Shown in pieces: positions 1 through 43,041 of a stretch of DNA of 43,041 nucleotides. Position 1 is the first letter of the stretch; every line of letters begins with the position of its first letter. The DNA is taken from NCBI GenBank assembly GCA_002368605.1, contig DFEB01000020.1, forward strand, positions 1 to 43,041, written 5' to 3'. The notes under the pieces are model-generated. The model saw only the letters and a list, made by a program, of their open reading frames with translations, was not told the origin of the DNA and did no database searches. The position numbers and the translations under genes are program-made. This DNA is from Treponema sp. UBA3813. Its GTDB lineage: Bacteria > Spirochaetota > Spirochaetia > Treponematales > Treponemataceae.

Positions 1-2
1 AG

Positions 3-65
3 ACTCTTCAGCGCAAAATGATGAAAAAGTCTCGCAAATCACACGATTCACGATCTGCTTACTAA
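3..65 (+). CDS. C-terminal end of an unidentified upstream gene (partial)
   Basis: The frame starting at base 3 is open to a TAA at 63-65 and encodes a basic tail ending in SHDSRSAY. A strong intrinsic terminator follows 6 bases later, which fits the end of a transcription unit. Only about 20 residues are visible and I cannot name the protein. The other two forward frames are less convincing: one stops at once and the other runs through the terminator. Confidence 0.4.
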   Translation, partial: TLQRKMMKKSRKSHDSRSAY

Positions 66-71
66 GTTCAG

Positions 72-102
72 AAAGCCTTCAGTTTACGCTGAAGGCTTTT
101 TT
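72..102 (+). terminator. Intrinsic terminator after the upstream gene
   Basis: An 11-bp perfect stem (AAAGCCTTCAG / CTGAAGGCTTT) encloses a 6-nt loop and runs into a T tract at 97-102. It separates the upstream gene from the pilZ promoter. Confidence 0.9.
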
Positions 103-118
103 ATTATACATGATTTTA

Positions 119-147
119 TTGACGACAAGCATTTTATAAGGTATTAT
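119..147 (+). promoter_or_regulatory. Sigma-70 type promoter of the PilZ gene
   Basis: TTGACG at 119-124 and TATTAT at 142-147 are separated by exactly 17 bp. The -10 box ends 7 nt before the ATG at 155, so transcription should begin at or within a base or two of the start codon. This predicts a leaderless or nearly leaderless mRNA. Confidence 0.7.
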
Positions 148-154
148 TAAGGGT

Positions 155-1093
155 ATGGGAATTGCGACAAGTCAACAGCTTACAAAATATTATGATCAAT
201 ACCGTGATACCGAAATTACTTTCACCAAGGATATCATTCGTGCGCTGGGGCTCGATCCGCGTCAGGTTTATGTAAAATGCAATGGCGGTCAGTGGCCATG
301 TATCATCAACTCAACATCTTTCCAGCATGCAAAAATCATTGTCGGCACAAAAGGTGGCGCTTTCCAGGCACTCGCCGTAAAGGATGCGCCAACCGCCAGT
401 ATTCGTTTTTGCTTCAATGAACAGGAAGACGATGGCATCATCACATTCCTGGTTTCATCTCGTGTTGCAGAAATTCGCCCATACATGAATTCAAAAGATT
501 TGGTTATCGTAACCTTGCAGTTTACTGCTCGTCCGCCAGATGACCTTATCGAAATCGTTGGCCGACTTCTTGAGGCAAATGCAAATGCTATCCGTCGTCG
601 GGAAGAGCGAGTCCTCATAAATGATGACAGCAAAAGAAAGCTCAACCTTGCAAAAGAAGAGTGTAATGTCATCGTCCAAAGCGTTCCCCGTCATTGCGTA
701 GTCCGTGATTTATCATTCTCCGGTGCGCGAGTCATTCTCATTGGCCTTTCGCAGTATCTTACCGGCAAAGAGGCAATTCTTCGTCTTGAATTTAACGAAC
801 CGAGCGAAATAATTTCCGTGCGGGGTTCAATCGTTTCAGCAGATTTGATTCAGGGGCGAAAAGATGTCTGCATTGCAAGCATCAAATTCGATGAGGCAGC
901 TCTTCCGCTTTCGTTCAAAATGCACCTGAACGGCTATCTGACGAGCGTTCGCAAAACGCAGCTTTCAGCCTCAGAGCAGCTCGCTCAAAAGGTCGCGGAG
1001 CAACAGCAACAACAGGCAGTGGCTCAGGAAGCACAGCCAGAAGAACAAGCTCCGACCCCGGCAGCACCAGAGCAGGTTGCCCCTCAGGCATAA
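155..1093 (+). CDS. PilZ-domain cyclic-di-GMP receptor (PlzA-like)
   Basis: A cytoplasmic 312-residue protein likely to bind cyclic di-GMP and pass the signal to motility or envelope functions. The N-terminal half (about 1-140) resembles the PilZN-type region that precedes PilZ in spirochetal PlzA proteins. The PilZ domain follows, with the arginine motif RRREER at about 147-152 and DLSFSG at 185-190, matching the RxxxR and D/NxSxxG c-di-GMP contacts. The last 40 residues are rich in Gln, Ala and Pro and are probably disordered. The ATG at 155 lies directly behind a consensus promoter; the AAGGG before it is too close to act as a normal ribosome binding site. A TPR gene follows 46 bp later with its own RBS, probably in the same transcript. 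Confidence 0.85.
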   Translation: MGIATSQQLTKYYDQYRDTEITFTKDIIRALGLDPRQVYVKCNGGQWPCIINSTSFQHAKIIVGTKGGAFQALAVKDAPTASIRFCFNEQEDDGIITFLVSSRVAEIRPYMNSKDLVIVTLQFTARPPDDLIEIVGRLLEANANAIRRREERVLINDDSKRKLNLAKEECNVIVQSVPRHCVVRDLSFSGARVILIGLSQYLTGKEAILRLEFNEPSEIISVRGSIVSADLIQGRKDVCIASIKFDEAALPLSFKMHLNGYLTSVRKTQLSASEQLAQKVAEQQQQQAVAQEAQPEEQAPTPAAPEQVAPQA

Positions 1094-1139
1094 AAAGCCT
1101 TATTTCGATAGCGCAGTCTTCGCATTTTCAGGAGTTTTT

Positions 1140-2285
1140 ATGAATCCCGTTTCTCCCTTGGACTCAGTTTATTTTATCAATATTCCAGAAGATTTTTCTC
1201 TCTCAGATAAAGCTTTCCACCTCGATACAACGATTCCCCTACCAGTGCAAAAAAAATATGAGGATGCGCCCGGCACCTTCGACATGAAATCCCTCACCGA
1301 GGAGCAGATTCTTGCAGGTCTGCTCACAATCATGGCTTATAACCCCAAAAACGAGCATATTCTCTATTACCGCTCGATTTTAAAGCACGCCCGCCCCAAC
1401 CTCAAAAAAGAACTGGGAGAGGCGGCAATCCTTAAAGCCAAAAACGAAGATTTCGACCTTGCCGAAGAGATTTTCCGCGCCCTTCATGGCTTTGATCCTG
1501 AAGACATGACCATCGTTCTCAATATGGCCCTTTTCTTTGACCAGCGGGCAGACTCATACCGCCGTTCGGGTCTTCATGATGATGCAGACGCTTATGACGA
1601 GGACGCCCAGAACTATTACAGGGAAGCTTTAGATGCGGAGCCTGTCTTGCCCGACGCTTTCTTCAATGCAGGTTTTTTCTACCTCAAAAAGCGGGAATAC
1701 AAAAAGGCAAAAGATGTATTTGAAACTTACCTTGCCCTCACCTGCGATGTAAAAGATGAAGAACTGGGCGAAAACGGCATTTACAAAAAGAATCGGGCTC
1801 AGCAGGTTTTAAATGACATCTCAAATCGCAATATGGACGATGACCACTTTAAGGCGGCCTATGATTTAATCAACCGTGGTGAAGAAGAAAAAGGCCTGGA
1901 AGAAATCCGCAACTTCATCGAAAAAAATCCGAGCGTATGGAACGCATGGTTCATGTTGGGCTGGGGAATGAGAAAACTCGGTCGTTTCAGCGAGGCAAAA
2001 ATGGCCTTTGAAAAGGCTCTCACTCTCGAAGGCGGCGAAACCAGCGACACTTACAATGAACTTTCAATCTGTCTTTTGGAATCAGGTGACATAAAGGGCG
2101 CGAAAAAACTTTTGGAAAAAGCACTGGTCAAGGACAGCGAGAACACAAAGATTATCTCGAATCTGGGCTATATCGCCCTTAAAGAGGGAGACCCAGGCAT
2201 GGCGGCAGGCTACTTCCAGACCGTCCTTGAAATCGACCCTGACGACAAAATCGCGGCCATGGAACTTGCCAAATTAGACATTTAA
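1140..2285 (+). CDS. Tetratricopeptide repeat protein
   Basis: A 381-residue protein without signal peptide or membrane segment. Several TPR units can be seen from about residue 85 to the end: regularly spaced A/G/Y/F/A/P positions, for example around NAWFMLGWGMRKLGRFSEA and SNLGYIALKEGDPGMAAGYF. TPR arrays serve as protein-protein scaffolds; the partner cannot be inferred. The ATG at 1140 is chosen because AGGAG at 1130-1134 sits 5-6 nt upstream; an in-frame upstream start at 1077 would overlap pilZ and has no RBS. The 46-bp gap from pilZ and the lack of a terminator suggest one operon, so the function may be tied to c-di-GMP signalling. Confidence 0.8.
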   Translation: MNPVSPLDSVYFINIPEDFSLSDKAFHLDTTIPLPVQKKYEDAPGTFDMKSLTEEQILAGLLTIMAYNPKNEHILYYRSILKHARPNLKKELGEAAILKAKNEDFDLAEEIFRALHGFDPEDMTIVLNMALFFDQRADSYRRSGLHDDADAYDEDAQNYYREALDAEPVLPDAFFNAGFFYLKKREYKKAKDVFETYLALTCDVKDEELGENGIYKKNRAQQVLNDISNRNMDDDHFKAAYDLINRGEEEKGLEEIRNFIEKNPSVWNAWFMLGWGMRKLGRFSEAKMAFEKALTLEGGETSDTYNELSICLLESGDIKGAKKLLEKALVKDSENTKIISNLGYIALKEGDPGMAAGYFQTVLEIDPDDKIAAMELAKLDI

Positions 2286-2301
2286 ATTAAAAATTATAGA
2301 G

Positions 2302-2655
2302 CTAGAGTTTTTTCCACTCGCTCACCACAAAAATTCCGTCTTTAAGTACATTCGGCGCATTCTTATGAGATTTTTCAATTCGTCCTATAAGCTCAAGCAT
2401 ATTACCTTGTGCTGCCTCAATGTCCTTGAGCGTAAATGAAGAATTTTCCTCAACTTGAATCGTGTAAACATAACCATCAACGGTTTCAAAACCCGCAAAT
2501 TCAAAAGGAACATTGCCGTAATATTTTATATGCCCGACAGCCGTTTGCGGCGCAAGCCCGCCAAAAGGAAAAACAGCTATCGAGCAAAAAAACACAAGAA
2601 AAAGCAGGCAGATTTTCTTGCAGGTGCTTTTTGTTTTGAAAAACATGATTTCCAT
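2302..2655 (-). CDS. Small exported protein of unknown function
   Basis: A 117-residue protein with a long hydrophobic N-terminal segment (about 12-35) after a lysine-rich stretch, so it is probably exported. The mature part contains a compact region starting near GHIKYYGNVPFEFAGFET, which may be a small beta-rich domain. I recognise no family. Translation starts 10 nt after the stop of the M30 protease gene, with AGGCGG in front of the ATG, so the two genes are probably co-transcribed. It converges with the TPR gene, with only 16 bp between the stop codons and no clear terminator. Confidence 0.65.
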   Translation of the reverse strand: MEIMFFKTKSTCKKICLLFLVFFCSIAVFPFGGLAPQTAVGHIKYYGNVPFEFAGFETVDGYVYTIQVEENSSFTLKDIEAAQGNMLELIGRIEKSHKNAPNVLKDGIFVVSEWKKL

Positions 2656-2665
2656 CTTTTACCGC

Positions 2666-4453
2666 CTATTTTATATAAAGAAAGAGCTTCATTCCAGGTT
2701 TTGTGACTCCGGATTTTGTGACAAAATTAAGAGTGTAAGACGAATCTGAAAAATCATTTGAAAAACTTTTAACACGCGTAAGAAGTGTTCCGTATTCAGC
2801 AGGGAAGCTTTTAAGATAGGTTCCGGTTTGATAAACTATCGGTCCAAGTTCAGAGTATTCCGGATCAAAACACCTCTTCTCAGTAACACTCGAAGACATA
2901 TCATAAAGGGAATTTTTTTTCCAAAGGTTTATCGCCTTCATGGGATAATTGTACCCCGAATAAGAAAGACTGCTTGCCGCATCCTTATTGAATGTATAGG
3001 TTGAATCTTTACCAAAGCAGGCTTTTACAAATTGGGCAAATAAATCATCAAATGTATAATTCCCATTGTTTAACTTATTAACCGCCGCAACAATACATTC
3101 ATTGTTGGTGTAGTCATTTTCCATCATTTCTTTAACTAGAGCCGCCCCTCCATACTGCCGGCAAAGCCATGCACCAAAAGCATAAGCATTTGCGTAAGAC
3201 TGTGTCGTTGTTGAAGGGCTTTCGGAATTATACTCACGAATTCCGGTCAATGTATATGAAGTGACAAAACTCTGCAAACGCGCTTTTGGCGAATCTTTGT
3301 CCTCAAGACCTAAAAATTCCTGCATCATATCTTCACAGAGCATAGAAAACATTTCATTGAAATTCGTGTCTGAGTCTTTTCCTTTTGACATCTTTTTTAC
3401 GCTATAATGAATCATGTGCTGGAATTCATGAGCTAAAGTGGAGATTGTATCATCATACTTATTATTTAAAAAATACGAATCAATATAAAAATACTTTCCT
3501 TCGTTGGAATATGAATTAAGATTATCACTCGTGTCCACAAGCTTGTGTAAATCATCATCATTTGGATAATAATCTCTGGGCGCAAAAAAACCAAGAACCT
3601 TTCCTTGATCTGCGTCACCATACAAGTCATAAATAACAATGTTGACCTTCGTTCCAGTGTCGCTTAAATAATCCATTTCGAAAAGCTCAAAATATATAGT
3701 ATTTCCCCTTACGACTGGATAATAAATTTTATCAGATTCATTTCCATAAACATTGCGGACAAGAGGATAAAGGCTTTTAAATTTTTCTGCAATTTTTTTG
3801 GCAAAGTCGGTATTGACTTTTGTACCAGCTGATGTTTCATCGTAATAATCGTCTAAAACCCATACATTGCAAGTTTCATTACAAGCCCGGAGGGTTGCTT
3901 CCTTTTTAACAGGATTTCCAGCGCTATCGTCTTCCAGAGAAACATAAAGAGTCTTTGTTGAGCCTACGGTATCAGTAAGCTGTGTGACTTTTGAATTACT
4001 GGAAGCTGGATTGTCAATAGTTCTTGCAGAGGAAGAAACGGAAATATTTGGAGGAGTAAAGTTAAGTTCTGAATGACAAATATAATTATCTGATGAAAAA
4101 GAATCAAAAGTCGGCAGAAGCGCAGTGACATCTGCCCCAACAAGGCTTCTGTCGCCTGTAGAATCTATGGCAATTTTTGTATAATTTTCTCCATTTATTG
4201 CAGTCCCCGAAGTGTTCACTGTGGCACAATAAATCTTCTTTCCGCTAAGATTGCCTGTGATTGTGACTGATTTTACATTTTCTTCTACCACAAAAGTATC
4301 ATTTTCTGAAGTATCCCAAGCCACAGATTTTGTAAGAGAAACTGAAGAAGCACCGTTTCCGCTATCACCAGATGAGCCACCGCCGTCCGCTCCTGCGCAA
4401 GAATAGAATAACAGAAACGAAACAAACAGGAAAATGGCAGAAACTTTTTTCAT
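2666..4453 (-). CDS. Lipoprotein metalloprotease, peptidase M30 (hyicolysin) family
   Basis: A 595-residue secreted or surface-anchored zinc protease. The N-terminus has a signal segment ending in a lipobox (YSC, Cys19), followed by a Gly/Ser-rich linker. The catalytic motif HEFQH lies at about 342-346 inside LAHEFQHMIHY, the form characteristic of M30 hyicolysin-like peptidases. The N-terminal 200 residues may be a beta-rich accessory region. The ATG at 4453 is preferred over a TTG two codons upstream because GGGAG at 4460-4464 is 6 nt away. A good promoter overlaps the end of the preceding gene, so it can be expressed independently. Likely role: breakdown of host or environmental proteins; the substrate is unknown. 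Confidence 0.85.
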   Translation of the reverse strand: MKKVSAIFLFVSFLLFYSCAGADGGGSSGDSGNGASSVSLTKSVAWDTSENDTFVVEENVKSVTITGNLSGKKIYCATVNTSGTAINGENYTKIAIDSTGDRSLVGADVTALLPTFDSFSSDNYICHSELNFTPPNISVSSSARTIDNPASSNSKVTQLTDTVGSTKTLYVSLEDDSAGNPVKKEATLRACNETCNVWVLDDYYDETSAGTKVNTDFAKKIAEKFKSLYPLVRNVYGNESDKIYYPVVRGNTIYFELFEMDYLSDTGTKVNIVIYDLYGDADQGKVLGFFAPRDYYPNDDDLHKLVDTSDNLNSYSNEGKYFYIDSYFLNNKYDDTISTLAHEFQHMIHYSVKKMSKGKDSDTNFNEMFSMLCEDMMQEFLGLEDKDSPKARLQSFVTSYTLTGIREYNSESPSTTTQSYANAYAFGAWLCRQYGGAALVKEMMENDYTNNECIVAAVNKLNNGNYTFDDLFAQFVKACFGKDSTYTFNKDAASSLSYSGYNYPMKAINLWKKNSLYDMSSSVTEKRCFDPEYSELGPIVYQTGTYLKSFPAEYGTLLTRVKSFSNDFSDSSYTLNFVTKSGVTKPGMKLFLYIK

Positions 4454-4470
4454 AAACAACTCCCGAATTC

Positions 4471-4498
4471 ATTATAGGAGATGTATGTCAAAAGTCAA
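4471..4498 (-). promoter_or_regulatory. Promoter of the M30 protease gene
   Basis: On the minus strand TTGACT (4493-4498) and TATAAT (4471-4476) are 16 bp apart. The site overlaps the last codons of the DUF192 gene. Unlike many genes in this window, the start codon is about 17 nt downstream of the -10 box and has a proper GGGAG ribosome binding site. Confidence 0.7.
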
Positions 4499-4961
4499 GT
4501 CGAAGCTTGTCCCCGACTTTAACATTCACTTTGCCAAACCAGCCCTGCGGAACCTCAAGGGCATATAAAACTTTCGTTGAACTAGTTACATTCGCAAGGC
4601 TAAATGGTGTCATGTCAAGAATATCTCGGATTTTTCCGTTTTTATCGATATAGGCAATTGAAAGGGGATGCGGGGTGTTTTTCATCCAAAAATCAAGAAT
4701 CTGCTCTTTTTCAAAGATAAATAACATTCCTGTTCCATCGGGAATGTTCTGGCGAAACATAAAACCGTTTTTTCGCTCTTCAAAGGTTGCGGCCACTTCT
4801 GCCTTTACGACTATTTCTTTTTTTTCGGAATTAACTAGCGTAAGTTTTTTGACAGGAAGCTTTGTTTTTGGCGAGCAAGAAGAAGAAAAAAGAGTAAGGA
4901 ACAGAAATGAAAACAGAAAGAAAAAATTCCGTATTTTGAAGATTCTAAAAGCACTATTCAT
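4488..4961 (-). CDS. DUF192 family lipoprotein
   Basis: A 157-residue protein with a Phe-rich signal segment and a probable lipobox (SSSC, Cys29), so it is likely anchored outside the cytoplasmic membrane. The rest matches the DUF192/COG1430 fold: an Arg/Met-rich GFMFRQ segment, GTGMLFIFE, FWMKNT, PLSIAYID and the closing VKVGDKLRL. The biochemical role of DUF192 proteins is not established. It starts 23 nt after the stop of the preceding minus-strand gene and ends inside the M30 promoter. The RBS is weak, so translation may depend on the upstream gene. Confidence 0.8.
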   Translation of the reverse strand: MNSAFRIFKIRNFFFLFSFLFLTLFSSSCSPKTKLPVKKLTLVNSEKKEIVVKAEVAATFEERKNGFMFRQNIPDGTGMLFIFEKEQILDFWMKNTPHPLSIAYIDKNGKIRDILDMTPFSLANVTSSTKVLYALEVPQGWFGKVNVKVGDKLRLDF

Positions 4962-4984
4962 CTGAGTTTGTCCGAGTCTTATAG

Positions 4985-5512
4985 CTACAGCGAATCCAAA
5001 AATTCATCTCTGGCATTTTCGGCGGCGGTTTGCTGAACATTTGAAGAATTTTTTTTACTCTCAAAAGTTTTTGCATCCACATATTTGAGGGTAAGGGGTT
5101 TTTCAAGAGAAAGAATTACATCACCATCCCGCCACACCGATTTTTGCGGGGAAAGCTCACTGGGAGTTCCGTATTTTTCACAGAGTTTTGAGAAAACCGA
5201 ATAGTGGTCGATTTTGCTTCTGTCAAGGTTGAGGGTGATTATATAAAGTTTATCGCTCGCAAACTGAAACCAGCATCTCTCTAAAAAAGAAAATCCGAAC
5301 TGAGAGCCATCGGTCTCAATGAGAAACTGCCCGTCTGAAGGAGAGAGAGAGACATCCCTATCACCACGATAACCAAACTGATGGTCTTTTTTAAGCGCTT
5401 CTTTTAATGAGTCGATGTCCATGCCGAGGCGTGCGCTGGAATATCCATTTGGAAGTGGAAAAATCTGAAGAGAAAGAAAAAGAAAGACACAAAAAGCAAG
5501 CAATTTTTTCAT
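4985..5512 (-). CDS. Exported protein of unknown function
   Basis: A 175-residue protein starting MKKLLAFCVFLFLSLQIF, a clear signal peptide ending near PLPNG. The mature part has a pattern seen in small periplasmic proteins that compare a stored and a computed value (LGMDIDSLKEALKKD, then beta strands and KLCEKYGTPSEL), but I cannot assign a family. The ATG at 5512 is chosen because it begins 2 nt after the TAA of the CRP-like gene and opens directly into the signal peptide; a longer upstream reading would lie inside the regulator gene. No Shine-Dalgarno is visible, which suggests translational coupling to the regulator. Confidence 0.7.
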   Translation of the reverse strand: MKKLLAFCVFLFLSLQIFPLPNGYSSARLGMDIDSLKEALKKDHQFGYRGDRDVSLSPSDGQFLIETDGSQFGFSFLERCWFQFASDKLYIITLNLDRSKIDHYSVFSKLCEKYGTPSELSPQKSVWRDGDVILSLEKPLTLKYVDAKTFESKKNSSNVQQTAAENARDEFLDSL

Positions 5513-5514
5513 TT

Positions 5515-6720
5515 TTATACCGATTGAGCAAGCGATCTTGCAGCTTGTTTGCGATAAAAGGCAGCCTGTTTGACAAGCTCTGAGCAATCAGGAATAAAGA
5601 CTTTGCCCTTTTCGAGTTTAACGAGAGAACTGCTTGAGAATGAGTACAAAGAGCGGGCCTGTTCCTGCTTCGTAAGACCGCACATTGTAGCGACATCATC
5701 AAGAGTAAGATTTGTCTGATACTGCGTGCCTTTTGCCAGGCTAATGCGCATTTTTTCAACTTCAAGGGCAAGAATATCAATCATCTTTGCGACCGGATTT
5801 GAACGGAGCAGAGAATTTGCCAGCTGACGGTGCATAGACCAGAGACGCTCTGAGAATGTCGTCGTAAGTTTTGCAATCAACTGGGGCTGAGTTGAGACCA
5901 TCTGATTGAAGTTGGACTTGTTGATTGTCATAAGGGTGCAATCTTCTTTTGCGATTGCCGTTGCTGAACGAGGCTTGTTCTCAAGCAATGCCATCTCACC
6001 AAACATGTCACCTTTTTTAAGAACCGCAAGTGTGACTTCCGTGCCATCCACAATCTTTGAGATTTTAACAGAACCAGTTTGAATGACAAACATGTCCGCG
6101 CCAGACTGAGACTCAGAGAAAATCATTGTTTCCCGCGGATAATTTCGCAGCAAATCCTGAGTGGGCTCAAGGAAAACAGCTCTGCTTGTTTTTTTGAGAA
6201 CTGCTATACGGCGGAGTGCTTTCTTGGCATTGTCGCCTTCTCTTTGAGTCTTTACATATTGATAATAGGCATAAAATGCTATGTCGTATTGCTGAATGTT
6301 ATCGTAATACTCTGCGACACGGAAAATATGGTCAGGTTCATCAGCAGAAGAATTGTTTAGGGTTTGCTTCATGAGCATTTCATTTAACTCACGCATTCGT
6401 TTTGCAAAAGTACGGATAATCTTCATAGCTACGGCGGAGTTTTTTTCGATAAGAGCCGGATATTGATCATGGCGAACGGCAATACAAACAACATCGGACA
6501 TTGCCATAACGGTCTCAATCTGAGATCGCTGAGCCATACAGGAAATAACGCCGATGAAGTCACCAGGACCAAGAACCTGATTTTCTGCTCCAGGAATCAA
6601 GGTTTGATGAAAGACTTTGACATGCCCGCTCTGAATAATATAAAAGCAGTCAGCGATTTCTTTGCCTTCGATAAGGATATAAGTATCTTTTCTGAAATTA
6701 ACAAATGATAACTGAAGCAA
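5515..6720 (-). CDS. CRP/FNR-like regulator with two cyclic-nucleotide-binding domains
   Basis: About 401 residues. The first cNMP-binding fold spans roughly 1-115 (YILIEGKEIADCFYIIQSG) but lacks the Arg-Ser/Thr phosphate contact. A helical linker follows. The second cNMP domain has an intact phosphate-binding cassette, FGEMALLENKPRSATA, typical of nucleotide binders. The C-terminus (TLDDVATMCGLTKQEQARSL) is a CRP-like helix-turn-helix, so DNA binding is expected. A TTG at 6720 is taken as the start: CGGGG lies 7 nt upstream and a good promoter is centred further up; the longer TTG start at 6753 would lie upstream of the -10 box. The gene reads straight into an exported protein gene. Confidence 0.8.
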   Translation of the reverse strand: MLQLSFVNFRKDTYILIEGKEIADCFYIIQSGHVKVFHQTLIPGAENQVLGPGDFIGVISCMAQRSQIETVMAMSDVVCIAVRHDQYPALIEKNSAVAMKIIRTFAKRMRELNEMLMKQTLNNSSADEPDHIFRVAEYYDNIQQYDIAFYAYYQYVKTQREGDNAKKALRRIAVLKKTSRAVFLEPTQDLLRNYPRETMIFSESQSGADMFVIQTGSVKISKIVDGTEVTLAVLKKGDMFGEMALLENKPRSATAIAKEDCTLMTINKSNFNQMVSTQPQLIAKLTTTFSERLWSMHRQLANSLLRSNPVAKMIDILALEVEKMRISLAKGTQYQTNLTLDDVATMCGLTKQEQARSLYSFSSSSLVKLEKGKVFIPDCSELVKQAAFYRKQAARSLAQSV

Positions 6721-6741
6721 TTTTAATCCCCGTTTAATGAA

Positions 6742-6770
6742 ATTATAACGCAAAAACTAAAGGTTGTCTC
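6742..6770 (-). promoter_or_regulatory. Promoter of the CRP-like regulator
   Basis: TATAAT (6742-6747, minus strand) with GAGACA (6765-6770) 17 bp upstream. Its position rules out the 6753 start and supports the TTG at 6720 with its GGGG ribosome binding site. Confidence 0.6.
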
Positions 6771-6819
6771 TATTATATATCGTCAAAATAAAAATCTTGC
6801 TGAATAAAAATAGTTACTT

Positions 6820-7851
6820 TTATATGAACAGTATTTCATTCTCAAGGATGATGCCTTTTTTTTCGTATACAATCCGCTTCACTTGGTCAGAAAGATTTTT
6901 TATGTCTGCGGCCGTGGCCTTTTGCTCAGGATTGATGATGAAATTTCCGTGCCAGGGAGCGATTTGCGCGCCGCCCACAGAAAATCCCTTCAAGCCGCAC
7001 TCGTCGATTACCTTGCCTGCGATGATTCCGTGAGCAGCGTCGTTTTTAAATGCCGAGCCTGAGCTGGGAGCGCGGAAATGCCCCTTTTCTTTGCGCGAAG
7101 CCATGCATTGCTCTGATTTTTGAGTGTCAAATCCCGGCTTTAGGGCAAATTTTGCGGAGAGAATAATCTGTGGGAATCTGCGGGAATCTGCGGATTGAAA
7201 AGGAGATTTTTTGTAGCCCCAGTCAGATTCCTTCTTTTCGTAAACATGAATTTTGCCGTCAGTCAAATCAAAGTAGCGGACAGAAATCAAATTGTCACAG
7301 GCAGAAAGACCGAAACAGGTGGCATTCATGTAAAGCGCGCCGCCCACCGTTCCCGAAAGCCCCGTAAAGTCCTCAAAGCCCCCCAGATTTTCTTTTTTGC
7401 AGAAAGAAATCACGCTTCCCCAGCTAGATCCAGAATCAATTTGTACCTCACAGAGCTTTGAAGGGCACAGAGAGATTTCAGGATTAAGAAGTTTTTCCCT
7501 TTTAATCAGGCTCTCTGTGTACTCCGAGCCCTCTGTGAGGAATTTTATTTTATTCATTTTTCGAGTCGAAAGAACCGCATCAAGACCATCATCGCTGATT
7601 ATCACATTAGAGCCGCCGCCCAAAACAAAGAAACTTTTTATCCGCGTGCATCTGCGTTCATCAGCGTCTAATTTTTTTAATTCTTTTATCGCAAAAACAA
7701 GGCTCTCTTCATTCTCCGGCTCAAGAAAGATTTTCGCCTCGCCGCCTACATGCATGGTCGTGTGCTTTGCAAGGTTTTCGTTGAGTTTTACGCCGCCATT
7801 AAAATATTCGCTGTCATTGAAAAATTGTGCAATTTGGTCTATAGTTTTCAT
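6820..7851 (-). CDS. murB: UDP-N-acetylenolpyruvoylglucosamine reductase, with repeat-derived insertions
   Basis: MurB reduces enolpyruvyl-UDP-GlcNAc to UDP-MurNAc with NADPH and FAD in peptidoglycan synthesis (cytoplasm). Visible landmarks are THTTMHVGGEAK-like N-terminus, the FAD loop VLGGGSNVIIS, GLSGTVGGALYMNA, the active-site serine region SSGSAFKND and the C-terminal Glu in IILENEILF. Length 343 residues is about 50 longer than usual. The excess maps to three repeat tracts: about residues 61-71, 104-136 and 220-229. Removing them gives about 290 residues. The ATG at 7851 follows TATAAT by 7 nt, so the mRNA is probably leaderless; the longer upstream frame would enter cysS. Function is probably kept, since all key motifs are intact. 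Confidence 0.9.
   Translation of the reverse strand: MKTIDQIAQFFNDSEYFNGGVKLNENLAKHTTMHVGGEAKIFLEPENEESLVFAIKELKKLDADERRCTRIKSFFVLGGGSNVIISDDGLDAVLSTRKMNKIKFLTEGSEYTESLIKREKLLNPEISLCPSKLCEVQIDSGSSWGSVISFCKKENLGGFEDFTGLSGTVGGALYMNATCFGLSACDNLISVRYFDLTDGKIHVYEKKESDWGYKKSPFQSADSRRFPQIILSAKFALKPGFDTQKSEQCMASRKEKGHFRAPSSGSAFKNDAAHGIIAGKVIDECGLKGFSVGGAQIAPWHGNFIINPEQKATAADIKNLSDQVKRIVYEKKGIILENEILFI
7165..7194. repeat. Three 10-bp units (AATCTGCGGG type) inside murB
   Basis: AATCTGTGGG, AATCTGCGGG and AATCTGCGGA follow each other without gap: exactly 30 bp, or 10 codons, encoding about residues 220-229 of MurB just after KKSPFQ, where MurB proteins normally go directly to the next strand. Confidence 0.75.
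7446..7540. repeat. 95-bp palindromic element inside murB
   Basis: Inverted arms 7446-7474 and 7511-7540 pair as CCTCACAGAG (outer 10 bp) and CACAGAGAG (inner 9 bp) around a 10-nt internal loop. The element encodes about 32 extra residues (104-136) between a strand ending STRKMNK and the conserved QIDSGSSWGSV. CACAGAG-type palindromes of this kind are known to me as intergenic repeats in several bacteria; here it is translated. Confidence 0.85.
7640..7669. repeat. Three 10-bp units (ATCNGCGTNN) inside murB
   Basis: ATCCGCGTGC, ATCTGCGTTC and ATCAGCGTCT in tandem, exactly 30 bp, encoding about residues 61-71 of MurB (LDADERRCTRI). It sits between the helix IKELKK and the strand FFVLGGG, which are usually adjacent. 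A related trio lies upstream of uvrB at 25209-25238. Confidence 0.75.
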
Positions 7852-7858
7852 CAGAAAT

Positions 7859-7864
7859 ATTATA
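7859..7864 (-). promoter_or_regulatory. -10 box of murB
   Basis: TATAAT on the minus strand, 7 nt upstream of the murB ATG; the -35 region (TTTCTA) is weak. The start codons of the divergent murB and cysS genes are only 37 bp apart, so the two promoters must overlap or lie within the neighbouring gene. Confidence 0.55.
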
Positions 7865-7888
7865 GAAAGAAAACAGGATTTTAGAAAT

Positions 7889-9445
7889 ATGGCTTTAAGA
7901 CTTTTTAACACAATGGGACGCACAATGCAGGATTTCGTGCCGGTTCATGAAAATCATGTCGGTTTTTACGGCTGCGGCCCCACGGTTTACAACTACGCCC
8001 ATATCGGCAATCTCCGCGCTTATGTTTTCCTTGACATTCTCGACAAAACCCTCTCATATCTCGGCTACGACATCACCCATGTAATGAACATCACTGATGT
8101 GGGGCACTTGACTGGCGACAGCGACGAGGGTGACGACAAAATGGTCAAGTCGGCTGCGGAAAGGCACCAGAGCGTGCTTGAAGTGGCCCAGTTCTACACT
8201 GACGCTTTCATGAAGGACATCGATGCCCTCAATATCCGCCACCCGGATGTAATCTGCAAGGCCACCGAGCACATCAATGAAATGATTGAGCTTATCAAAA
8301 AGCTTGAGGCAAATGGCCACACTTACATGGCGGGCGGGAACCTCTATTTTGACATCTCGACCTACGATGATTACGGAAAGCTGGCTAATCTTGATTTAGA
8401 CAAACTGATTGCGGGCAAGGGAAAGCGAAAGGAAGTCGTTATCGACGAAAACAAGCGCAATCCCGGCGACTTCGTGCTTTGGTTCACAAAATCAAAATTT
8501 GAGAATCAGGCCATGACATGGGACTCTCCCTGGGGACGGGGCTATCCTGGCTGGCACATCGAATGTTCTGCCATGAGCATGAAATATCTTGGAAAGCACA
8601 TAGACATCCACACAGGCGGAATCGACCATGTGCCTGTCCACCACACCAACGAGATTGCCCAGAGCGAGGGAAGTTTTAGCGAAGAGGAGCGCAGGGAAGG
8701 CCCCTGGGTCAAATACTGGCTCCACAACGAATTCTTGATTCTCGAAGGCGGAAAGATGAGTAAGTCCAGCGGGCACTTCATCACCCTGCAGACTGACCTG
8801 CCAGCCGAAAAGGGATTCTCCCTCACCAGCAAGGGCTTTGCGCCCCTTGACTACCGCTTCTTCCTTTTGGGCGGCCACTACAGAAAACCGCTGATTTTCT
8901 CGATTGATGCCCTTGAGTCTGCGAAGAACGGCCGCGCTGCCTTGAACGAGCGTGTGGCAAAACTCGTAAAAAAATGCCTTGAAGAAGAGAAAATCGAGCT
9001 TACGAAAGAAAATTACGCTGAAATTCTCGGTAAAATCGCCTCTTCAATAGAAGAAAGCGAAAATATCAAACGATTCCGCGAAGGGCTTGAAAATGACCTT
9101 GCCACTCCTGTGGCTCTCTCTGCCCTGCAGAAGGCTTCTAACGGCAAAAACCAGAAGGCAAGTGAGGCTCTGGCAGACATCTTCACCATGGACAAAGTGA
9201 TTTCCCTCTCTGTGATTGAAAACGCCATTGCAATCGCAAAAAAGCAGGCGGAAGAGGCAAAGGCTCATAGCGACGACCACGCAGGAGACCCGGAAGCGGC
9301 AGAAATCACGGCTTTGGTTGAAGAGCGAAGTGCCGCCAAAAAGGCAAAAGATTTCGCCCGTGCCGACCAAATCCGAAATGACTTGGCTGCCCGTGGAATC
9401 ACGATTATCGACACGCCGCAAGGCCCTACCTGGAAGCGAAATTAA
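7889..9445 (+). CDS. cysS: Cysteinyl-tRNA synthetase
   Basis: Class I aminoacyl-tRNA synthetase charging tRNA-Cys, cytoplasmic, 518 residues. It shows the N-terminal GCGPTVYNYAHIGNLRAY (HIGH motif as HIGN), zinc ligands in the first Cys, HIECSAM and the HHTNE segment, and the KMSKS loop as GGKMSKSSG. The C-terminal DALR-like part and the tail domain ending TPQGPTWKR are present. The ATG at 7889 opens with MALRLFNTMGRTMQDF, the usual start; the open frame extending back to 7397 is antisense to murB. No good Shine-Dalgarno is seen. A slightly long KMSKS-to-anticodon segment (LPAEKGFSLTSKGFAPL) is present but I see no repeat in it. Confidence 0.95.
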   Translation: MALRLFNTMGRTMQDFVPVHENHVGFYGCGPTVYNYAHIGNLRAYVFLDILDKTLSYLGYDITHVMNITDVGHLTGDSDEGDDKMVKSAAERHQSVLEVAQFYTDAFMKDIDALNIRHPDVICKATEHINEMIELIKKLEANGHTYMAGGNLYFDISTYDDYGKLANLDLDKLIAGKGKRKEVVIDENKRNPGDFVLWFTKSKFENQAMTWDSPWGRGYPGWHIECSAMSMKYLGKHIDIHTGGIDHVPVHHTNEIAQSEGSFSEEERREGPWVKYWLHNEFLILEGGKMSKSSGHFITLQTDLPAEKGFSLTSKGFAPLDYRFFLLGGHYRKPLIFSIDALESAKNGRAALNERVAKLVKKCLEEEKIELTKENYAEILGKIASSIEESENIKRFREGLENDLATPVALSALQKASNGKNQKASEALADIFTMDKVISLSVIENAIAIAKKQAEEAKAHSDDHAGDPEAAEITALVEERSAAKKAKDFARADQIRNDLAARGITIIDTPQGPTWKRN

Positions 9446-9518
9446 GCGGAAAAGGCAAAAAAATAAGAAAATTGTAACCTACTGACATCATCATTGTTTG
9501 AATAGCGAGGAAAGGAAA

Positions 9519-10079
9519 ATGACGGATTCGCAAATCAATTTGCAGATTCATAAAACTTATGCGGCTGGCAATCCGTCTGACTTCAGGGCTATTTACAACG
9601 AAACCTTCACCCTTCTCTATCGTGTGGCGTGGCGGGTTGTAAATGACGAAGAGGCCGCCGAAGACCTCGTTCACGACTCTTACATCAAGGCAAGCGAAAA
9701 GAACATGGTCTTTCCAAGCCTTGACGACGCAAAATTCTGGCTTATCCGCGTTGTAAAAAACGCCAGCCTCAATTATGCAAAGCGCAAGACTCGTGAGGCA
9801 AAGGCCTATCACAAGGTTCTCTACGAAAGCAAAAAATCTTCCGAAAGCGCGGATACTGCTCTGCTCAAGGAAGACGCAAAGCGAATCGCCCTCGAAGCTC
9901 TCAACAAACTCCCCAAGGGGTTGCGGGAAGTCCTCATTCTCCGGGAATACGGAGACCTCAACTACAAGGAAATCGGCAAGGTGCTCGGCATTACCGAAGG
10001 CAATGTAAAAATCCGCATGTTCCGTGCCAGGGAGCAGCTTGAAAAGATATTGGAGGCTGATGATGTCTACATCTCTTGA
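9519..10079 (+). CDS. ECF-type RNA polymerase sigma factor
   Basis: 186 residues. Sigma region 2 spans about 20-90 (YRVAWRVVNDEEAAEDLVHD, then FWLIRVVKNAS). Region 4 spans about 125-175 (LPKGLREVLILREYGDLNYK, then TEGNVKIRMFRAREQL). The two-domain layout marks it as an extracytoplasmic-function sigma. ATG 9519 is chosen because AGGAAAGG ends 3-4 nt upstream; a TTG at 9498 is in frame but lies before this RBS. The next gene overlaps by 17 bp and encodes a membrane protein with the features of an anti-sigma factor, so this sigma is probably held inactive at the membrane and released by an envelope signal. Confidence 0.9.
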   Translation: MTDSQINLQIHKTYAAGNPSDFRAIYNETFTLLYRVAWRVVNDEEAAEDLVHDSYIKASEKNMVFPSLDDAKFWLIRVVKNASLNYAKRKTREAKAYHKVLYESKKSSESADTALLKEDAKRIALEALNKLPKGLREVLILREYGDLNYKEIGKVLGITEGNVKIRMFRAREQLEKILEADDVYIS

Positions 10080-10875
10080 AAAAGATTTACACTCTGTTTA
10101 CATCGACGGCGAAATGCCGGAAGGTTTTCTTTCTCAGTACGAAAGTCTTGTCTCTTCAAACGAAAAGGAAAAGGCAATTCTCGAAAAGATGCAGGCCCTT
10201 CACTCCGTTTTAAAAGAAGATTCCCGGCAAAAAACTGTCTCTCAGGACTTCATGGAAGAAAGTTTTGAGCGCTTGCAGACGAAAATGCGCTACGCAAAGA
10301 ATGTCAGTCTTTCTTCCCAGCCAAAATCATTTGTATCACCATTCGTAAAATACGCCTCTTCATTTGCGGCGGCGGCGGCAGTTTTTGCACTGGTTTTCAT
10401 TCCAGTCCACTACAATTCCCTTTCTCAGGCAAAGGAAACGGCTGTAGCGGCAATTTCCATCATGAAGCAGAACAGCATTGAGCCAATCGCCAAAAAAGAT
10501 GTGGTCGTGGACGGCAATATCAAAAAAGAAGATTTGTCTAAAGGGCTTGCCGTAAATCCAACATCTTCACAGGCTGTAGCAAAAAACTCTTCCTCATCAT
10601 CTTCTGTTGAAACCGTAGATTCTTTTATCGAAGAAAAGTTGCCTGTCGAACAAAAAACAATTTACGCAACAAACCTCGCATCAAGTTACGGTTCCCGCAC
10701 TTCATTCGGCTCAAATACAAATACGATTGAGCGTAGATTTAGAGAACAACTTACCGCTGTTGACCCTTTCATTCCAGATTTTTCATCGTCTTCTATTACA
10801 ATTTCTGTTCCAAATTTTAGTGAAATCGGTAATAATATTGAGTTGATGAAAATCCAAGATGAACCGGGTAAATAA
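10063..10875 (+). CDS. Probable membrane anti-sigma factor
   Basis: 270 residues. The first 60 (KDLHSVYIDGEMPEGF...) resemble the N-terminal sigma-binding helices of anti-sigma factors: a short DGE/LP motif followed by helices. A single membrane segment lies at about 103-122 (YASSFAAAAAVFALVFIPV). The rest is a Ser/Asn-rich, probably extracytoplasmic tail without a recognised domain. The start at 10063 has GGAGG 6 nt upstream, inside the end of the sigma gene. The gene overlaps its downstream neighbour by one base (TAATG). Assignment rests on the operon position and topology rather than on strong sequence similarity. Confidence 0.65.
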   Translation: MSTSLEKDLHSVYIDGEMPEGFLSQYESLVSSNEKEKAILEKMQALHSVLKEDSRQKTVSQDFMEESFERLQTKMRYAKNVSLSSQPKSFVSPFVKYASSFAAAAAVFALVFIPVHYNSLSQAKETAVAAISIMKQNSIEPIAKKDVVVDGNIKKEDLSKGLAVNPTSSQAVAKNSSSSSSVETVDSFIEEKLPVEQKTIYATNLASSYGSRTSFGSNTNTIERRFREQLTAVDPFIPDFSSSSITISVPNFSEIGNNIELMKIQDEPGK

Positions 10876-12608
10876 TGAATTTTAAAAATACAATTTTTCT
10901 TCTCTTCCGAAAGTACTCTTTTTTCAGGGTACTTTTCTATGTTTTTGTCATTGCTCTTGCTCTTGGCGTCGTTTCGGTCGCAACAGTCAAATCAAAAAGA
11001 ATTCCAGTGATTTCTTCTGTCATTCCAGTCGTCGGCTCACCTGGGGATACAATGGTCATAAGAGGAAGCAATTTCGGCAGCACTCGTGGCACAAACTTCG
11101 TTGAAATCGGAGGAAGCAGAATCACTGCCAGCGGATATATCACTTGGACAGACACGCTTATAAAACTTACGATTCCGTCAAATGTGCAGGATGGACTGGT
11201 CATAGTAACTACCCAATCCGGCAAATCGAAGCCTGGCTTTTTTGCAAACGAAGCAGGGATACCGGTAGCAGTCAAACAAGATAAAAAAACATCAGAACCA
11301 GTTATTACTCAGATTACACCCGCAAGCGGAAGTTACGGCACTTTGATTACTATTATGGGAAGCGACTTCGGCACAAGTCGTGGAGAAAGCAAAGTCTACT
11401 TTACGGCAAATGTTGATGAGTCAAGTCTAAGCAGTGCACTGGGAAGCGGCCAGGGAGAAGTCACGGCGGATTTTGATTTTTCTGTGCTTTCAGCCAGCGA
11501 ATCTGATTATGATTACGAGTATTGGAGCGATTCTGAAATTCGCGTGCGCATTCCAGACGGAGCGACGACAGGCGGTGTATATGTCAAAACCGACAAAGGA
11601 AAAAGTAATCCCATAAATGAAGAAATTAAACTCGCCGCAGGCTCAAAAAATTATCACACAAGAAAGACATATATAATTCAGCTGAATGCAGACATCGATT
11701 CAATCGACACAAAAAAGGGAACGGCCATTACGCTTAGGGTTCCGCGTCCTGTCGTCACCTCAAGACAGCCAATGGTGGAACTAACGGAATGTTCGCCTGA
11801 ACCAGTCATTTCTGATTACAAAAACACTGTCATTCATCAGCTGGAACTCCAGAAGGCGAGTTCAAAAAGCGGCAAAATTCGCTTCAGCCACACTTTTGTC
11901 GTATCAAGCTACGCTGTAAAAAGCGAAATAAACGCAAAAGCAGTAAAGCCATACTCGCCGACAGTGAAATCTCGGATTTTCTTTAAAAATGCGACGGCGG
12001 CTGACTCGCTGATCCAATGCACAAACAAAGATGTCATCACACTCGCCAAAGAAATTATCGGAAAAGAAACAAACCCTTACATTCAGGCAAAACTTATTTA
12101 CGATTATCTTCTTCGAAACTACACATTGCGAGACTCGCTCAGAAAAAGTGATGCATCTCCCCTGGATTTGCTCAAGTCCAAGAAGGGGGACGCATACGAT
12201 TTGGCAATTTTCTATACAACCTTGCTTCGTGCCGCAGGAATTCCTGCGGAGCCTGTAGCGGGAATTCTCGTTGATTCGGAAATGAAAAATCAGGCACACT
12301 GGTGGACTGAGTTCTATGTCGAAGGTTTTGCATGGATTCCCGTTGATGTGGCTCTTGGAATGGAGCTTCCTTACAAGGCATTCCGCCCTGTAGAAAACAG
12401 TGCGGAATTCTACTTCGGAAACATTGACTCACAGCACATCGCATTCTCAAAAGGCTGGAATGAAATCAAACAAACGATTTCGCAAAACAGCAAAATCGTC
12501 TACCGACCAAAAACCTATGCCCTGCAATCAATTTGGGAAGAATCCAGTGAAGGAGATGTAAACTACAGTTCTCTCTGGAACGACCCTATTGTACTTGGAT
12601 TATACTAA
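10875..12608 (+). CDS. Membrane-anchored protein with two IPT/TIG domains and a transglutaminase-like domain lacking the catalytic Cys
   Basis: 577 residues. An N-terminal membrane anchor (about 16-36) is followed by two immunoglobulin-like IPT/TIG domains (about 47-130 and 145-255; PVVGSPGDTMVIRGSNFG and PASGSYGTLITIMGSDFG). The C-terminal region resembles the transglutaminase/protease core: AKLIYDYLLRNYT, then KKGDAYDLAIFYTTLLRAAG, the His segment AHWWTEFYV and the Asp in VDVAL. The position normally held by the nucleophilic Cys (GDC) is Ala, so it is probably not catalytic. It starts on the last base of the anti-sigma stop codon, so the three genes form one translational unit; it may sense or respond to envelope stress outside the membrane. 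Confidence 0.75.
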   Translation: MNFKNTIFLLFRKYSFFRVLFYVFVIALALGVVSVATVKSKRIPVISSVIPVVGSPGDTMVIRGSNFGSTRGTNFVEIGGSRITASGYITWTDTLIKLTIPSNVQDGLVIVTTQSGKSKPGFFANEAGIPVAVKQDKKTSEPVITQITPASGSYGTLITIMGSDFGTSRGESKVYFTANVDESSLSSALGSGQGEVTADFDFSVLSASESDYDYEYWSDSEIRVRIPDGATTGGVYVKTDKGKSNPINEEIKLAAGSKNYHTRKTYIIQLNADIDSIDTKKGTAITLRVPRPVVTSRQPMVELTECSPEPVISDYKNTVIHQLELQKASSKSGKIRFSHTFVVSSYAVKSEINAKAVKPYSPTVKSRIFFKNATAADSLIQCTNKDVITLAKEIIGKETNPYIQAKLIYDYLLRNYTLRDSLRKSDASPLDLLKSKKGDAYDLAIFYTTLLRAAGIPAEPVAGILVDSEMKNQAHWWTEFYVEGFAWIPVDVALGMELPYKAFRPVENSAEFYFGNIDSQHIAFSKGWNEIKQTISQNSKIVYRPKTYALQSIWEESSEGDVNYSSLWNDPIVLGLY

Positions 12609-12640
12609 TGCATAATTCATAATGCGTAATTTTTAATTTA
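12606..12640. repeat. Five heptamers of TAATNNN type
   Basis: TAATGCA, TAATTCA, TAATGCG, TAATTTT, TAATTTA in perfect 7-bp register. The first unit includes the stop codon of the transglutaminase-like gene, and the array ends just before the RBS of UMP kinase. Similar arrays occur at 19071, 19341 and 28216. Confidence 0.75.
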
Positions 12641-12656
12641 AAGAGGAGATTTTTTT

Positions 12657-13352
12657 ATGTCTACTAAAGTTTTGTCAGTTGGCGGCTCGATTGTAGCGCC
12701 TGAGTATCCTGACACAGACTTCGTGTCAAAATTCGTCTCAATGGTAAAGGATTTTCTTTCTAAAAATCCAGATGACCGCCTGATTCTTGTTGTCGGGGGC
12801 GGCGGACCTGCTCGAATCTATCAGAAAGCCTTCCGTGAGGTAACTGGAACGGCCGAAAACGCGGGAACTGATGCCGCTGACTGGATTGGAATTATGGCAA
12901 CCCGATTAAACGCCCAGTTCGTAAAGGCAAGTTTCGGAGATTTGTGCAAAGAGCCGGTCGTAACAGACCCGACTGTGGCAAAAGATTTTACAGGCCGTAT
13001 TCTGCTCGCCGCGGGCTGGAAGCCGGGCTTTTCAACCGACAATGACGCTGTTCTTCTGGCAGAAAAATTCAATGCTGACACTGTGGTTAATCTCTCTAAC
13101 ATCGAAAAAGTCTACACCGATGACCCGCGCAAAAATCCTGACGCAAAACCGCTTGATGAAATCTCTTGGAGTGAATTCCGCAAAATGGTGGGTGACGAAT
13201 GGATTCCGGGGAAAAACTGTCCTTTTGACCCGATTGCAAGCAAAAAAGCTCAGGAAATGGGCTTGGTCGTCATCTGTGCGGGCGGTAAAAACATCGAGAA
13301 CACCAGGGCAATCCTTGAGGGAAAGGCCTACACAGGAACGACGATTAAATAA
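12657..13352 (+). CDS. pyrH: UMP kinase, archaeal type (amino acid kinase fold)
   Basis: 231 residues, cytoplasmic. It phosphorylates UMP to UDP with ATP in pyrimidine nucleotide synthesis. The amino-acid-kinase fold is visible as KVLSVGGSIVAP at the N-terminus, VVGGGGPARIYQ, PGFSTDNDAVLLAE and VVNLSNIEKVYTDDPRKNPDA. The short form with the loop after the Gly-rich segment resembles the archaeal PyrH group rather than the usual bacterial one, which is also found in treponemes. AGAGGAG stands 8 nt before the ATG. The gene follows the heptamer array, so it may be transcribed separately from the sigma operon, but I see no clear promoter. Confidence 0.8.
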   Translation: MSTKVLSVGGSIVAPEYPDTDFVSKFVSMVKDFLSKNPDDRLILVVGGGGPARIYQKAFREVTGTAENAGTDAADWIGIMATRLNAQFVKASFGDLCKEPVVTDPTVAKDFTGRILLAAGWKPGFSTDNDAVLLAEKFNADTVVNLSNIEKVYTDDPRKNPDAKPLDEISWSEFRKMVGDEWIPGKNCPFDPIASKKAQEMGLVVICAGGKNIENTRAILEGKAYTGTTIK

Positions 13353-13386
13353 TCGCATTAACCTGTCTCACAAGGGATGAAATTAT

Positions 13387-13431
13387 ATGGAAAACAAAGA
13401 AGTGATTGCTAAATTTGCCGCGGAGCTGTAA
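13387..13431 (+). other. 14-codon open frame, possible gene remnant
   Basis: ATG to TAA encodes MENKEVIAKFAAEL, which looks like the beginning of a longer soluble protein. It has GGG at -13 but no strong RBS. Three bases after the stop lies the end of the converging glucosaminidase gene. It could be the truncated 5' end of a lost gene, or chance. Confidence 0.25.
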
Positions 13432-13434
13432 GAC

Positions 13435-14067
13435 TTATTTACAGTAAAGTCCAAGTTCGTTCAAAAGATTGTCCAGTTTTGTGCCGTATTCGGGGTCTGT
13501 AGCCCAATGCCCAGCCAAATCTTGGACAGTTGTGGCAAATTTTGTTCGGTGAGGCCAACTGTATCGGGGGTCAACAAGCTCTTGTTTCAGTTCAACATCA
13601 GCCGTCGTTGCATAAGCATGTAAATGTTGTATATGTGCGCGGACACCAATCTGCTCGCTTTCAAAATATTCACCAGGATGCTCAGCATCCATTGCTCCAA
13701 GTCCGCAAAAATTATTCATTTCGGGGAGCACTAAATTCCCGAATCCTAAAAATCCTGTTTCCAGGCACATCTGAACAAAAGCAACATCCGAATTGATTCC
13801 TTCAATATTTGCCTCTTCAATGTAATATTCGGCAAGGCGAGAAACTTTTTCTTTGTCTGCGTCAGGCTTGTGCTTCATAAAAAAATCTACAAGTTGAGCA
13901 GAAGTCTTTATCCCACTTCCCAAAAGTTCCCGTGAGCAATCTTCCCGCTGAGGAGATGTCATACAAGAAAAAAAACTGGCTGAAAAGAGCAAGATTCCCA
14001 TGAGGAAAGAAAGTTTTCTTAAAATTTTGTGATTTTGACTTCTGATTTTATAAAATAATGTGTCCAT
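13435..14067 (-). CDS. Glucosaminidase-domain lipoprotein (peptidoglycan hydrolase)
   Basis: 210 residues. A signal segment ends at a lipobox (FFSC). The mature part matches the mannosyl-glycoprotein endo-beta-N-acetylglucosaminidase (GH73-like, Bax-type) domain: NSDVAFVQMCLETGFLGFG with the catalytic Glu, NNFCGLGA, GVRAHIQHLHAYA and a C-terminal DLAGHWATDPEYG. It probably cleaves glycan strands during cell-wall remodelling, from the membrane side. The ATG at 14067 follows GATAAT by 6 nt (minus strand), so the mRNA may be leaderless. It is divergent from radC, with 77 bp between the start codons. Confidence 0.85.
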   Translation of the reverse strand: MDTLFYKIRSQNHKILRKLSFLMGILLFSASFFSCMTSPQREDCSRELLGSGIKTSAQLVDFFMKHKPDADKEKVSRLAEYYIEEANIEGINSDVAFVQMCLETGFLGFGNLVLPEMNNFCGLGAMDAEHPGEYFESEQIGVRAHIQHLHAYATTADVELKQELVDPRYSWPHRTKFATTVQDLAGHWATDPEYGTKLDNLLNELGLYCK

Positions 14068-14073
14068 ACTCAG

Positions 14074-14079
14074 ATTATC
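14074..14079 (-). promoter_or_regulatory. -10 box of the glucosaminidase gene
   Basis: GATAAT on the minus strand, 6 nt before the ATG at 14067; no convincing -35 box and no Shine-Dalgarno sequence. Confidence 0.45.
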
Positions 14080-14144
14080 GGTATTTTTTTCACTTTTTTT
14101 CTCATTAGTTGCCGAAAATCAATTTTCTTTTGCTATTAAAGGGT

Positions 14145-14828
14145 ATGGAAGAAAAGATAAAAAAAAATCGTTTGGAAATTCGAGAGCTCACTATGAAAAA
14201 TGGTATCGCCTATCCCACAAATGAAGAGCTGATTATGCTCATTCTTGGAAGCGGAACAAAGAAGATGCCGATAGAAAAACTCGCAAGAACAGTAATCTCC
14301 ACGATCATGTCATCGAATTCAGAAAATCTTGTAGAAAACCTGATAAAAATTTCTGGAATGGGAAAAACGAAAGCACTGACAGTTGCGGCCTCGCTTGAAT
14401 TGGGGAAGAGAATCAACAGGCATCCAAAGACAAGTCTTGAAAATCCGAGGGAACTTTTACCTTTCGTTCAGAATTATGCGCTGGAGTCAAAAGAACATTT
14501 TCTCTGCATCAGCATGAACGGTGCGAGAGAAATTCTATCAATCAGAGTTGTATGCTCAGGAAGCGGAAATATGGCAATAGTACAGCCATCGGAGGTTTTC
14601 TCTCAGCCACTGAAAGAACATGCTTCTGCAATAGTAATCTGCCATAATCATCCGAACGGAAACCCCTGCCCTTCCGAAGATGATATCCGCACGACGGTCA
14701 AACTTTTTTTGGCGGCAGAAACGCTTGGAATTTCCCTGACCGACCATATCATCATAACAAAAACCAGTTATTTCAGCTTTCTGGAACACGGCTACATGGA
14801 CATCGATAAACTTCTTAATTTGTTGTAA
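14145..14828 (+). CDS. radC: RadC family protein with JAMM metalloprotease motif
   Basis: 227 residues. The N-terminal helix-hairpin-helix-like part (LIMLILGSGTKKMPIEKLA, GMGKTKALTVAASLELGKR) precedes the MPN/JAB domain. The zinc motif is complete: H167, H169, S177 and D180 in HNHPNGNPCPSEDD. The historical DNA-repair role of RadC is doubtful; its real substrate is unknown. The ATG at 14145 follows TATTAA by 5 nt and the AAAGGG in between is too near to be a normal RBS, so this start is probably leaderless. The upstream in-frame codon at 14109 would lie in the promoter region. Confidence 0.85.
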   Translation: MEEKIKKNRLEIRELTMKNGIAYPTNEELIMLILGSGTKKMPIEKLARTVISTIMSSNSENLVENLIKISGMGKTKALTVAASLELGKRINRHPKTSLENPRELLPFVQNYALESKEHFLCISMNGAREILSIRVVCSGSGNMAIVQPSEVFSQPLKEHASAIVICHNHPNGNPCPSEDDIRTTVKLFLAAETLGISLTDHIIITKTSYFSFLEHGYMDIDKLLNLL

Positions 14829-14851
14829 GAATAAGATTTTTTCAGTATTAT
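14823..14851 (+). promoter_or_regulatory. Promoter of the PEGA-htrA-lipase genes
   Basis: TTGTAA (14823-14828, containing the radC stop codon) and TATTAT (14846-14851) are 17 bp apart; the ATG follows 7 nt later. Same geometry as the pilZ promoter. Confidence 0.65.
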
Positions 14852-14858
14852 TATAGGT

Positions 14859-15332
14859 ATGAATCGAAAAATTTTTATTATTTTTAGTCTTTTTATGATA
14901 ATTTCTCTTACTCCTCTTTTTTCACAGCAGGACGACAATTCAGGACCTGGAAGCAAGTCAGCAGAAGCCTTTGCTATCATACCAAATCTTGAGCCAGAGG
15001 AAAGTTCGGACATTGATATATCTCGCACAAAATCTATTTTCAAAACAAATGTAAAATCATGCAAGATTTATCTAAACGGTAATTTTCAGGGAATAAGCAA
15101 TCTTACGCTCACCAATCTCATTGAAGGATTTTATCTTATGAGAGTCGAAAAGGAAGGATACATTTCCCAGGAAAATTTCGTCTACATTGAACGAGGAAAA
15201 GAAAAATCTTTCTTCATTGAACTTCAACCAAAAGAAAAAAAGCAGGATGAAAAGACTTCTGCCGAAAGCGAAAAATCCGACACCAATGAAACGCCGGAAA
15301 GCGCAGAAACTCCAGCGGGAGCCGAAGGATGA
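14859..15332 (+). CDS. Exported PEGA-domain protein
   Basis: 157 residues with a signal peptide (MNRKIFIIFSLFMIISLTPL, cleavage near FSQ). A PEGA-like beta domain occupies about 60-120: SCKIYLNGNFQGISNLTLTN followed by GFYLMRVEKEGY, the pattern of PEGA modules often found in surface proteins. The tail is rich in Lys, Glu and Ser and is probably disordered. Its stop overlaps the ATG of the HtrA protease (ATGA), so the two proteins are translationally coupled and may work together in the periplasm. Confidence 0.8.
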   Translation: MNRKIFIIFSLFMIISLTPLFSQQDDNSGPGSKSAEAFAIIPNLEPEESSDIDISRTKSIFKTNVKSCKIYLNGNFQGISNLTLTNLIEGFYLMRVEKEGYISQENFVYIERGKEKSFFIELQPKEKKQDEKTSAESEKSDTNETPESAETPAGAEG

Positions 15333-16663
15333 AACTCTACACTCGTTCCCAACTCATAAAATCTTCTCTAACAGGCGCGGCTTTTGGTATAGCTATAGCC
15401 CTTATTTCTGTTGTCGCAATCTCCCTGTCACACAAAAAATCTGACTCTCTGGAAAATATTGCCGCAGAAGAGAAAAACGAAAGTACATCTACTCAGACAA
15501 CCGAAAATGAAAATACTGCAGCAGTGAATTCAGCACAAAATTCAGCCGCTGAACCAGCAAGGCCTCAAATCATCGAAGAAAAAGCAATTCCCGTCGCTAA
15601 AACTTACGATTCTCCCTACACTCAAGACGAACAGCAGAATATCTCAGTCTACGAAAAATGCAATGAGGCAGTCGTAAACATCACCACTCAGGTCATGGGC
15701 ATCAACTGGTTCTTGGAGCCTGTCGTTCAGGAAGGCGGGAGCGGAAGCGGCTCAATCATCGACAAGAGAGGTTATGTGGTCACGAATGTCCATGTAATCT
15801 CAAACGCAAGCAAAATCAACATTTCTCTATATGACGGCACTTCTTACGAGGGCACAGTAATCGGTAAAGATGTTGAAAGCGACATTGCGGTCATCAAATT
15901 CAACCCGCCAGACAATGTAACGCTCAAAACAATTGATTTCGGCGACTCAAACAATCTGAAAGTCGGTCAGAAAGTCATTGCCATCGGAAATCCTTTCGCA
16001 CTGGAGCGCACCATGACCACAGGAATCATCTCAGGTCTTGGCCGCCCAATTCAGGAAAGCACAAATGTCATTATCCGAAACATGATTCAAACTGATGCGG
16101 CAATCAATCCGGGAAACTCAGGCGGTCCCCTTCTCGACACAAACGGAAAGATGGTTGGAATCAACACGATGATAATCTCTAATTCCGGAAGTTCTGCCGG
16201 AGTAGGTTTTGCCGTTCCTGTGAGCACAGCCCGCCGCGTTGTGGACGATTTAATAAAATACAGGAAAGTCAACCGCGGTGTGCTCAAAATCGCCCCAGTC
16301 CAGATGACAGCTTCAATCGCGCGCTACGCAGGTCTTTCAATCTCAACAGGAATACTGGTCAGCGAAGTTGAGCGCGGCTCCTCTACTGAAAAATCAGGAA
16401 TTCTTGGGGGAACAGAGCAGGTTCAGTATGGAAGCCGCTTCAATCCCACAACCATTTATCTTGGCGGTGACATAATCACTGGAATCGACAATATTACCGT
16501 ACGCACTTATGCCGACTACACGAGCGCACTTGAATCAAAAAGACCGGGTGACACTGTAACAGTCACTGTCTACCGAAACGGCGAATACAAAAAACTCCGG
16601 GTCACGCTCGACGGTAAAGATAGCTCAAACACGAATTCAAATGCAGCATCGTCAACGCTTTAG
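15329..16663 (+). CDS. HtrA/DegP-like serine protease with PDZ domain
   Basis: 444 residues. One membrane segment (about 13-33) anchors a periplasmic protease. A Glu/Asn/Ala-rich linker (about 40-100) leads to the trypsin-like domain with triad H155 (VTNVHVIS), D185 (SDIAVIK) and S264 (PGNSGGP). A single PDZ domain follows (about 310-430: LSISTGILVSEVERGSSTEK, GDIITGIDN). It degrades or refolds damaged envelope proteins. It begins inside the PEGA stop codon and its 3' end overlaps the lipase start by 23 bp. Placement between an exported PEGA protein and a lipase with a probable barrel suggests envelope quality control. Confidence 0.9.
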   Translation: MKLYTRSQLIKSSLTGAAFGIAIALISVVAISLSHKKSDSLENIAAEEKNESTSTQTTENENTAAVNSAQNSAAEPARPQIIEEKAIPVAKTYDSPYTQDEQQNISVYEKCNEAVVNITTQVMGINWFLEPVVQEGGSGSGSIIDKRGYVVTNVHVISNASKINISLYDGTSYEGTVIGKDVESDIAVIKFNPPDNVTLKTIDFGDSNNLKVGQKVIAIGNPFALERTMTTGIISGLGRPIQESTNVIIRNMIQTDAAINPGNSGGPLLDTNGKMVGINTMIISNSGSSAGVGFAVPVSTARRVVDDLIKYRKVNRGVLKIAPVQMTASIARYAGLSISTGILVSEVERGSSTEKSGILGGTEQVQYGSRFNPTTIYLGGDIITGIDNITVRTYADYTSALESKRPGDTVTVTVYRNGEYKKLRVTLDGKDSSNTNSNAASSTL

Positions 16664-18809
16664 CCTGATTTTATTTTTTTTCTCAGCCTTTTTCATTCAC
16701 GCTCGCAAGGTCTCGCTTCCAGTCAATGGTCTCATGATTGCAGACGATAACACCGTAGACACGAGCCTTGAATTTGAAGAAAAATGGTTTTGGGAAAGTA
16801 AGACGAGCGAGTACAATCACAAAATCGCGCGGATTGCATGCCTGCTTTCAGAGATTTCCTATGTATCTGTTGAGAAAGAGCCAGAAGCGAACGAAATGAT
16901 TCGTTCATACAGGGCATTAGGTTTTAAAGACGAAAACATCGAATGGAATTACATGCTGGATTACTCAAGTCCCATCTCTGGTAACAATCAGGCGGCTTAC
17001 AGTATCGCATACAAAGACATTCAGACTCCCATGGGCACAAAGAAACTGGTTTTCGTTGTACTCCGAGGAACGCCGCTCAGCGCAAACGAATGGATTTCTA
17101 ACATAAATGTAAGTGACTCAACTCACAAAAATACAATGAGCCACGAAGGCTTCTTAAACACCGAAGAAAATGTTCATAAGGCTCTCATGTACTTTCTTCT
17201 CAAAAACAAAATAAGTCCTGATGAGTCGTATTTTTTGATTACAGGTCACAGCCGGGGGGCGGCGCTTGCAAACCTCCTTGGAGCAACCCTTGAAAATGAA
17301 GGTCTCATTACCGGGGAAAGGCTTTTTGTCTATACCTTCGCCGCCCCTAATGTCACTCAAAGCGAAAGCTCCTCTGACAGTCGTTATAATTTTATCTGGA
17401 ATATAGTAAATGCCGAAGACATTGTGCCGACAGTACCGCCGAATCGCAATGAATGGAAATGGCGCAAGTTCGGGCAAACAAAAGTCCTCGTAAATTATTG
17501 GAACTGTGACCCAGAGCGATACATCAATGACTATATGCCAAGAATGAATGAATACTTCAAAAAATTCATGAAGAGAGACTATGCGCCATTTAAAATCGGG
17601 CCTTTCATTCACATACAGATTGCCAGGATGCTTACAGAATTGTATCCCAGTGTCGAAAGCTATTATAGGAATATTTTAGGTTTAAGGAACATCGCCGAGT
17701 CTGTTTTCTGGAAAATTTTCCCGGCTTCGGAGCAGCTTCAGGATTCAGATTTTTCATACGATAACGAAGGAAAAGAAGAAGCTCCGCTGCTCACGCGAAT
17801 TTTTCTAAAAAGTATGGATAAGAATATTGATGCAGGTGCAGATTATACGATGAATGCCTTTTCTGACATGCATGCCTGCGAGTCTTACATTTCATGGATG
17901 CTCTCACTCGATGAAGAAGAAGCATTCTCTGACATGGGAAGTTCTCAAATCATTATCAAAAACAGTTTTGACTGTGCGATTTATGCAGACGACGGAAGGC
18001 TTCTCGGTCGCATTCTTGACAGCACTGTGGAACTGGACACTCTCCGAATCCCCTTTGCGGCCATGCCATTTCCAAACAGCGTTGTGCTAGGATTTCCGCA
18101 AAATCAAAATTTAAACATAATCATTCACAAAGACAGCCTGATTCCAACTATCGTTCCTTACAAAATCGAACATTATGATGCGGCAGGAATGTTGATCGGC
18201 GAAAGCGAAACCAAATATTTTTTTCCCCACTCTGGAATGGGCTTGAAATTCAACTCAAAAGGAATTTCATCTGACACGAATTCAATCGCCTTTGAAAAAC
18301 TAAAATGGTCACAAGCAAAGCTTCTCATAAATCAATATGGATTAAGACAAAACTTCAAGGTCAAAGTTCAGCCAGAGTTTTCACTTTCAACAAACAAGAT
18401 TTTTTCTGCAGGACTTAGAATTGGAAGCCAAGAATTCTACGGTAGGGTCTCAGGGGATTTTTTCAAAAAAAAGGACACGAATCTTGCAGGCCTTACACTC
18501 ACAATCGGACATCAACAATCAATTTTTGGAAGACTAATGTGTGAGGTTGAGGCTGGGAATTCATTCTTTTGGCCAAAGAGTGATACCCACAAGAGGGAAT
18601 TCAATGTCATTCCCATGGGCACAATTTCCCTGTCATACAAACCCCGTAGGCGTATTCAATTTTTCGCCGGAATCCGCTCTGACATGCATATTGATGGTTT
18701 CAATGACGAATCATTCACCGATAAAATCAGGCGGGATTTTATTACGGAAATCCATCTGGGTAGCAAAGTAGACATTTATAATTCTTTCCAATTTGGAATC
18801 CGCTTGTAA
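16641..18809 (+). CDS. Class 3 lipase with a probable C-terminal outer-membrane barrel
   Basis: 722 residues with an N-terminal signal peptide ending near FFIHARK. The lipase_3 fold covers about 60-310: FVVLRGTPLSANEWISN, the nucleophile elbow ITGHSRGAALANL with S204, and YTFAAPNVTQ followed by a NAEDIVPTVPP segment holding the likely Asp. The last 150 residues consist of alternating amphipathic strands (FKVKVQPEFSLS, KIFSAGLRIG, RIQFFAGIRSDMHI) ending in FQFGIRL, as in outer-membrane beta-barrels. If so, the enzyme could be displayed by its own barrel. The ATG at 16641 lies inside htrA and is translationally coupled to it. Confidence 0.75.
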   Translation: MQHRQRFSLILFFFSAFFIHARKVSLPVNGLMIADDNTVDTSLEFEEKWFWESKTSEYNHKIARIACLLSEISYVSVEKEPEANEMIRSYRALGFKDENIEWNYMLDYSSPISGNNQAAYSIAYKDIQTPMGTKKLVFVVLRGTPLSANEWISNINVSDSTHKNTMSHEGFLNTEENVHKALMYFLLKNKISPDESYFLITGHSRGAALANLLGATLENEGLITGERLFVYTFAAPNVTQSESSSDSRYNFIWNIVNAEDIVPTVPPNRNEWKWRKFGQTKVLVNYWNCDPERYINDYMPRMNEYFKKFMKRDYAPFKIGPFIHIQIARMLTELYPSVESYYRNILGLRNIAESVFWKIFPASEQLQDSDFSYDNEGKEEAPLLTRIFLKSMDKNIDAGADYTMNAFSDMHACESYISWMLSLDEEEAFSDMGSSQIIIKNSFDCAIYADDGRLLGRILDSTVELDTLRIPFAAMPFPNSVVLGFPQNQNLNIIIHKDSLIPTIVPYKIEHYDAAGMLIGESETKYFFPHSGMGLKFNSKGISSDTNSIAFEKLKWSQAKLLINQYGLRQNFKVKVQPEFSLSTNKIFSAGLRIGSQEFYGRVSGDFFKKKDTNLAGLTLTIGHQQSIFGRLMCEVEAGNSFFWPKSDTHKREFNVIPMGTISLSYKPRRRIQFFAGIRSDMHIDGFNDESFTDKIRRDFITEIHLGSKVDIYNSFQFGIRL

Positions 18810-18831
18810 TACTGTAAAATAAGGAAAAATC

Positions 18832-19980
18832 ATGCTCGACAAAAACAACATTCTGATTCTTTGCAAAGTCGTGGACAATTTCGGCGACATCGGCGTGGTC
18901 TACCGCCTTGCCCGCGCCCTTTCTGATTTGCGCCCGGATCTTAATCTCACCCTCGTGGTCAGCAATCTGGAAAGTTTTCACAAAATGGCAAGTCAAATCG
19001 ACCCCCAAAAAAAGATTCAAGACTTTCGCTACAAAAACTCCACATGGAAAATCCTCGACTGGTACTTAGATAATGCAGAATGCAGAATGCAGAATGCTGA
19101 ATGCACTTTCAATTTTTCGATTATTTTGGAGTGTTTTCAGTGCGGCAGGCCTGACTGGCTTGAAAGCCTTCTTTTTTCCGAGGATTTCGACCGTCCAGTG
19201 CAGATTCTTCAAATCGACTATCTTACCGCTGAGGATTATGCCGAGGAATTCCATCTTTTAAAATCTGGCACTCGAAAAACCAATATCAAAAAACGCTTTT
19301 TTATGCCGGGCTTCACCGAAAAAACGGGCGGACTTATTATTAATGATGTATGCAAAATGCAGAATTCAAAAGCGGAGACTACGACTTGCGACATCTTCAA
19401 GATTTTTTTCTTTGCCTACGAGGATGACTGCGCTGCCGTCGTAAAAGGAATTTCTGACTTTCAAAGCAGAATGAGAGAAAGCAAGCCTGACTTTTCTGTC
19501 CTAGTCTATCTCGCCGAGGGAAAATCTTCCGCTCCCTTTGAAAACGCATGGAAAGATTTCAATTCTCCCTTTGAAATTGAAAAAATTCCCTTCTTGCAGC
19601 AGGAAGAATTCGATTCCTTTATCCTTACGATGGATTTTCTTTTTGTCCGCGGAGAAGATTCCCTTGCCCGCGCCTGCCTTTCTGCCCTTCCCTTTGTCTG
19701 GCAGGCTTACAAGCAGGATGAGAATTACCAGCTGGTTAAAGTGAATGCCCTTCTCGACCAAATGAAAAATTACTTTTCAAAAGAAGAATTCCAGGCGATT
19801 CAGGATTTCTGGCAGAATTACAACGATTACGAAAAGGAGAGCCAAGCCGCTCCCCTGACAGAATTGCTGCTTTCCAGCGCAACGGGAAAAAACAAAGGCG
19901 GATTTCAGGATTTTGCCAAAAAACTCCATGAAAACGGAAATCTTGCCGCTCATCTTTTGGAATTCATCGATTCTCTCTAG
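18832..19980 (+). CDS. earP: EF-P arginine rhamnosyltransferase
   Basis: 382 residues, cytoplasmic. EarP (DUF2331) transfers L-rhamnose from dTDP-rhamnose to an arginine of elongation factor P. Recognised by LCKVVDNFGDIGVVYRLARAL at the N-terminus (D15 and D19 match the known catalytic or donor-binding Asp residues), the central ILQIDYLTAEDYAEEFHLL, MPGFTEKTGGLI, and FVRGEDSLARACLSALPFVW with E275. AGGA precedes the ATG. Two tracts built from 7-bp repeats encode residues about 80-91 and 170-179. An efp of the matching Arg type lies 5 kb away, which strengthens the assignment. Rhamnose donor genes are not in the window. Confidence 0.9.
   Translation: MLDKNNILILCKVVDNFGDIGVVYRLARALSDLRPDLNLTLVVSNLESFHKMASQIDPQKKIQDFRYKNSTWKILDWYLDNAECRMQNAECTFNFSIILECFQCGRPDWLESLLFSEDFDRPVQILQIDYLTAEDYAEEFHLLKSGTRKTNIKKRFFMPGFTEKTGGLIINDVCKMQNSKAETTTCDIFKIFFFAYEDDCAAVVKGISDFQSRMRESKPDFSVLVYLAEGKSSAPFENAWKDFNSPFEIEKIPFLQQEEFDSFILTMDFLFVRGEDSLARACLSALPFVWQAYKQDENYQLVKVNALLDQMKNYFSKEEFQAIQDFWQNYNDYEKESQAAPLTELLLSSATGKNKGGFQDFAKKLHENGNLAAHLLEFIDSL
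19071..19105. repeat. Five heptamers (TAATGCA/GAATGCA) inside earP
   Basis: TAATGCA, three GAATGCA-type units and a closing GAATGCA in strict 7-bp register. They encode residues about 80-91 (NAECRMQNAEC). The first unit is identical to the first heptamer at 12606. Confidence 0.8.
19341..19368. repeat. Second heptamer tract inside earP
   Basis: TAATGAT, GTATGCA, AAATGCA, GAATTCA in 7-bp register, encoding about residues 170-179 just after the conserved MPGFTEKTGGLI. More degenerate than the first tract. Confidence 0.5.
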
Positions 19981-20009
19981 CCTTTTCTGCTTTTCACCGA
20001 TAATAAGTT

Positions 20010-20378
20010 ATGCGCTTTTTTAAGAAGAAGATTTTTCTTTCTCTTGTTTTTCTCCTCATGCCCTCCATTTTCTTTTCTTATGAGCGCGTTCCCGTAATCC
20101 TTCCATTTAAAAACGGCGGCGAACTTCACACTTTCTTCTATTGTTTTAATGATATTTCAGAAGGCAAGCAAATCGCCGAAGAGATTTTCCATGTCAAAAA
20201 ATACGATGAGCTGGCAAGAGGCAAGCGGGAAAGAATGATTCCAGTTCCTTTGGGAACGAAAGTCGGCTACTACGACTGGGCAATATTCTGCTACGGCGAG
20301 GAATTCTGGCTCTTCGAAGTGAGAAATGGTTTTTTGTGGGGACGGGGACTTTTGCTCGAAGAACCAAGAAGGGATTAA
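20010..20378 (+). CDS. Small exported protein of unknown function
   Basis: 122 residues with a typical signal peptide (MRFFKKKIFLSLVFLLMPSI, cleavage near FFS). The mature part is short and aromatic-rich (YYDWAIFCYGEEFWLFEV), probably a small beta domain. No family recognised. GATAAT ends 5 nt before the ATG and no RBS is visible, so it may be a leaderless gene separate from earP, 29 bp upstream. It converges with the AEC transporter gene. Confidence 0.6.
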   Translation: MRFFKKKIFLSLVFLLMPSIFFSYERVPVILPFKNGGELHTFFYCFNDISEGKQIAEEIFHVKKYDELARGKRERMIPVPLGTKVGYYDWAIFCYGEEFWLFEVRNGFLWGRGLLLEEPRRD

Positions 20379-20389
20379 ATCCTTAAAGA

Positions 20390-21397
20390 CTACAATATGC
20401 CGAATTGGCGGCAAAAGAAAATAATCCCGAAAAGAGTGAATGCGCTTGAAAGTGTCGTCCAGACCACAAGCTGACCGGCAAGTTCCGAATCACTTCCCAT
20501 TTCGGCAGTCATGGGGACGGTGGAAACCGCAAGCGGAGTTCCGTAAAGAGCAATCAAAGCCGGAAATTCAAGGCTTCTGAATCCAAAAAAATAAGCAGCC
20601 AAAAGGCAAACAAGAGGGCATAATATGGTTCGGGCAAGCACACCTGCAATAATCTTGTATTTGAGCCGGGCAACTGCACTGAAAGCGAAATTTCCGCCCA
20701 AAGCAATCAGCGCGACAGGGCTTGCAGACTGAGCCAGCATGGAAATACTTTTGTAGACAAAGGGAAGGTGCTGGCGAATTGTGAAATAATGCTGCCCGTT
20801 CTGGTTCAGAGGGATAAAAGAGCGTATCAAAAGACAGACAAAGCCAAAGGCGACACCGAGAATCAAGGGATTTGTGATGATTTTTTTTAAAATGGAAGAA
20901 ATGCTCACTTTTTTTCCGCCCTCGTTCACAAAGAGGGAAAGAGCGATAATCGCAAGGACATTAAAAAGAGGAATTGAAACAGAAGAAAGGATTGAGGCCG
21001 CGACCACAGGCCGAGCGTCACCTGCGGAAATCGACATGGCAAGGGAAATCCCGATAATCGCATAATTTGACCGGTAAGCGCACTGAATCATAACGCCCTT
21101 CTGTCTGTTGTCTTTTATTGTAAGAAGGGTAAGGACAAGTGAAAGAATGAAAAACAAAAGCACGGAAACTACGGCAAAGGCACACATCTTTCCATATTGA
21201 GTAATTTCAGAAATATTGTCCACATTGTAAACATTGAAAAAAAGCAGGCAGGGAAGCAGGCAACGGAAACAAAGTTTGTTCAGTAAAGGAAAGAATTTTT
21301 CTTCAAAAAGATGAATCGATTTTAAGAAATAGCCTACCGCAATAATAGCGACAATCGGCAGCACTGCATTCAGCGTAAAAAAAAGATTTGAAAGCAC
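20390..21397 (-). CDS. AEC family (auxin efflux carrier type) transporter
   Basis: 335 residues with about ten hydrophobic segments spread over the full length, in the two-half arrangement of AEC permeases. The start (NAVLPIVAIIAVGYFLKS), the conserved LCFRCLLPCLLFFN and the final GTPLAVSTVPMTAEMGSD segment match the family, which in bacteria exports or imports malate and other organic acids. The substrate cannot be told from sequence. Translation starts at GTG 21397, supported by AAGGAG 7 nt upstream. A TACAAT box lies about 20 nt before the RBS. Divergent from the SpoIIE phosphatase gene. Confidence 0.85.
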   Translation of the reverse strand: MLSNLFFTLNAVLPIVAIIAVGYFLKSIHLFEEKFFPLLNKLCFRCLLPCLLFFNVYNVDNISEITQYGKMCAFAVVSVLLFFILSLVLTLLTIKDNRQKGVMIQCAYRSNYAIIGISLAMSISAGDARPVVAASILSSVSIPLFNVLAIIALSLFVNEGGKKVSISSILKKIITNPLILGVAFGFVCLLIRSFIPLNQNGQHYFTIRQHLPFVYKSISMLAQSASPVALIALGGNFAFSAVARLKYKIIAGVLARTILCPLVCLLAAYFFGFRSLEFPALIALYGTPLAVSTVPMTAEMGSDSELAGQLVVWTTLSSAFTLFGIIFFCRQFGIL

Positions 21398-21486
21398 GCA
21401 ATTGCTCCTTACATAAGATTGTAGTAAAAATTCTCAAAAATATCTTAAAAAAATGAAGATAAAAAAGAGATTTTGGATATTTTTTA

Positions 21487-21495
21487 TGATATAAT
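21487..21495 (+). promoter_or_regulatory. Extended -10 promoter of the SpoIIE phosphatase gene
   Basis: TGATATAAT (TGN plus TATAAT), ending 6 nt before the GTG start. The extended -10 makes up for the lack of a good -35 box. Predicts a leaderless mRNA starting with GUG. Confidence 0.6.
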
Positions 21496-21501
21496 ATTTC
21501 C

Positions 21502-23613
21502 GTGAATTTTCCAAAGTGTTTTTTTCTTGGGATTTTAATTTTTTCGTTTCTCCTGCCAGCTTGTTCCAAAAAAGAAATATCTGAGCTGCCCCAAGACACT
21601 ATAAATTTAAAAGACAGGTTTTATTGGGCAGACTGTGACGCAAACAGCACTGTCGAAGAAGCAGAAGAACTTCTTTTTCACAAATTCACAACTGATGGAA
21701 TCGGGAACATTCGCAAAGTCGCAGGAAAGGATCAGGAATATGTCTGGCTCATGGCAGTGTTTGCCGTTCCTGAACATCTCCGCAATAAATCTCTTGGTCT
21801 TATCGTCACTTACCTTCATTTCGCTGATAAAGTATGGGTCAACGGAACCTATGTAGGAGGCTATGGTCAGTTTCCACCTACGCCGAAAAGTTCTCTTTGG
21901 GTTCCGCATTTTTATTCTATTCCGGAGCCACTTATAAATCCTGTCGGGAGAAATATCATTCTCATCAAAGTCTATTGCAAAGGCCGCAGCGGAATCTCAA
22001 ATAATATTCTCCTCGGCGAGCATGACAAAGTTAAAGATATTCATACACTACATGCTTTCTTTCAGTCAATCATATATTTCTTTGCAGAAGGCGGTATGCT
22101 TTTCACGGCGCTTCTCTTTTTCCTTATATTCATCTGGCGAAAACGAGAACGGGAGTACCTTTCATTCTCAATACTCTGTATTGCATCAATGGTTCTTGTT
22201 ATTCCATTTTTTGCGCCAAGTCTTCCAATCAACTACCCGAAGAATATTCCCTTCCTGCTCTTTATAAAATCTACTCTTTGTGAAGGCTTGTATCTTATTG
22301 TCTTTACTCTCTCCACATTCATAATTGAGTTTATCAAAGGTAGGGAAACAAAATATTACAGGATTGCGAGATTCAGCGTTTTTGCACTATGTACGCTCAT
22401 TACATTCGCAGCTCCAAACTACGAATTTTTATGTAAAATTTGTCCTTTTATGCTGGTTCTTTCGGTGATTCAACTTGGAATGGGATTTTTCTTCGTCCTT
22501 AAATCAAAAAACACAAAACAAGAAAACAACAATTTAAAATTGCTTAGTATCCTTCTCATTCCAGTAGTAGCGTCAATCATTCTGGACATTATCGTAAAAG
22601 GTATGCTTCAAAAAGTTGACTATCCATATATCACGCTTTTCGGTTGGGAGCTTACTCTCATCGCGTTCATATTCCTCATGAGCATAAGATACAACAAAGC
22701 AGTTGCTCAAAATGACTATCTCAATGTGCAGCTTCGCCGTGAAGTTCTTAAACAGACTCGTGCCCTTCGTAAAAAAACGGCAACTCTTGAAGACGAAATC
22801 AATCGATCTGAAACTGACCTTGAAATGGCCTCCCTCGTTCAAAAAAAATTCTTTCCTTATCCACCGAGAAGCCTGCGTGGCTGGGATATTGCAGTAAGTT
22901 ACAATCCACTCGATAAGGTTTCAGGCGACATGTACGACTTTTACATTCATAAAAATGACTTAAACGGCTTTTCGCTTTTCGATGTTTCTGGTCACGGCGT
23001 CGCAGCAAGTTTAATTACTATGCTTGCAAAAAACATTGTTTTCCAGTCTTTTGTCAGAAATCTTAAAAATAAAGAGAGTGTTTCCCGTACTCTCTACGAA
23101 ATAAACGATGAAATCATTGAGGCAAAGGGAGAAATCGAAAATTACCTCACAGGACTGATGTTCCGTTTCAGTTCTTTCAATGAAAACGATGAGTGTCAGG
23201 TTGAAATGGCGAATGCAGGTCATCCAAACCCAATTCTTTACTCGGCAAAAACCAATCTTTGTGATGAAATCGATTCTGGAGACAGTGAAGCCCATCATGG
23301 AGCAATCGGACTTGATTTCATTACGGTTTCATTCCCACAAATCAACTTTACGATGGCAGAAGACGATATTCTAATTTTTTACACAGACGGACTCACTGAA
23401 GGGCGTAACAAACAGAACGAAATGTTCGGAAAAGAGCGGGTCAAAAGAATTATTAAAGAAAGCTACGCAAAAGACGCTCAATCCATTTTGGAAGATATTA
23501 TCGACGGATACAACAATTTCACAAAAGGCATAAAAAGAGACGATGATATCACAATTGTCGTCATGAAACGGGAAAATTCGGCAAATTTTATCGAAGAGCT
23601 GGATGAAGTTTGA
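21502..23613 (+). CDS. Membrane sensor with SpoIIE-type PP2C phosphatase domain
   Basis: 703 residues. A lipoprotein-like signal (LPAC, Cys21) is followed by an extracytoplasmic beta-sandwich (about 45-180; VWVNGTYVGGYGQFP resembles carbohydrate-binding jelly-rolls). About seven membrane segments follow between 185 and 405, then a coiled-coil helix (RREVLKQTRALRKKTATLED) and the phosphatase domain with DVSGHG at about 494 and TDGLTEGRN at about 629. Such proteins dephosphorylate anti-sigma antagonists in partner-switching systems; no partner is encoded nearby. The GTG at 21502 has a TATAAT 6 nt upstream and no RBS. Confidence 0.85.
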   Translation: MNFPKCFFLGILIFSFLLPACSKKEISELPQDTINLKDRFYWADCDANSTVEEAEELLFHKFTTDGIGNIRKVAGKDQEYVWLMAVFAVPEHLRNKSLGLIVTYLHFADKVWVNGTYVGGYGQFPPTPKSSLWVPHFYSIPEPLINPVGRNIILIKVYCKGRSGISNNILLGEHDKVKDIHTLHAFFQSIIYFFAEGGMLFTALLFFLIFIWRKREREYLSFSILCIASMVLVIPFFAPSLPINYPKNIPFLLFIKSTLCEGLYLIVFTLSTFIIEFIKGRETKYYRIARFSVFALCTLITFAAPNYEFLCKICPFMLVLSVIQLGMGFFFVLKSKNTKQENNNLKLLSILLIPVVASIILDIIVKGMLQKVDYPYITLFGWELTLIAFIFLMSIRYNKAVAQNDYLNVQLRREVLKQTRALRKKTATLEDEINRSETDLEMASLVQKKFFPYPPRSLRGWDIAVSYNPLDKVSGDMYDFYIHKNDLNGFSLFDVSGHGVAASLITMLAKNIVFQSFVRNLKNKESVSRTLYEINDEIIEAKGEIENYLTGLMFRFSSFNENDECQVEMANAGHPNPILYSAKTNLCDEIDSGDSEAHHGAIGLDFITVSFPQINFTMAEDDILIFYTDGLTEGRNKQNEMFGKERVKRIIKESYAKDAQSILEDIIDGYNNFTKGIKRDDDITIVVMKRENSANFIEELDEV

Positions 23614-23660
23614 TTTAAAACTTTTTCCCTTCTTCCGTGTCAAATAAACGAGGTAAAAAA

Positions 23661-24419
23661 ATGACAGAATTCAAGCAATGGTACGATGAGGACGGAATTA
23701 CATTCCACTCAGAGCATAAAGTTCAGTTTTCACAGAGCGATTCATGCAAAAAAATGAGCTTTTACGAGCTTTTAAAAGTGACCAGCGACATGGCCGTGGA
23801 AGATTACGCCCAGCGGGGCATGGACAGGGATACTCTCACGAAGCACGGATATGCCTGCCTGGTTTCAAGGGTAGCCTTCCGCTTTCACCGCTTCCCGCGC
23901 GAAAACGAGAATTATGTCTTTACGACTTACGAAGAAAAGGCCGAAGCCCTGCAGCTTGTCCGTGCCTACGAATTCACCACGCCAGGGGGTGAGCCGCTGA
24001 TTACAGGATTAAGCTCTTGGCTTTTAGTGGATCCCGTCGCCCACAGAATCATCCCCACAAAAAAATTCGATTTGAGGCCGCCGGTTGAGAGCCAGAAAGA
24101 GCATGACTGCCTCAAATACGGCAAGATTCAGATTCCTGAAGATTTAGAAAAATGGGACGAATGGAAAATCAGATATTCAGACATTGACGGAAACAATCAT
24201 GTGAACAACGCCCGCTACGGAGCCTTCGTGGCAAACGCAATCCCTGAAAACTTGCGTGACAAAGCCTTCACTGACTTCCGCCTTAACTACGCAAAGGAAG
24301 CAAAATTGGGGCAAAAACTTGAAATTTTCGGAAAAGTAAACGAAGAAGAAAAACGCCTCACGATTGTGGGCAAAACTGAAGAAGGCGTTTCCTTTGAAAG
24401 TGAACTAATTTGGCAATAA
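23661..24419 (+). CDS. Acyl-ACP thioesterase
   Basis: 252 residues, cytoplasmic. It matches the acyl-ACP thioesterase family (PF01643), two hotdog domains in tandem: first around MSFYELLKVTSDMAVEDYAQ and LVSRVAFRFHRFP, second with the catalytic loop DIDGNNHVNNARYGAFV. It releases fatty acids from acyl carrier protein and so sets chain length or supplies free acids. The ATG at 23661 is chosen because GAGG is 7 nt upstream; the in-frame upstream start at 23637 has none. It follows the SpoIIE gene by 47 bp and ends at a large bidirectional terminator. Confidence 0.9.
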   Translation: MTEFKQWYDEDGITFHSEHKVQFSQSDSCKKMSFYELLKVTSDMAVEDYAQRGMDRDTLTKHGYACLVSRVAFRFHRFPRENENYVFTTYEEKAEALQLVRAYEFTTPGGEPLITGLSSWLLVDPVAHRIIPTKKFDLRPPVESQKEHDCLKYGKIQIPEDLEKWDEWKIRYSDIDGNNHVNNARYGAFVANAIPENLRDKAFTDFRLNYAKEAKLGQKLEIFGKVNEEEKRLTIVGKTEEGVSFESELIWQ

Positions 24420-24421
24420 AC

Positions 24422-24520
24422 AAAAAAAACGGACTCTCGTCGGGAACGCGCCATCAAACATCGCAGTGAGCAAAGCTCAGGCGAGTTTGTGTCGCAACCC
24501 CGACTCCGTCCGTTTTTTTT
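24422..24520. terminator. Large bidirectional terminator between thioesterase and efp
   Basis: An A-run followed by ACGGAC (24429-24434) pairs with GTCCGT plus a T-run (24508-24520). Inside, GTCGGG (24439-24444) pairs with CCCGAC (24499-24504), then CAAAC..CGC with GCGAGTTTG, and at the tip TGAGC-AAA-GCTCA (24467-24479). The A-run and T-run at opposite ends let it work for both converging genes. It is much longer than a usual terminator. Confidence 0.75.
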
Positions 24521-24552
24521 TGCTCTTACTAAATGGTAGAGCTATAAATTAT

Positions 24553-25122
24553 TTAGTCCTTAGCGCGCTCTACGAATGAACCGTCGCGTGTGTCGATTAC
24601 GATGCGGTCATCTGTGTTACAGAACAATGGAACTTTAACTTCCATGCCTGTGTCGAGAGTTGCAGGTTTCGTTGATTTGCCTGAAGTGTCGCCTTTGATT
24701 CCTGGCTCACAGTATGTGATTGTGCGTGTAACCTGAATTGGCAAGCGAACGCCGACCGGTTTTTCGTTGTAGTAAGTGATTTTTACATCGTAGTCATCAT
24801 CCGGAGAGATGTAGCCAGCGTTGTCGCCGAGATAGTCTTTCTCAAGAGTGATATCGTCGTAAGTTTCCTGATCCATGAAGTGGTAGTCGTTTCCGTCGAT
24901 GTAAGAAAGTTTAACGTTCTTTTCGACAAGGTCAACTTCCTCAAATTTTTCGCCAGCGTCAAGACCGAGATCCTGAGTTCCGCCAGTTACGATGTCTGCA
25001 ACGCGAAGTTTTGTAACCATGCCCTGGCGACCAGATTTCTGACCCAACATTTTCTGAACGATGAGAGCCTTTCCCTCGTACATGAAGGCAGTTCCGACTT
25101 TGATTTCGTTTGTCATCAACAT
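24553..25122 (-). CDS. efp: Elongation factor P, arginine type
   Basis: 189 residues. EF-P binds stalled ribosomes between the P and E sites and relieves pausing at proline runs. Three domains: KOW-like (1-65), OB (66-130) and C-terminal OB with YCEPGIKGDTSG and RIVIDTRDGSFVERA. The loop that reaches the peptidyl-transferase centre reads KSGRQG, with Arg32 (counting from the first ATG) instead of the usual lysine. This is the form modified by EarP in other bacteria. GAGG is 9 nt before the first ATG; a second ATG two codons later is possible. It has its own consensus promoter. Confidence 0.95.
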   Translation of the reverse strand: MLMTNEIKVGTAFMYEGKALIVQKMLGQKSGRQGMVTKLRVADIVTGGTQDLGLDAGEKFEEVDLVEKNVKLSYIDGNDYHFMDQETYDDITLEKDYLGDNAGYISPDDDYDVKITYYNEKPVGVRLPIQVTRTITYCEPGIKGDTSGKSTKPATLDTGMEVKVPLFCNTDDRIVIDTRDGSFVERAKD

Positions 25123-25158
25123 AATATGTTACCTCAAAAAATAAAGCTTTATGTTCCT

Positions 25159-25187
25159 ATTTTAGTGATTTTTAAAGAGATATTCAA
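25159..25187 (-). promoter_or_regulatory. Promoter of efp
   Basis: TTGAAT (25182-25187) and TAAAAT (25159-25164) on the minus strand, spaced by 17 bp, about 36 nt before the start codon with an ordinary RBS. Confidence 0.7.
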
Positions 25188-25208
25188 CTCATTATCGATG
25201 TTATCATT

Positions 25209-25238
25209 ATCTGCTTTTATCTGTGTGCATCCGCGTCG
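25209..25238. repeat. Three 10-bp units upstream of uvrB
   Basis: ATCTGCTTTT, ATCTGTGTGC, ATCCGCGTCG in 10-bp register, ending 8 bp before the uvrB -10 box, so the tract occupies the -35 region. Related to the ATCNGCGTNN units in murB. Confidence 0.6.
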
Positions 25239-25246
25239 AAATTCTG

Positions 25247-25252
25247 TATAAT
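25247..25252 (+). promoter_or_regulatory. -10 box of uvrB
   Basis: TATAAT, 6 nt before the ATG at 25259. No Shine-Dalgarno is present, so uvrB is predicted to be translated from a leaderless mRNA. Confidence 0.6.
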
Positions 25253-25258
25253 CTAATC

Positions 25259-27256
25259 ATGCGTAAATTTGAAGTCGTAAGCCCCTATCAGCCTTCAGGT
25301 GATCAGGGCGAGGCAATCGAAAAACTCTCTGCGGGATTCTTAAAAGGCGATCGTTTTCAGACTCTTAAAGGCGTCACCGGCTCTGGAAAAACCTTCACTA
25401 TGGCAAAAATCATCGAAAAGGTTCAGCGACCCACTCTGATTATCAGCCACAACAAGACCCTTTCAGCCCAGCTTTACCGGGAATTCAAGTCATTTTTTCC
25501 CCACAATGCGGTGGAATATTTTGTCTCTTATTACGACTACTACCAACCGGAAGCTTATGTTCCGGCCCGCGACCTTTACATCGAAAAAGACGCCGCCACA
25601 AATGACGAAATCGACAAGCTCCGTCTGGCGGCAACCTACTCGCTTATGGAGCGGCGGGATGTAATAGTCGTGGCCACGGTCAGCTGCATTTACGGTTTGG
25701 GTATGCCTGACCTTTACAAGGAAATGCGCGTTCACATCGAAAAAGGCGAAATCCTTGATTTGCGGAAATTCGAGCGGGATTTGGCTTCGATTCAGTATCA
25801 GCGGAACGACATGGTTTTGGACAGGGGAAATTTCCGCGTGAGGGGAGATGTTATCGAAGTCTATCCGCCTTACATGGAGACTGACACGGCCTACAGAATC
25901 GAGCTTGATTTTGACGAGATTTCCAGCATAAAGCGATTCAATGTCCTGAACCGGGCAACGGAAGAAGAGCTGGACGAGATGCAGTTTTACCCGGCAAAAC
26001 ACTTCGTAGTTCCCCACGATGCCCTTCTTGCCGCCACAGACAGAATCCAAAAGGAGCTTGAAGAGCGGGTGGAGACTTTGCTTTCTCAGGGCAAAATGCT
26101 TGAGGCCGAGCGGCTGAAAACCCGCACCACCTACGACATTGAGATGATGAAGGAAATGGGCTATTGCTCAGGAATCGAAAATTATTCCGCACCAATTTCT
26201 GGCCGGAAGACCGGGGAGCCGCCTGCGACCCTTTTGCACTACTTCCCAGATGATTTTCTCTGCCTCATTGACGAAGCCCATGTCACCGTTCCCCAGATTG
26301 GAGCCATGTACGAGGGAGACAGAAGCCGCAAGCAGAATCTCGTTGATTTCGGCTTCCGCCTGCCCTCTGCCCTGGACAACCGCCCCCTTAAAGGCGATGA
26401 ATTCTGGAAAAAGATGAACCAGGTGATTTATGTGACGGCCACGCCCCGAAAAGAAGAAATCGCCCAGTCAAGTCAGGTGGTGGAGCAGATTATCCGCCCG
26501 ACAGGTCTTTTAGACCCTCTCATCGAAGTGCGCCCCAGCGAAGGCCAGATGGAAGACATTTACAAGGAAGTAAAATCCAGAATCGAAAAGAAAGAGCGCA
26601 GCCTGATTCTTACTCTGACCAAAAAGATGGCGGAAGATTTGACGGACTATCTTCTGGGCTTAAATCTCAAAGTCAAATACATTCACTCAGAAATCGATAC
26701 TTTTGAGCGGGTTGAAATCCTCAAATCCTTGCGAACCGGCGAAATCGATGTTCTTATCGGAATCAACCTCTTGCGAGAGGGAATCGATTTGCCTGAAGTC
26801 AGCTTTATCGCAATCCTTGACGCGGACAAAATCGGCTTCCTGCGCTCAACCACCAGTTTGATTCAGATTGTGGGACGGGCCGCCCGAAACGAAAACGGAA
26901 TGGTCGTCATGTACGCCGACAACATTACGCCCGCAATCAAGGAAACCATTGATGAGACAAAACGCCGCCGCCAAATCCAGCAGAAATACAACGAGGAGCA
27001 CGGAATCACGCCCCACACGGTCTCAAAGGCAGTGCAGGACATTCTCGTTCGCCAGCAGCAAGACGCCGCCGAAAATGCCGAAGTGGAGCTGGGAGTCCTT
27101 AAAAAGAGCGCCAATCTCTTCGATCCAAAGCAGCGTAAAAAGCTCATCGACGCCCTAAAAAAAGAAATGTCCGATTACGCCGACAGACTGGAATATGAGG
27201 AAGCCGCCGCAATCCGCGACCAGATTCAGGAAATCGAGCGAACCTATGGAAAATAA
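25259..27256 (+). CDS. uvrB: Excinuclease ABC subunit B
   Basis: 665 residues, cytoplasmic; it verifies DNA damage after UvrA loading and positions UvrC. Walker A GVTGSGKT at 38-45, the beta-hairpin region with YYDYYQPEAYVP, DEAH at about 338-341, the helicase motifs (YVTATPRKEE, LIGINLLREGIDLPEVS, QIVGRAARN) and the C-terminal UVR motif (DRLEYEEAAAIRDQIQE) are all present. Full length for the family. The ATG at 25259 matches the usual MRKFEVVSPYQPSGDQ start; an upstream in-frame GTG at 25223 would precede the -10 box. It converges with the solute-binding protein gene with 10 bp between. Confidence 0.97.
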   Translation: MRKFEVVSPYQPSGDQGEAIEKLSAGFLKGDRFQTLKGVTGSGKTFTMAKIIEKVQRPTLIISHNKTLSAQLYREFKSFFPHNAVEYFVSYYDYYQPEAYVPARDLYIEKDAATNDEIDKLRLAATYSLMERRDVIVVATVSCIYGLGMPDLYKEMRVHIEKGEILDLRKFERDLASIQYQRNDMVLDRGNFRVRGDVIEVYPPYMETDTAYRIELDFDEISSIKRFNVLNRATEEELDEMQFYPAKHFVVPHDALLAATDRIQKELEERVETLLSQGKMLEAERLKTRTTYDIEMMKEMGYCSGIENYSAPISGRKTGEPPATLLHYFPDDFLCLIDEAHVTVPQIGAMYEGDRSRKQNLVDFGFRLPSALDNRPLKGDEFWKKMNQVIYVTATPRKEEIAQSSQVVEQIIRPTGLLDPLIEVRPSEGQMEDIYKEVKSRIEKKERSLILTLTKKMAEDLTDYLLGLNLKVKYIHSEIDTFERVEILKSLRTGEIDVLIGINLLREGIDLPEVSFIAILDADKIGFLRSTTSLIQIVGRAARNENGMVVMYADNITPAIKETIDETKRRRQIQQKYNEEHGITPHTVSKAVQDILVRQQQDAAENAEVELGVLKKSANLFDPKQRKKLIDALKKEMSDYADRLEYEEAAAIRDQIQEIERTYGK

Positions 27257-27266
27257 TGCCCGCAAG

Positions 27267-28205
27267 CTAGGGCGCAAAATAAAATTCCTCAGCTGGAAGT
27301 TCGCGTCCCAGAATAGTAAGATATTTTTCGATGTCGGATTTTGCAGAAGGAGCCGTGCGAAAAACTAAGGAGGCATTTGCTATAGAATCCCGCGCTACAG
27401 CCTGAGAAAGTCCGAGTTTATGTTTTTCAATAAGCATAGCGGCTTTTGCATGGTTATTGTTTGTCCATTGAAGACCACTTCTGTAAACTTCAAGAAATTG
27501 CCGGACTAAATCATGATTTTCATCGGCAAAAGCCACTCGTACAACAAGAATCATTGACGGAATTGTATTTCCATTCTCTTTTTCCATGTATACTTGTTGG
27601 ATATTTTCAGCGCGGATTAGTTTAGAAGAATTTTTTAGAGCAACCGTTGCAAAAGGTTCAGAAAGCAAGGCATATTCTGCCTCTCCAATAATCAGTTTGT
27701 TTGCAATGCTTGCAAGTGGAAGGGAAAAATCAAAATGAAAAGATTCGCCGGAACCATTTTCTTCACCTTCTTTTTTAGTAATCAGTGATTTTAACAGAGG
27801 TATTTTAGAGGAATCTTTTTCGGAAATAAAAATATTTTTTTCTTGAAGATTTTCAAGAGATACATATAGTTCATCATTTGTAAGAAGATAAAGGCCACCG
27901 TTTTGCACAAGGCCCGCCATTAAAAGGGCGCCCTTCCCCGCCGTAAAGACTTTTGCCGCATCTTCAGGCGTAAGAAAGCCCATATCGATCTCGCCTCTGA
28001 GAAGCTTGGGAAGCTCGGCCTGAGCAGAATCAAAAATCTGAAAAGAAATGTTCTGCACGGCCAATTTTTCTTTGTTTTCAATTAGATAAGCGCAGGGCGC
28101 ACAGGAAATTCCCTTAAGCACGCCCAGCCGAATAGAGGCCTTTTGAGCAAAAAGAGGAAGGAAAAGAGAAAAACATGAAAAAAGACAGATAATTTTTTTT
28201 AACAT
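27267..28205 (-). CDS. Periplasmic substrate-binding protein (NMT1/SsuA-like)
   Basis: 312 residues with a signal peptide (LFLPLFAQ cleavage). The body matches the NMT1/SsuA-type solute-binding fold: IRLGVLKGISCAPCAYLIE, LLRGEIDMGFLTPEDAAKV, ANKLIIGEAEYALLSEPFA and VVRVAFADENHDLVRQFLEVY. Such proteins feed ABC importers for aliphatic sulfonates, nitrate or thiamine precursors; no permease or ATPase is adjacent. The CAPC motif near the N-terminus is unusual for the family. The gene lies downstream of the hydrogenase, separated by a heptamer-repeat spacer, with no obvious promoter or strong RBS. Confidence 0.75.
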   Translation of the reverse strand: MLKKIICLFSCFSLFLPLFAQKASIRLGVLKGISCAPCAYLIENKEKLAVQNISFQIFDSAQAELPKLLRGEIDMGFLTPEDAAKVFTAGKGALLMAGLVQNGGLYLLTNDELYVSLENLQEKNIFISEKDSSKIPLLKSLITKKEGEENGSGESFHFDFSLPLASIANKLIIGEAEYALLSEPFATVALKNSSKLIRAENIQQVYMEKENGNTIPSMILVVRVAFADENHDLVRQFLEVYRSGLQWTNNNHAKAAMLIEKHKLGLSQAVARDSIANASLVFRTAPSAKSDIEKYLTILGRELPAEEFYFAP

Positions 28206-28215
28206 GAAAAATCTT

Positions 28216-28271
28216 TAATTCCTAACTCCTAATTGCTCATTGCTAATTGTTTATCTCTCATTTTTAATGAC
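28216..28271. repeat. Heptamer array between hydrogenase and solute-binding protein genes
   Basis: Eight units in 7-bp register on the plus strand: TAATTCC, TAACTCC, TAATTGC, TCATTGC, TAATTGT, then weaker TTATCTC, TCATTTT, TAATGAC. The last three cover the 3' end of the hydrogenase gene, so its final residues (KNER) and stop codon are written in repeat sequence. Confidence 0.7.
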
Positions 28272-29774
28272 TTCATCCATGTTGCATTTTGGCGGGATGC
28301 CGTCAACCAGTTCTTTTGAGCCGGCATTTGCGTACATGTTGAGAAGAGCCGCGCCGGTTTTTGGATTCATGATTACAGAAGGACCTGCGATACAGCCACC
28401 CTCACAAGCCATGACTTCGATGAGGTTTGGACAATCAGCGGGAGCGGGCATTGTACCGGCGTTGATTTTGCCGTAATTCTGTAAATTCTTGATACCAGCC
28501 TTGTCGAGACCGTTGATAACCACCGGTCGCAAAATAGAATCGTCCTTGAGGCGGATTTTTACGCTTTCTGCAACGCCGCCAGTCTTTGCGAAATTGCGGG
28601 CAGAGACTGTAGGATTGTATTTTCCCAGTTTTACTTCCATTTTGGTGATGTCGATTTCTTTTGCGGCAAAGAGAGCGCCGATTTCTTCAACTGAAAGGAC
28701 ATAGTCAACTAAGTCACTGTCGAAACCTTCCCGGCGTTTTGCAAGACAAGGGCCGACGAAAACAGTGATACAGTCAGGGTCTGCTTTTTTGGCAAGCTCG
28801 GCCGTGTAAATCATTGGAGATTTTGTCTCTGAGATACAATCTTTAAGCTCTGGCGCGTGAATGTGAACGGCGCGGACATAGGCAGGGCAGCAACTGGTGG
28901 TCATCATTTTATCCCCCCGCTCCATGCGCTCTACGAATTCCGCGGCTTCTTTGTCGGCAGTGATGTCGGCACCGATTGCAACTTCCCAGACCCGGCTAAA
29001 ACCTGCCGCAAGGAGAGCGCCTTCAAGCTGACCGACTTTTGCACCCTTGAACTGGGCACCGATTGCAGGAGCATACATTGCCACGACTTTTTTGCCGTTC
29101 ATGATGTGCTTGATAACATCAACGAGCTGGGACTTGTCCATGACAGCACCGAAAGGACATGAGCTCATACATTTTCCGCAGAAAATACATTTATCGTAGT
29201 CAATCTGCTCGTGGCCGGTCTCTTCGTTGCGGGTGATTGCACCAACCGGGCAAGCCTCTTCACAAGGAATCGGAATCTTTACGATTGCGTGGTAAGGACA
29301 GTTCTGGGCACAGAGACCACAGTTGATACACTTGTTTGGGTCGATGTGAGCGCGATGGTCGTAGATTTCGATGGCCTGCTTAGGACAGTTGACCTTACAA
29401 GGACGGGCAAGACAAGCCTGACAAGCGTTCGTAGGAAGATATTTTGACTTAACGCAGCCGTTACAAGCGTCATTAAGGAATGTGAGCATTGGCCATGTAG
29501 GCTTTTCGCGATTCAGTGCGTCTTTTGCATAGTCTGCAAGGCGTTTTTCGTCATCGATATCCTCTACAGAGAATCCCATGCGGGCAAGAACTCTGGTTCT
29601 TAAAATTTCACGGTCGTGGTAAATACAACAGCGGATTGAAGGACTTCCCGCCGGAACCATTTCTTTTGGAATGTAGTGAACGCCTTCTTCAAGTTTTCCC
29701 TCAAGCTGTAATTTAGCGATTCTGACCAAAATTTCCTGCTTCAAAAGTGAAGCATTGTTGTTGACATTAAGCAT
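28251..29774 (-). CDS. [FeFe] hydrogenase, group B-like
   Basis: 507 residues, cytoplasmic. N-terminal Cys-rich segment (NDACNGCVKSKY, NACQACLARPCKVNCP) and two 4Fe-4S ferredoxin motifs (CINCGLCAQNCP, CIFCGKCMSSCP) precede the H-cluster domain. The H-cluster cysteines are in TSCCPA (C295), GPCLAKR (C343) and EVMACEGGC (C457, C461). The N-terminal layout and the L1/L2 forms fit the monomeric group B hydrogenases of anaerobes; L3 has EGG where PGG is usual. It evolves or oxidises hydrogen with ferredoxin. AGAGG is 5 nt before the ATG and an extended -10 promoter lies upstream, divergent from the cyclo-ligase gene. Confidence 0.9.
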   Translation of the reverse strand: MLNVNNNASLLKQEILVRIAKLQLEGKLEEGVHYIPKEMVPAGSPSIRCCIYHDREILRTRVLARMGFSVEDIDDEKRLADYAKDALNREKPTWPMLTFLNDACNGCVKSKYLPTNACQACLARPCKVNCPKQAIEIYDHRAHIDPNKCINCGLCAQNCPYHAIVKIPIPCEEACPVGAITRNEETGHEQIDYDKCIFCGKCMSSCPFGAVMDKSQLVDVIKHIMNGKKVVAMYAPAIGAQFKGAKVGQLEGALLAAGFSRVWEVAIGADITADKEAAEFVERMERGDKMMTTSCCPAYVRAVHIHAPELKDCISETKSPMIYTAELAKKADPDCITVFVGPCLAKRREGFDSDLVDYVLSVEEIGALFAAKEIDITKMEVKLGKYNPTVSARNFAKTGGVAESVKIRLKDDSILRPVVINGLDKAGIKNLQNYGKINAGTMPAPADCPNLIEVMACEGGCIAGPSVIMNPKTGAALLNMYANAGSKELVDGIPPKCNMDEVIKNER

Positions 29775-29809
29775 GTGTACCTCTTTGCTTTTAATTTTTG
29801 ACTGTTTCC

Positions 29810-29838
29810 TTACAATTATATCATAAATCTGCTAGAAT
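29810..29838 (+). promoter_or_regulatory. Promoter of the 5-formyl-THF cyclo-ligase gene
   Basis: TTACAA (29810-29815) and TAGAAT (29833-29838) spaced by 17 bp; the ATG follows 6 nt later without an RBS. It overlaps the divergent hydrogenase promoter. Confidence 0.5.
29815..29823 (-). promoter_or_regulatory. Extended -10 promoter of the hydrogenase gene
   Basis: TGATATAAT on the minus strand, about 41 nt before the hydrogenase ATG. It shares bases with the divergent promoter, so the two genes may compete for RNA polymerase. Confidence 0.6.
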
Positions 29839-29844
29839 TGCATT

Positions 29845-30537
29845 ATGAATGGCGGAAACACAAGGGATTTTAAGAAAATTTTACGGAAAGAAATGAAGCA
29901 AACCCTCACGCTCTTTCACGAAAATCTTTCAGAAAGAGAAAAAGATTCTCTGGCCGAAAATCTTACAGAAAAAATCACAGTCCTTGACGAATACAAGAAT
30001 TCTCCGCTGATTCTGGCCTATATTCCCGACAAACTTGAAGCCGATTGCAGACCAGTCATTTCAGACGCGCTGAAAAAAGGGAAAAAAGTCGCCGTTCCCA
30101 AAGTGGATTTTGAGGCCCTGAAAGACGGCAGGAGCGAGATGGACTTTTATTTTTTAGAAGAAGGAAAATCTCTGGAAGACCAGCTGGAAGCCGGAGCCTA
30201 TGGAATCTTGGAGCCAAAAACTGATTTGAAAAAACTTGATTGGGGTCTTGCGGGGCAAGAAACAGGTGAAGGCTGTCCCGCAGAGGGGGTAGCGGAAAAC
30301 CGCGAAGCGGGTTGGAGTGAGGGGGAGACTTCCCCCTTTATGCTTGTTCCCGGCGTGGCATTTACGAAAGACGGAAAGCGACTGGGGCACGGAAAAGGAT
30401 TTTACGACATTTACATAGAAAAATTACAGAAGGCCGGCCTAAAGCCCTATTTGTGCGGAGTCGCCCTTCCCTGCCAGATTGTCACAGACCTTGCCACCGA
30501 CAAGCACGACATCCTCATGGACAGGGTAATCTTTTAA
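29845..30537 (+). CDS. 5-formyltetrahydrofolate cyclo-ligase with an in-frame palindromic insertion
   Basis: 230 residues, cytoplasmic. It converts 5-formyl-THF to 5,10-methenyl-THF with ATP. Visible: N-terminal KILRKEMKQTL, LAYIPDKLEADCRPVI, AYGILEPK, LVPGVAFTKDGKRLGHGKGFYD (ATP-binding glycine loop) and KHDILMDRVI at the end. Between EPK and LVPGVAF there are about 31 extra residues (134-164) encoded by a repeat element that also occurs in gltB and purF. Without it the protein has about 199 residues, normal for the family. A TAGAAT box ends 6 nt before the ATG. Motifs on both sides are intact, so the enzyme is probably active. Confidence 0.9.
   Translation: MNGGNTRDFKKILRKEMKQTLTLFHENLSEREKDSLAENLTEKITVLDEYKNSPLILAYIPDKLEADCRPVISDALKKGKKVAVPKVDFEALKDGRSEMDFYFLEEGKSLEDQLEAGAYGILEPKTDLKKLDWGLAGQETGEGCPAEGVAENREAGWSEGETSPFMLVPGVAFTKDGKRLGHGKGFYDIYIEKLQKAGLKPYLCGVALPCQIVTDLATDKHDILMDRVIF
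30246..30336 (+). repeat. Palindromic coding element, copy A (in the cyclo-ligase gene)
   Basis: About 91 bp. It has TCTTGC-GGG-GCAAGA (30246-30260), then TTGCGGG pairing with CCCGCAG, the shared core GGGGTAGCGGAAAACCGCG, and a terminal hairpin GGGGGA-GACT-TCCCCC (30321-30336). The core and terminal hairpin match copy B almost base for base. Translated in the same frame as copies B and C. Confidence 0.9.
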
Positions 30538-30557
30538 CCGCTGCATACGCATTGCGA

Positions 30558-33362
30558 TTATTTTTTAGAATCTTTGCTGTAAAGGCGCAGGGGCGGAAGG
30601 GAATCAAAGTAGCTTTCGGCAATCAGGTAGTAATCCTCGATTTTGGCCTTTGAAATCGCCTGATACTGCTCAAGGTAGAGACGGGGATTTTTCTGCACTT
30701 CCCCGCTCTGCATCAACCGGGCCGTTCCCTCCTGACTTCCAGCCTTGGAAATCACTGCCATGAGCCAGTTATTCTCAAGGGAAGCGAGCAAATCACTTTT
30801 TTCAAGGTCGATTACGCAGTCAGTCTGAATGTCAATCTGAGCAGAAATATCTTTTTTAATAGAAGAAATGCATTCCGAATAGACAGAATCAACTTCTGCC
30901 GTATGCTCAACGCTGGTCACAAGGATTCGGGCAAAAGGCAGGTCATTTTCGGGAAGAAGGGCTTTCACTTTCGTTTCGGGATATTTTGAGGAAAGTCTGG
31001 CTTCCATTCGCTGGGCAAGCTCGATTAAAATCGCGTCAAAAAGAGCACAATCCGTGGAAGAAAGGTCGGGCGAAGGAAGACAATACAAAACCGGGTCAAG
31101 GAATTTTGTGGTGGGAATGAGAACGGCTGGCATGGGCCCGGCTTCTTCCTTTGAAATGTCAGTCAGAAAAAGATGACGGAGGGAAATTCTTTTTTCTTTT
31201 GCGGAAAGCTTTTCAAAGTCAGGCTTTTTGACCCGCAAATCAGTGGAACGAGTCTGGGCAATGCTTGATAAAAGTCCGAAAGTTGAATTTAAGGATTTGA
31301 GCAATTTTTCGTCACTTTTCAATCCGCCTGAGAGAATCAGGGAAAAACGGCTTGAATCCAATAAAATTGGATAGGCTTCCTGAATCTTGGTAAAATCAAG
31401 ATTTTTCGCGGGCTTGTCCTCGGTGTCGCGGTAAAGCTTGGGATAATCCGAATCCCCGTACAAAAGTCGCACCGCCTCGCACAGAAGCTGGAATTCCGTG
31501 CTTCCGGTTTTGAGCCGCCATTGAGTGCGCTCGTCATAAGTCACGCCGTCTGCGGTCGCAGGATTGATGTCGCAATAAACCAGAGCCGTGTAAGAGGCCT
31601 GAATCGCAAAATCCATTTCTCCCGAAAGACAAGTGACCGTAATAATCGAGTGGGTCGAAAGATTTTGCGCGCCGACTTCGTAAAATCCAGAAATCGCACC
31701 GTTTGAGGCAAACAAATCCAGCTGACGGTTAATGTTGACCGCAATGGAATCGGCCAGCACAGAAGCCAGTCCCGGAACTTTGTCCGTAAAAAGAAGCTCG
31801 CCGCCTGCAATCGTAAGGGAAAGAACCGCCGTTTTTGAATTTTCGCTCCGTTTGACCGTGACAGGAATATCGTTTTGAAGGGTAAAATTTGAAAATTCAG
31901 AAAGATTTTTTTCGATGAAGCGGTCTGCCGAGGAAGCGATTTCTTCCAGAAGATTTTTATTTGATTCTGGATTTTCTTCGTTCTGGGCAAAAAGTTTTTT
32001 GTAGAAAGTCTGATTGTACCAGGCACTTTCTTTTTGGGGAATTTCGACAAAACCGGCTTTCTTAAAATCTGCGGCATATTTTTGGTAAACTGCGGAATTC
32101 AAAAAGACGAAAACAAAAGGCTCTTCCGCCATGATTTTTTCCTGCAAATCAGAAATTTCGATTTGTGAGAGACGGTCATTTTTTTGGAAAAAGTCTTGGA
32201 CGGCATCAGAAGAATTATTTGACAGGGAAAGCTGGCGGGAAAAGGCTTCCATGGTTGCGTCGGAACTTTCTGAAAGCCGGGTAAAGGCCGTTCGGGATTT
32301 TTTGAGGGAATTTTCCAGCTCTTTTTTGGAGAAAACATCCTCGTCCCGGCTCATGGTCAGGAATAAATCCACCTGCACCACCGGAGAGACCTTTGCCTTG
32401 CCGATTAAAGACTGAATTATAAGCCGTGAAGATGATTTTTCCTGGGCGGAAGAGACATCAATGTATTCGTCACCTAAGATTTTTAAATTCCGCTGTTTTA
32501 AGAGCAATTTTTTTAATGCGGAAGAATCTTGATTCCAGCTTGCAGAAAGGGCGTCCGCCTCGTCCCGGTCAAGGGATGTGTACTGAAGGGCGATTTGTGT
32601 CATTTCGTCGGAAAAATCTTTGTGGGAAAGAATGAATTTCCGGGATTTTGGATTTTTGCCGGAAGAAAGGGCTTTTCGGACTTTTTCTGAATCCCAGTCC
32701 TGCCTGCCAGAAAGATTGACTGTCTGAAACTGGGAAAAATATTTTTTTACCAGGGAAAGACAAGCCCCCTCAGTGATGTTTCCGTTGATGAAAAGAATCG
32801 CATTTGAGGGAGAATAATAAGATTCCCGGATTGAATTGAGGGATGTTCTCAGCTCTTCGATTTTGTGTTTTGAAAAGACGGCTGGATTTACGCCGCTTTC
32901 CCGCGACCAGGGAGATTCAGCAAAGACTTTTGAATCAATGGCAGAGTTGATAAAGCCTGCCGGACTCTGGGAATATTCTTTGAACTCGGAATCCATGATT
33001 TTAAAAAGCGAGGAAAGCTCTGAGTCCGAAACAGAGAGAGGCTTTAGCTTCTGGGAAAGAGAAATCAAGGCCTTTTCACAGGCGGCGGGAGCGACTTTTG
33101 AGACGAAACGAACGCTGTCATTGGAAATCTCGCCGCCAGCAAGACGAGCGTACATGGTAAAAAGCCCGCCGTTCAAAGGACTCTGATTTGTGAAGCCAGC
33201 TTCAAGGCAAAGCTCCAGCCGTACCGTGGGGGAAGAAGAATCTTCAAGGAAGTAGATTTGAAGGCCGTTTTCGAGAGTGAAATGCTTAATGTCCGAAGAA
33301 GTGAAGGCGAAAAGGGAAAAAGATAAAAAAAAAGCTAGAAAAAAAACGAAAATTCTCTTCAT
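30558..33362 (-). CDS. M16-like peptidase homologue without the zinc motif
   Basis: 934 residues with a signal peptide (MKRIFVFFLAFFLSFSLFAF). The N-terminus has the M16 pattern HFTLENGLQIYFLEDSSSPT..LCLEAG, but where active members have HxxEH this protein reads GGLFTMYARL, so it should not bind zinc. The second half repeats the fold (LSLTIAGGELLFTDKVPG). Probably a periplasmic non-catalytic partner, as inactive M16 subunits often are. Start is ATG 33362 (or 33368); both stand directly behind the T tract of the tRNA-Asn terminator, with no RBS and no room for a separate promoter between. Expression may therefore rely on readthrough or on a promoter inside the tRNA region. Confidence 0.75.
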   Translation of the reverse strand: MKRIFVFFLAFFLSFSLFAFTSSDIKHFTLENGLQIYFLEDSSSPTVRLELCLEAGFTNQSPLNGGLFTMYARLAGGEISNDSVRFVSKVAPAACEKALISLSQKLKPLSVSDSELSSLFKIMDSEFKEYSQSPAGFINSAIDSKVFAESPWSRESGVNPAVFSKHKIEELRTSLNSIRESYYSPSNAILFINGNITEGACLSLVKKYFSQFQTVNLSGRQDWDSEKVRKALSSGKNPKSRKFILSHKDFSDEMTQIALQYTSLDRDEADALSASWNQDSSALKKLLLKQRNLKILGDEYIDVSSAQEKSSSRLIIQSLIGKAKVSPVVQVDLFLTMSRDEDVFSKKELENSLKKSRTAFTRLSESSDATMEAFSRQLSLSNNSSDAVQDFFQKNDRLSQIEISDLQEKIMAEEPFVFVFLNSAVYQKYAADFKKAGFVEIPQKESAWYNQTFYKKLFAQNEENPESNKNLLEEIASSADRFIEKNLSEFSNFTLQNDIPVTVKRSENSKTAVLSLTIAGGELLFTDKVPGLASVLADSIAVNINRQLDLFASNGAISGFYEVGAQNLSTHSIITVTCLSGEMDFAIQASYTALVYCDINPATADGVTYDERTQWRLKTGSTEFQLLCEAVRLLYGDSDYPKLYRDTEDKPAKNLDFTKIQEAYPILLDSSRFSLILSGGLKSDEKLLKSLNSTFGLLSSIAQTRSTDLRVKKPDFEKLSAKEKRISLRHLFLTDISKEEAGPMPAVLIPTTKFLDPVLYCLPSPDLSSTDCALFDAILIELAQRMEARLSSKYPETKVKALLPENDLPFARILVTSVEHTAEVDSVYSECISSIKKDISAQIDIQTDCVIDLEKSDLLASLENNWLMAVISKAGSQEGTARLMQSGEVQKNPRLYLEQYQAISKAKIEDYYLIAESYFDSLPPLRLYSKDSKK

Positions 33363-33368
33363 AGACAT

Positions 33369-33398
33369 AAAAAAAGCCCGACCTAAAGCCGAGCTTTT
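33369..33398 (-). terminator. Terminator of tRNA-Asn
   Basis: On the minus strand an 11-bp stem (AAAAGCTCGGC with GTCGGGCTTTT, two G-U pairs) and a T tract. It ends immediately before the start codon of the M16-like gene. Confidence 0.8.
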
Positions 33399-33471
33399 CG
33401 ACCCCTGCTGGGCTTGAACCAGCGACACACGGATTAACAGTCCGTTGCTCTACCGACTGAGCTAAGGGATC
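33399..33471 (-). tRNA. tRNA-Asn (GTT)
   Basis: 73 nt. Acceptor stem GATCCCT/AGGGGTC, D arm TTAGCTCAGTCGGTAGAGC, anticodon GTT in GGACTGTTAATCCG, T arm GCTGG-TTCAAGC-CCAGC, discriminator G. CCA is not encoded. Confidence 0.97.
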
Positions 33472-33495
33472 ACTTTGTTCTTACGAACGAATGTT

Positions 33496-33524
33496 ATGTT
33501 ATATTAAACAAAAAAAAGTGTCAA
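33496..33524 (-). promoter_or_regulatory. Promoter of tRNA-Asn
   Basis: TTGACA (33519-33524) and TAACAT (33496-33501), 17 bp apart, on the minus strand, with 24 nt to the tRNA 5' end. Confidence 0.75.
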
Positions 33525-33583
33525 TAGAAATTGCAAAGAAAAATAAAAATTTTGAAAAAATTGTCTTTGAAGTCCAATAGAAT

Positions 33584-33613
33584 AAAAAAAAGACTGCCTT
33601 GAAAGACAGTCTT
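33584..33613 (-). terminator. Terminator of tRNA-Asp
   Basis: AAGACTGTC and GGCAGTCTT arms on the minus strand, followed by eight T. It separates the two tRNA genes, each of which has its own promoter. Confidence 0.85.
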
Positions 33614-33619
33614 GTAATT

Positions 33620-33693
33620 CGGGAGCGAAGGGGCTCGAACCCTCGATCTCCGGCGTGACAGGCCAGCGCGATAACCAGCTTCGCTACGCCCCC
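33620..33693 (-). tRNA. tRNA-Asp (GTC)
   Basis: 74 nt. Acceptor GGGGGCG/CGCTCCC with one G-U pair, anticodon GTC in GGCCTGTCACGCC, T arm GAGGG-TTCGAGC-CCCTT, discriminator G. CCA is not encoded. Confidence 0.97.
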
Positions 33694-33706
33694 AAATGAT
33701 TAGTCT

Positions 33707-33735
33707 ATTTTAGAGAAAAGCGTTGATCGTGTCAA
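33707..33735 (-). promoter_or_regulatory. Promoter of tRNA-Asp
   Basis: TTGACA (33730-33735) and TAAAAT (33707-33712), 17 bp apart, on the minus strand; 13 nt to the tRNA 5' end. Confidence 0.85.
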
Positions 33736-33770
33736 GCGGAAGATGCGGAAAATTCAAAAAAAATTACTGA

Positions 33771-33799
33771 TTGAGTTATAAGATGTTTTTCTATATAAT
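33771..33799 (+). promoter_or_regulatory. Promoter of the aspartokinase/homoserine dehydrogenase gene
   Basis: TTGAGT (33771-33776) and TATAAT (33794-33799), 17 bp apart. The ATG is 31 nt further and has GAGG, so this gene has an ordinary short leader. Confidence 0.75.
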
Positions 33800-33830
33800 A
33801 GGCACATATTATTTTAAAAACGAGGAATCT

Positions 33831-36326
33831 ATGCTCACTCTTAAATTTGGCGGCACATCAATGGGAAGTGCCAGACGAATTCTTGATTCTGTTCAAATTA
33901 TGACTGGCCGTGCAAAAGAAGGCCGAATCAGCGTTATAGTGTCGGCTGTTGCCGGCGTTTCAAACAGTCTGCAGGCTGCAATTGACGGTTGTGTCACCGG
34001 CGGAAACGCAGCGAGCTATGTTGAGAGCATAAGAAAAACACATTCTGAAATCTGCGCACAAATCGAAGCGGAGCTCAAAGGCTTTTCCGCAAAAGAAGTG
34101 CTTAAAAAAATCGAAAACAATTTTGTTGAGCTGGAAAAATTACTGGCTGGTGTTGCCTCATTCGGTGAGTGCCCGAAATCAATTCACTGCCGCATCATGG
34201 GAATGGGCGAACTTTGCTGCGTTCCAATTGTAAATGCAGTTCTTCAGGCAAAGGGCGAAGATGTCATGCTTTTGGACAGCCGCCGCTTTATCTTTACCAC
34301 AGGAAATCAGGCCGAGGGCGATGTAGATTATGGCAGAACGGCAATCGCGCTGGAGCCTTACAAGGACGGCGGAAAGCAGAGTTCAGCGCGAATTCTTCTT
34401 TTCCCAGGCTTTGTCTGCTCATGGAGCGAGCATTACGACGATGAGCCAAAGATGGGGCTTCTCGGACGAAACGGCTCAGATTTTTCGGCTGCTGTAGTGG
34501 CTTCATGCCTTGAGTCAAGAAAATGTGAATTCTGGACTGATGTAGACGGAATCTACACGGCAGATCCACGGGTCGTAAACGACGCAATTTTGGTCGAAGA
34601 CATGACTTATGAAGAGGCCATGGAGCTTTCTTTCTTCGGAAGCAAAGTCCTTCACCCGAAAACTTTAACTCCTCTGGCCGCAAAAAATATCGAAGCCTGG
34701 AGTTTGAATTCTCACAATCCAAGCGCAAGGGGAACAAGAATCGGCCGGGGTCCTTTTGAAAGCGAAAAGAACGCAGGTCCTGTCCGGGGAATTTCCTGCC
34801 TGAAAAACACTGCACTCATTTCAGTGAGCGGAAGCGGCATGAAAGGCAAGACCGGTATCGCCAGCCGAATTTTTGCGGCAGTCAGCCGGGCGGGAATCTC
34901 AATGCTTTTGATTACCCAGTCTTCTTCTGAATACACAATCTCTTTCTGCGTAAAACAGACTGAGGCTCAGGCTGTGGAAGATGTTCTTTCTCAGGAATTT
35001 TCCCTTGAAATCCGTGACGGTCTTATCAATAAAATCAATGTTCAGGAGCATACGGCAATCGTCTCTATCGTCGGCGACGGCATGAAACAGAATTGCGGTG
35101 TAGCAGGAAAATTCCTCGATTCCCTCTCAACACGGGGAATCAACATTCTTGCAATCGCACAAGGCTCTAGCGAAAGGTCAATTTCAGTCGTTATCGGCGG
35201 AGAATTCGGGGATATCGCTGTCAAGGCGGCTCACCTCTTCTTCTTCAACACTGCCCAGCCAATCGAAGTGTTCGCATTCGGAGCCGGAACAATCGGTGGC
35301 GCCCTGCTCGACCAGATTCGCGACCAGCACGACAAGCTTCTTGAACAGAAAATCGACATCAAAGTTTGCGCAATCTCAACTTTGGACGGCATGATTCTCG
35401 ACGGAAACGGAATCGATCTTTCAAATTGGCGAGAACTGAGCAAAAAAGCTACTGAAAAGGCAAATGTTGACGAAATCTTGGACTTCGTTCGGGATACAAA
35501 GCCTCTAAACCCGGTTTTTGTTGACTGTACTGCAAGCTACGATTTGCCGAACCGATATCTGGACATTTTTAAGGCAGGTATGAGCATTGCAACCCCAAAC
35601 AAGCGGGCTAACTCAATGAACATGGATTTCTACCACAAGCTACGCCAGGTTGCTAACGAAAATCACTGCCGCTTCCTTTACGAAACAAATGTTGGAGCAG
35701 GCTTACCAATCATCGACACCTTGCAAAACCTCTTTAACTCAGGCGACCGCCTTACAGGCTTCAACGGAATCATGTCAGGCTCTCTCTCATACATCTTCGG
35801 AAAGCTGGACGAGGGCAAAAAGTTCAGCGAGGCCGTCCTTGAGGCAAAAGAATTGCGCTACACCGAGCCTGATCCACGAGACGACCTTAAAGGCACTGAT
35901 GTCGCGCGCAAAGCACTGATTATCGCCCGTGAAAGTGGCATGACAATCGAACTTGATGACATCAAAATGAACTCAATCTTCCCGGAGAACTTCTCAATCG
36001 AAGGCACAACAGAGGAATTCCTCAAACGACTGCCGGAAGTAGACTCATACTTTGAGGAAAAAATGGCAAAACTCAAAAAAGAAAACAAAGTTTTGCGAAT
36101 GGGTGCTTCAATCAAAGACGGAAAAGTTTCTGTCGGTATGCTTGAAGTCGGCCCAGACGATCCGCTTTACGGAGTTCGAGGTGGCGAGAACGCATTCGTA
36201 TTCCAGACTGAACGATACTCACCGATTCCCCTTACCGTCCGCGGATACGGAGCAGGAGCAGGAGTTACGGCAGCCGGTGTCTTTGGAGATATTATGAGGA
36301 CGGTTAGTTTTAACCCGACTAAGTAA
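33831..36326 (+). CDS. thrA: Bifunctional aspartokinase / homoserine dehydrogenase
   Basis: 831 residues, cytoplasmic. It catalyses the first step of the aspartate pathway and the reduction of aspartate semialdehyde to homoserine, towards threonine and methionine. The aspartokinase domain (about 1-290) shows LKFGGTSMGSA, NGSDFSAAVVASCLE and DVDGIYTADPRVV. ACT regulatory domains follow (about 310-460; AAVSRAGISMLLITQSSSE and LSTRGINILAIAQGSSE), suggesting feedback inhibition. The dehydrogenase domain begins with the NAD(P) loop FGAGTIGGALL at about 483 and contains GIMSGSLSYIFG and YTEPDPRDDLKGTDVARKA. ATG 33831 has GAGG 5 nt upstream. Could be called metL; thrA and metL cannot be told apart here. 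Confidence 0.93.
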   Translation: MLTLKFGGTSMGSARRILDSVQIMTGRAKEGRISVIVSAVAGVSNSLQAAIDGCVTGGNAASYVESIRKTHSEICAQIEAELKGFSAKEVLKKIENNFVELEKLLAGVASFGECPKSIHCRIMGMGELCCVPIVNAVLQAKGEDVMLLDSRRFIFTTGNQAEGDVDYGRTAIALEPYKDGGKQSSARILLFPGFVCSWSEHYDDEPKMGLLGRNGSDFSAAVVASCLESRKCEFWTDVDGIYTADPRVVNDAILVEDMTYEEAMELSFFGSKVLHPKTLTPLAAKNIEAWSLNSHNPSARGTRIGRGPFESEKNAGPVRGISCLKNTALISVSGSGMKGKTGIASRIFAAVSRAGISMLLITQSSSEYTISFCVKQTEAQAVEDVLSQEFSLEIRDGLINKINVQEHTAIVSIVGDGMKQNCGVAGKFLDSLSTRGINILAIAQGSSERSISVVIGGEFGDIAVKAAHLFFFNTAQPIEVFAFGAGTIGGALLDQIRDQHDKLLEQKIDIKVCAISTLDGMILDGNGIDLSNWRELSKKATEKANVDEILDFVRDTKPLNPVFVDCTASYDLPNRYLDIFKAGMSIATPNKRANSMNMDFYHKLRQVANENHCRFLYETNVGAGLPIIDTLQNLFNSGDRLTGFNGIMSGSLSYIFGKLDEGKKFSEAVLEAKELRYTEPDPRDDLKGTDVARKALIIARESGMTIELDDIKMNSIFPENFSIEGTTEEFLKRLPEVDSYFEEKMAKLKKENKVLRMGASIKDGKVSVGMLEVGPDDPLYGVRGGENAFVFQTERYSPIPLTVRGYGAGAGVTAAGVFGDIMRTVSFNPTK

Positions 36327-36343
36327 AGTCTGCCACACGGCTC

Positions 36344-36372
36344 TTGACAATAGTCTTCAATCTTTATAAAGT
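36344..36372 (+). promoter_or_regulatory. Promoter of gltB
   Basis: TTGACA (36344-36349), with TAAAGT 17 bp away (36367-36372) or TATAAA at 15 bp. It starts 18 bp after the thrA stop and gives a leader of about 140 nt that contains both hairpins described below. Confidence 0.6.
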
Positions 36373-36389
36373 ATCACCAACGGCAAAGA

Positions 36390-36442
36390 GGTCGTAGATA
36401 TTGTTTCGTTTTTCGATGCATTGTCTACGGCCTTTTTGTTTT
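36390..36442 (+). terminator. First leader terminator before gltB
   Basis: GGTCGTAGATA (36390-36400) pairs with TGTCTACGGCC (36422-36432), 11 bp including G-U pairs, followed by TTTTTGTTTT. The 21-nt loop holds TCG-TTTTT-CGA. It lies downstream of the gltB promoter, so it may be an attenuator; it could also finish readthrough from thrA. Confidence 0.75.
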
Positions 36443-36466
36443 ATCTAATCTCAAAGTCGGTAATGA

Positions 36467-36509
36467 AGCCGCATGTGCAGGGGTAATCTTTGCGCGTGCG
36501 GCTTTTTTT
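36467..36509 (+). terminator. Second leader terminator, overlapping a mini-ORF and ending at the gltB RBS
   Basis: AGCCGCATGTGCA (36467-36479) pairs with TGCGCGTGCGGCT (36491-36503), 13 bp with two G-U pairs, then a T tract ending one base before GGAG (36510-36513), the gltB ribosome binding site. A 7-codon frame (36463-36486, MKPHVQG) overlaps the left arm. Position suggests transcription attenuation of gltB. Confidence 0.8.
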
Positions 36510-36518
36510 GGAGCGAAA

Positions 36519-39500
36519 ATGAACAGCAAGACTTTATACGAACCTTCTTTTGAACATGATGCCTGCGGAATCGGGGCGGTGGCAAATATTGACGGAAACG
36601 CGTCTCACAAAATCGTGGACAAGGCCCTTTCCATTGTGGAAAAACTGGAGCATCGGGCGGGAAAAGACGCAAGCGGAGAAACCGGCGATGGCGTGGGAAT
36701 CCTGCTTCAAATCTGCCATGACTTTTTTAAGAAAGCCTGTGAGCGCGGGGAGATTGCCAGCCGCAACGGTTCGGTTTGTAAAAGTATCGGAGACCAGCGG
36801 GATTACGGCGTAGGCATGTTTTTCTTTTCGATGGAGGAAGCTGCTCTGGAGAGTGAGAAAATCCGCTTTGAAAAGTGCTGTGCTGGCGAGGGCTTGGAAT
36901 TTTTGGGCTGGCGAAAGGTTCCTGTAAATGAAAATGTGCTCGGAAAAAAGGCACTGGACTGCATGCCTCAAATCTGGCAGAGCTTTGTGGCAAGGCCTGA
37001 AAATTGCGAAAAAGGCCTTGATTTTGACAGAAAACTGTATGTCCTGCGCCGTGAATTTGAAAAAGACGCCGGGGTTTTAGGGGTAGGGAGCGACCCGAAA
37101 GGGGCAAAACTTGCAAAGCAAGTTTTGAGCGAGTCTCCCCTAGGAGAGGGGGTAGCGGAAAACCGCGAAGCGGCTTGCAGCGAGGGGGAGACTTCCCCCG
37201 CAAAAACCTACATCTGCTCACTTTCAAGCCGCACAATCGTTTACAAGGGAATGTTTTTGGTGAACGAACTTCGTACCTTTTATAAAGATCTTCAATCAGA
37301 AGAATACAAGTCGGCACTGGCCATCGTTCATTCGCGCTTTTCAACAAACACTCAAGCCTCCTGGCAGCGCGCCCACCCCAACCGCTTTATCGCCCACAAC
37401 GGAGAAATCAACACGATTCGGGGCAATGTTGACCGAATGCTGGCCAGAGAAGAGACTTTGCGCTCCCTGCAATTTTCTGACTGCGACATGAAAAAGATTT
37501 TGCCTGCGGTGGACACTAGCGGCTCTGACTCTGCAATGCTTGACAACACCCTTGAATTCCTCGTGATGAACGGCATGCCTCTTCCCCTTGCGGTGATGAC
37601 TTGTATCCCGGAGCCTTGGAAGCACGACGAGAACATGAGCCGGGAGAAAAAGGATTTTTACCATTACTGGGCCACTATGATGGAAAGCTGGGACGGTCCT
37701 GCGGCCATTCTCTTTAGCGACGGAGACCTGCTCGGTGCCACCCTTGACCGAAACGGTCTGCGCCCAAGCCGCTACTACATCACGAAAGACGGGCTTCTCA
37801 TTTTAAGCTCGGAAGTGGGCGTGCTTGACATTCCAGAAGAAAATATTGCCAAAAAATCCCGCCTCATGCCCGGAAAAATGCTCCTCCTTGACACGGTGCA
37901 GAAAAAAATCATCAGCGACGAGGACTGCAAGAAAAATTATGCCGCCCTTTATCCCTACGGCGAGTGGCTGGACATGAACCTTCTCCACCTTGCGGACTTG
38001 AAGATTCCAAACAAAAAAATTCCTGTGAGCACGATGGAAGAGCGGACCCGCCTTTACCGGGCTTTCGGCTGGAAGAGCGAGGACATCAACGAGATGATTC
38101 TGCCTCTGGCGAAAAATGGCCTTGAGCCTACAGCCAGCATGGGCGTGGACATTCCCCTTGCGGTGATGAGCGAAAAGCATCCCAGCCTTTTCAGTTATTT
38201 CAAGCAGCTTTTTGCCCAGGTGACAAATCCGCCCATCGACAGCCTGCGGGAAAAAATCGTCACGGACACCACGGTTTATGTGGGAAAGGACGGAAATTTG
38301 CTGGAGCCGGTGGCCTCAAACTGCCGCGTGCTGGAAATAAACAATCCCATTCTGACCGGTGTTGACCTGATAAAAATCGCTGCCCTGAATCAGCCGGGAC
38401 TGAAAGCGAAGAGGATTTCGATTTTGTTTGAAAAAGGTCTGGAATCCGCTTTGGAAAATCTCTTCTCCCAAATCGATTCCGCTTACGCTGAGGGCTGCAA
38501 TATCATCATTTTGAGCGACCGTGGCGTGGACGAAAATCATGGGGCTATTCCGGCAATTCTCGCGGTTTCTGCGGTGGAGCAATATTTGATCCGCACGAAA
38601 AAACGGACGGCTCTTTCGGTGATTTTGGAGAGCGGCGAGGTGCGGGATGTACATCAGGCGGCCATGTGCTTGGGCTATGGGGCGCGGGCGGTGAACCCGT
38701 ACCTTGCCCATGAGGCGATTGCAGAACTTATCGACCAGAAAATCTTGGACAAGGATTATCACACTGCCATCGACGACTACAACAAGGGCATTATAAACGG
38801 CATCGTAAAAATCGCGGCAAAAATGGGAATCTCAACGATTCAGTCTTACCAGTCCGCGCAGATTTTTGAGGCGGTGGGAATCGCAGACGATGTAATCGAA
38901 AAATATTTTACAAATACCGTGAGCCGAGTGGGTGGAATCGGCTTAAAAGAAATCGAAGAAGATGTGCTCTACCACCACAGAAGGGCATTTTCTTCAAAGG
39001 AAGAAGCAAAATCTCCCCGACTGGACTTTGGCGGAATCCATAAACTGAAAGTTGGGCCAGAGGCGGAAGACCATCTTTTGACGCGGGAGACAATTCTTGC
39101 CCTGCAGGAATCTACGAAAAATGGCGACTATGCTCGCTTTAAGGAATACACGGCTTTGGTGGATTCAAACGACCATCCACACACACTTCGGGCAATGCTT
39201 GATTTTGACTTTGACAAAAACGGCGGCATTTCCCTTGAAGAAGTGGAAAGCGTGGAAAAAATCGTTCAGCGATTCAAGACTGGCGCCATGTCTTACGGTT
39301 CCATCAGCGAGGAAGCCCACAAGTGCCTGGCTCTGGCCATGAATCATCTGCACGGAAAATCCAACAGCGGCGAGGGCGGCGAGAATCCAGAGCGACTGGG
39401 AACGGAATACAATTCTGCAATCAAGCAGGTAGCAAGCGGTCGCTTTGGCGTTACGGAAGAATATCTTCTTTCGGCAAAAGAGATTCAGATTAAAATGGCA

Positions 39501-41411
39501 CAGGGAGCAAAGCCGGGCGAGGGCGGCCATCTTCCTGGAAAGAAAGTCTATCCCTGGATTGCACGGACACGATACGCAACTCCGGGCGTGGCCTTAATTT
39601 CGCCTCCGCCTCACCACGACATCTATTCTATAGAAGATTTGGCTCAGTTGATTTATGATTTGAAAAACGCCAACCGAAAAGCCCGAATCAGCGTAAAACT
39701 GGTAAGCGAGGCGGGAGTTGGAACCGTGGCATCGGGCGTGGCAAAGGCTGGAGCCCAAGTCATTTTGATAAGCGGACACGACGGCGGAACGGGAGCCGCC
39801 CCCATGTCTTCGATTCATCACGCGGGCTTACCCTGGGAACTGGGCTTGAGCGAGGCTCACCAGACTTTGATTCAGAACGGGCTTCGAGGCAGGGTCGTCC
39901 TTGAAACTGACGGCAAGCTGATGAGCGGCCGGGATGTGGTCATTGCGGCCTTGCTGGGAGCGGAAGAATTTGGTTTTGCCACAGCCCCCCTCATCGCCCT
40001 GGGCTGCTCAATGCTCCGAGTCTGCCAGCTGGACACCTGCCCATTCGGAGTTGCCACCCAGAACGAAAAGAACCGGGCAAAATTCCCCGGAAAGGCAGAA
40101 TATGTTGAGAATTTCATGAAGTTCGTCGCTCAGGAAATGCGGGAAATAATGGCCCGGCTTGGAGTGCGCACCGTGGAAGAACTTTGCGGCAGAAGCGACT
40201 TGCTCAAGCTGAAAGAACGGCAGGGCTTCCGCCGGGCAGATTTGGTGGACTTACAGAGACTTCTGGCAAAGAATGAGGATTCCCCGTCATTCCACGGCTT
40301 GACCGGGGAATCTCCTGACAGCTGGAAGCAAAATCGCGATTCCTTTGATTTCGGACTTGAAAAGACAGTGGACGAAAAAACTCTGCTTCCTTTGTTTGAA
40401 ACCGGGGATTTTAAGGTAGTGAGCGACGGCGTAGCCGGCAAAACCTGCGAGGCAGGTTTTGAGCGAGTCTCGGCGAAGGCTGTGCCTGAACCGCAAAGCC
40501 CCTTAGGAGAGGGGGTAGCGGACAAGACAACAAAGCGGAGCGAATCGGCACTGCGAGCAGGGGCGATTCGTGGAGCGACTTGGCTTGGGAGCGAGGGGGA
40601 CGCTTCCCCCATCCCAATCCAATCCACCGACAGAACGGTAGGAACAATCCTTGGAAGTGAAATCCAGAAGCGATACGGCGGCTCACTGTCTGACGACACA
40701 TTCACCGTAAACTTTGCGGGAGGAGCCGGCCAGAGCTTTGGCGCATTCATTCCAAAGGGACTGACTCTTCGCCTGACAGGAGACGCCAACGATGCATTCG
40801 GAAAGGGCTTAAGCGGCGGAAAGCTTGTTTTGAAAAAGCCGGCCGGATTCGACGGAGTAGCAGAAGACAATATAATAGTAGGAAATGTCGCGCTTTTTGG
40901 TGCGACCAGCGGAAAGGCCTTTATCAACGGCGTGGCGGGCGAGCGTTTCTGCGTGCGAAATTCAGGAGCAAGCGTTGTTGCGGAAGGCTGTGGCGACCAC
41001 GGTCTTGAATACATGACAGGCGGAACTGCGGTAATCCTTGGCAGCACAGGAAAAAATCTCTGCGCGGGAATGAGCGGCGGCGTGGCATACATTCTTGATG
41101 AAAAGCACGACCTTTACAAAGGCCTGAACCACGAGCTTGTAAAAATGTACGCCCTGGACGACGCAACAACAACACTCCGCGACAAAACTGACGAGGAAAA
41201 CCTGCGCAATTTAATAGAAGAACATGTTGCAGAAACTGGCAGCCAAAGAGGAAAAGAAATTCTTTCTGACTGGGAGCACTACAAAACATGCTTCAAGAAG
41301 ATTATTCCTAACGATTACCTTCGGATTATGACGGAGATTTTCGCGGAGGAAGATGCAGGCACGGCACATGACGAGGCGGTGCTTGCCTCTTTCAGAAAGT
41401 GCACGGCCTAG
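36519..41411 (+). CDS. gltB: Glutamate synthase large subunit with three in-frame repeat insertions
   Basis: 1630 residues, cytoplasmic. It moves the glutamine amide to 2-oxoglutarate, giving two glutamates. N-terminal glutamine amidotransferase with Cys16 (EHDACGIG); FMN-binding synthase domain (SVKLVSEAGVGTVASGVAKA, GHDGGTGAAP); 3Fe-4S motif C-x5-C-x4-C in GCSMLRVCQLDTCPFG; C-terminal GXGXG domain (TGGTAVILGSTGKNLCAGMSGG). Repeat-derived inserts occupy about residues 190-227, 1253-1266 and 1300-1364. Without these 117 residues the length is about 1513, usual for GltB. GGAG lies 5 nt before the ATG. No small subunit (gltD) follows; purF comes next after 27 bp. Confidence 0.95.
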   Translation: MNSKTLYEPSFEHDACGIGAVANIDGNASHKIVDKALSIVEKLEHRAGKDASGETGDGVGILLQICHDFFKKACERGEIASRNGSVCKSIGDQRDYGVGMFFFSMEEAALESEKIRFEKCCAGEGLEFLGWRKVPVNENVLGKKALDCMPQIWQSFVARPENCEKGLDFDRKLYVLRREFEKDAGVLGVGSDPKGAKLAKQVLSESPLGEGVAENREAACSEGETSPAKTYICSLSSRTIVYKGMFLVNELRTFYKDLQSEEYKSALAIVHSRFSTNTQASWQRAHPNRFIAHNGEINTIRGNVDRMLAREETLRSLQFSDCDMKKILPAVDTSGSDSAMLDNTLEFLVMNGMPLPLAVMTCIPEPWKHDENMSREKKDFYHYWATMMESWDGPAAILFSDGDLLGATLDRNGLRPSRYYITKDGLLILSSEVGVLDIPEENIAKKSRLMPGKMLLLDTVQKKIISDEDCKKNYAALYPYGEWLDMNLLHLADLKIPNKKIPVSTMEERTRLYRAFGWKSEDINEMILPLAKNGLEPTASMGVDIPLAVMSEKHPSLFSYFKQLFAQVTNPPIDSLREKIVTDTTVYVGKDGNLLEPVASNCRVLEINNPILTGVDLIKIAALNQPGLKAKRISILFEKGLESALENLFSQIDSAYAEGCNIIILSDRGVDENHGAIPAILAVSAVEQYLIRTKKRTALSVILESGEVRDVHQAAMCLGYGARAVNPYLAHEAIAELIDQKILDKDYHTAIDDYNKGIINGIVKIAAKMGISTIQSYQSAQIFEAVGIADDVIEKYFTNTVSRVGGIGLKEIEEDVLYHHRRAFSSKEEAKSPRLDFGGIHKLKVGPEAEDHLLTRETILALQESTKNGDYARFKEYTALVDSNDHPHTLRAMLDFDFDKNGGISLEEVESVEKIVQRFKTGAMSYGSISEEAHKCLALAMNHLHGKSNSGEGGENPERLGTEYNSAIKQVASGRFGVTEEYLLSAKEIQIKMAQGAKPGEGGHLPGKKVYPWIARTRYATPGVALISPPPHHDIYSIEDLAQLIYDLKNANRKARISVKLVSEAGVGTVASGVAKAGAQVILISGHDGGTGAAPMSSIHHAGLPWELGLSEAHQTLIQNGLRGRVVLETDGKLMSGRDVVIAALLGAEEFGFATAPLIALGCSMLRVCQLDTCPFGVATQNEKNRAKFPGKAEYVENFMKFVAQEMREIMARLGVRTVEELCGRSDLLKLKERQGFRRADLVDLQRLLAKNEDSPSFHGLTGESPDSWKQNRDSFDFGLEKTVDEKTLLPLFETGDFKVVSDGVAGKTCEAGFERVSAKAVPEPQSPLGEGVADKTTKRSESALRAGAIRGATWLGSEGDASPIPIQSTDRTVGTILGSEIQKRYGGSLSDDTFTVNFAGGAGQSFGAFIPKGLTLRLTGDANDAFGKGLSGGKLVLKKPAGFDGVAEDNIIVGNVALFGATSGKAFINGVAGERFCVRNSGASVVAEGCGDHGLEYMTGGTAVILGSTGKNLCAGMSGGVAYILDEKHDLYKGLNHELVKMYALDDATTTLRDKTDEENLRNLIEEHVAETGSQRGKEILSDWEHYKTCFKKIIPNDYLRIMTEIFAEEDAGTAHDEAVLASFRKCTA
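37086..37199 (+). repeat. Palindromic coding element, copy B (first gltB insertion)
   Basis: About 114 bp. Order: GGGAGCGA, small hairpin CCC-GAAA-GGG, hairpin CAAAACTTGC-AAA-GCAAGTTTTG (37105-37127), GAGCGAGTCTC, GGAGAGGGGGTAGCGG, AAAACCGCGAAGCGG, and terminal hairpin GGGGGA-GACT-TCCCCC. AGTCTCCCC (37132-37140) also pairs with GGGGAGACT (37185-37193). It encodes about residues 190-227, just before YICSLSSRTIVYKG, a segment that normally follows the preceding strand directly. Confidence 0.92.
40278..40312. repeat. Hairpin repeat of GATTCCCCG type (second gltB insertion)
   Basis: GATTCCCCG (40278-40286) and CGGGGAATC (40304-40312) form a perfect 9-bp stem; GTCA/TGAC extends it with one bulge, leaving a 10-nt loop. 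The GTCATTCC...GGCTTGAC interior is the form of a repeat that I know as intergenic in many bacteria. Here it encodes part of NEDSPSFHGLTGESPD in GltB. Confidence 0.8.
40417..40610 (+). repeat. Palindromic coding element, copy C (third gltB insertion)
   Basis: About 194 bp, the longest copy. It has GTGAGCGA, hairpin CGGC-GTA-GCCG, hairpin CAAAACCTGC-GAG-GCAGGTTTTG (40439-40461), GAGCGAGTCTC, an extra 30-nt block, GGAGAGGGGGTAGCGGA, then a longer divergent interior, and the terminal hairpin GGGGGA-CGCT-TCCCCC. It encodes residues about 1300-1364, placed before the conserved NRTVGT-like segment (TDRTVGTILGSEI). Confidence 0.9.
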
Positions 41412-41438
41412 AAACGGGGGAAGGGAGAATAAAAGAAA

Positions 41439-42935
41439 ATGGGCTTAAAAGACGAATGTGGCGTTGCGGGAATTTTCGGCGCGGAAAATGCGGCCAGCCT
41501 TTCTTACTTTGCGCTGACTTCACTGCAGCACCGGGGGCAGGAAAGTGCAGGAATCGCGGTGAGCGACGGAAAGAGCGTGCGGCTGAAAAAGGAGCTGGGG
41601 CTTGTGGGTGATGTTTTTGCTCCGGCGGATTTTGAGAAATTGAAGGGAAGTATTGCCCTCTCTCATGTGCGCTATGCCACGGCAGGCGGCCGAACCCTTG
41701 AAAATGCCCAGCCATTTTTAAACACTTTCAAAAACGGCTCCATCGCCCTCGCTCATAACGGTCAGCTGGTGAATCACGCTTGTCTGCGGGAAAAACTTGA
41801 GGACGGCGGCAGCACTTTTGCCAGCAACAGTGACAGCGAAGTGATTCTGAAACTGATTGTGCGCAAGTTCATCGAAAAAGGCGGCAAGCCCGGAAGCGGA
41901 ATGTCCCTGCCCCAGGACGATGACCTTTTCGTGCAGGCCGTGATTGAGGCAATGAAAGAAATCAAGGGCTCTTTTGCCCTCTGCATTATGACCGAAAATA
42001 TGCTGATTGGCGCGCGCGACCCCAACGGAATCCGCCCTTTGTGTCTTGGAACTTTAGGCGGGGAAAGCCTTCCCCTCGCTCCAGCCAACGCTAACGCGTC
42101 GTCTTCCGCTACCCCTTCTGCGGGCTCAATCGCCGCCCGCAACGCCCGCTCAATTTCCTATATCCTTGCCTCTGAATCCTGCGCCATTGACGCGGTGAAC
42201 GGAAAATTTTTGCGGGATATTGAGCCGGGAGAAATTCTCGTGATTACAAAAGAAGGGCTCCGAAGCGAAAAATATGCCTGCGAAAAAAAGAAGACCTGTA
42301 TTTTTGAATATGTCTACTTTGCCCGCCCCGACAGCGTGATTGACGGCATCCCCGTGCAGGAAGCCCGCTACCGCATGGGGCAGACTCTCGCCCTTGAAAG
42401 CAAAACGGAAGCGGATGTGGTCATCGGAGTGCCTGACAGCGGAATCGGAGCGGCCATGGGCTTTTCAAAGGCAAGCGGCATCCCTTATGTGACCGGCATC
42501 ATCAAGAACAAGTACATAGGCCGCACATTCATCGCGCCGACTCAGGCCGAGCGGGAAAACATGGTCTTCGTCAAACTCAACGCCATCAAAAGTGATTTGG
42601 AAGGAAAGCGGGTCATTGTGATTGACGATTCCATCGTGCGGGGAACCACAAGCCGCCGTCTAGTTGAGATTTTGCGCCGGGCGGGAGCAAGGGAAGTGCA
42701 TTTCAGGGTTTCTTCCCCGCCGGTAAAATTTCCCTGTCATTTGGGAATAGACACGCCCAGCAAAGCAGAACTAATCAGCAGCACTCACGAGCTAGAGGAA
42801 ATCCGTGCAGAAATCGGCGCGGACTCCCTGGCTTTTATCTCTCTTGAAGGAATGATTCAGGCTTTGCGCTCTTCTTCTTCTGAGGGAAAGGAAGGCTGGT
42901 GCGAGGGCTGTTTTTCAGGGATTTATCCTGTGTAA
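41439..42935 (+). CDS. purF: Amidophosphoribosyltransferase with an in-frame palindromic insertion
   Basis: 498 residues, cytoplasmic. It makes phosphoribosylamine from PRPP and glutamine, the first step of purine synthesis. N-terminal nucleophile Cys7 after a six-residue propeptide (MGLKDECGVAGIF), SLQHRGQESAGIA, the PRPP-binding loop VIVIDDSIVRGTTS, and cysteines that fit the 4Fe-4S form (CIFEYVYFARPDS, PCHLGIDTP, CEGCFSGIYP). Between GIRPLCLG and SYILASESCA about 31 residues (207-238) come from a repeat in reverse orientation. Without it the length is about 466, usual for the family. GGGAG lies 11 nt upstream; 27 bp separate it from gltB. Confidence 0.95.
   Translation: MGLKDECGVAGIFGAENAASLSYFALTSLQHRGQESAGIAVSDGKSVRLKKELGLVGDVFAPADFEKLKGSIALSHVRYATAGGRTLENAQPFLNTFKNGSIALAHNGQLVNHACLREKLEDGGSTFASNSDSEVILKLIVRKFIEKGGKPGSGMSLPQDDDLFVQAVIEAMKEIKGSFALCIMTENMLIGARDPNGIRPLCLGTLGGESLPLAPANANASSSATPSAGSIAARNARSISYILASESCAIDAVNGKFLRDIEPGEILVITKEGLRSEKYACEKKKTCIFEYVYFARPDSVIDGIPVQEARYRMGQTLALESKTEADVVIGVPDSGIGAAMGFSKASGIPYVTGIIKNKYIGRTFIAPTQAERENMVFVKLNAIKSDLEGKRVIVIDDSIVRGTTSRRLVEILRRAGAREVHFRVSSPPVKFPCHLGIDTPSKAELISSTHELEEIRAEIGADSLAFISLEGMIQALRSSSSEGKEGWCEGCFSGIYPV
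42058..42150 (-). repeat. Palindromic coding element, copy E (purF, reverse orientation)
   Basis: Read on the minus strand it has TGCGGGC pairing with GCCCGCA (42119-42141), then CCGCAGAAGGGGTAGCGGAA, GGAGCGAGGGG, and terminal hairpin GGGGAA-GGCT-TTCCCC (42058-42074). The core matches copy A best. Since purF is on the plus strand, the element is translated from the opposite strand and still has no stop codon. Confidence 0.85.
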
Positions 42936-42976
42936 GGATATTTTCAAGGCCACAAGGAAAATCGCCAGTCTGTCTT

Positions 42977-43041
42977 CTAGCAGGATTTTAAAAATTCCAC
43001 GAAAAGAGGGCTGGCCTTGTTGGGTCGGCTCTTGAATTCCG
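42977..43041 (-). CDS. pyrG: CTP synthase, C-terminal end (partial)
   Basis: The minus strand is open from the window edge to a TAG at 42977-42979 and encodes EFKSRPNKASPLFVEFLKSC. This matches the C-terminus of CTP synthase, where HPEF is followed by a (S/T)RPNRPxPLFxxF segment; the Glu at the edge would be the last member of the glutaminase triad. It converges on purF with 41 bp between the stop codons and no clear terminator. Only 20 residues are visible. Confidence 0.75.
   Translation of the reverse strand, partial: EFKSRPNKASPLFVEFLKSC

Follow-up and report, generated by a model that had tools for sequence, protein, structure and literature searches.

The four palindromic inserts found in three conserved enzyme genes of Treponema sp. 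UBA3813 (contig DFEB01000020.1, positions 1 to 43,041, in the following called the window) belong to one hairpin-rich repeat family. Very probably, these are short, non-autonomous mobile palindromes, of which the copies in genes are kept only where they lie in frame in tolerant loops. All four copies given in the preliminary description were recovered and their boundaries refined (Table 1). The reading frame is kept as claimed: the host frame stays open through each copy, with copies 1 to 3 sharing one register and copy 4 lying on the opposite strand. The two gltB copies are present, but both turned out to be composites holding another palindrome in a hairpin loop; stretches similar to the second palindrome of copy 2 are also found at loci L017 and L074.

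Table 1. Features of the window. R1 is the covariance model; its matches cover the modelled part of the element, not the full copy.
Feature	Position	Strand	Evidence
Host gene 1, 5-formyltetrahydrofolate cyclo-ligase, 230 aa	29845..30537	+	PF01812
Copy 1, hairpin-1 version A (TCTTGCGGGG...CCCGCAGA), 95 bp; encodes ..GLAGQETGEGCPAEGVAENREAGWSEGETSP	30242..30336	+	R1 match 30282-30336, 80.5 bits
Hairpin 3 (closing) of copy 1	30321..30336	+	Sequence; pairs 47-62 of alignment A2
Host gene 2, glutamate synthase large chain gltB, 1630 aa	36519..41411	+	GATase_2, Glu_syn_central, Glu_synthase, GXGXG
Copy 2, composite, 129 bp, hairpin-1 version B (TTTTAGGGG...CCCCTAGG)	37071..37199	+	R1 match 37145-37199, 80.3 bits
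Second palindrome in copy 2 hairpin-1 loop (approximate limits)	37084..37135	+	Repeat D15, common to copy 3
Copy 3, composite, 207 bp, hairpin-1 version B, enlarged hairpin 2	40404..40610	+	R1 match 40508-40610, 48.7 bits
Second palindrome in copy 3 hairpin-1 loop (approximate limits)	40416..40494	+	Repeat D15
Host gene 3, amidophosphoribosyltransferase purF, 498 aa	41439..42935	+	Sequence / host-family assignment
Copy 4, hairpin-1 version A, reverse to purF; encodes GGESLPLAPANANASSSATPSAG..	42060..42149	-	R1 match 42060-42119, 66.8 bits

The element has the overall form GGGG...CCCC with three hairpins and compensatory changes. It comprises, in this order, GGGG, hairpin 1, (A)GGGGTAG, hairpin 2, AGCGAGGGG and the closing hairpin with its CCCC(C) end, and hairpin 1 occurs in two interchangeable versions (A and B). 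Most copies are 72–95 bp long (79 of the 86 with both ends settable in the genome of the window, G000, and in genome G092). The motif GGGGTAGCGGA is exact in all four window copies. A 12-base core, GGGGTAGCGGAA, had been reported as common to them; it is exact in three, while copy 3 reads GGGGTAGCGGAC. The closing hairpin was found as proposed, in the form GGGGGAGACTTCCCCC or a variant. Double-change cells numbered 34 compared to a shuffled mean of 10.3, a value reached in none of 500 shuffles, and 8 of 14 base pairs showed a double change (as high in 8 of 500 shuffles). Further pair types, one of the covariation measures, did not exceed the shuffles (11 versus 11.3; 377 of 500 as high).

The preliminary description left open whether the genome holds further copies. 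A covariance search yielded 37 matches in G000 at E ≤ 1e-3; 36 of them, covering the model completely or for the greater part, were used, the weakest few (22–27 bits) being less certain, and one comprising only hairpin 3 was excluded. Five additional matches (E 0.001–0.1) were left uncounted, although the match on C15 represents a copy broken by N. For G092, 61 matches were obtained and 58 used after exclusion of the three weakest. Copies were present in 85 of 98 genomes of the genus (rumen and gut Treponema, including T. bryantii), with match counts among congeners ranging from 0 to about 60. The resemblance among the copies is not due to chance, since an 11-base core is found 12 times in G000 compared to 0 times for the reversed control. 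Eleven of these occurrences lie inside copies and one (L033) outside any. BLAST with copy 1 matched the genome at 20 places, the best non-self match having E 1.6e-18. The family is not limited to one spirochaete group: relatives were found in other spirochaetes, alphaproteobacterial plasmids and rodent-gut microviruses, all more sparsely than in rumen and gut Treponema. Neither BLAST against E. coli genomes nor a phage search with the Magnetospira copy gave a match; in IMG/VR, the exact 28-base pattern was found in no contig and a gapped pattern in two.

The hosts are, as described earlier, conserved enzymes carrying a repeat family in frame that is absent from the orthologues of other species. 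Descent from a distant ancestor, considered at the outset, is not reflected in distant gltB sequences (T. porcinum and seven Lachnospiraceae/Clostridiales were shown), in which the loop at the first site is short. Alternatively, the segments might be nothing more than the variable linkers usual in old enzymes, alike by low-complexity coincidence or by common descent, which would fit the observation that gltB loop length also varies in species free of palindromes. Such an explanation is nevertheless extremely improbable, given that distant orthologues are insert-free and that one and the same sequence, with hairpins that covary, recurs in either orientation, in genes unrelated to each other as well as in intergenic stretches.

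A two-sided test of open reading frame and codons was passed by 15 of 36 copies in G000 and 12 of 58 in G092 (27 of 94 in total); L147 (DUF763, G092) failed the codon test though a Pfam match spans the insert, so that G092 may have 13 rather than the 12 used. Genes as the characteristic site, as initially suggested, could not be upheld, with 21 and 46 copies, respectively, failing the test. Copies L017 and L020 directly precede an apparent ribosome-binding site. The in-gene hosts include gltB, purF, carA, metH, polA, uvrC and recG, and the insertion often lies in an inter-domain linker. When 23 host ORFs were scanned with Pfam, the core was outside every printed match in 15 and inside one in 7; one ORF had no match.

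The register used within genes is nearly a single one per orientation (14 of 14 reverse and 11 of 13 forward copies). Stop codons do not force this preference: among the 67 copies failing the test, the three registers are open in 43, 42 and 7 cases (forward) and in 53, 49 and 35 cases (reverse). The binomial probabilities are 0.006 (forward) and 2e-6 (reverse) with copies treated as independent, which may not apply to the carA and ABC-F linkers, where both G000 and G092 hold copies. Among the named loci, which were drawn from around gltB and many of which are related by descent, 37 of 51 are in genes, with the same register in 18 of 18 reverse and 16 of 19 forward cases. The preferred registers encode the least charged peptide, rich in small residues (mean net charge 0.03 forward and 1.29 reverse, compared to 2.7–3.3 in the other four). 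In-gene codon boundaries of forward and reverse copies coincide at the closing hairpin and are one base apart at GGGGTAG, hence the register is not identical on both strands. This bears on a more far-reaching reading, which appears doubtful. Permissive loops of housekeeping enzymes would be shared by at least four palindrome families that replace or nest in one another in frame, and the element would be nearly "ambisense", with one open, harmless linker register per orientation and codon boundaries coincident on both strands at the closing hairpin. Lacking its own transposase, it would move in the form of single-stranded hairpins, between phyla via plasmids and microviruses, lengthening the inter-domain linkers of core enzymes. 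The agreement of codon boundaries between the strands, being limited to the closing hairpin, makes this reading less probable.

Across species, one and the same loop may be short, contain this element in either orientation or contain other palindromes (three kinds, read as DNA). The element is inserted at loop sites, as described before, but these are not reserved for it, the same loops taking other palindromes in other species. Such differences were seen in purF, cyclo-ligase and gltB, and in metH of close species; filters left out 12 of 30 cyclo-ligase and 7 of 30 purF loci, and the gltB comparison covers 94 of 97 loci, with a copy present in gltB of the cultured strain T. bryantii B25. Outside the inserts, dN/dS values of the three hosts were 0.20, 0.15 and 0.025; all three genes are under purifying selection. 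Inside the inserts, values of 0.60, 0.29 and 0.70 were obtained. Synonymous divergence was lower in the inserts than in the hosts (0.045 versus 0.333; 0.487 versus 1.84, near saturation; 0.108 versus 0.65), which could be caused by gene conversion or by constraint on the DNA; all values for inserts are based on 25–33 codons. The inserts would be translated, retained in the protein and mostly neutral. Each would add a few flexible residues to an enzyme whose gene, to all appearance, is still selected for function.

The low synonymous divergence would also be expected if the insertions were old, immobile and inherited, with gene conversion swapping hairpin 1, hairpin 2 and the orientation at fixed sites. 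Several hairpin-1 and hairpin-2 versions in the cyclo-ligase loop of six species and the carA and ABC-F linkers filled in both genomes point in the same direction. Against this, match counts differ widely among congeners, four different gltB loops are occupied in different species, many species have short insert-free loops (purF, gltB) and the element has spread to plasmids and microviruses, which makes immobile insertions unlikely. Retention of the structure for a signal function in RNA or DNA (terminator, mRNA stabiliser or binding site), with in-gene copies as by-products or internal signals, is very unlikely. It could account for the covariation, the T and pyrimidines after the closing hairpin, the low divergence within inserts and the position of L017 and L020, but not for in-gene copies in both orientations with a register bias or for sites varying between species. 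Furthermore, Rfam 15 gave only two tRNAs at gathering score in positions 29500–43041 and four weak matches, none of them over the inserts.

No excess of target-site duplications (k = 1 to 8) was detected in the 86 of 94 copies with ends set, eight having been dropped since the 5' end could not be set. In the same 86 copies, the inverted ends stop at the G/C runs and do not extend to longer terminal inverted repeats. The 3' flank starts with T in 76 of them, followed mainly by pyrimidines. Missing target-site duplications and asymmetric flanks are features of IS200/IS605-like movement. With one genome compared per species, no movement event and no strain-level pair of filled and empty sites was caught. 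No transposase could be linked to the element, and none of four hairpin-3-only places in G000 (one coding remnant, one full copy with an N gap and two isolated hairpins) was a transposase-bearing autonomous form.

These flanks, together with GTAG ahead of hairpin 2 in 26 of 28 aligned copies, would suit mobilisation of the element, as a REP or TIR repeat, by tyrosine transposases of the RAYT/TIRYT type (GTAG superfamily), for which GTAG would be the RAYT mark; REPs within genes are known (PMC3733652). PF01797, the RAYT family, was found in 13 of 39 genomes searched (29 matches listed), among them 4 of 24 of the genus (G006, G010, G014 and G018), of which G014 and G006 are copy-rich. However, it was not found in G000 (88.5% complete) or in the copy-rich G015 (99%) and G020 (95%), and the GTAG lies within the element, separating hairpin 1 from hairpin 2, rather than at a terminus. 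Around six of seven inspected PF01797 genes R1 found nothing; the seventh (G014) has its nearest copy about 2.1 kb away and lies in a 16-kb stretch holding 32 GGGGACAG octamers, which represent another repeat. RAYT/TIRYT as mobiliser was rejected as a candidate, the search and the seven genes showing no tie to the element, and this origin is decidedly improbable.

For the preferred reading of a mobile palindrome, the following course is probable. The element would have spread through rumen and gut Treponema, and more thinly through other spirochaetes, plasmids and microviruses, landing both within and between genes. Within a gene it would survive only if the frame is kept, if a loop or inter-domain linker tolerates the added residues and if it lies in the one register per orientation encoding a flexible, small-residued, least charged peptide. 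Such loops would serve as general landing sites; they are taken by other palindromes in other species, and palindromes are found nested within one another's hairpin loops. The copies presumably move by an activity supplied in trans that makes use of the hairpins, perhaps while the DNA is single-stranded.

In the open-licence literature, no report of such elements in Treponema was found. Excerpts of three papers describe Treponema RNA candidates upstream of ribosomal protein genes (PMC8040213), contain no mention of Treponema (PMC12306157) and include T. pallidum in a table (PMC1590033). The element is non-autonomous, structured and repeated like the MITEs Correia, ERIC and RUP, some of which form in-frame fusions (PMC2229807), but its ends share only GGGG/CCCC, target-site duplications are missing and no parent transposon was found. 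Small palindromes in genes, often DNA repair genes, are also described for GTAG and CGTC REPs (PMC3733652), and repair-type hosts are found here as well (AddA-like, RecG, UvrC, PolA and UvrD). REPs are given as 20–40 bp with a terminal tag, the GTAG ones with RAYTs, and CGTC but not GTAG families are listed for spirochaetes in section 4 of PMC3733652; the element, in contrast, is mostly 72–95 bp long with an internal GTAG, and a RAYT gene was neither found in G000, G015 and G020 nor, for the seven inspected genes, flanked by copies.

The likeness to Rickettsia palindromic elements (RPE) put forward in the preliminary description stands as an analogy in behaviour rather than as evidence of family membership: RPE are small palindromes that occur both between genes and, with the frame kept, inside conserved genes of unrelated kinds, and the element appears to work in a similar way. 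RPE are stated to be 105–146 bp long (PMC2229807), RPE-4 and RPE-6 are CGTC repeats (PMC3733652), and an RPE-bearing gmk was active with changed substrate affinity (PMC2229807; PMC10969869). The element differs in its three hairpins and shorter length, in the lack of a CGTC tag at the ends of the aligned copies, in its phylum and in loops that are also taken by other palindromes. In-frame palindromes have been familiar mainly from the obligately intracellular Rickettsia and Wolbachia, where weak selection could be blamed; the Wolbachia palindromic elements are a comparable system. Here they sit in strongly constrained enzymes of bacteria from gut and rumen, of which some, such as T. bryantii, are in culture. 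The species are numerous enough to find one loop short, filled or holding another palindrome, so that it becomes directly testable whether selfish DNA builds protein linkers and what peptide selection demands.

The four related palindromic inserts that the preliminary description had placed, in frame, in three conserved spirochaete enzymes were all found on reading the sequence and its repeats (see table). The genome of Treponema sp. UBA3813 (G000, 2.6 Mb) contains their 11-base core, GGGGTAGCGGA, 12 times, versus none for the reversed control; at one of these places (locus L033), the core lies outside any element copy. With copy 1 as BLAST query, 20 places were matched in G000, and matches were obtained in 21 of the 39 genomes searched, G000 itself counted.

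Coordinates of the element copies in the window and of related copies outside the spirochaetes
Feature	Location	Strand	Host or source	Basis
Element copy 1	30242-30336	+	cyclo-ligase	sequence and repeat reading
Element copy 2	37071-37199	+	gltB	sequence and repeat reading
Element copy 3	40404-40610	+	gltB	sequence and repeat reading
Element copy 4	42060-42149	reverse	purF	sequence and repeat reading
Plasmid copies with hairpin 1	L305 1468-1560; L306 1482-1561		alphaproteobacterial plasmids	
Microvirus hairpins 2 and 3	L304 1988-2038; L307 1936-1986		rodent-gut microvirus genomes	

The element is 72–95 bp long in 79 of the 86 copies with both ends set and has a GC content of 66%, versus 45% in the window. 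It starts with GGGG, followed by hairpin 1 in either of two versions (GTTGCGGG..CCCGCAG or TTTTAGGGG..CCCCTAGG), AGA(A/G)GGGGTAG, hairpin 2, AGCGAGGGG and the closing hairpin GGGGGAgactTCCCCC. When 28 copies were aligned over the 3′ part, changes on both sides of a pair were counted in 34 cells (shuffled mean 10.3), affecting 8 of 14 pairs; the number of further pair types in this alignment was not above that in shuffles. Other palindromes can enlarge the hairpin loops: a second palindrome lies in the hairpin-1 loop of both gltB copies, of L017 and of the copy in genome G101, and the hairpin-2 loop of L220 contains GTTTCGACAGGCTCAACC. A putative second palindrome family (GTAGGGAGCGAC..AAAACYTGC..GCARGTTTTGAGCGAGTCTCGG..) is present in hairpin-1 loops in either orientation (window positions 37084-37135 and 40416-40494, L017 and L074).

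With a covariance model built from the 3′ part (R1), 37 matches were obtained in G000 at E ≤ 1e-3, 36 of them covering all or most of the model, and 61 in the nearly complete genome G092. Within the genus, 85 of 98 genomes had matches, the counts being lower bounds because at most 58 candidates were scored per genome. According to named relatives, the genus represents rumen and gut Treponema; gltB of G015 is identical to that of T. bryantii XBD1002 at two sites and gltB of G092 to that of T. bryantii B25 at one of two. Across the phylum, 32 of 247 genomes (14 of 125 genera) had a match at E ≤ 1e-6, among them 18 of the 19 sampled genomes of the window's genus. One match was detected by BLAST on a T. 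saccharophilum plasmid. Outside the spirochaetes, relatives are located on plasmids of Sphingomonas, Sphingobium, Tardibacter (flanked by ardC and ssb genes) and Magnetospira; the two plasmid copies tested scored 57.7 and 62.8 bits with R1. The part comprising hairpins 2 and 3 was also found by BLAST in seven microvirus genomes from rodent faeces (67.2 and 65.9 bits for the two tested), with no hairpin 1 seen 5′ of it. In L304 and L307, it forms the extreme end of the gene for a small hypothetical protein, which closes with ..SEGETSPS or ..SEGEASPS. No match was obtained by BLAST in E. coli or with R1 in the ten non-spirochaete loci among 80 gltB loci. One record titled Lachnospiraceae bacterium KH1T2 (L285, FOSY01000002.1) encodes a GltB 61% identical to that of the window, nearer than the other non-spirochaete records kept (58–59%).

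Copies were regarded as located in genes when the element was spanned by an ORF that had ≥60 codons and a codon score ≥0.05 on each side. Genes are not the preferred place of the element, since only 27 of 94 copies passed this test (15 of 36 in G000, 12 of 58 in G092) and 67 failed, 11 of the latter with a long ORF on one side. Roughly 90% of a genome of this type consists of genes, so that in-gene copies are fewer than expected from random landing and thus look like survivors of selection. The hosts, assigned via Pfam and in part named by interpretation of the matches, are cyclo-ligase, gltB, purF, carA, an ABC-F-like ATPase, UppP/BacA, an AddA-like helicase-nuclease, Rsm22, a CobB/CobQ-type amidotransferase, RecG, UvrC, FolE2, DUF554, PolA, MetH (two copies), NUDIX, a radical SAM protein, UvrD and MnmE, plus one ORF without Pfam match. 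The core lies outside all printed Pfam matches in 15 of 23 scanned host ORFs, mostly between two domains, and inside a match in seven; one had no match. In comparison with relatives of solved structure, purF has its insert between residues 186 and 188 of 1ao0_A, while those of gltB map between 177 and 179 and between 1210 and 1229 of 7mfm_G. A hairpin-3-only remnant in coding context, reading SEGETSP, adjoins the window (L299, G000:C50:48860-48877); in matching context (GWKMI.P or FGVLFSVR), L219, L227 and L268 carry full copies in both orientations.

The content of the host loops differs between species. Among 18 of 30 cyclo-ligase loci aligned, the simple element is present in G000, G023 and G020, and other hairpin versions in G099 and G053; G101 has a composite, G022 a short remnant, G066 a different palindrome (DCRVKPGHDTA) and G105 none. 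For purF (23 of 30 loci aligned), 12 have a short loop and seven the element family, which is reverse in G000 and forward and degenerate in the near relative G023 (85% identical); CACACGGATT-type and GGTTTCGATAC-type palindromes occupy the loop in G112 and G015, respectively. In gltB, elements are located near residues 186, 638, 824 and 1298, in both orientations and differing between species. The same loops elsewhere encode peptides of other palindromes (VVEPVETT, PSTSSGT, CRVKPDNDT, SHGFETT), as well as FPCLTRES and HAELVSAS, which, judging by the peptide, are probably further ones. The other palindromes in these loops are putative repeat families. The metH genes of G092 and G015 show few amino-acid changes (dN 0.016) and share an element in one linker, which in G015 also contains an adjoining additional GGTTTCGA palindrome; the other linker contains an element in G092, an unrelated GGTTTCGA palindrome in G015 and two tandem elements in G082. 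The same Treponema enzyme loops also contain in-frame palindromes of the GGTTTCGA..TCAACCACC kind, at L227, L243 and L220 (gltB) and L312-L314 (metH).

Anchored at GGGGTAG, one reading register per orientation was used, by 14 of 14 reverse and 11 of 13 forward in-gene copies. This bias is not forced by stops: of the 67 failing copies, 43, 42 and 7 are open in the three forward registers and 53, 49 and 35 in the three reverse ones. Binomial values against these open-register rates were 0.006 (forward) and 2e-6 (reverse), assuming independent copies. Of 51 copies located around gltB in named species, 37 are in genes, with one register per orientation in 18 of 18 reverse and 16 of 19 forward copies, many of shared descent. 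GEGVAENREA..SEGETSP and GESLPLAPA..SSATPSAG are the peptides encoded in the preferred registers; averaged across all copies in which these are open, the net charge is 0.03 (forward) and 1.29 (reverse), versus 2.7–3.3 for the remaining four registers. The last C of the element is a codon boundary in 22 of 27 in-gene copies, in either orientation; at GGGGTAG, forward and reverse copies are offset by one base, so their frames are not identical throughout.

Outside the inserts, dN/dS was 0.20 (G000/G023) and 0.11 (G000/G020, synonymous sites near saturation) for cyclo-ligase, 0.15 for purF (G000/G023) and 0.025 for metH (G092/G015); with such low values, these hosts appear to be functional genes. 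Within the inserts (25 to 33 codons), dS was lower than in the host (0.045 vs 0.333, 0.487 vs 1.84, 0.108 vs 0.65) and dN/dS was above that of the host (0.60, 0.29, 0.70); these differences might have arisen by chance, because the hairpin DNA is constrained or because copies exchange sequence.

Among 86 copies, target-site duplications were not in excess; on the 3′ side, the flanking base is T in 76 of these copies, mostly followed by pyrimidines. RAYT-like genes were found in four of 24 genomes of the genus, but neither in G000 nor in several copy-rich genomes, and no element copies neighbour the seven inspected. The RAYT-like gene of G014 (249 aa, about 6754-7500 of L115, G014:C145:46000-62000) is surrounded by 32 GGGGACAG octamers in a 16-kb stretch, which probably represent a repeat family of its own. 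Movement of the element would depend on the hairpins and on some trans-acting activity, possibly via single-stranded stages of plasmids and microviruses.

On the features tested, the element is neither a GTAG REP nor a classical MITE, and no report of it was found among open-licence papers. Earlier work describes in-frame palindromes, namely the Rickettsia palindromic elements (RPE; PMC2229807, PMC10969869), and REPs within genes (PMC3733652). The likeness to RPE proposed in the preliminary description holds for behaviour, in that both appear to share the same way of life, but not for architecture or phylum, which differ. The register bias and the loops shared with other palindromes are new observations.
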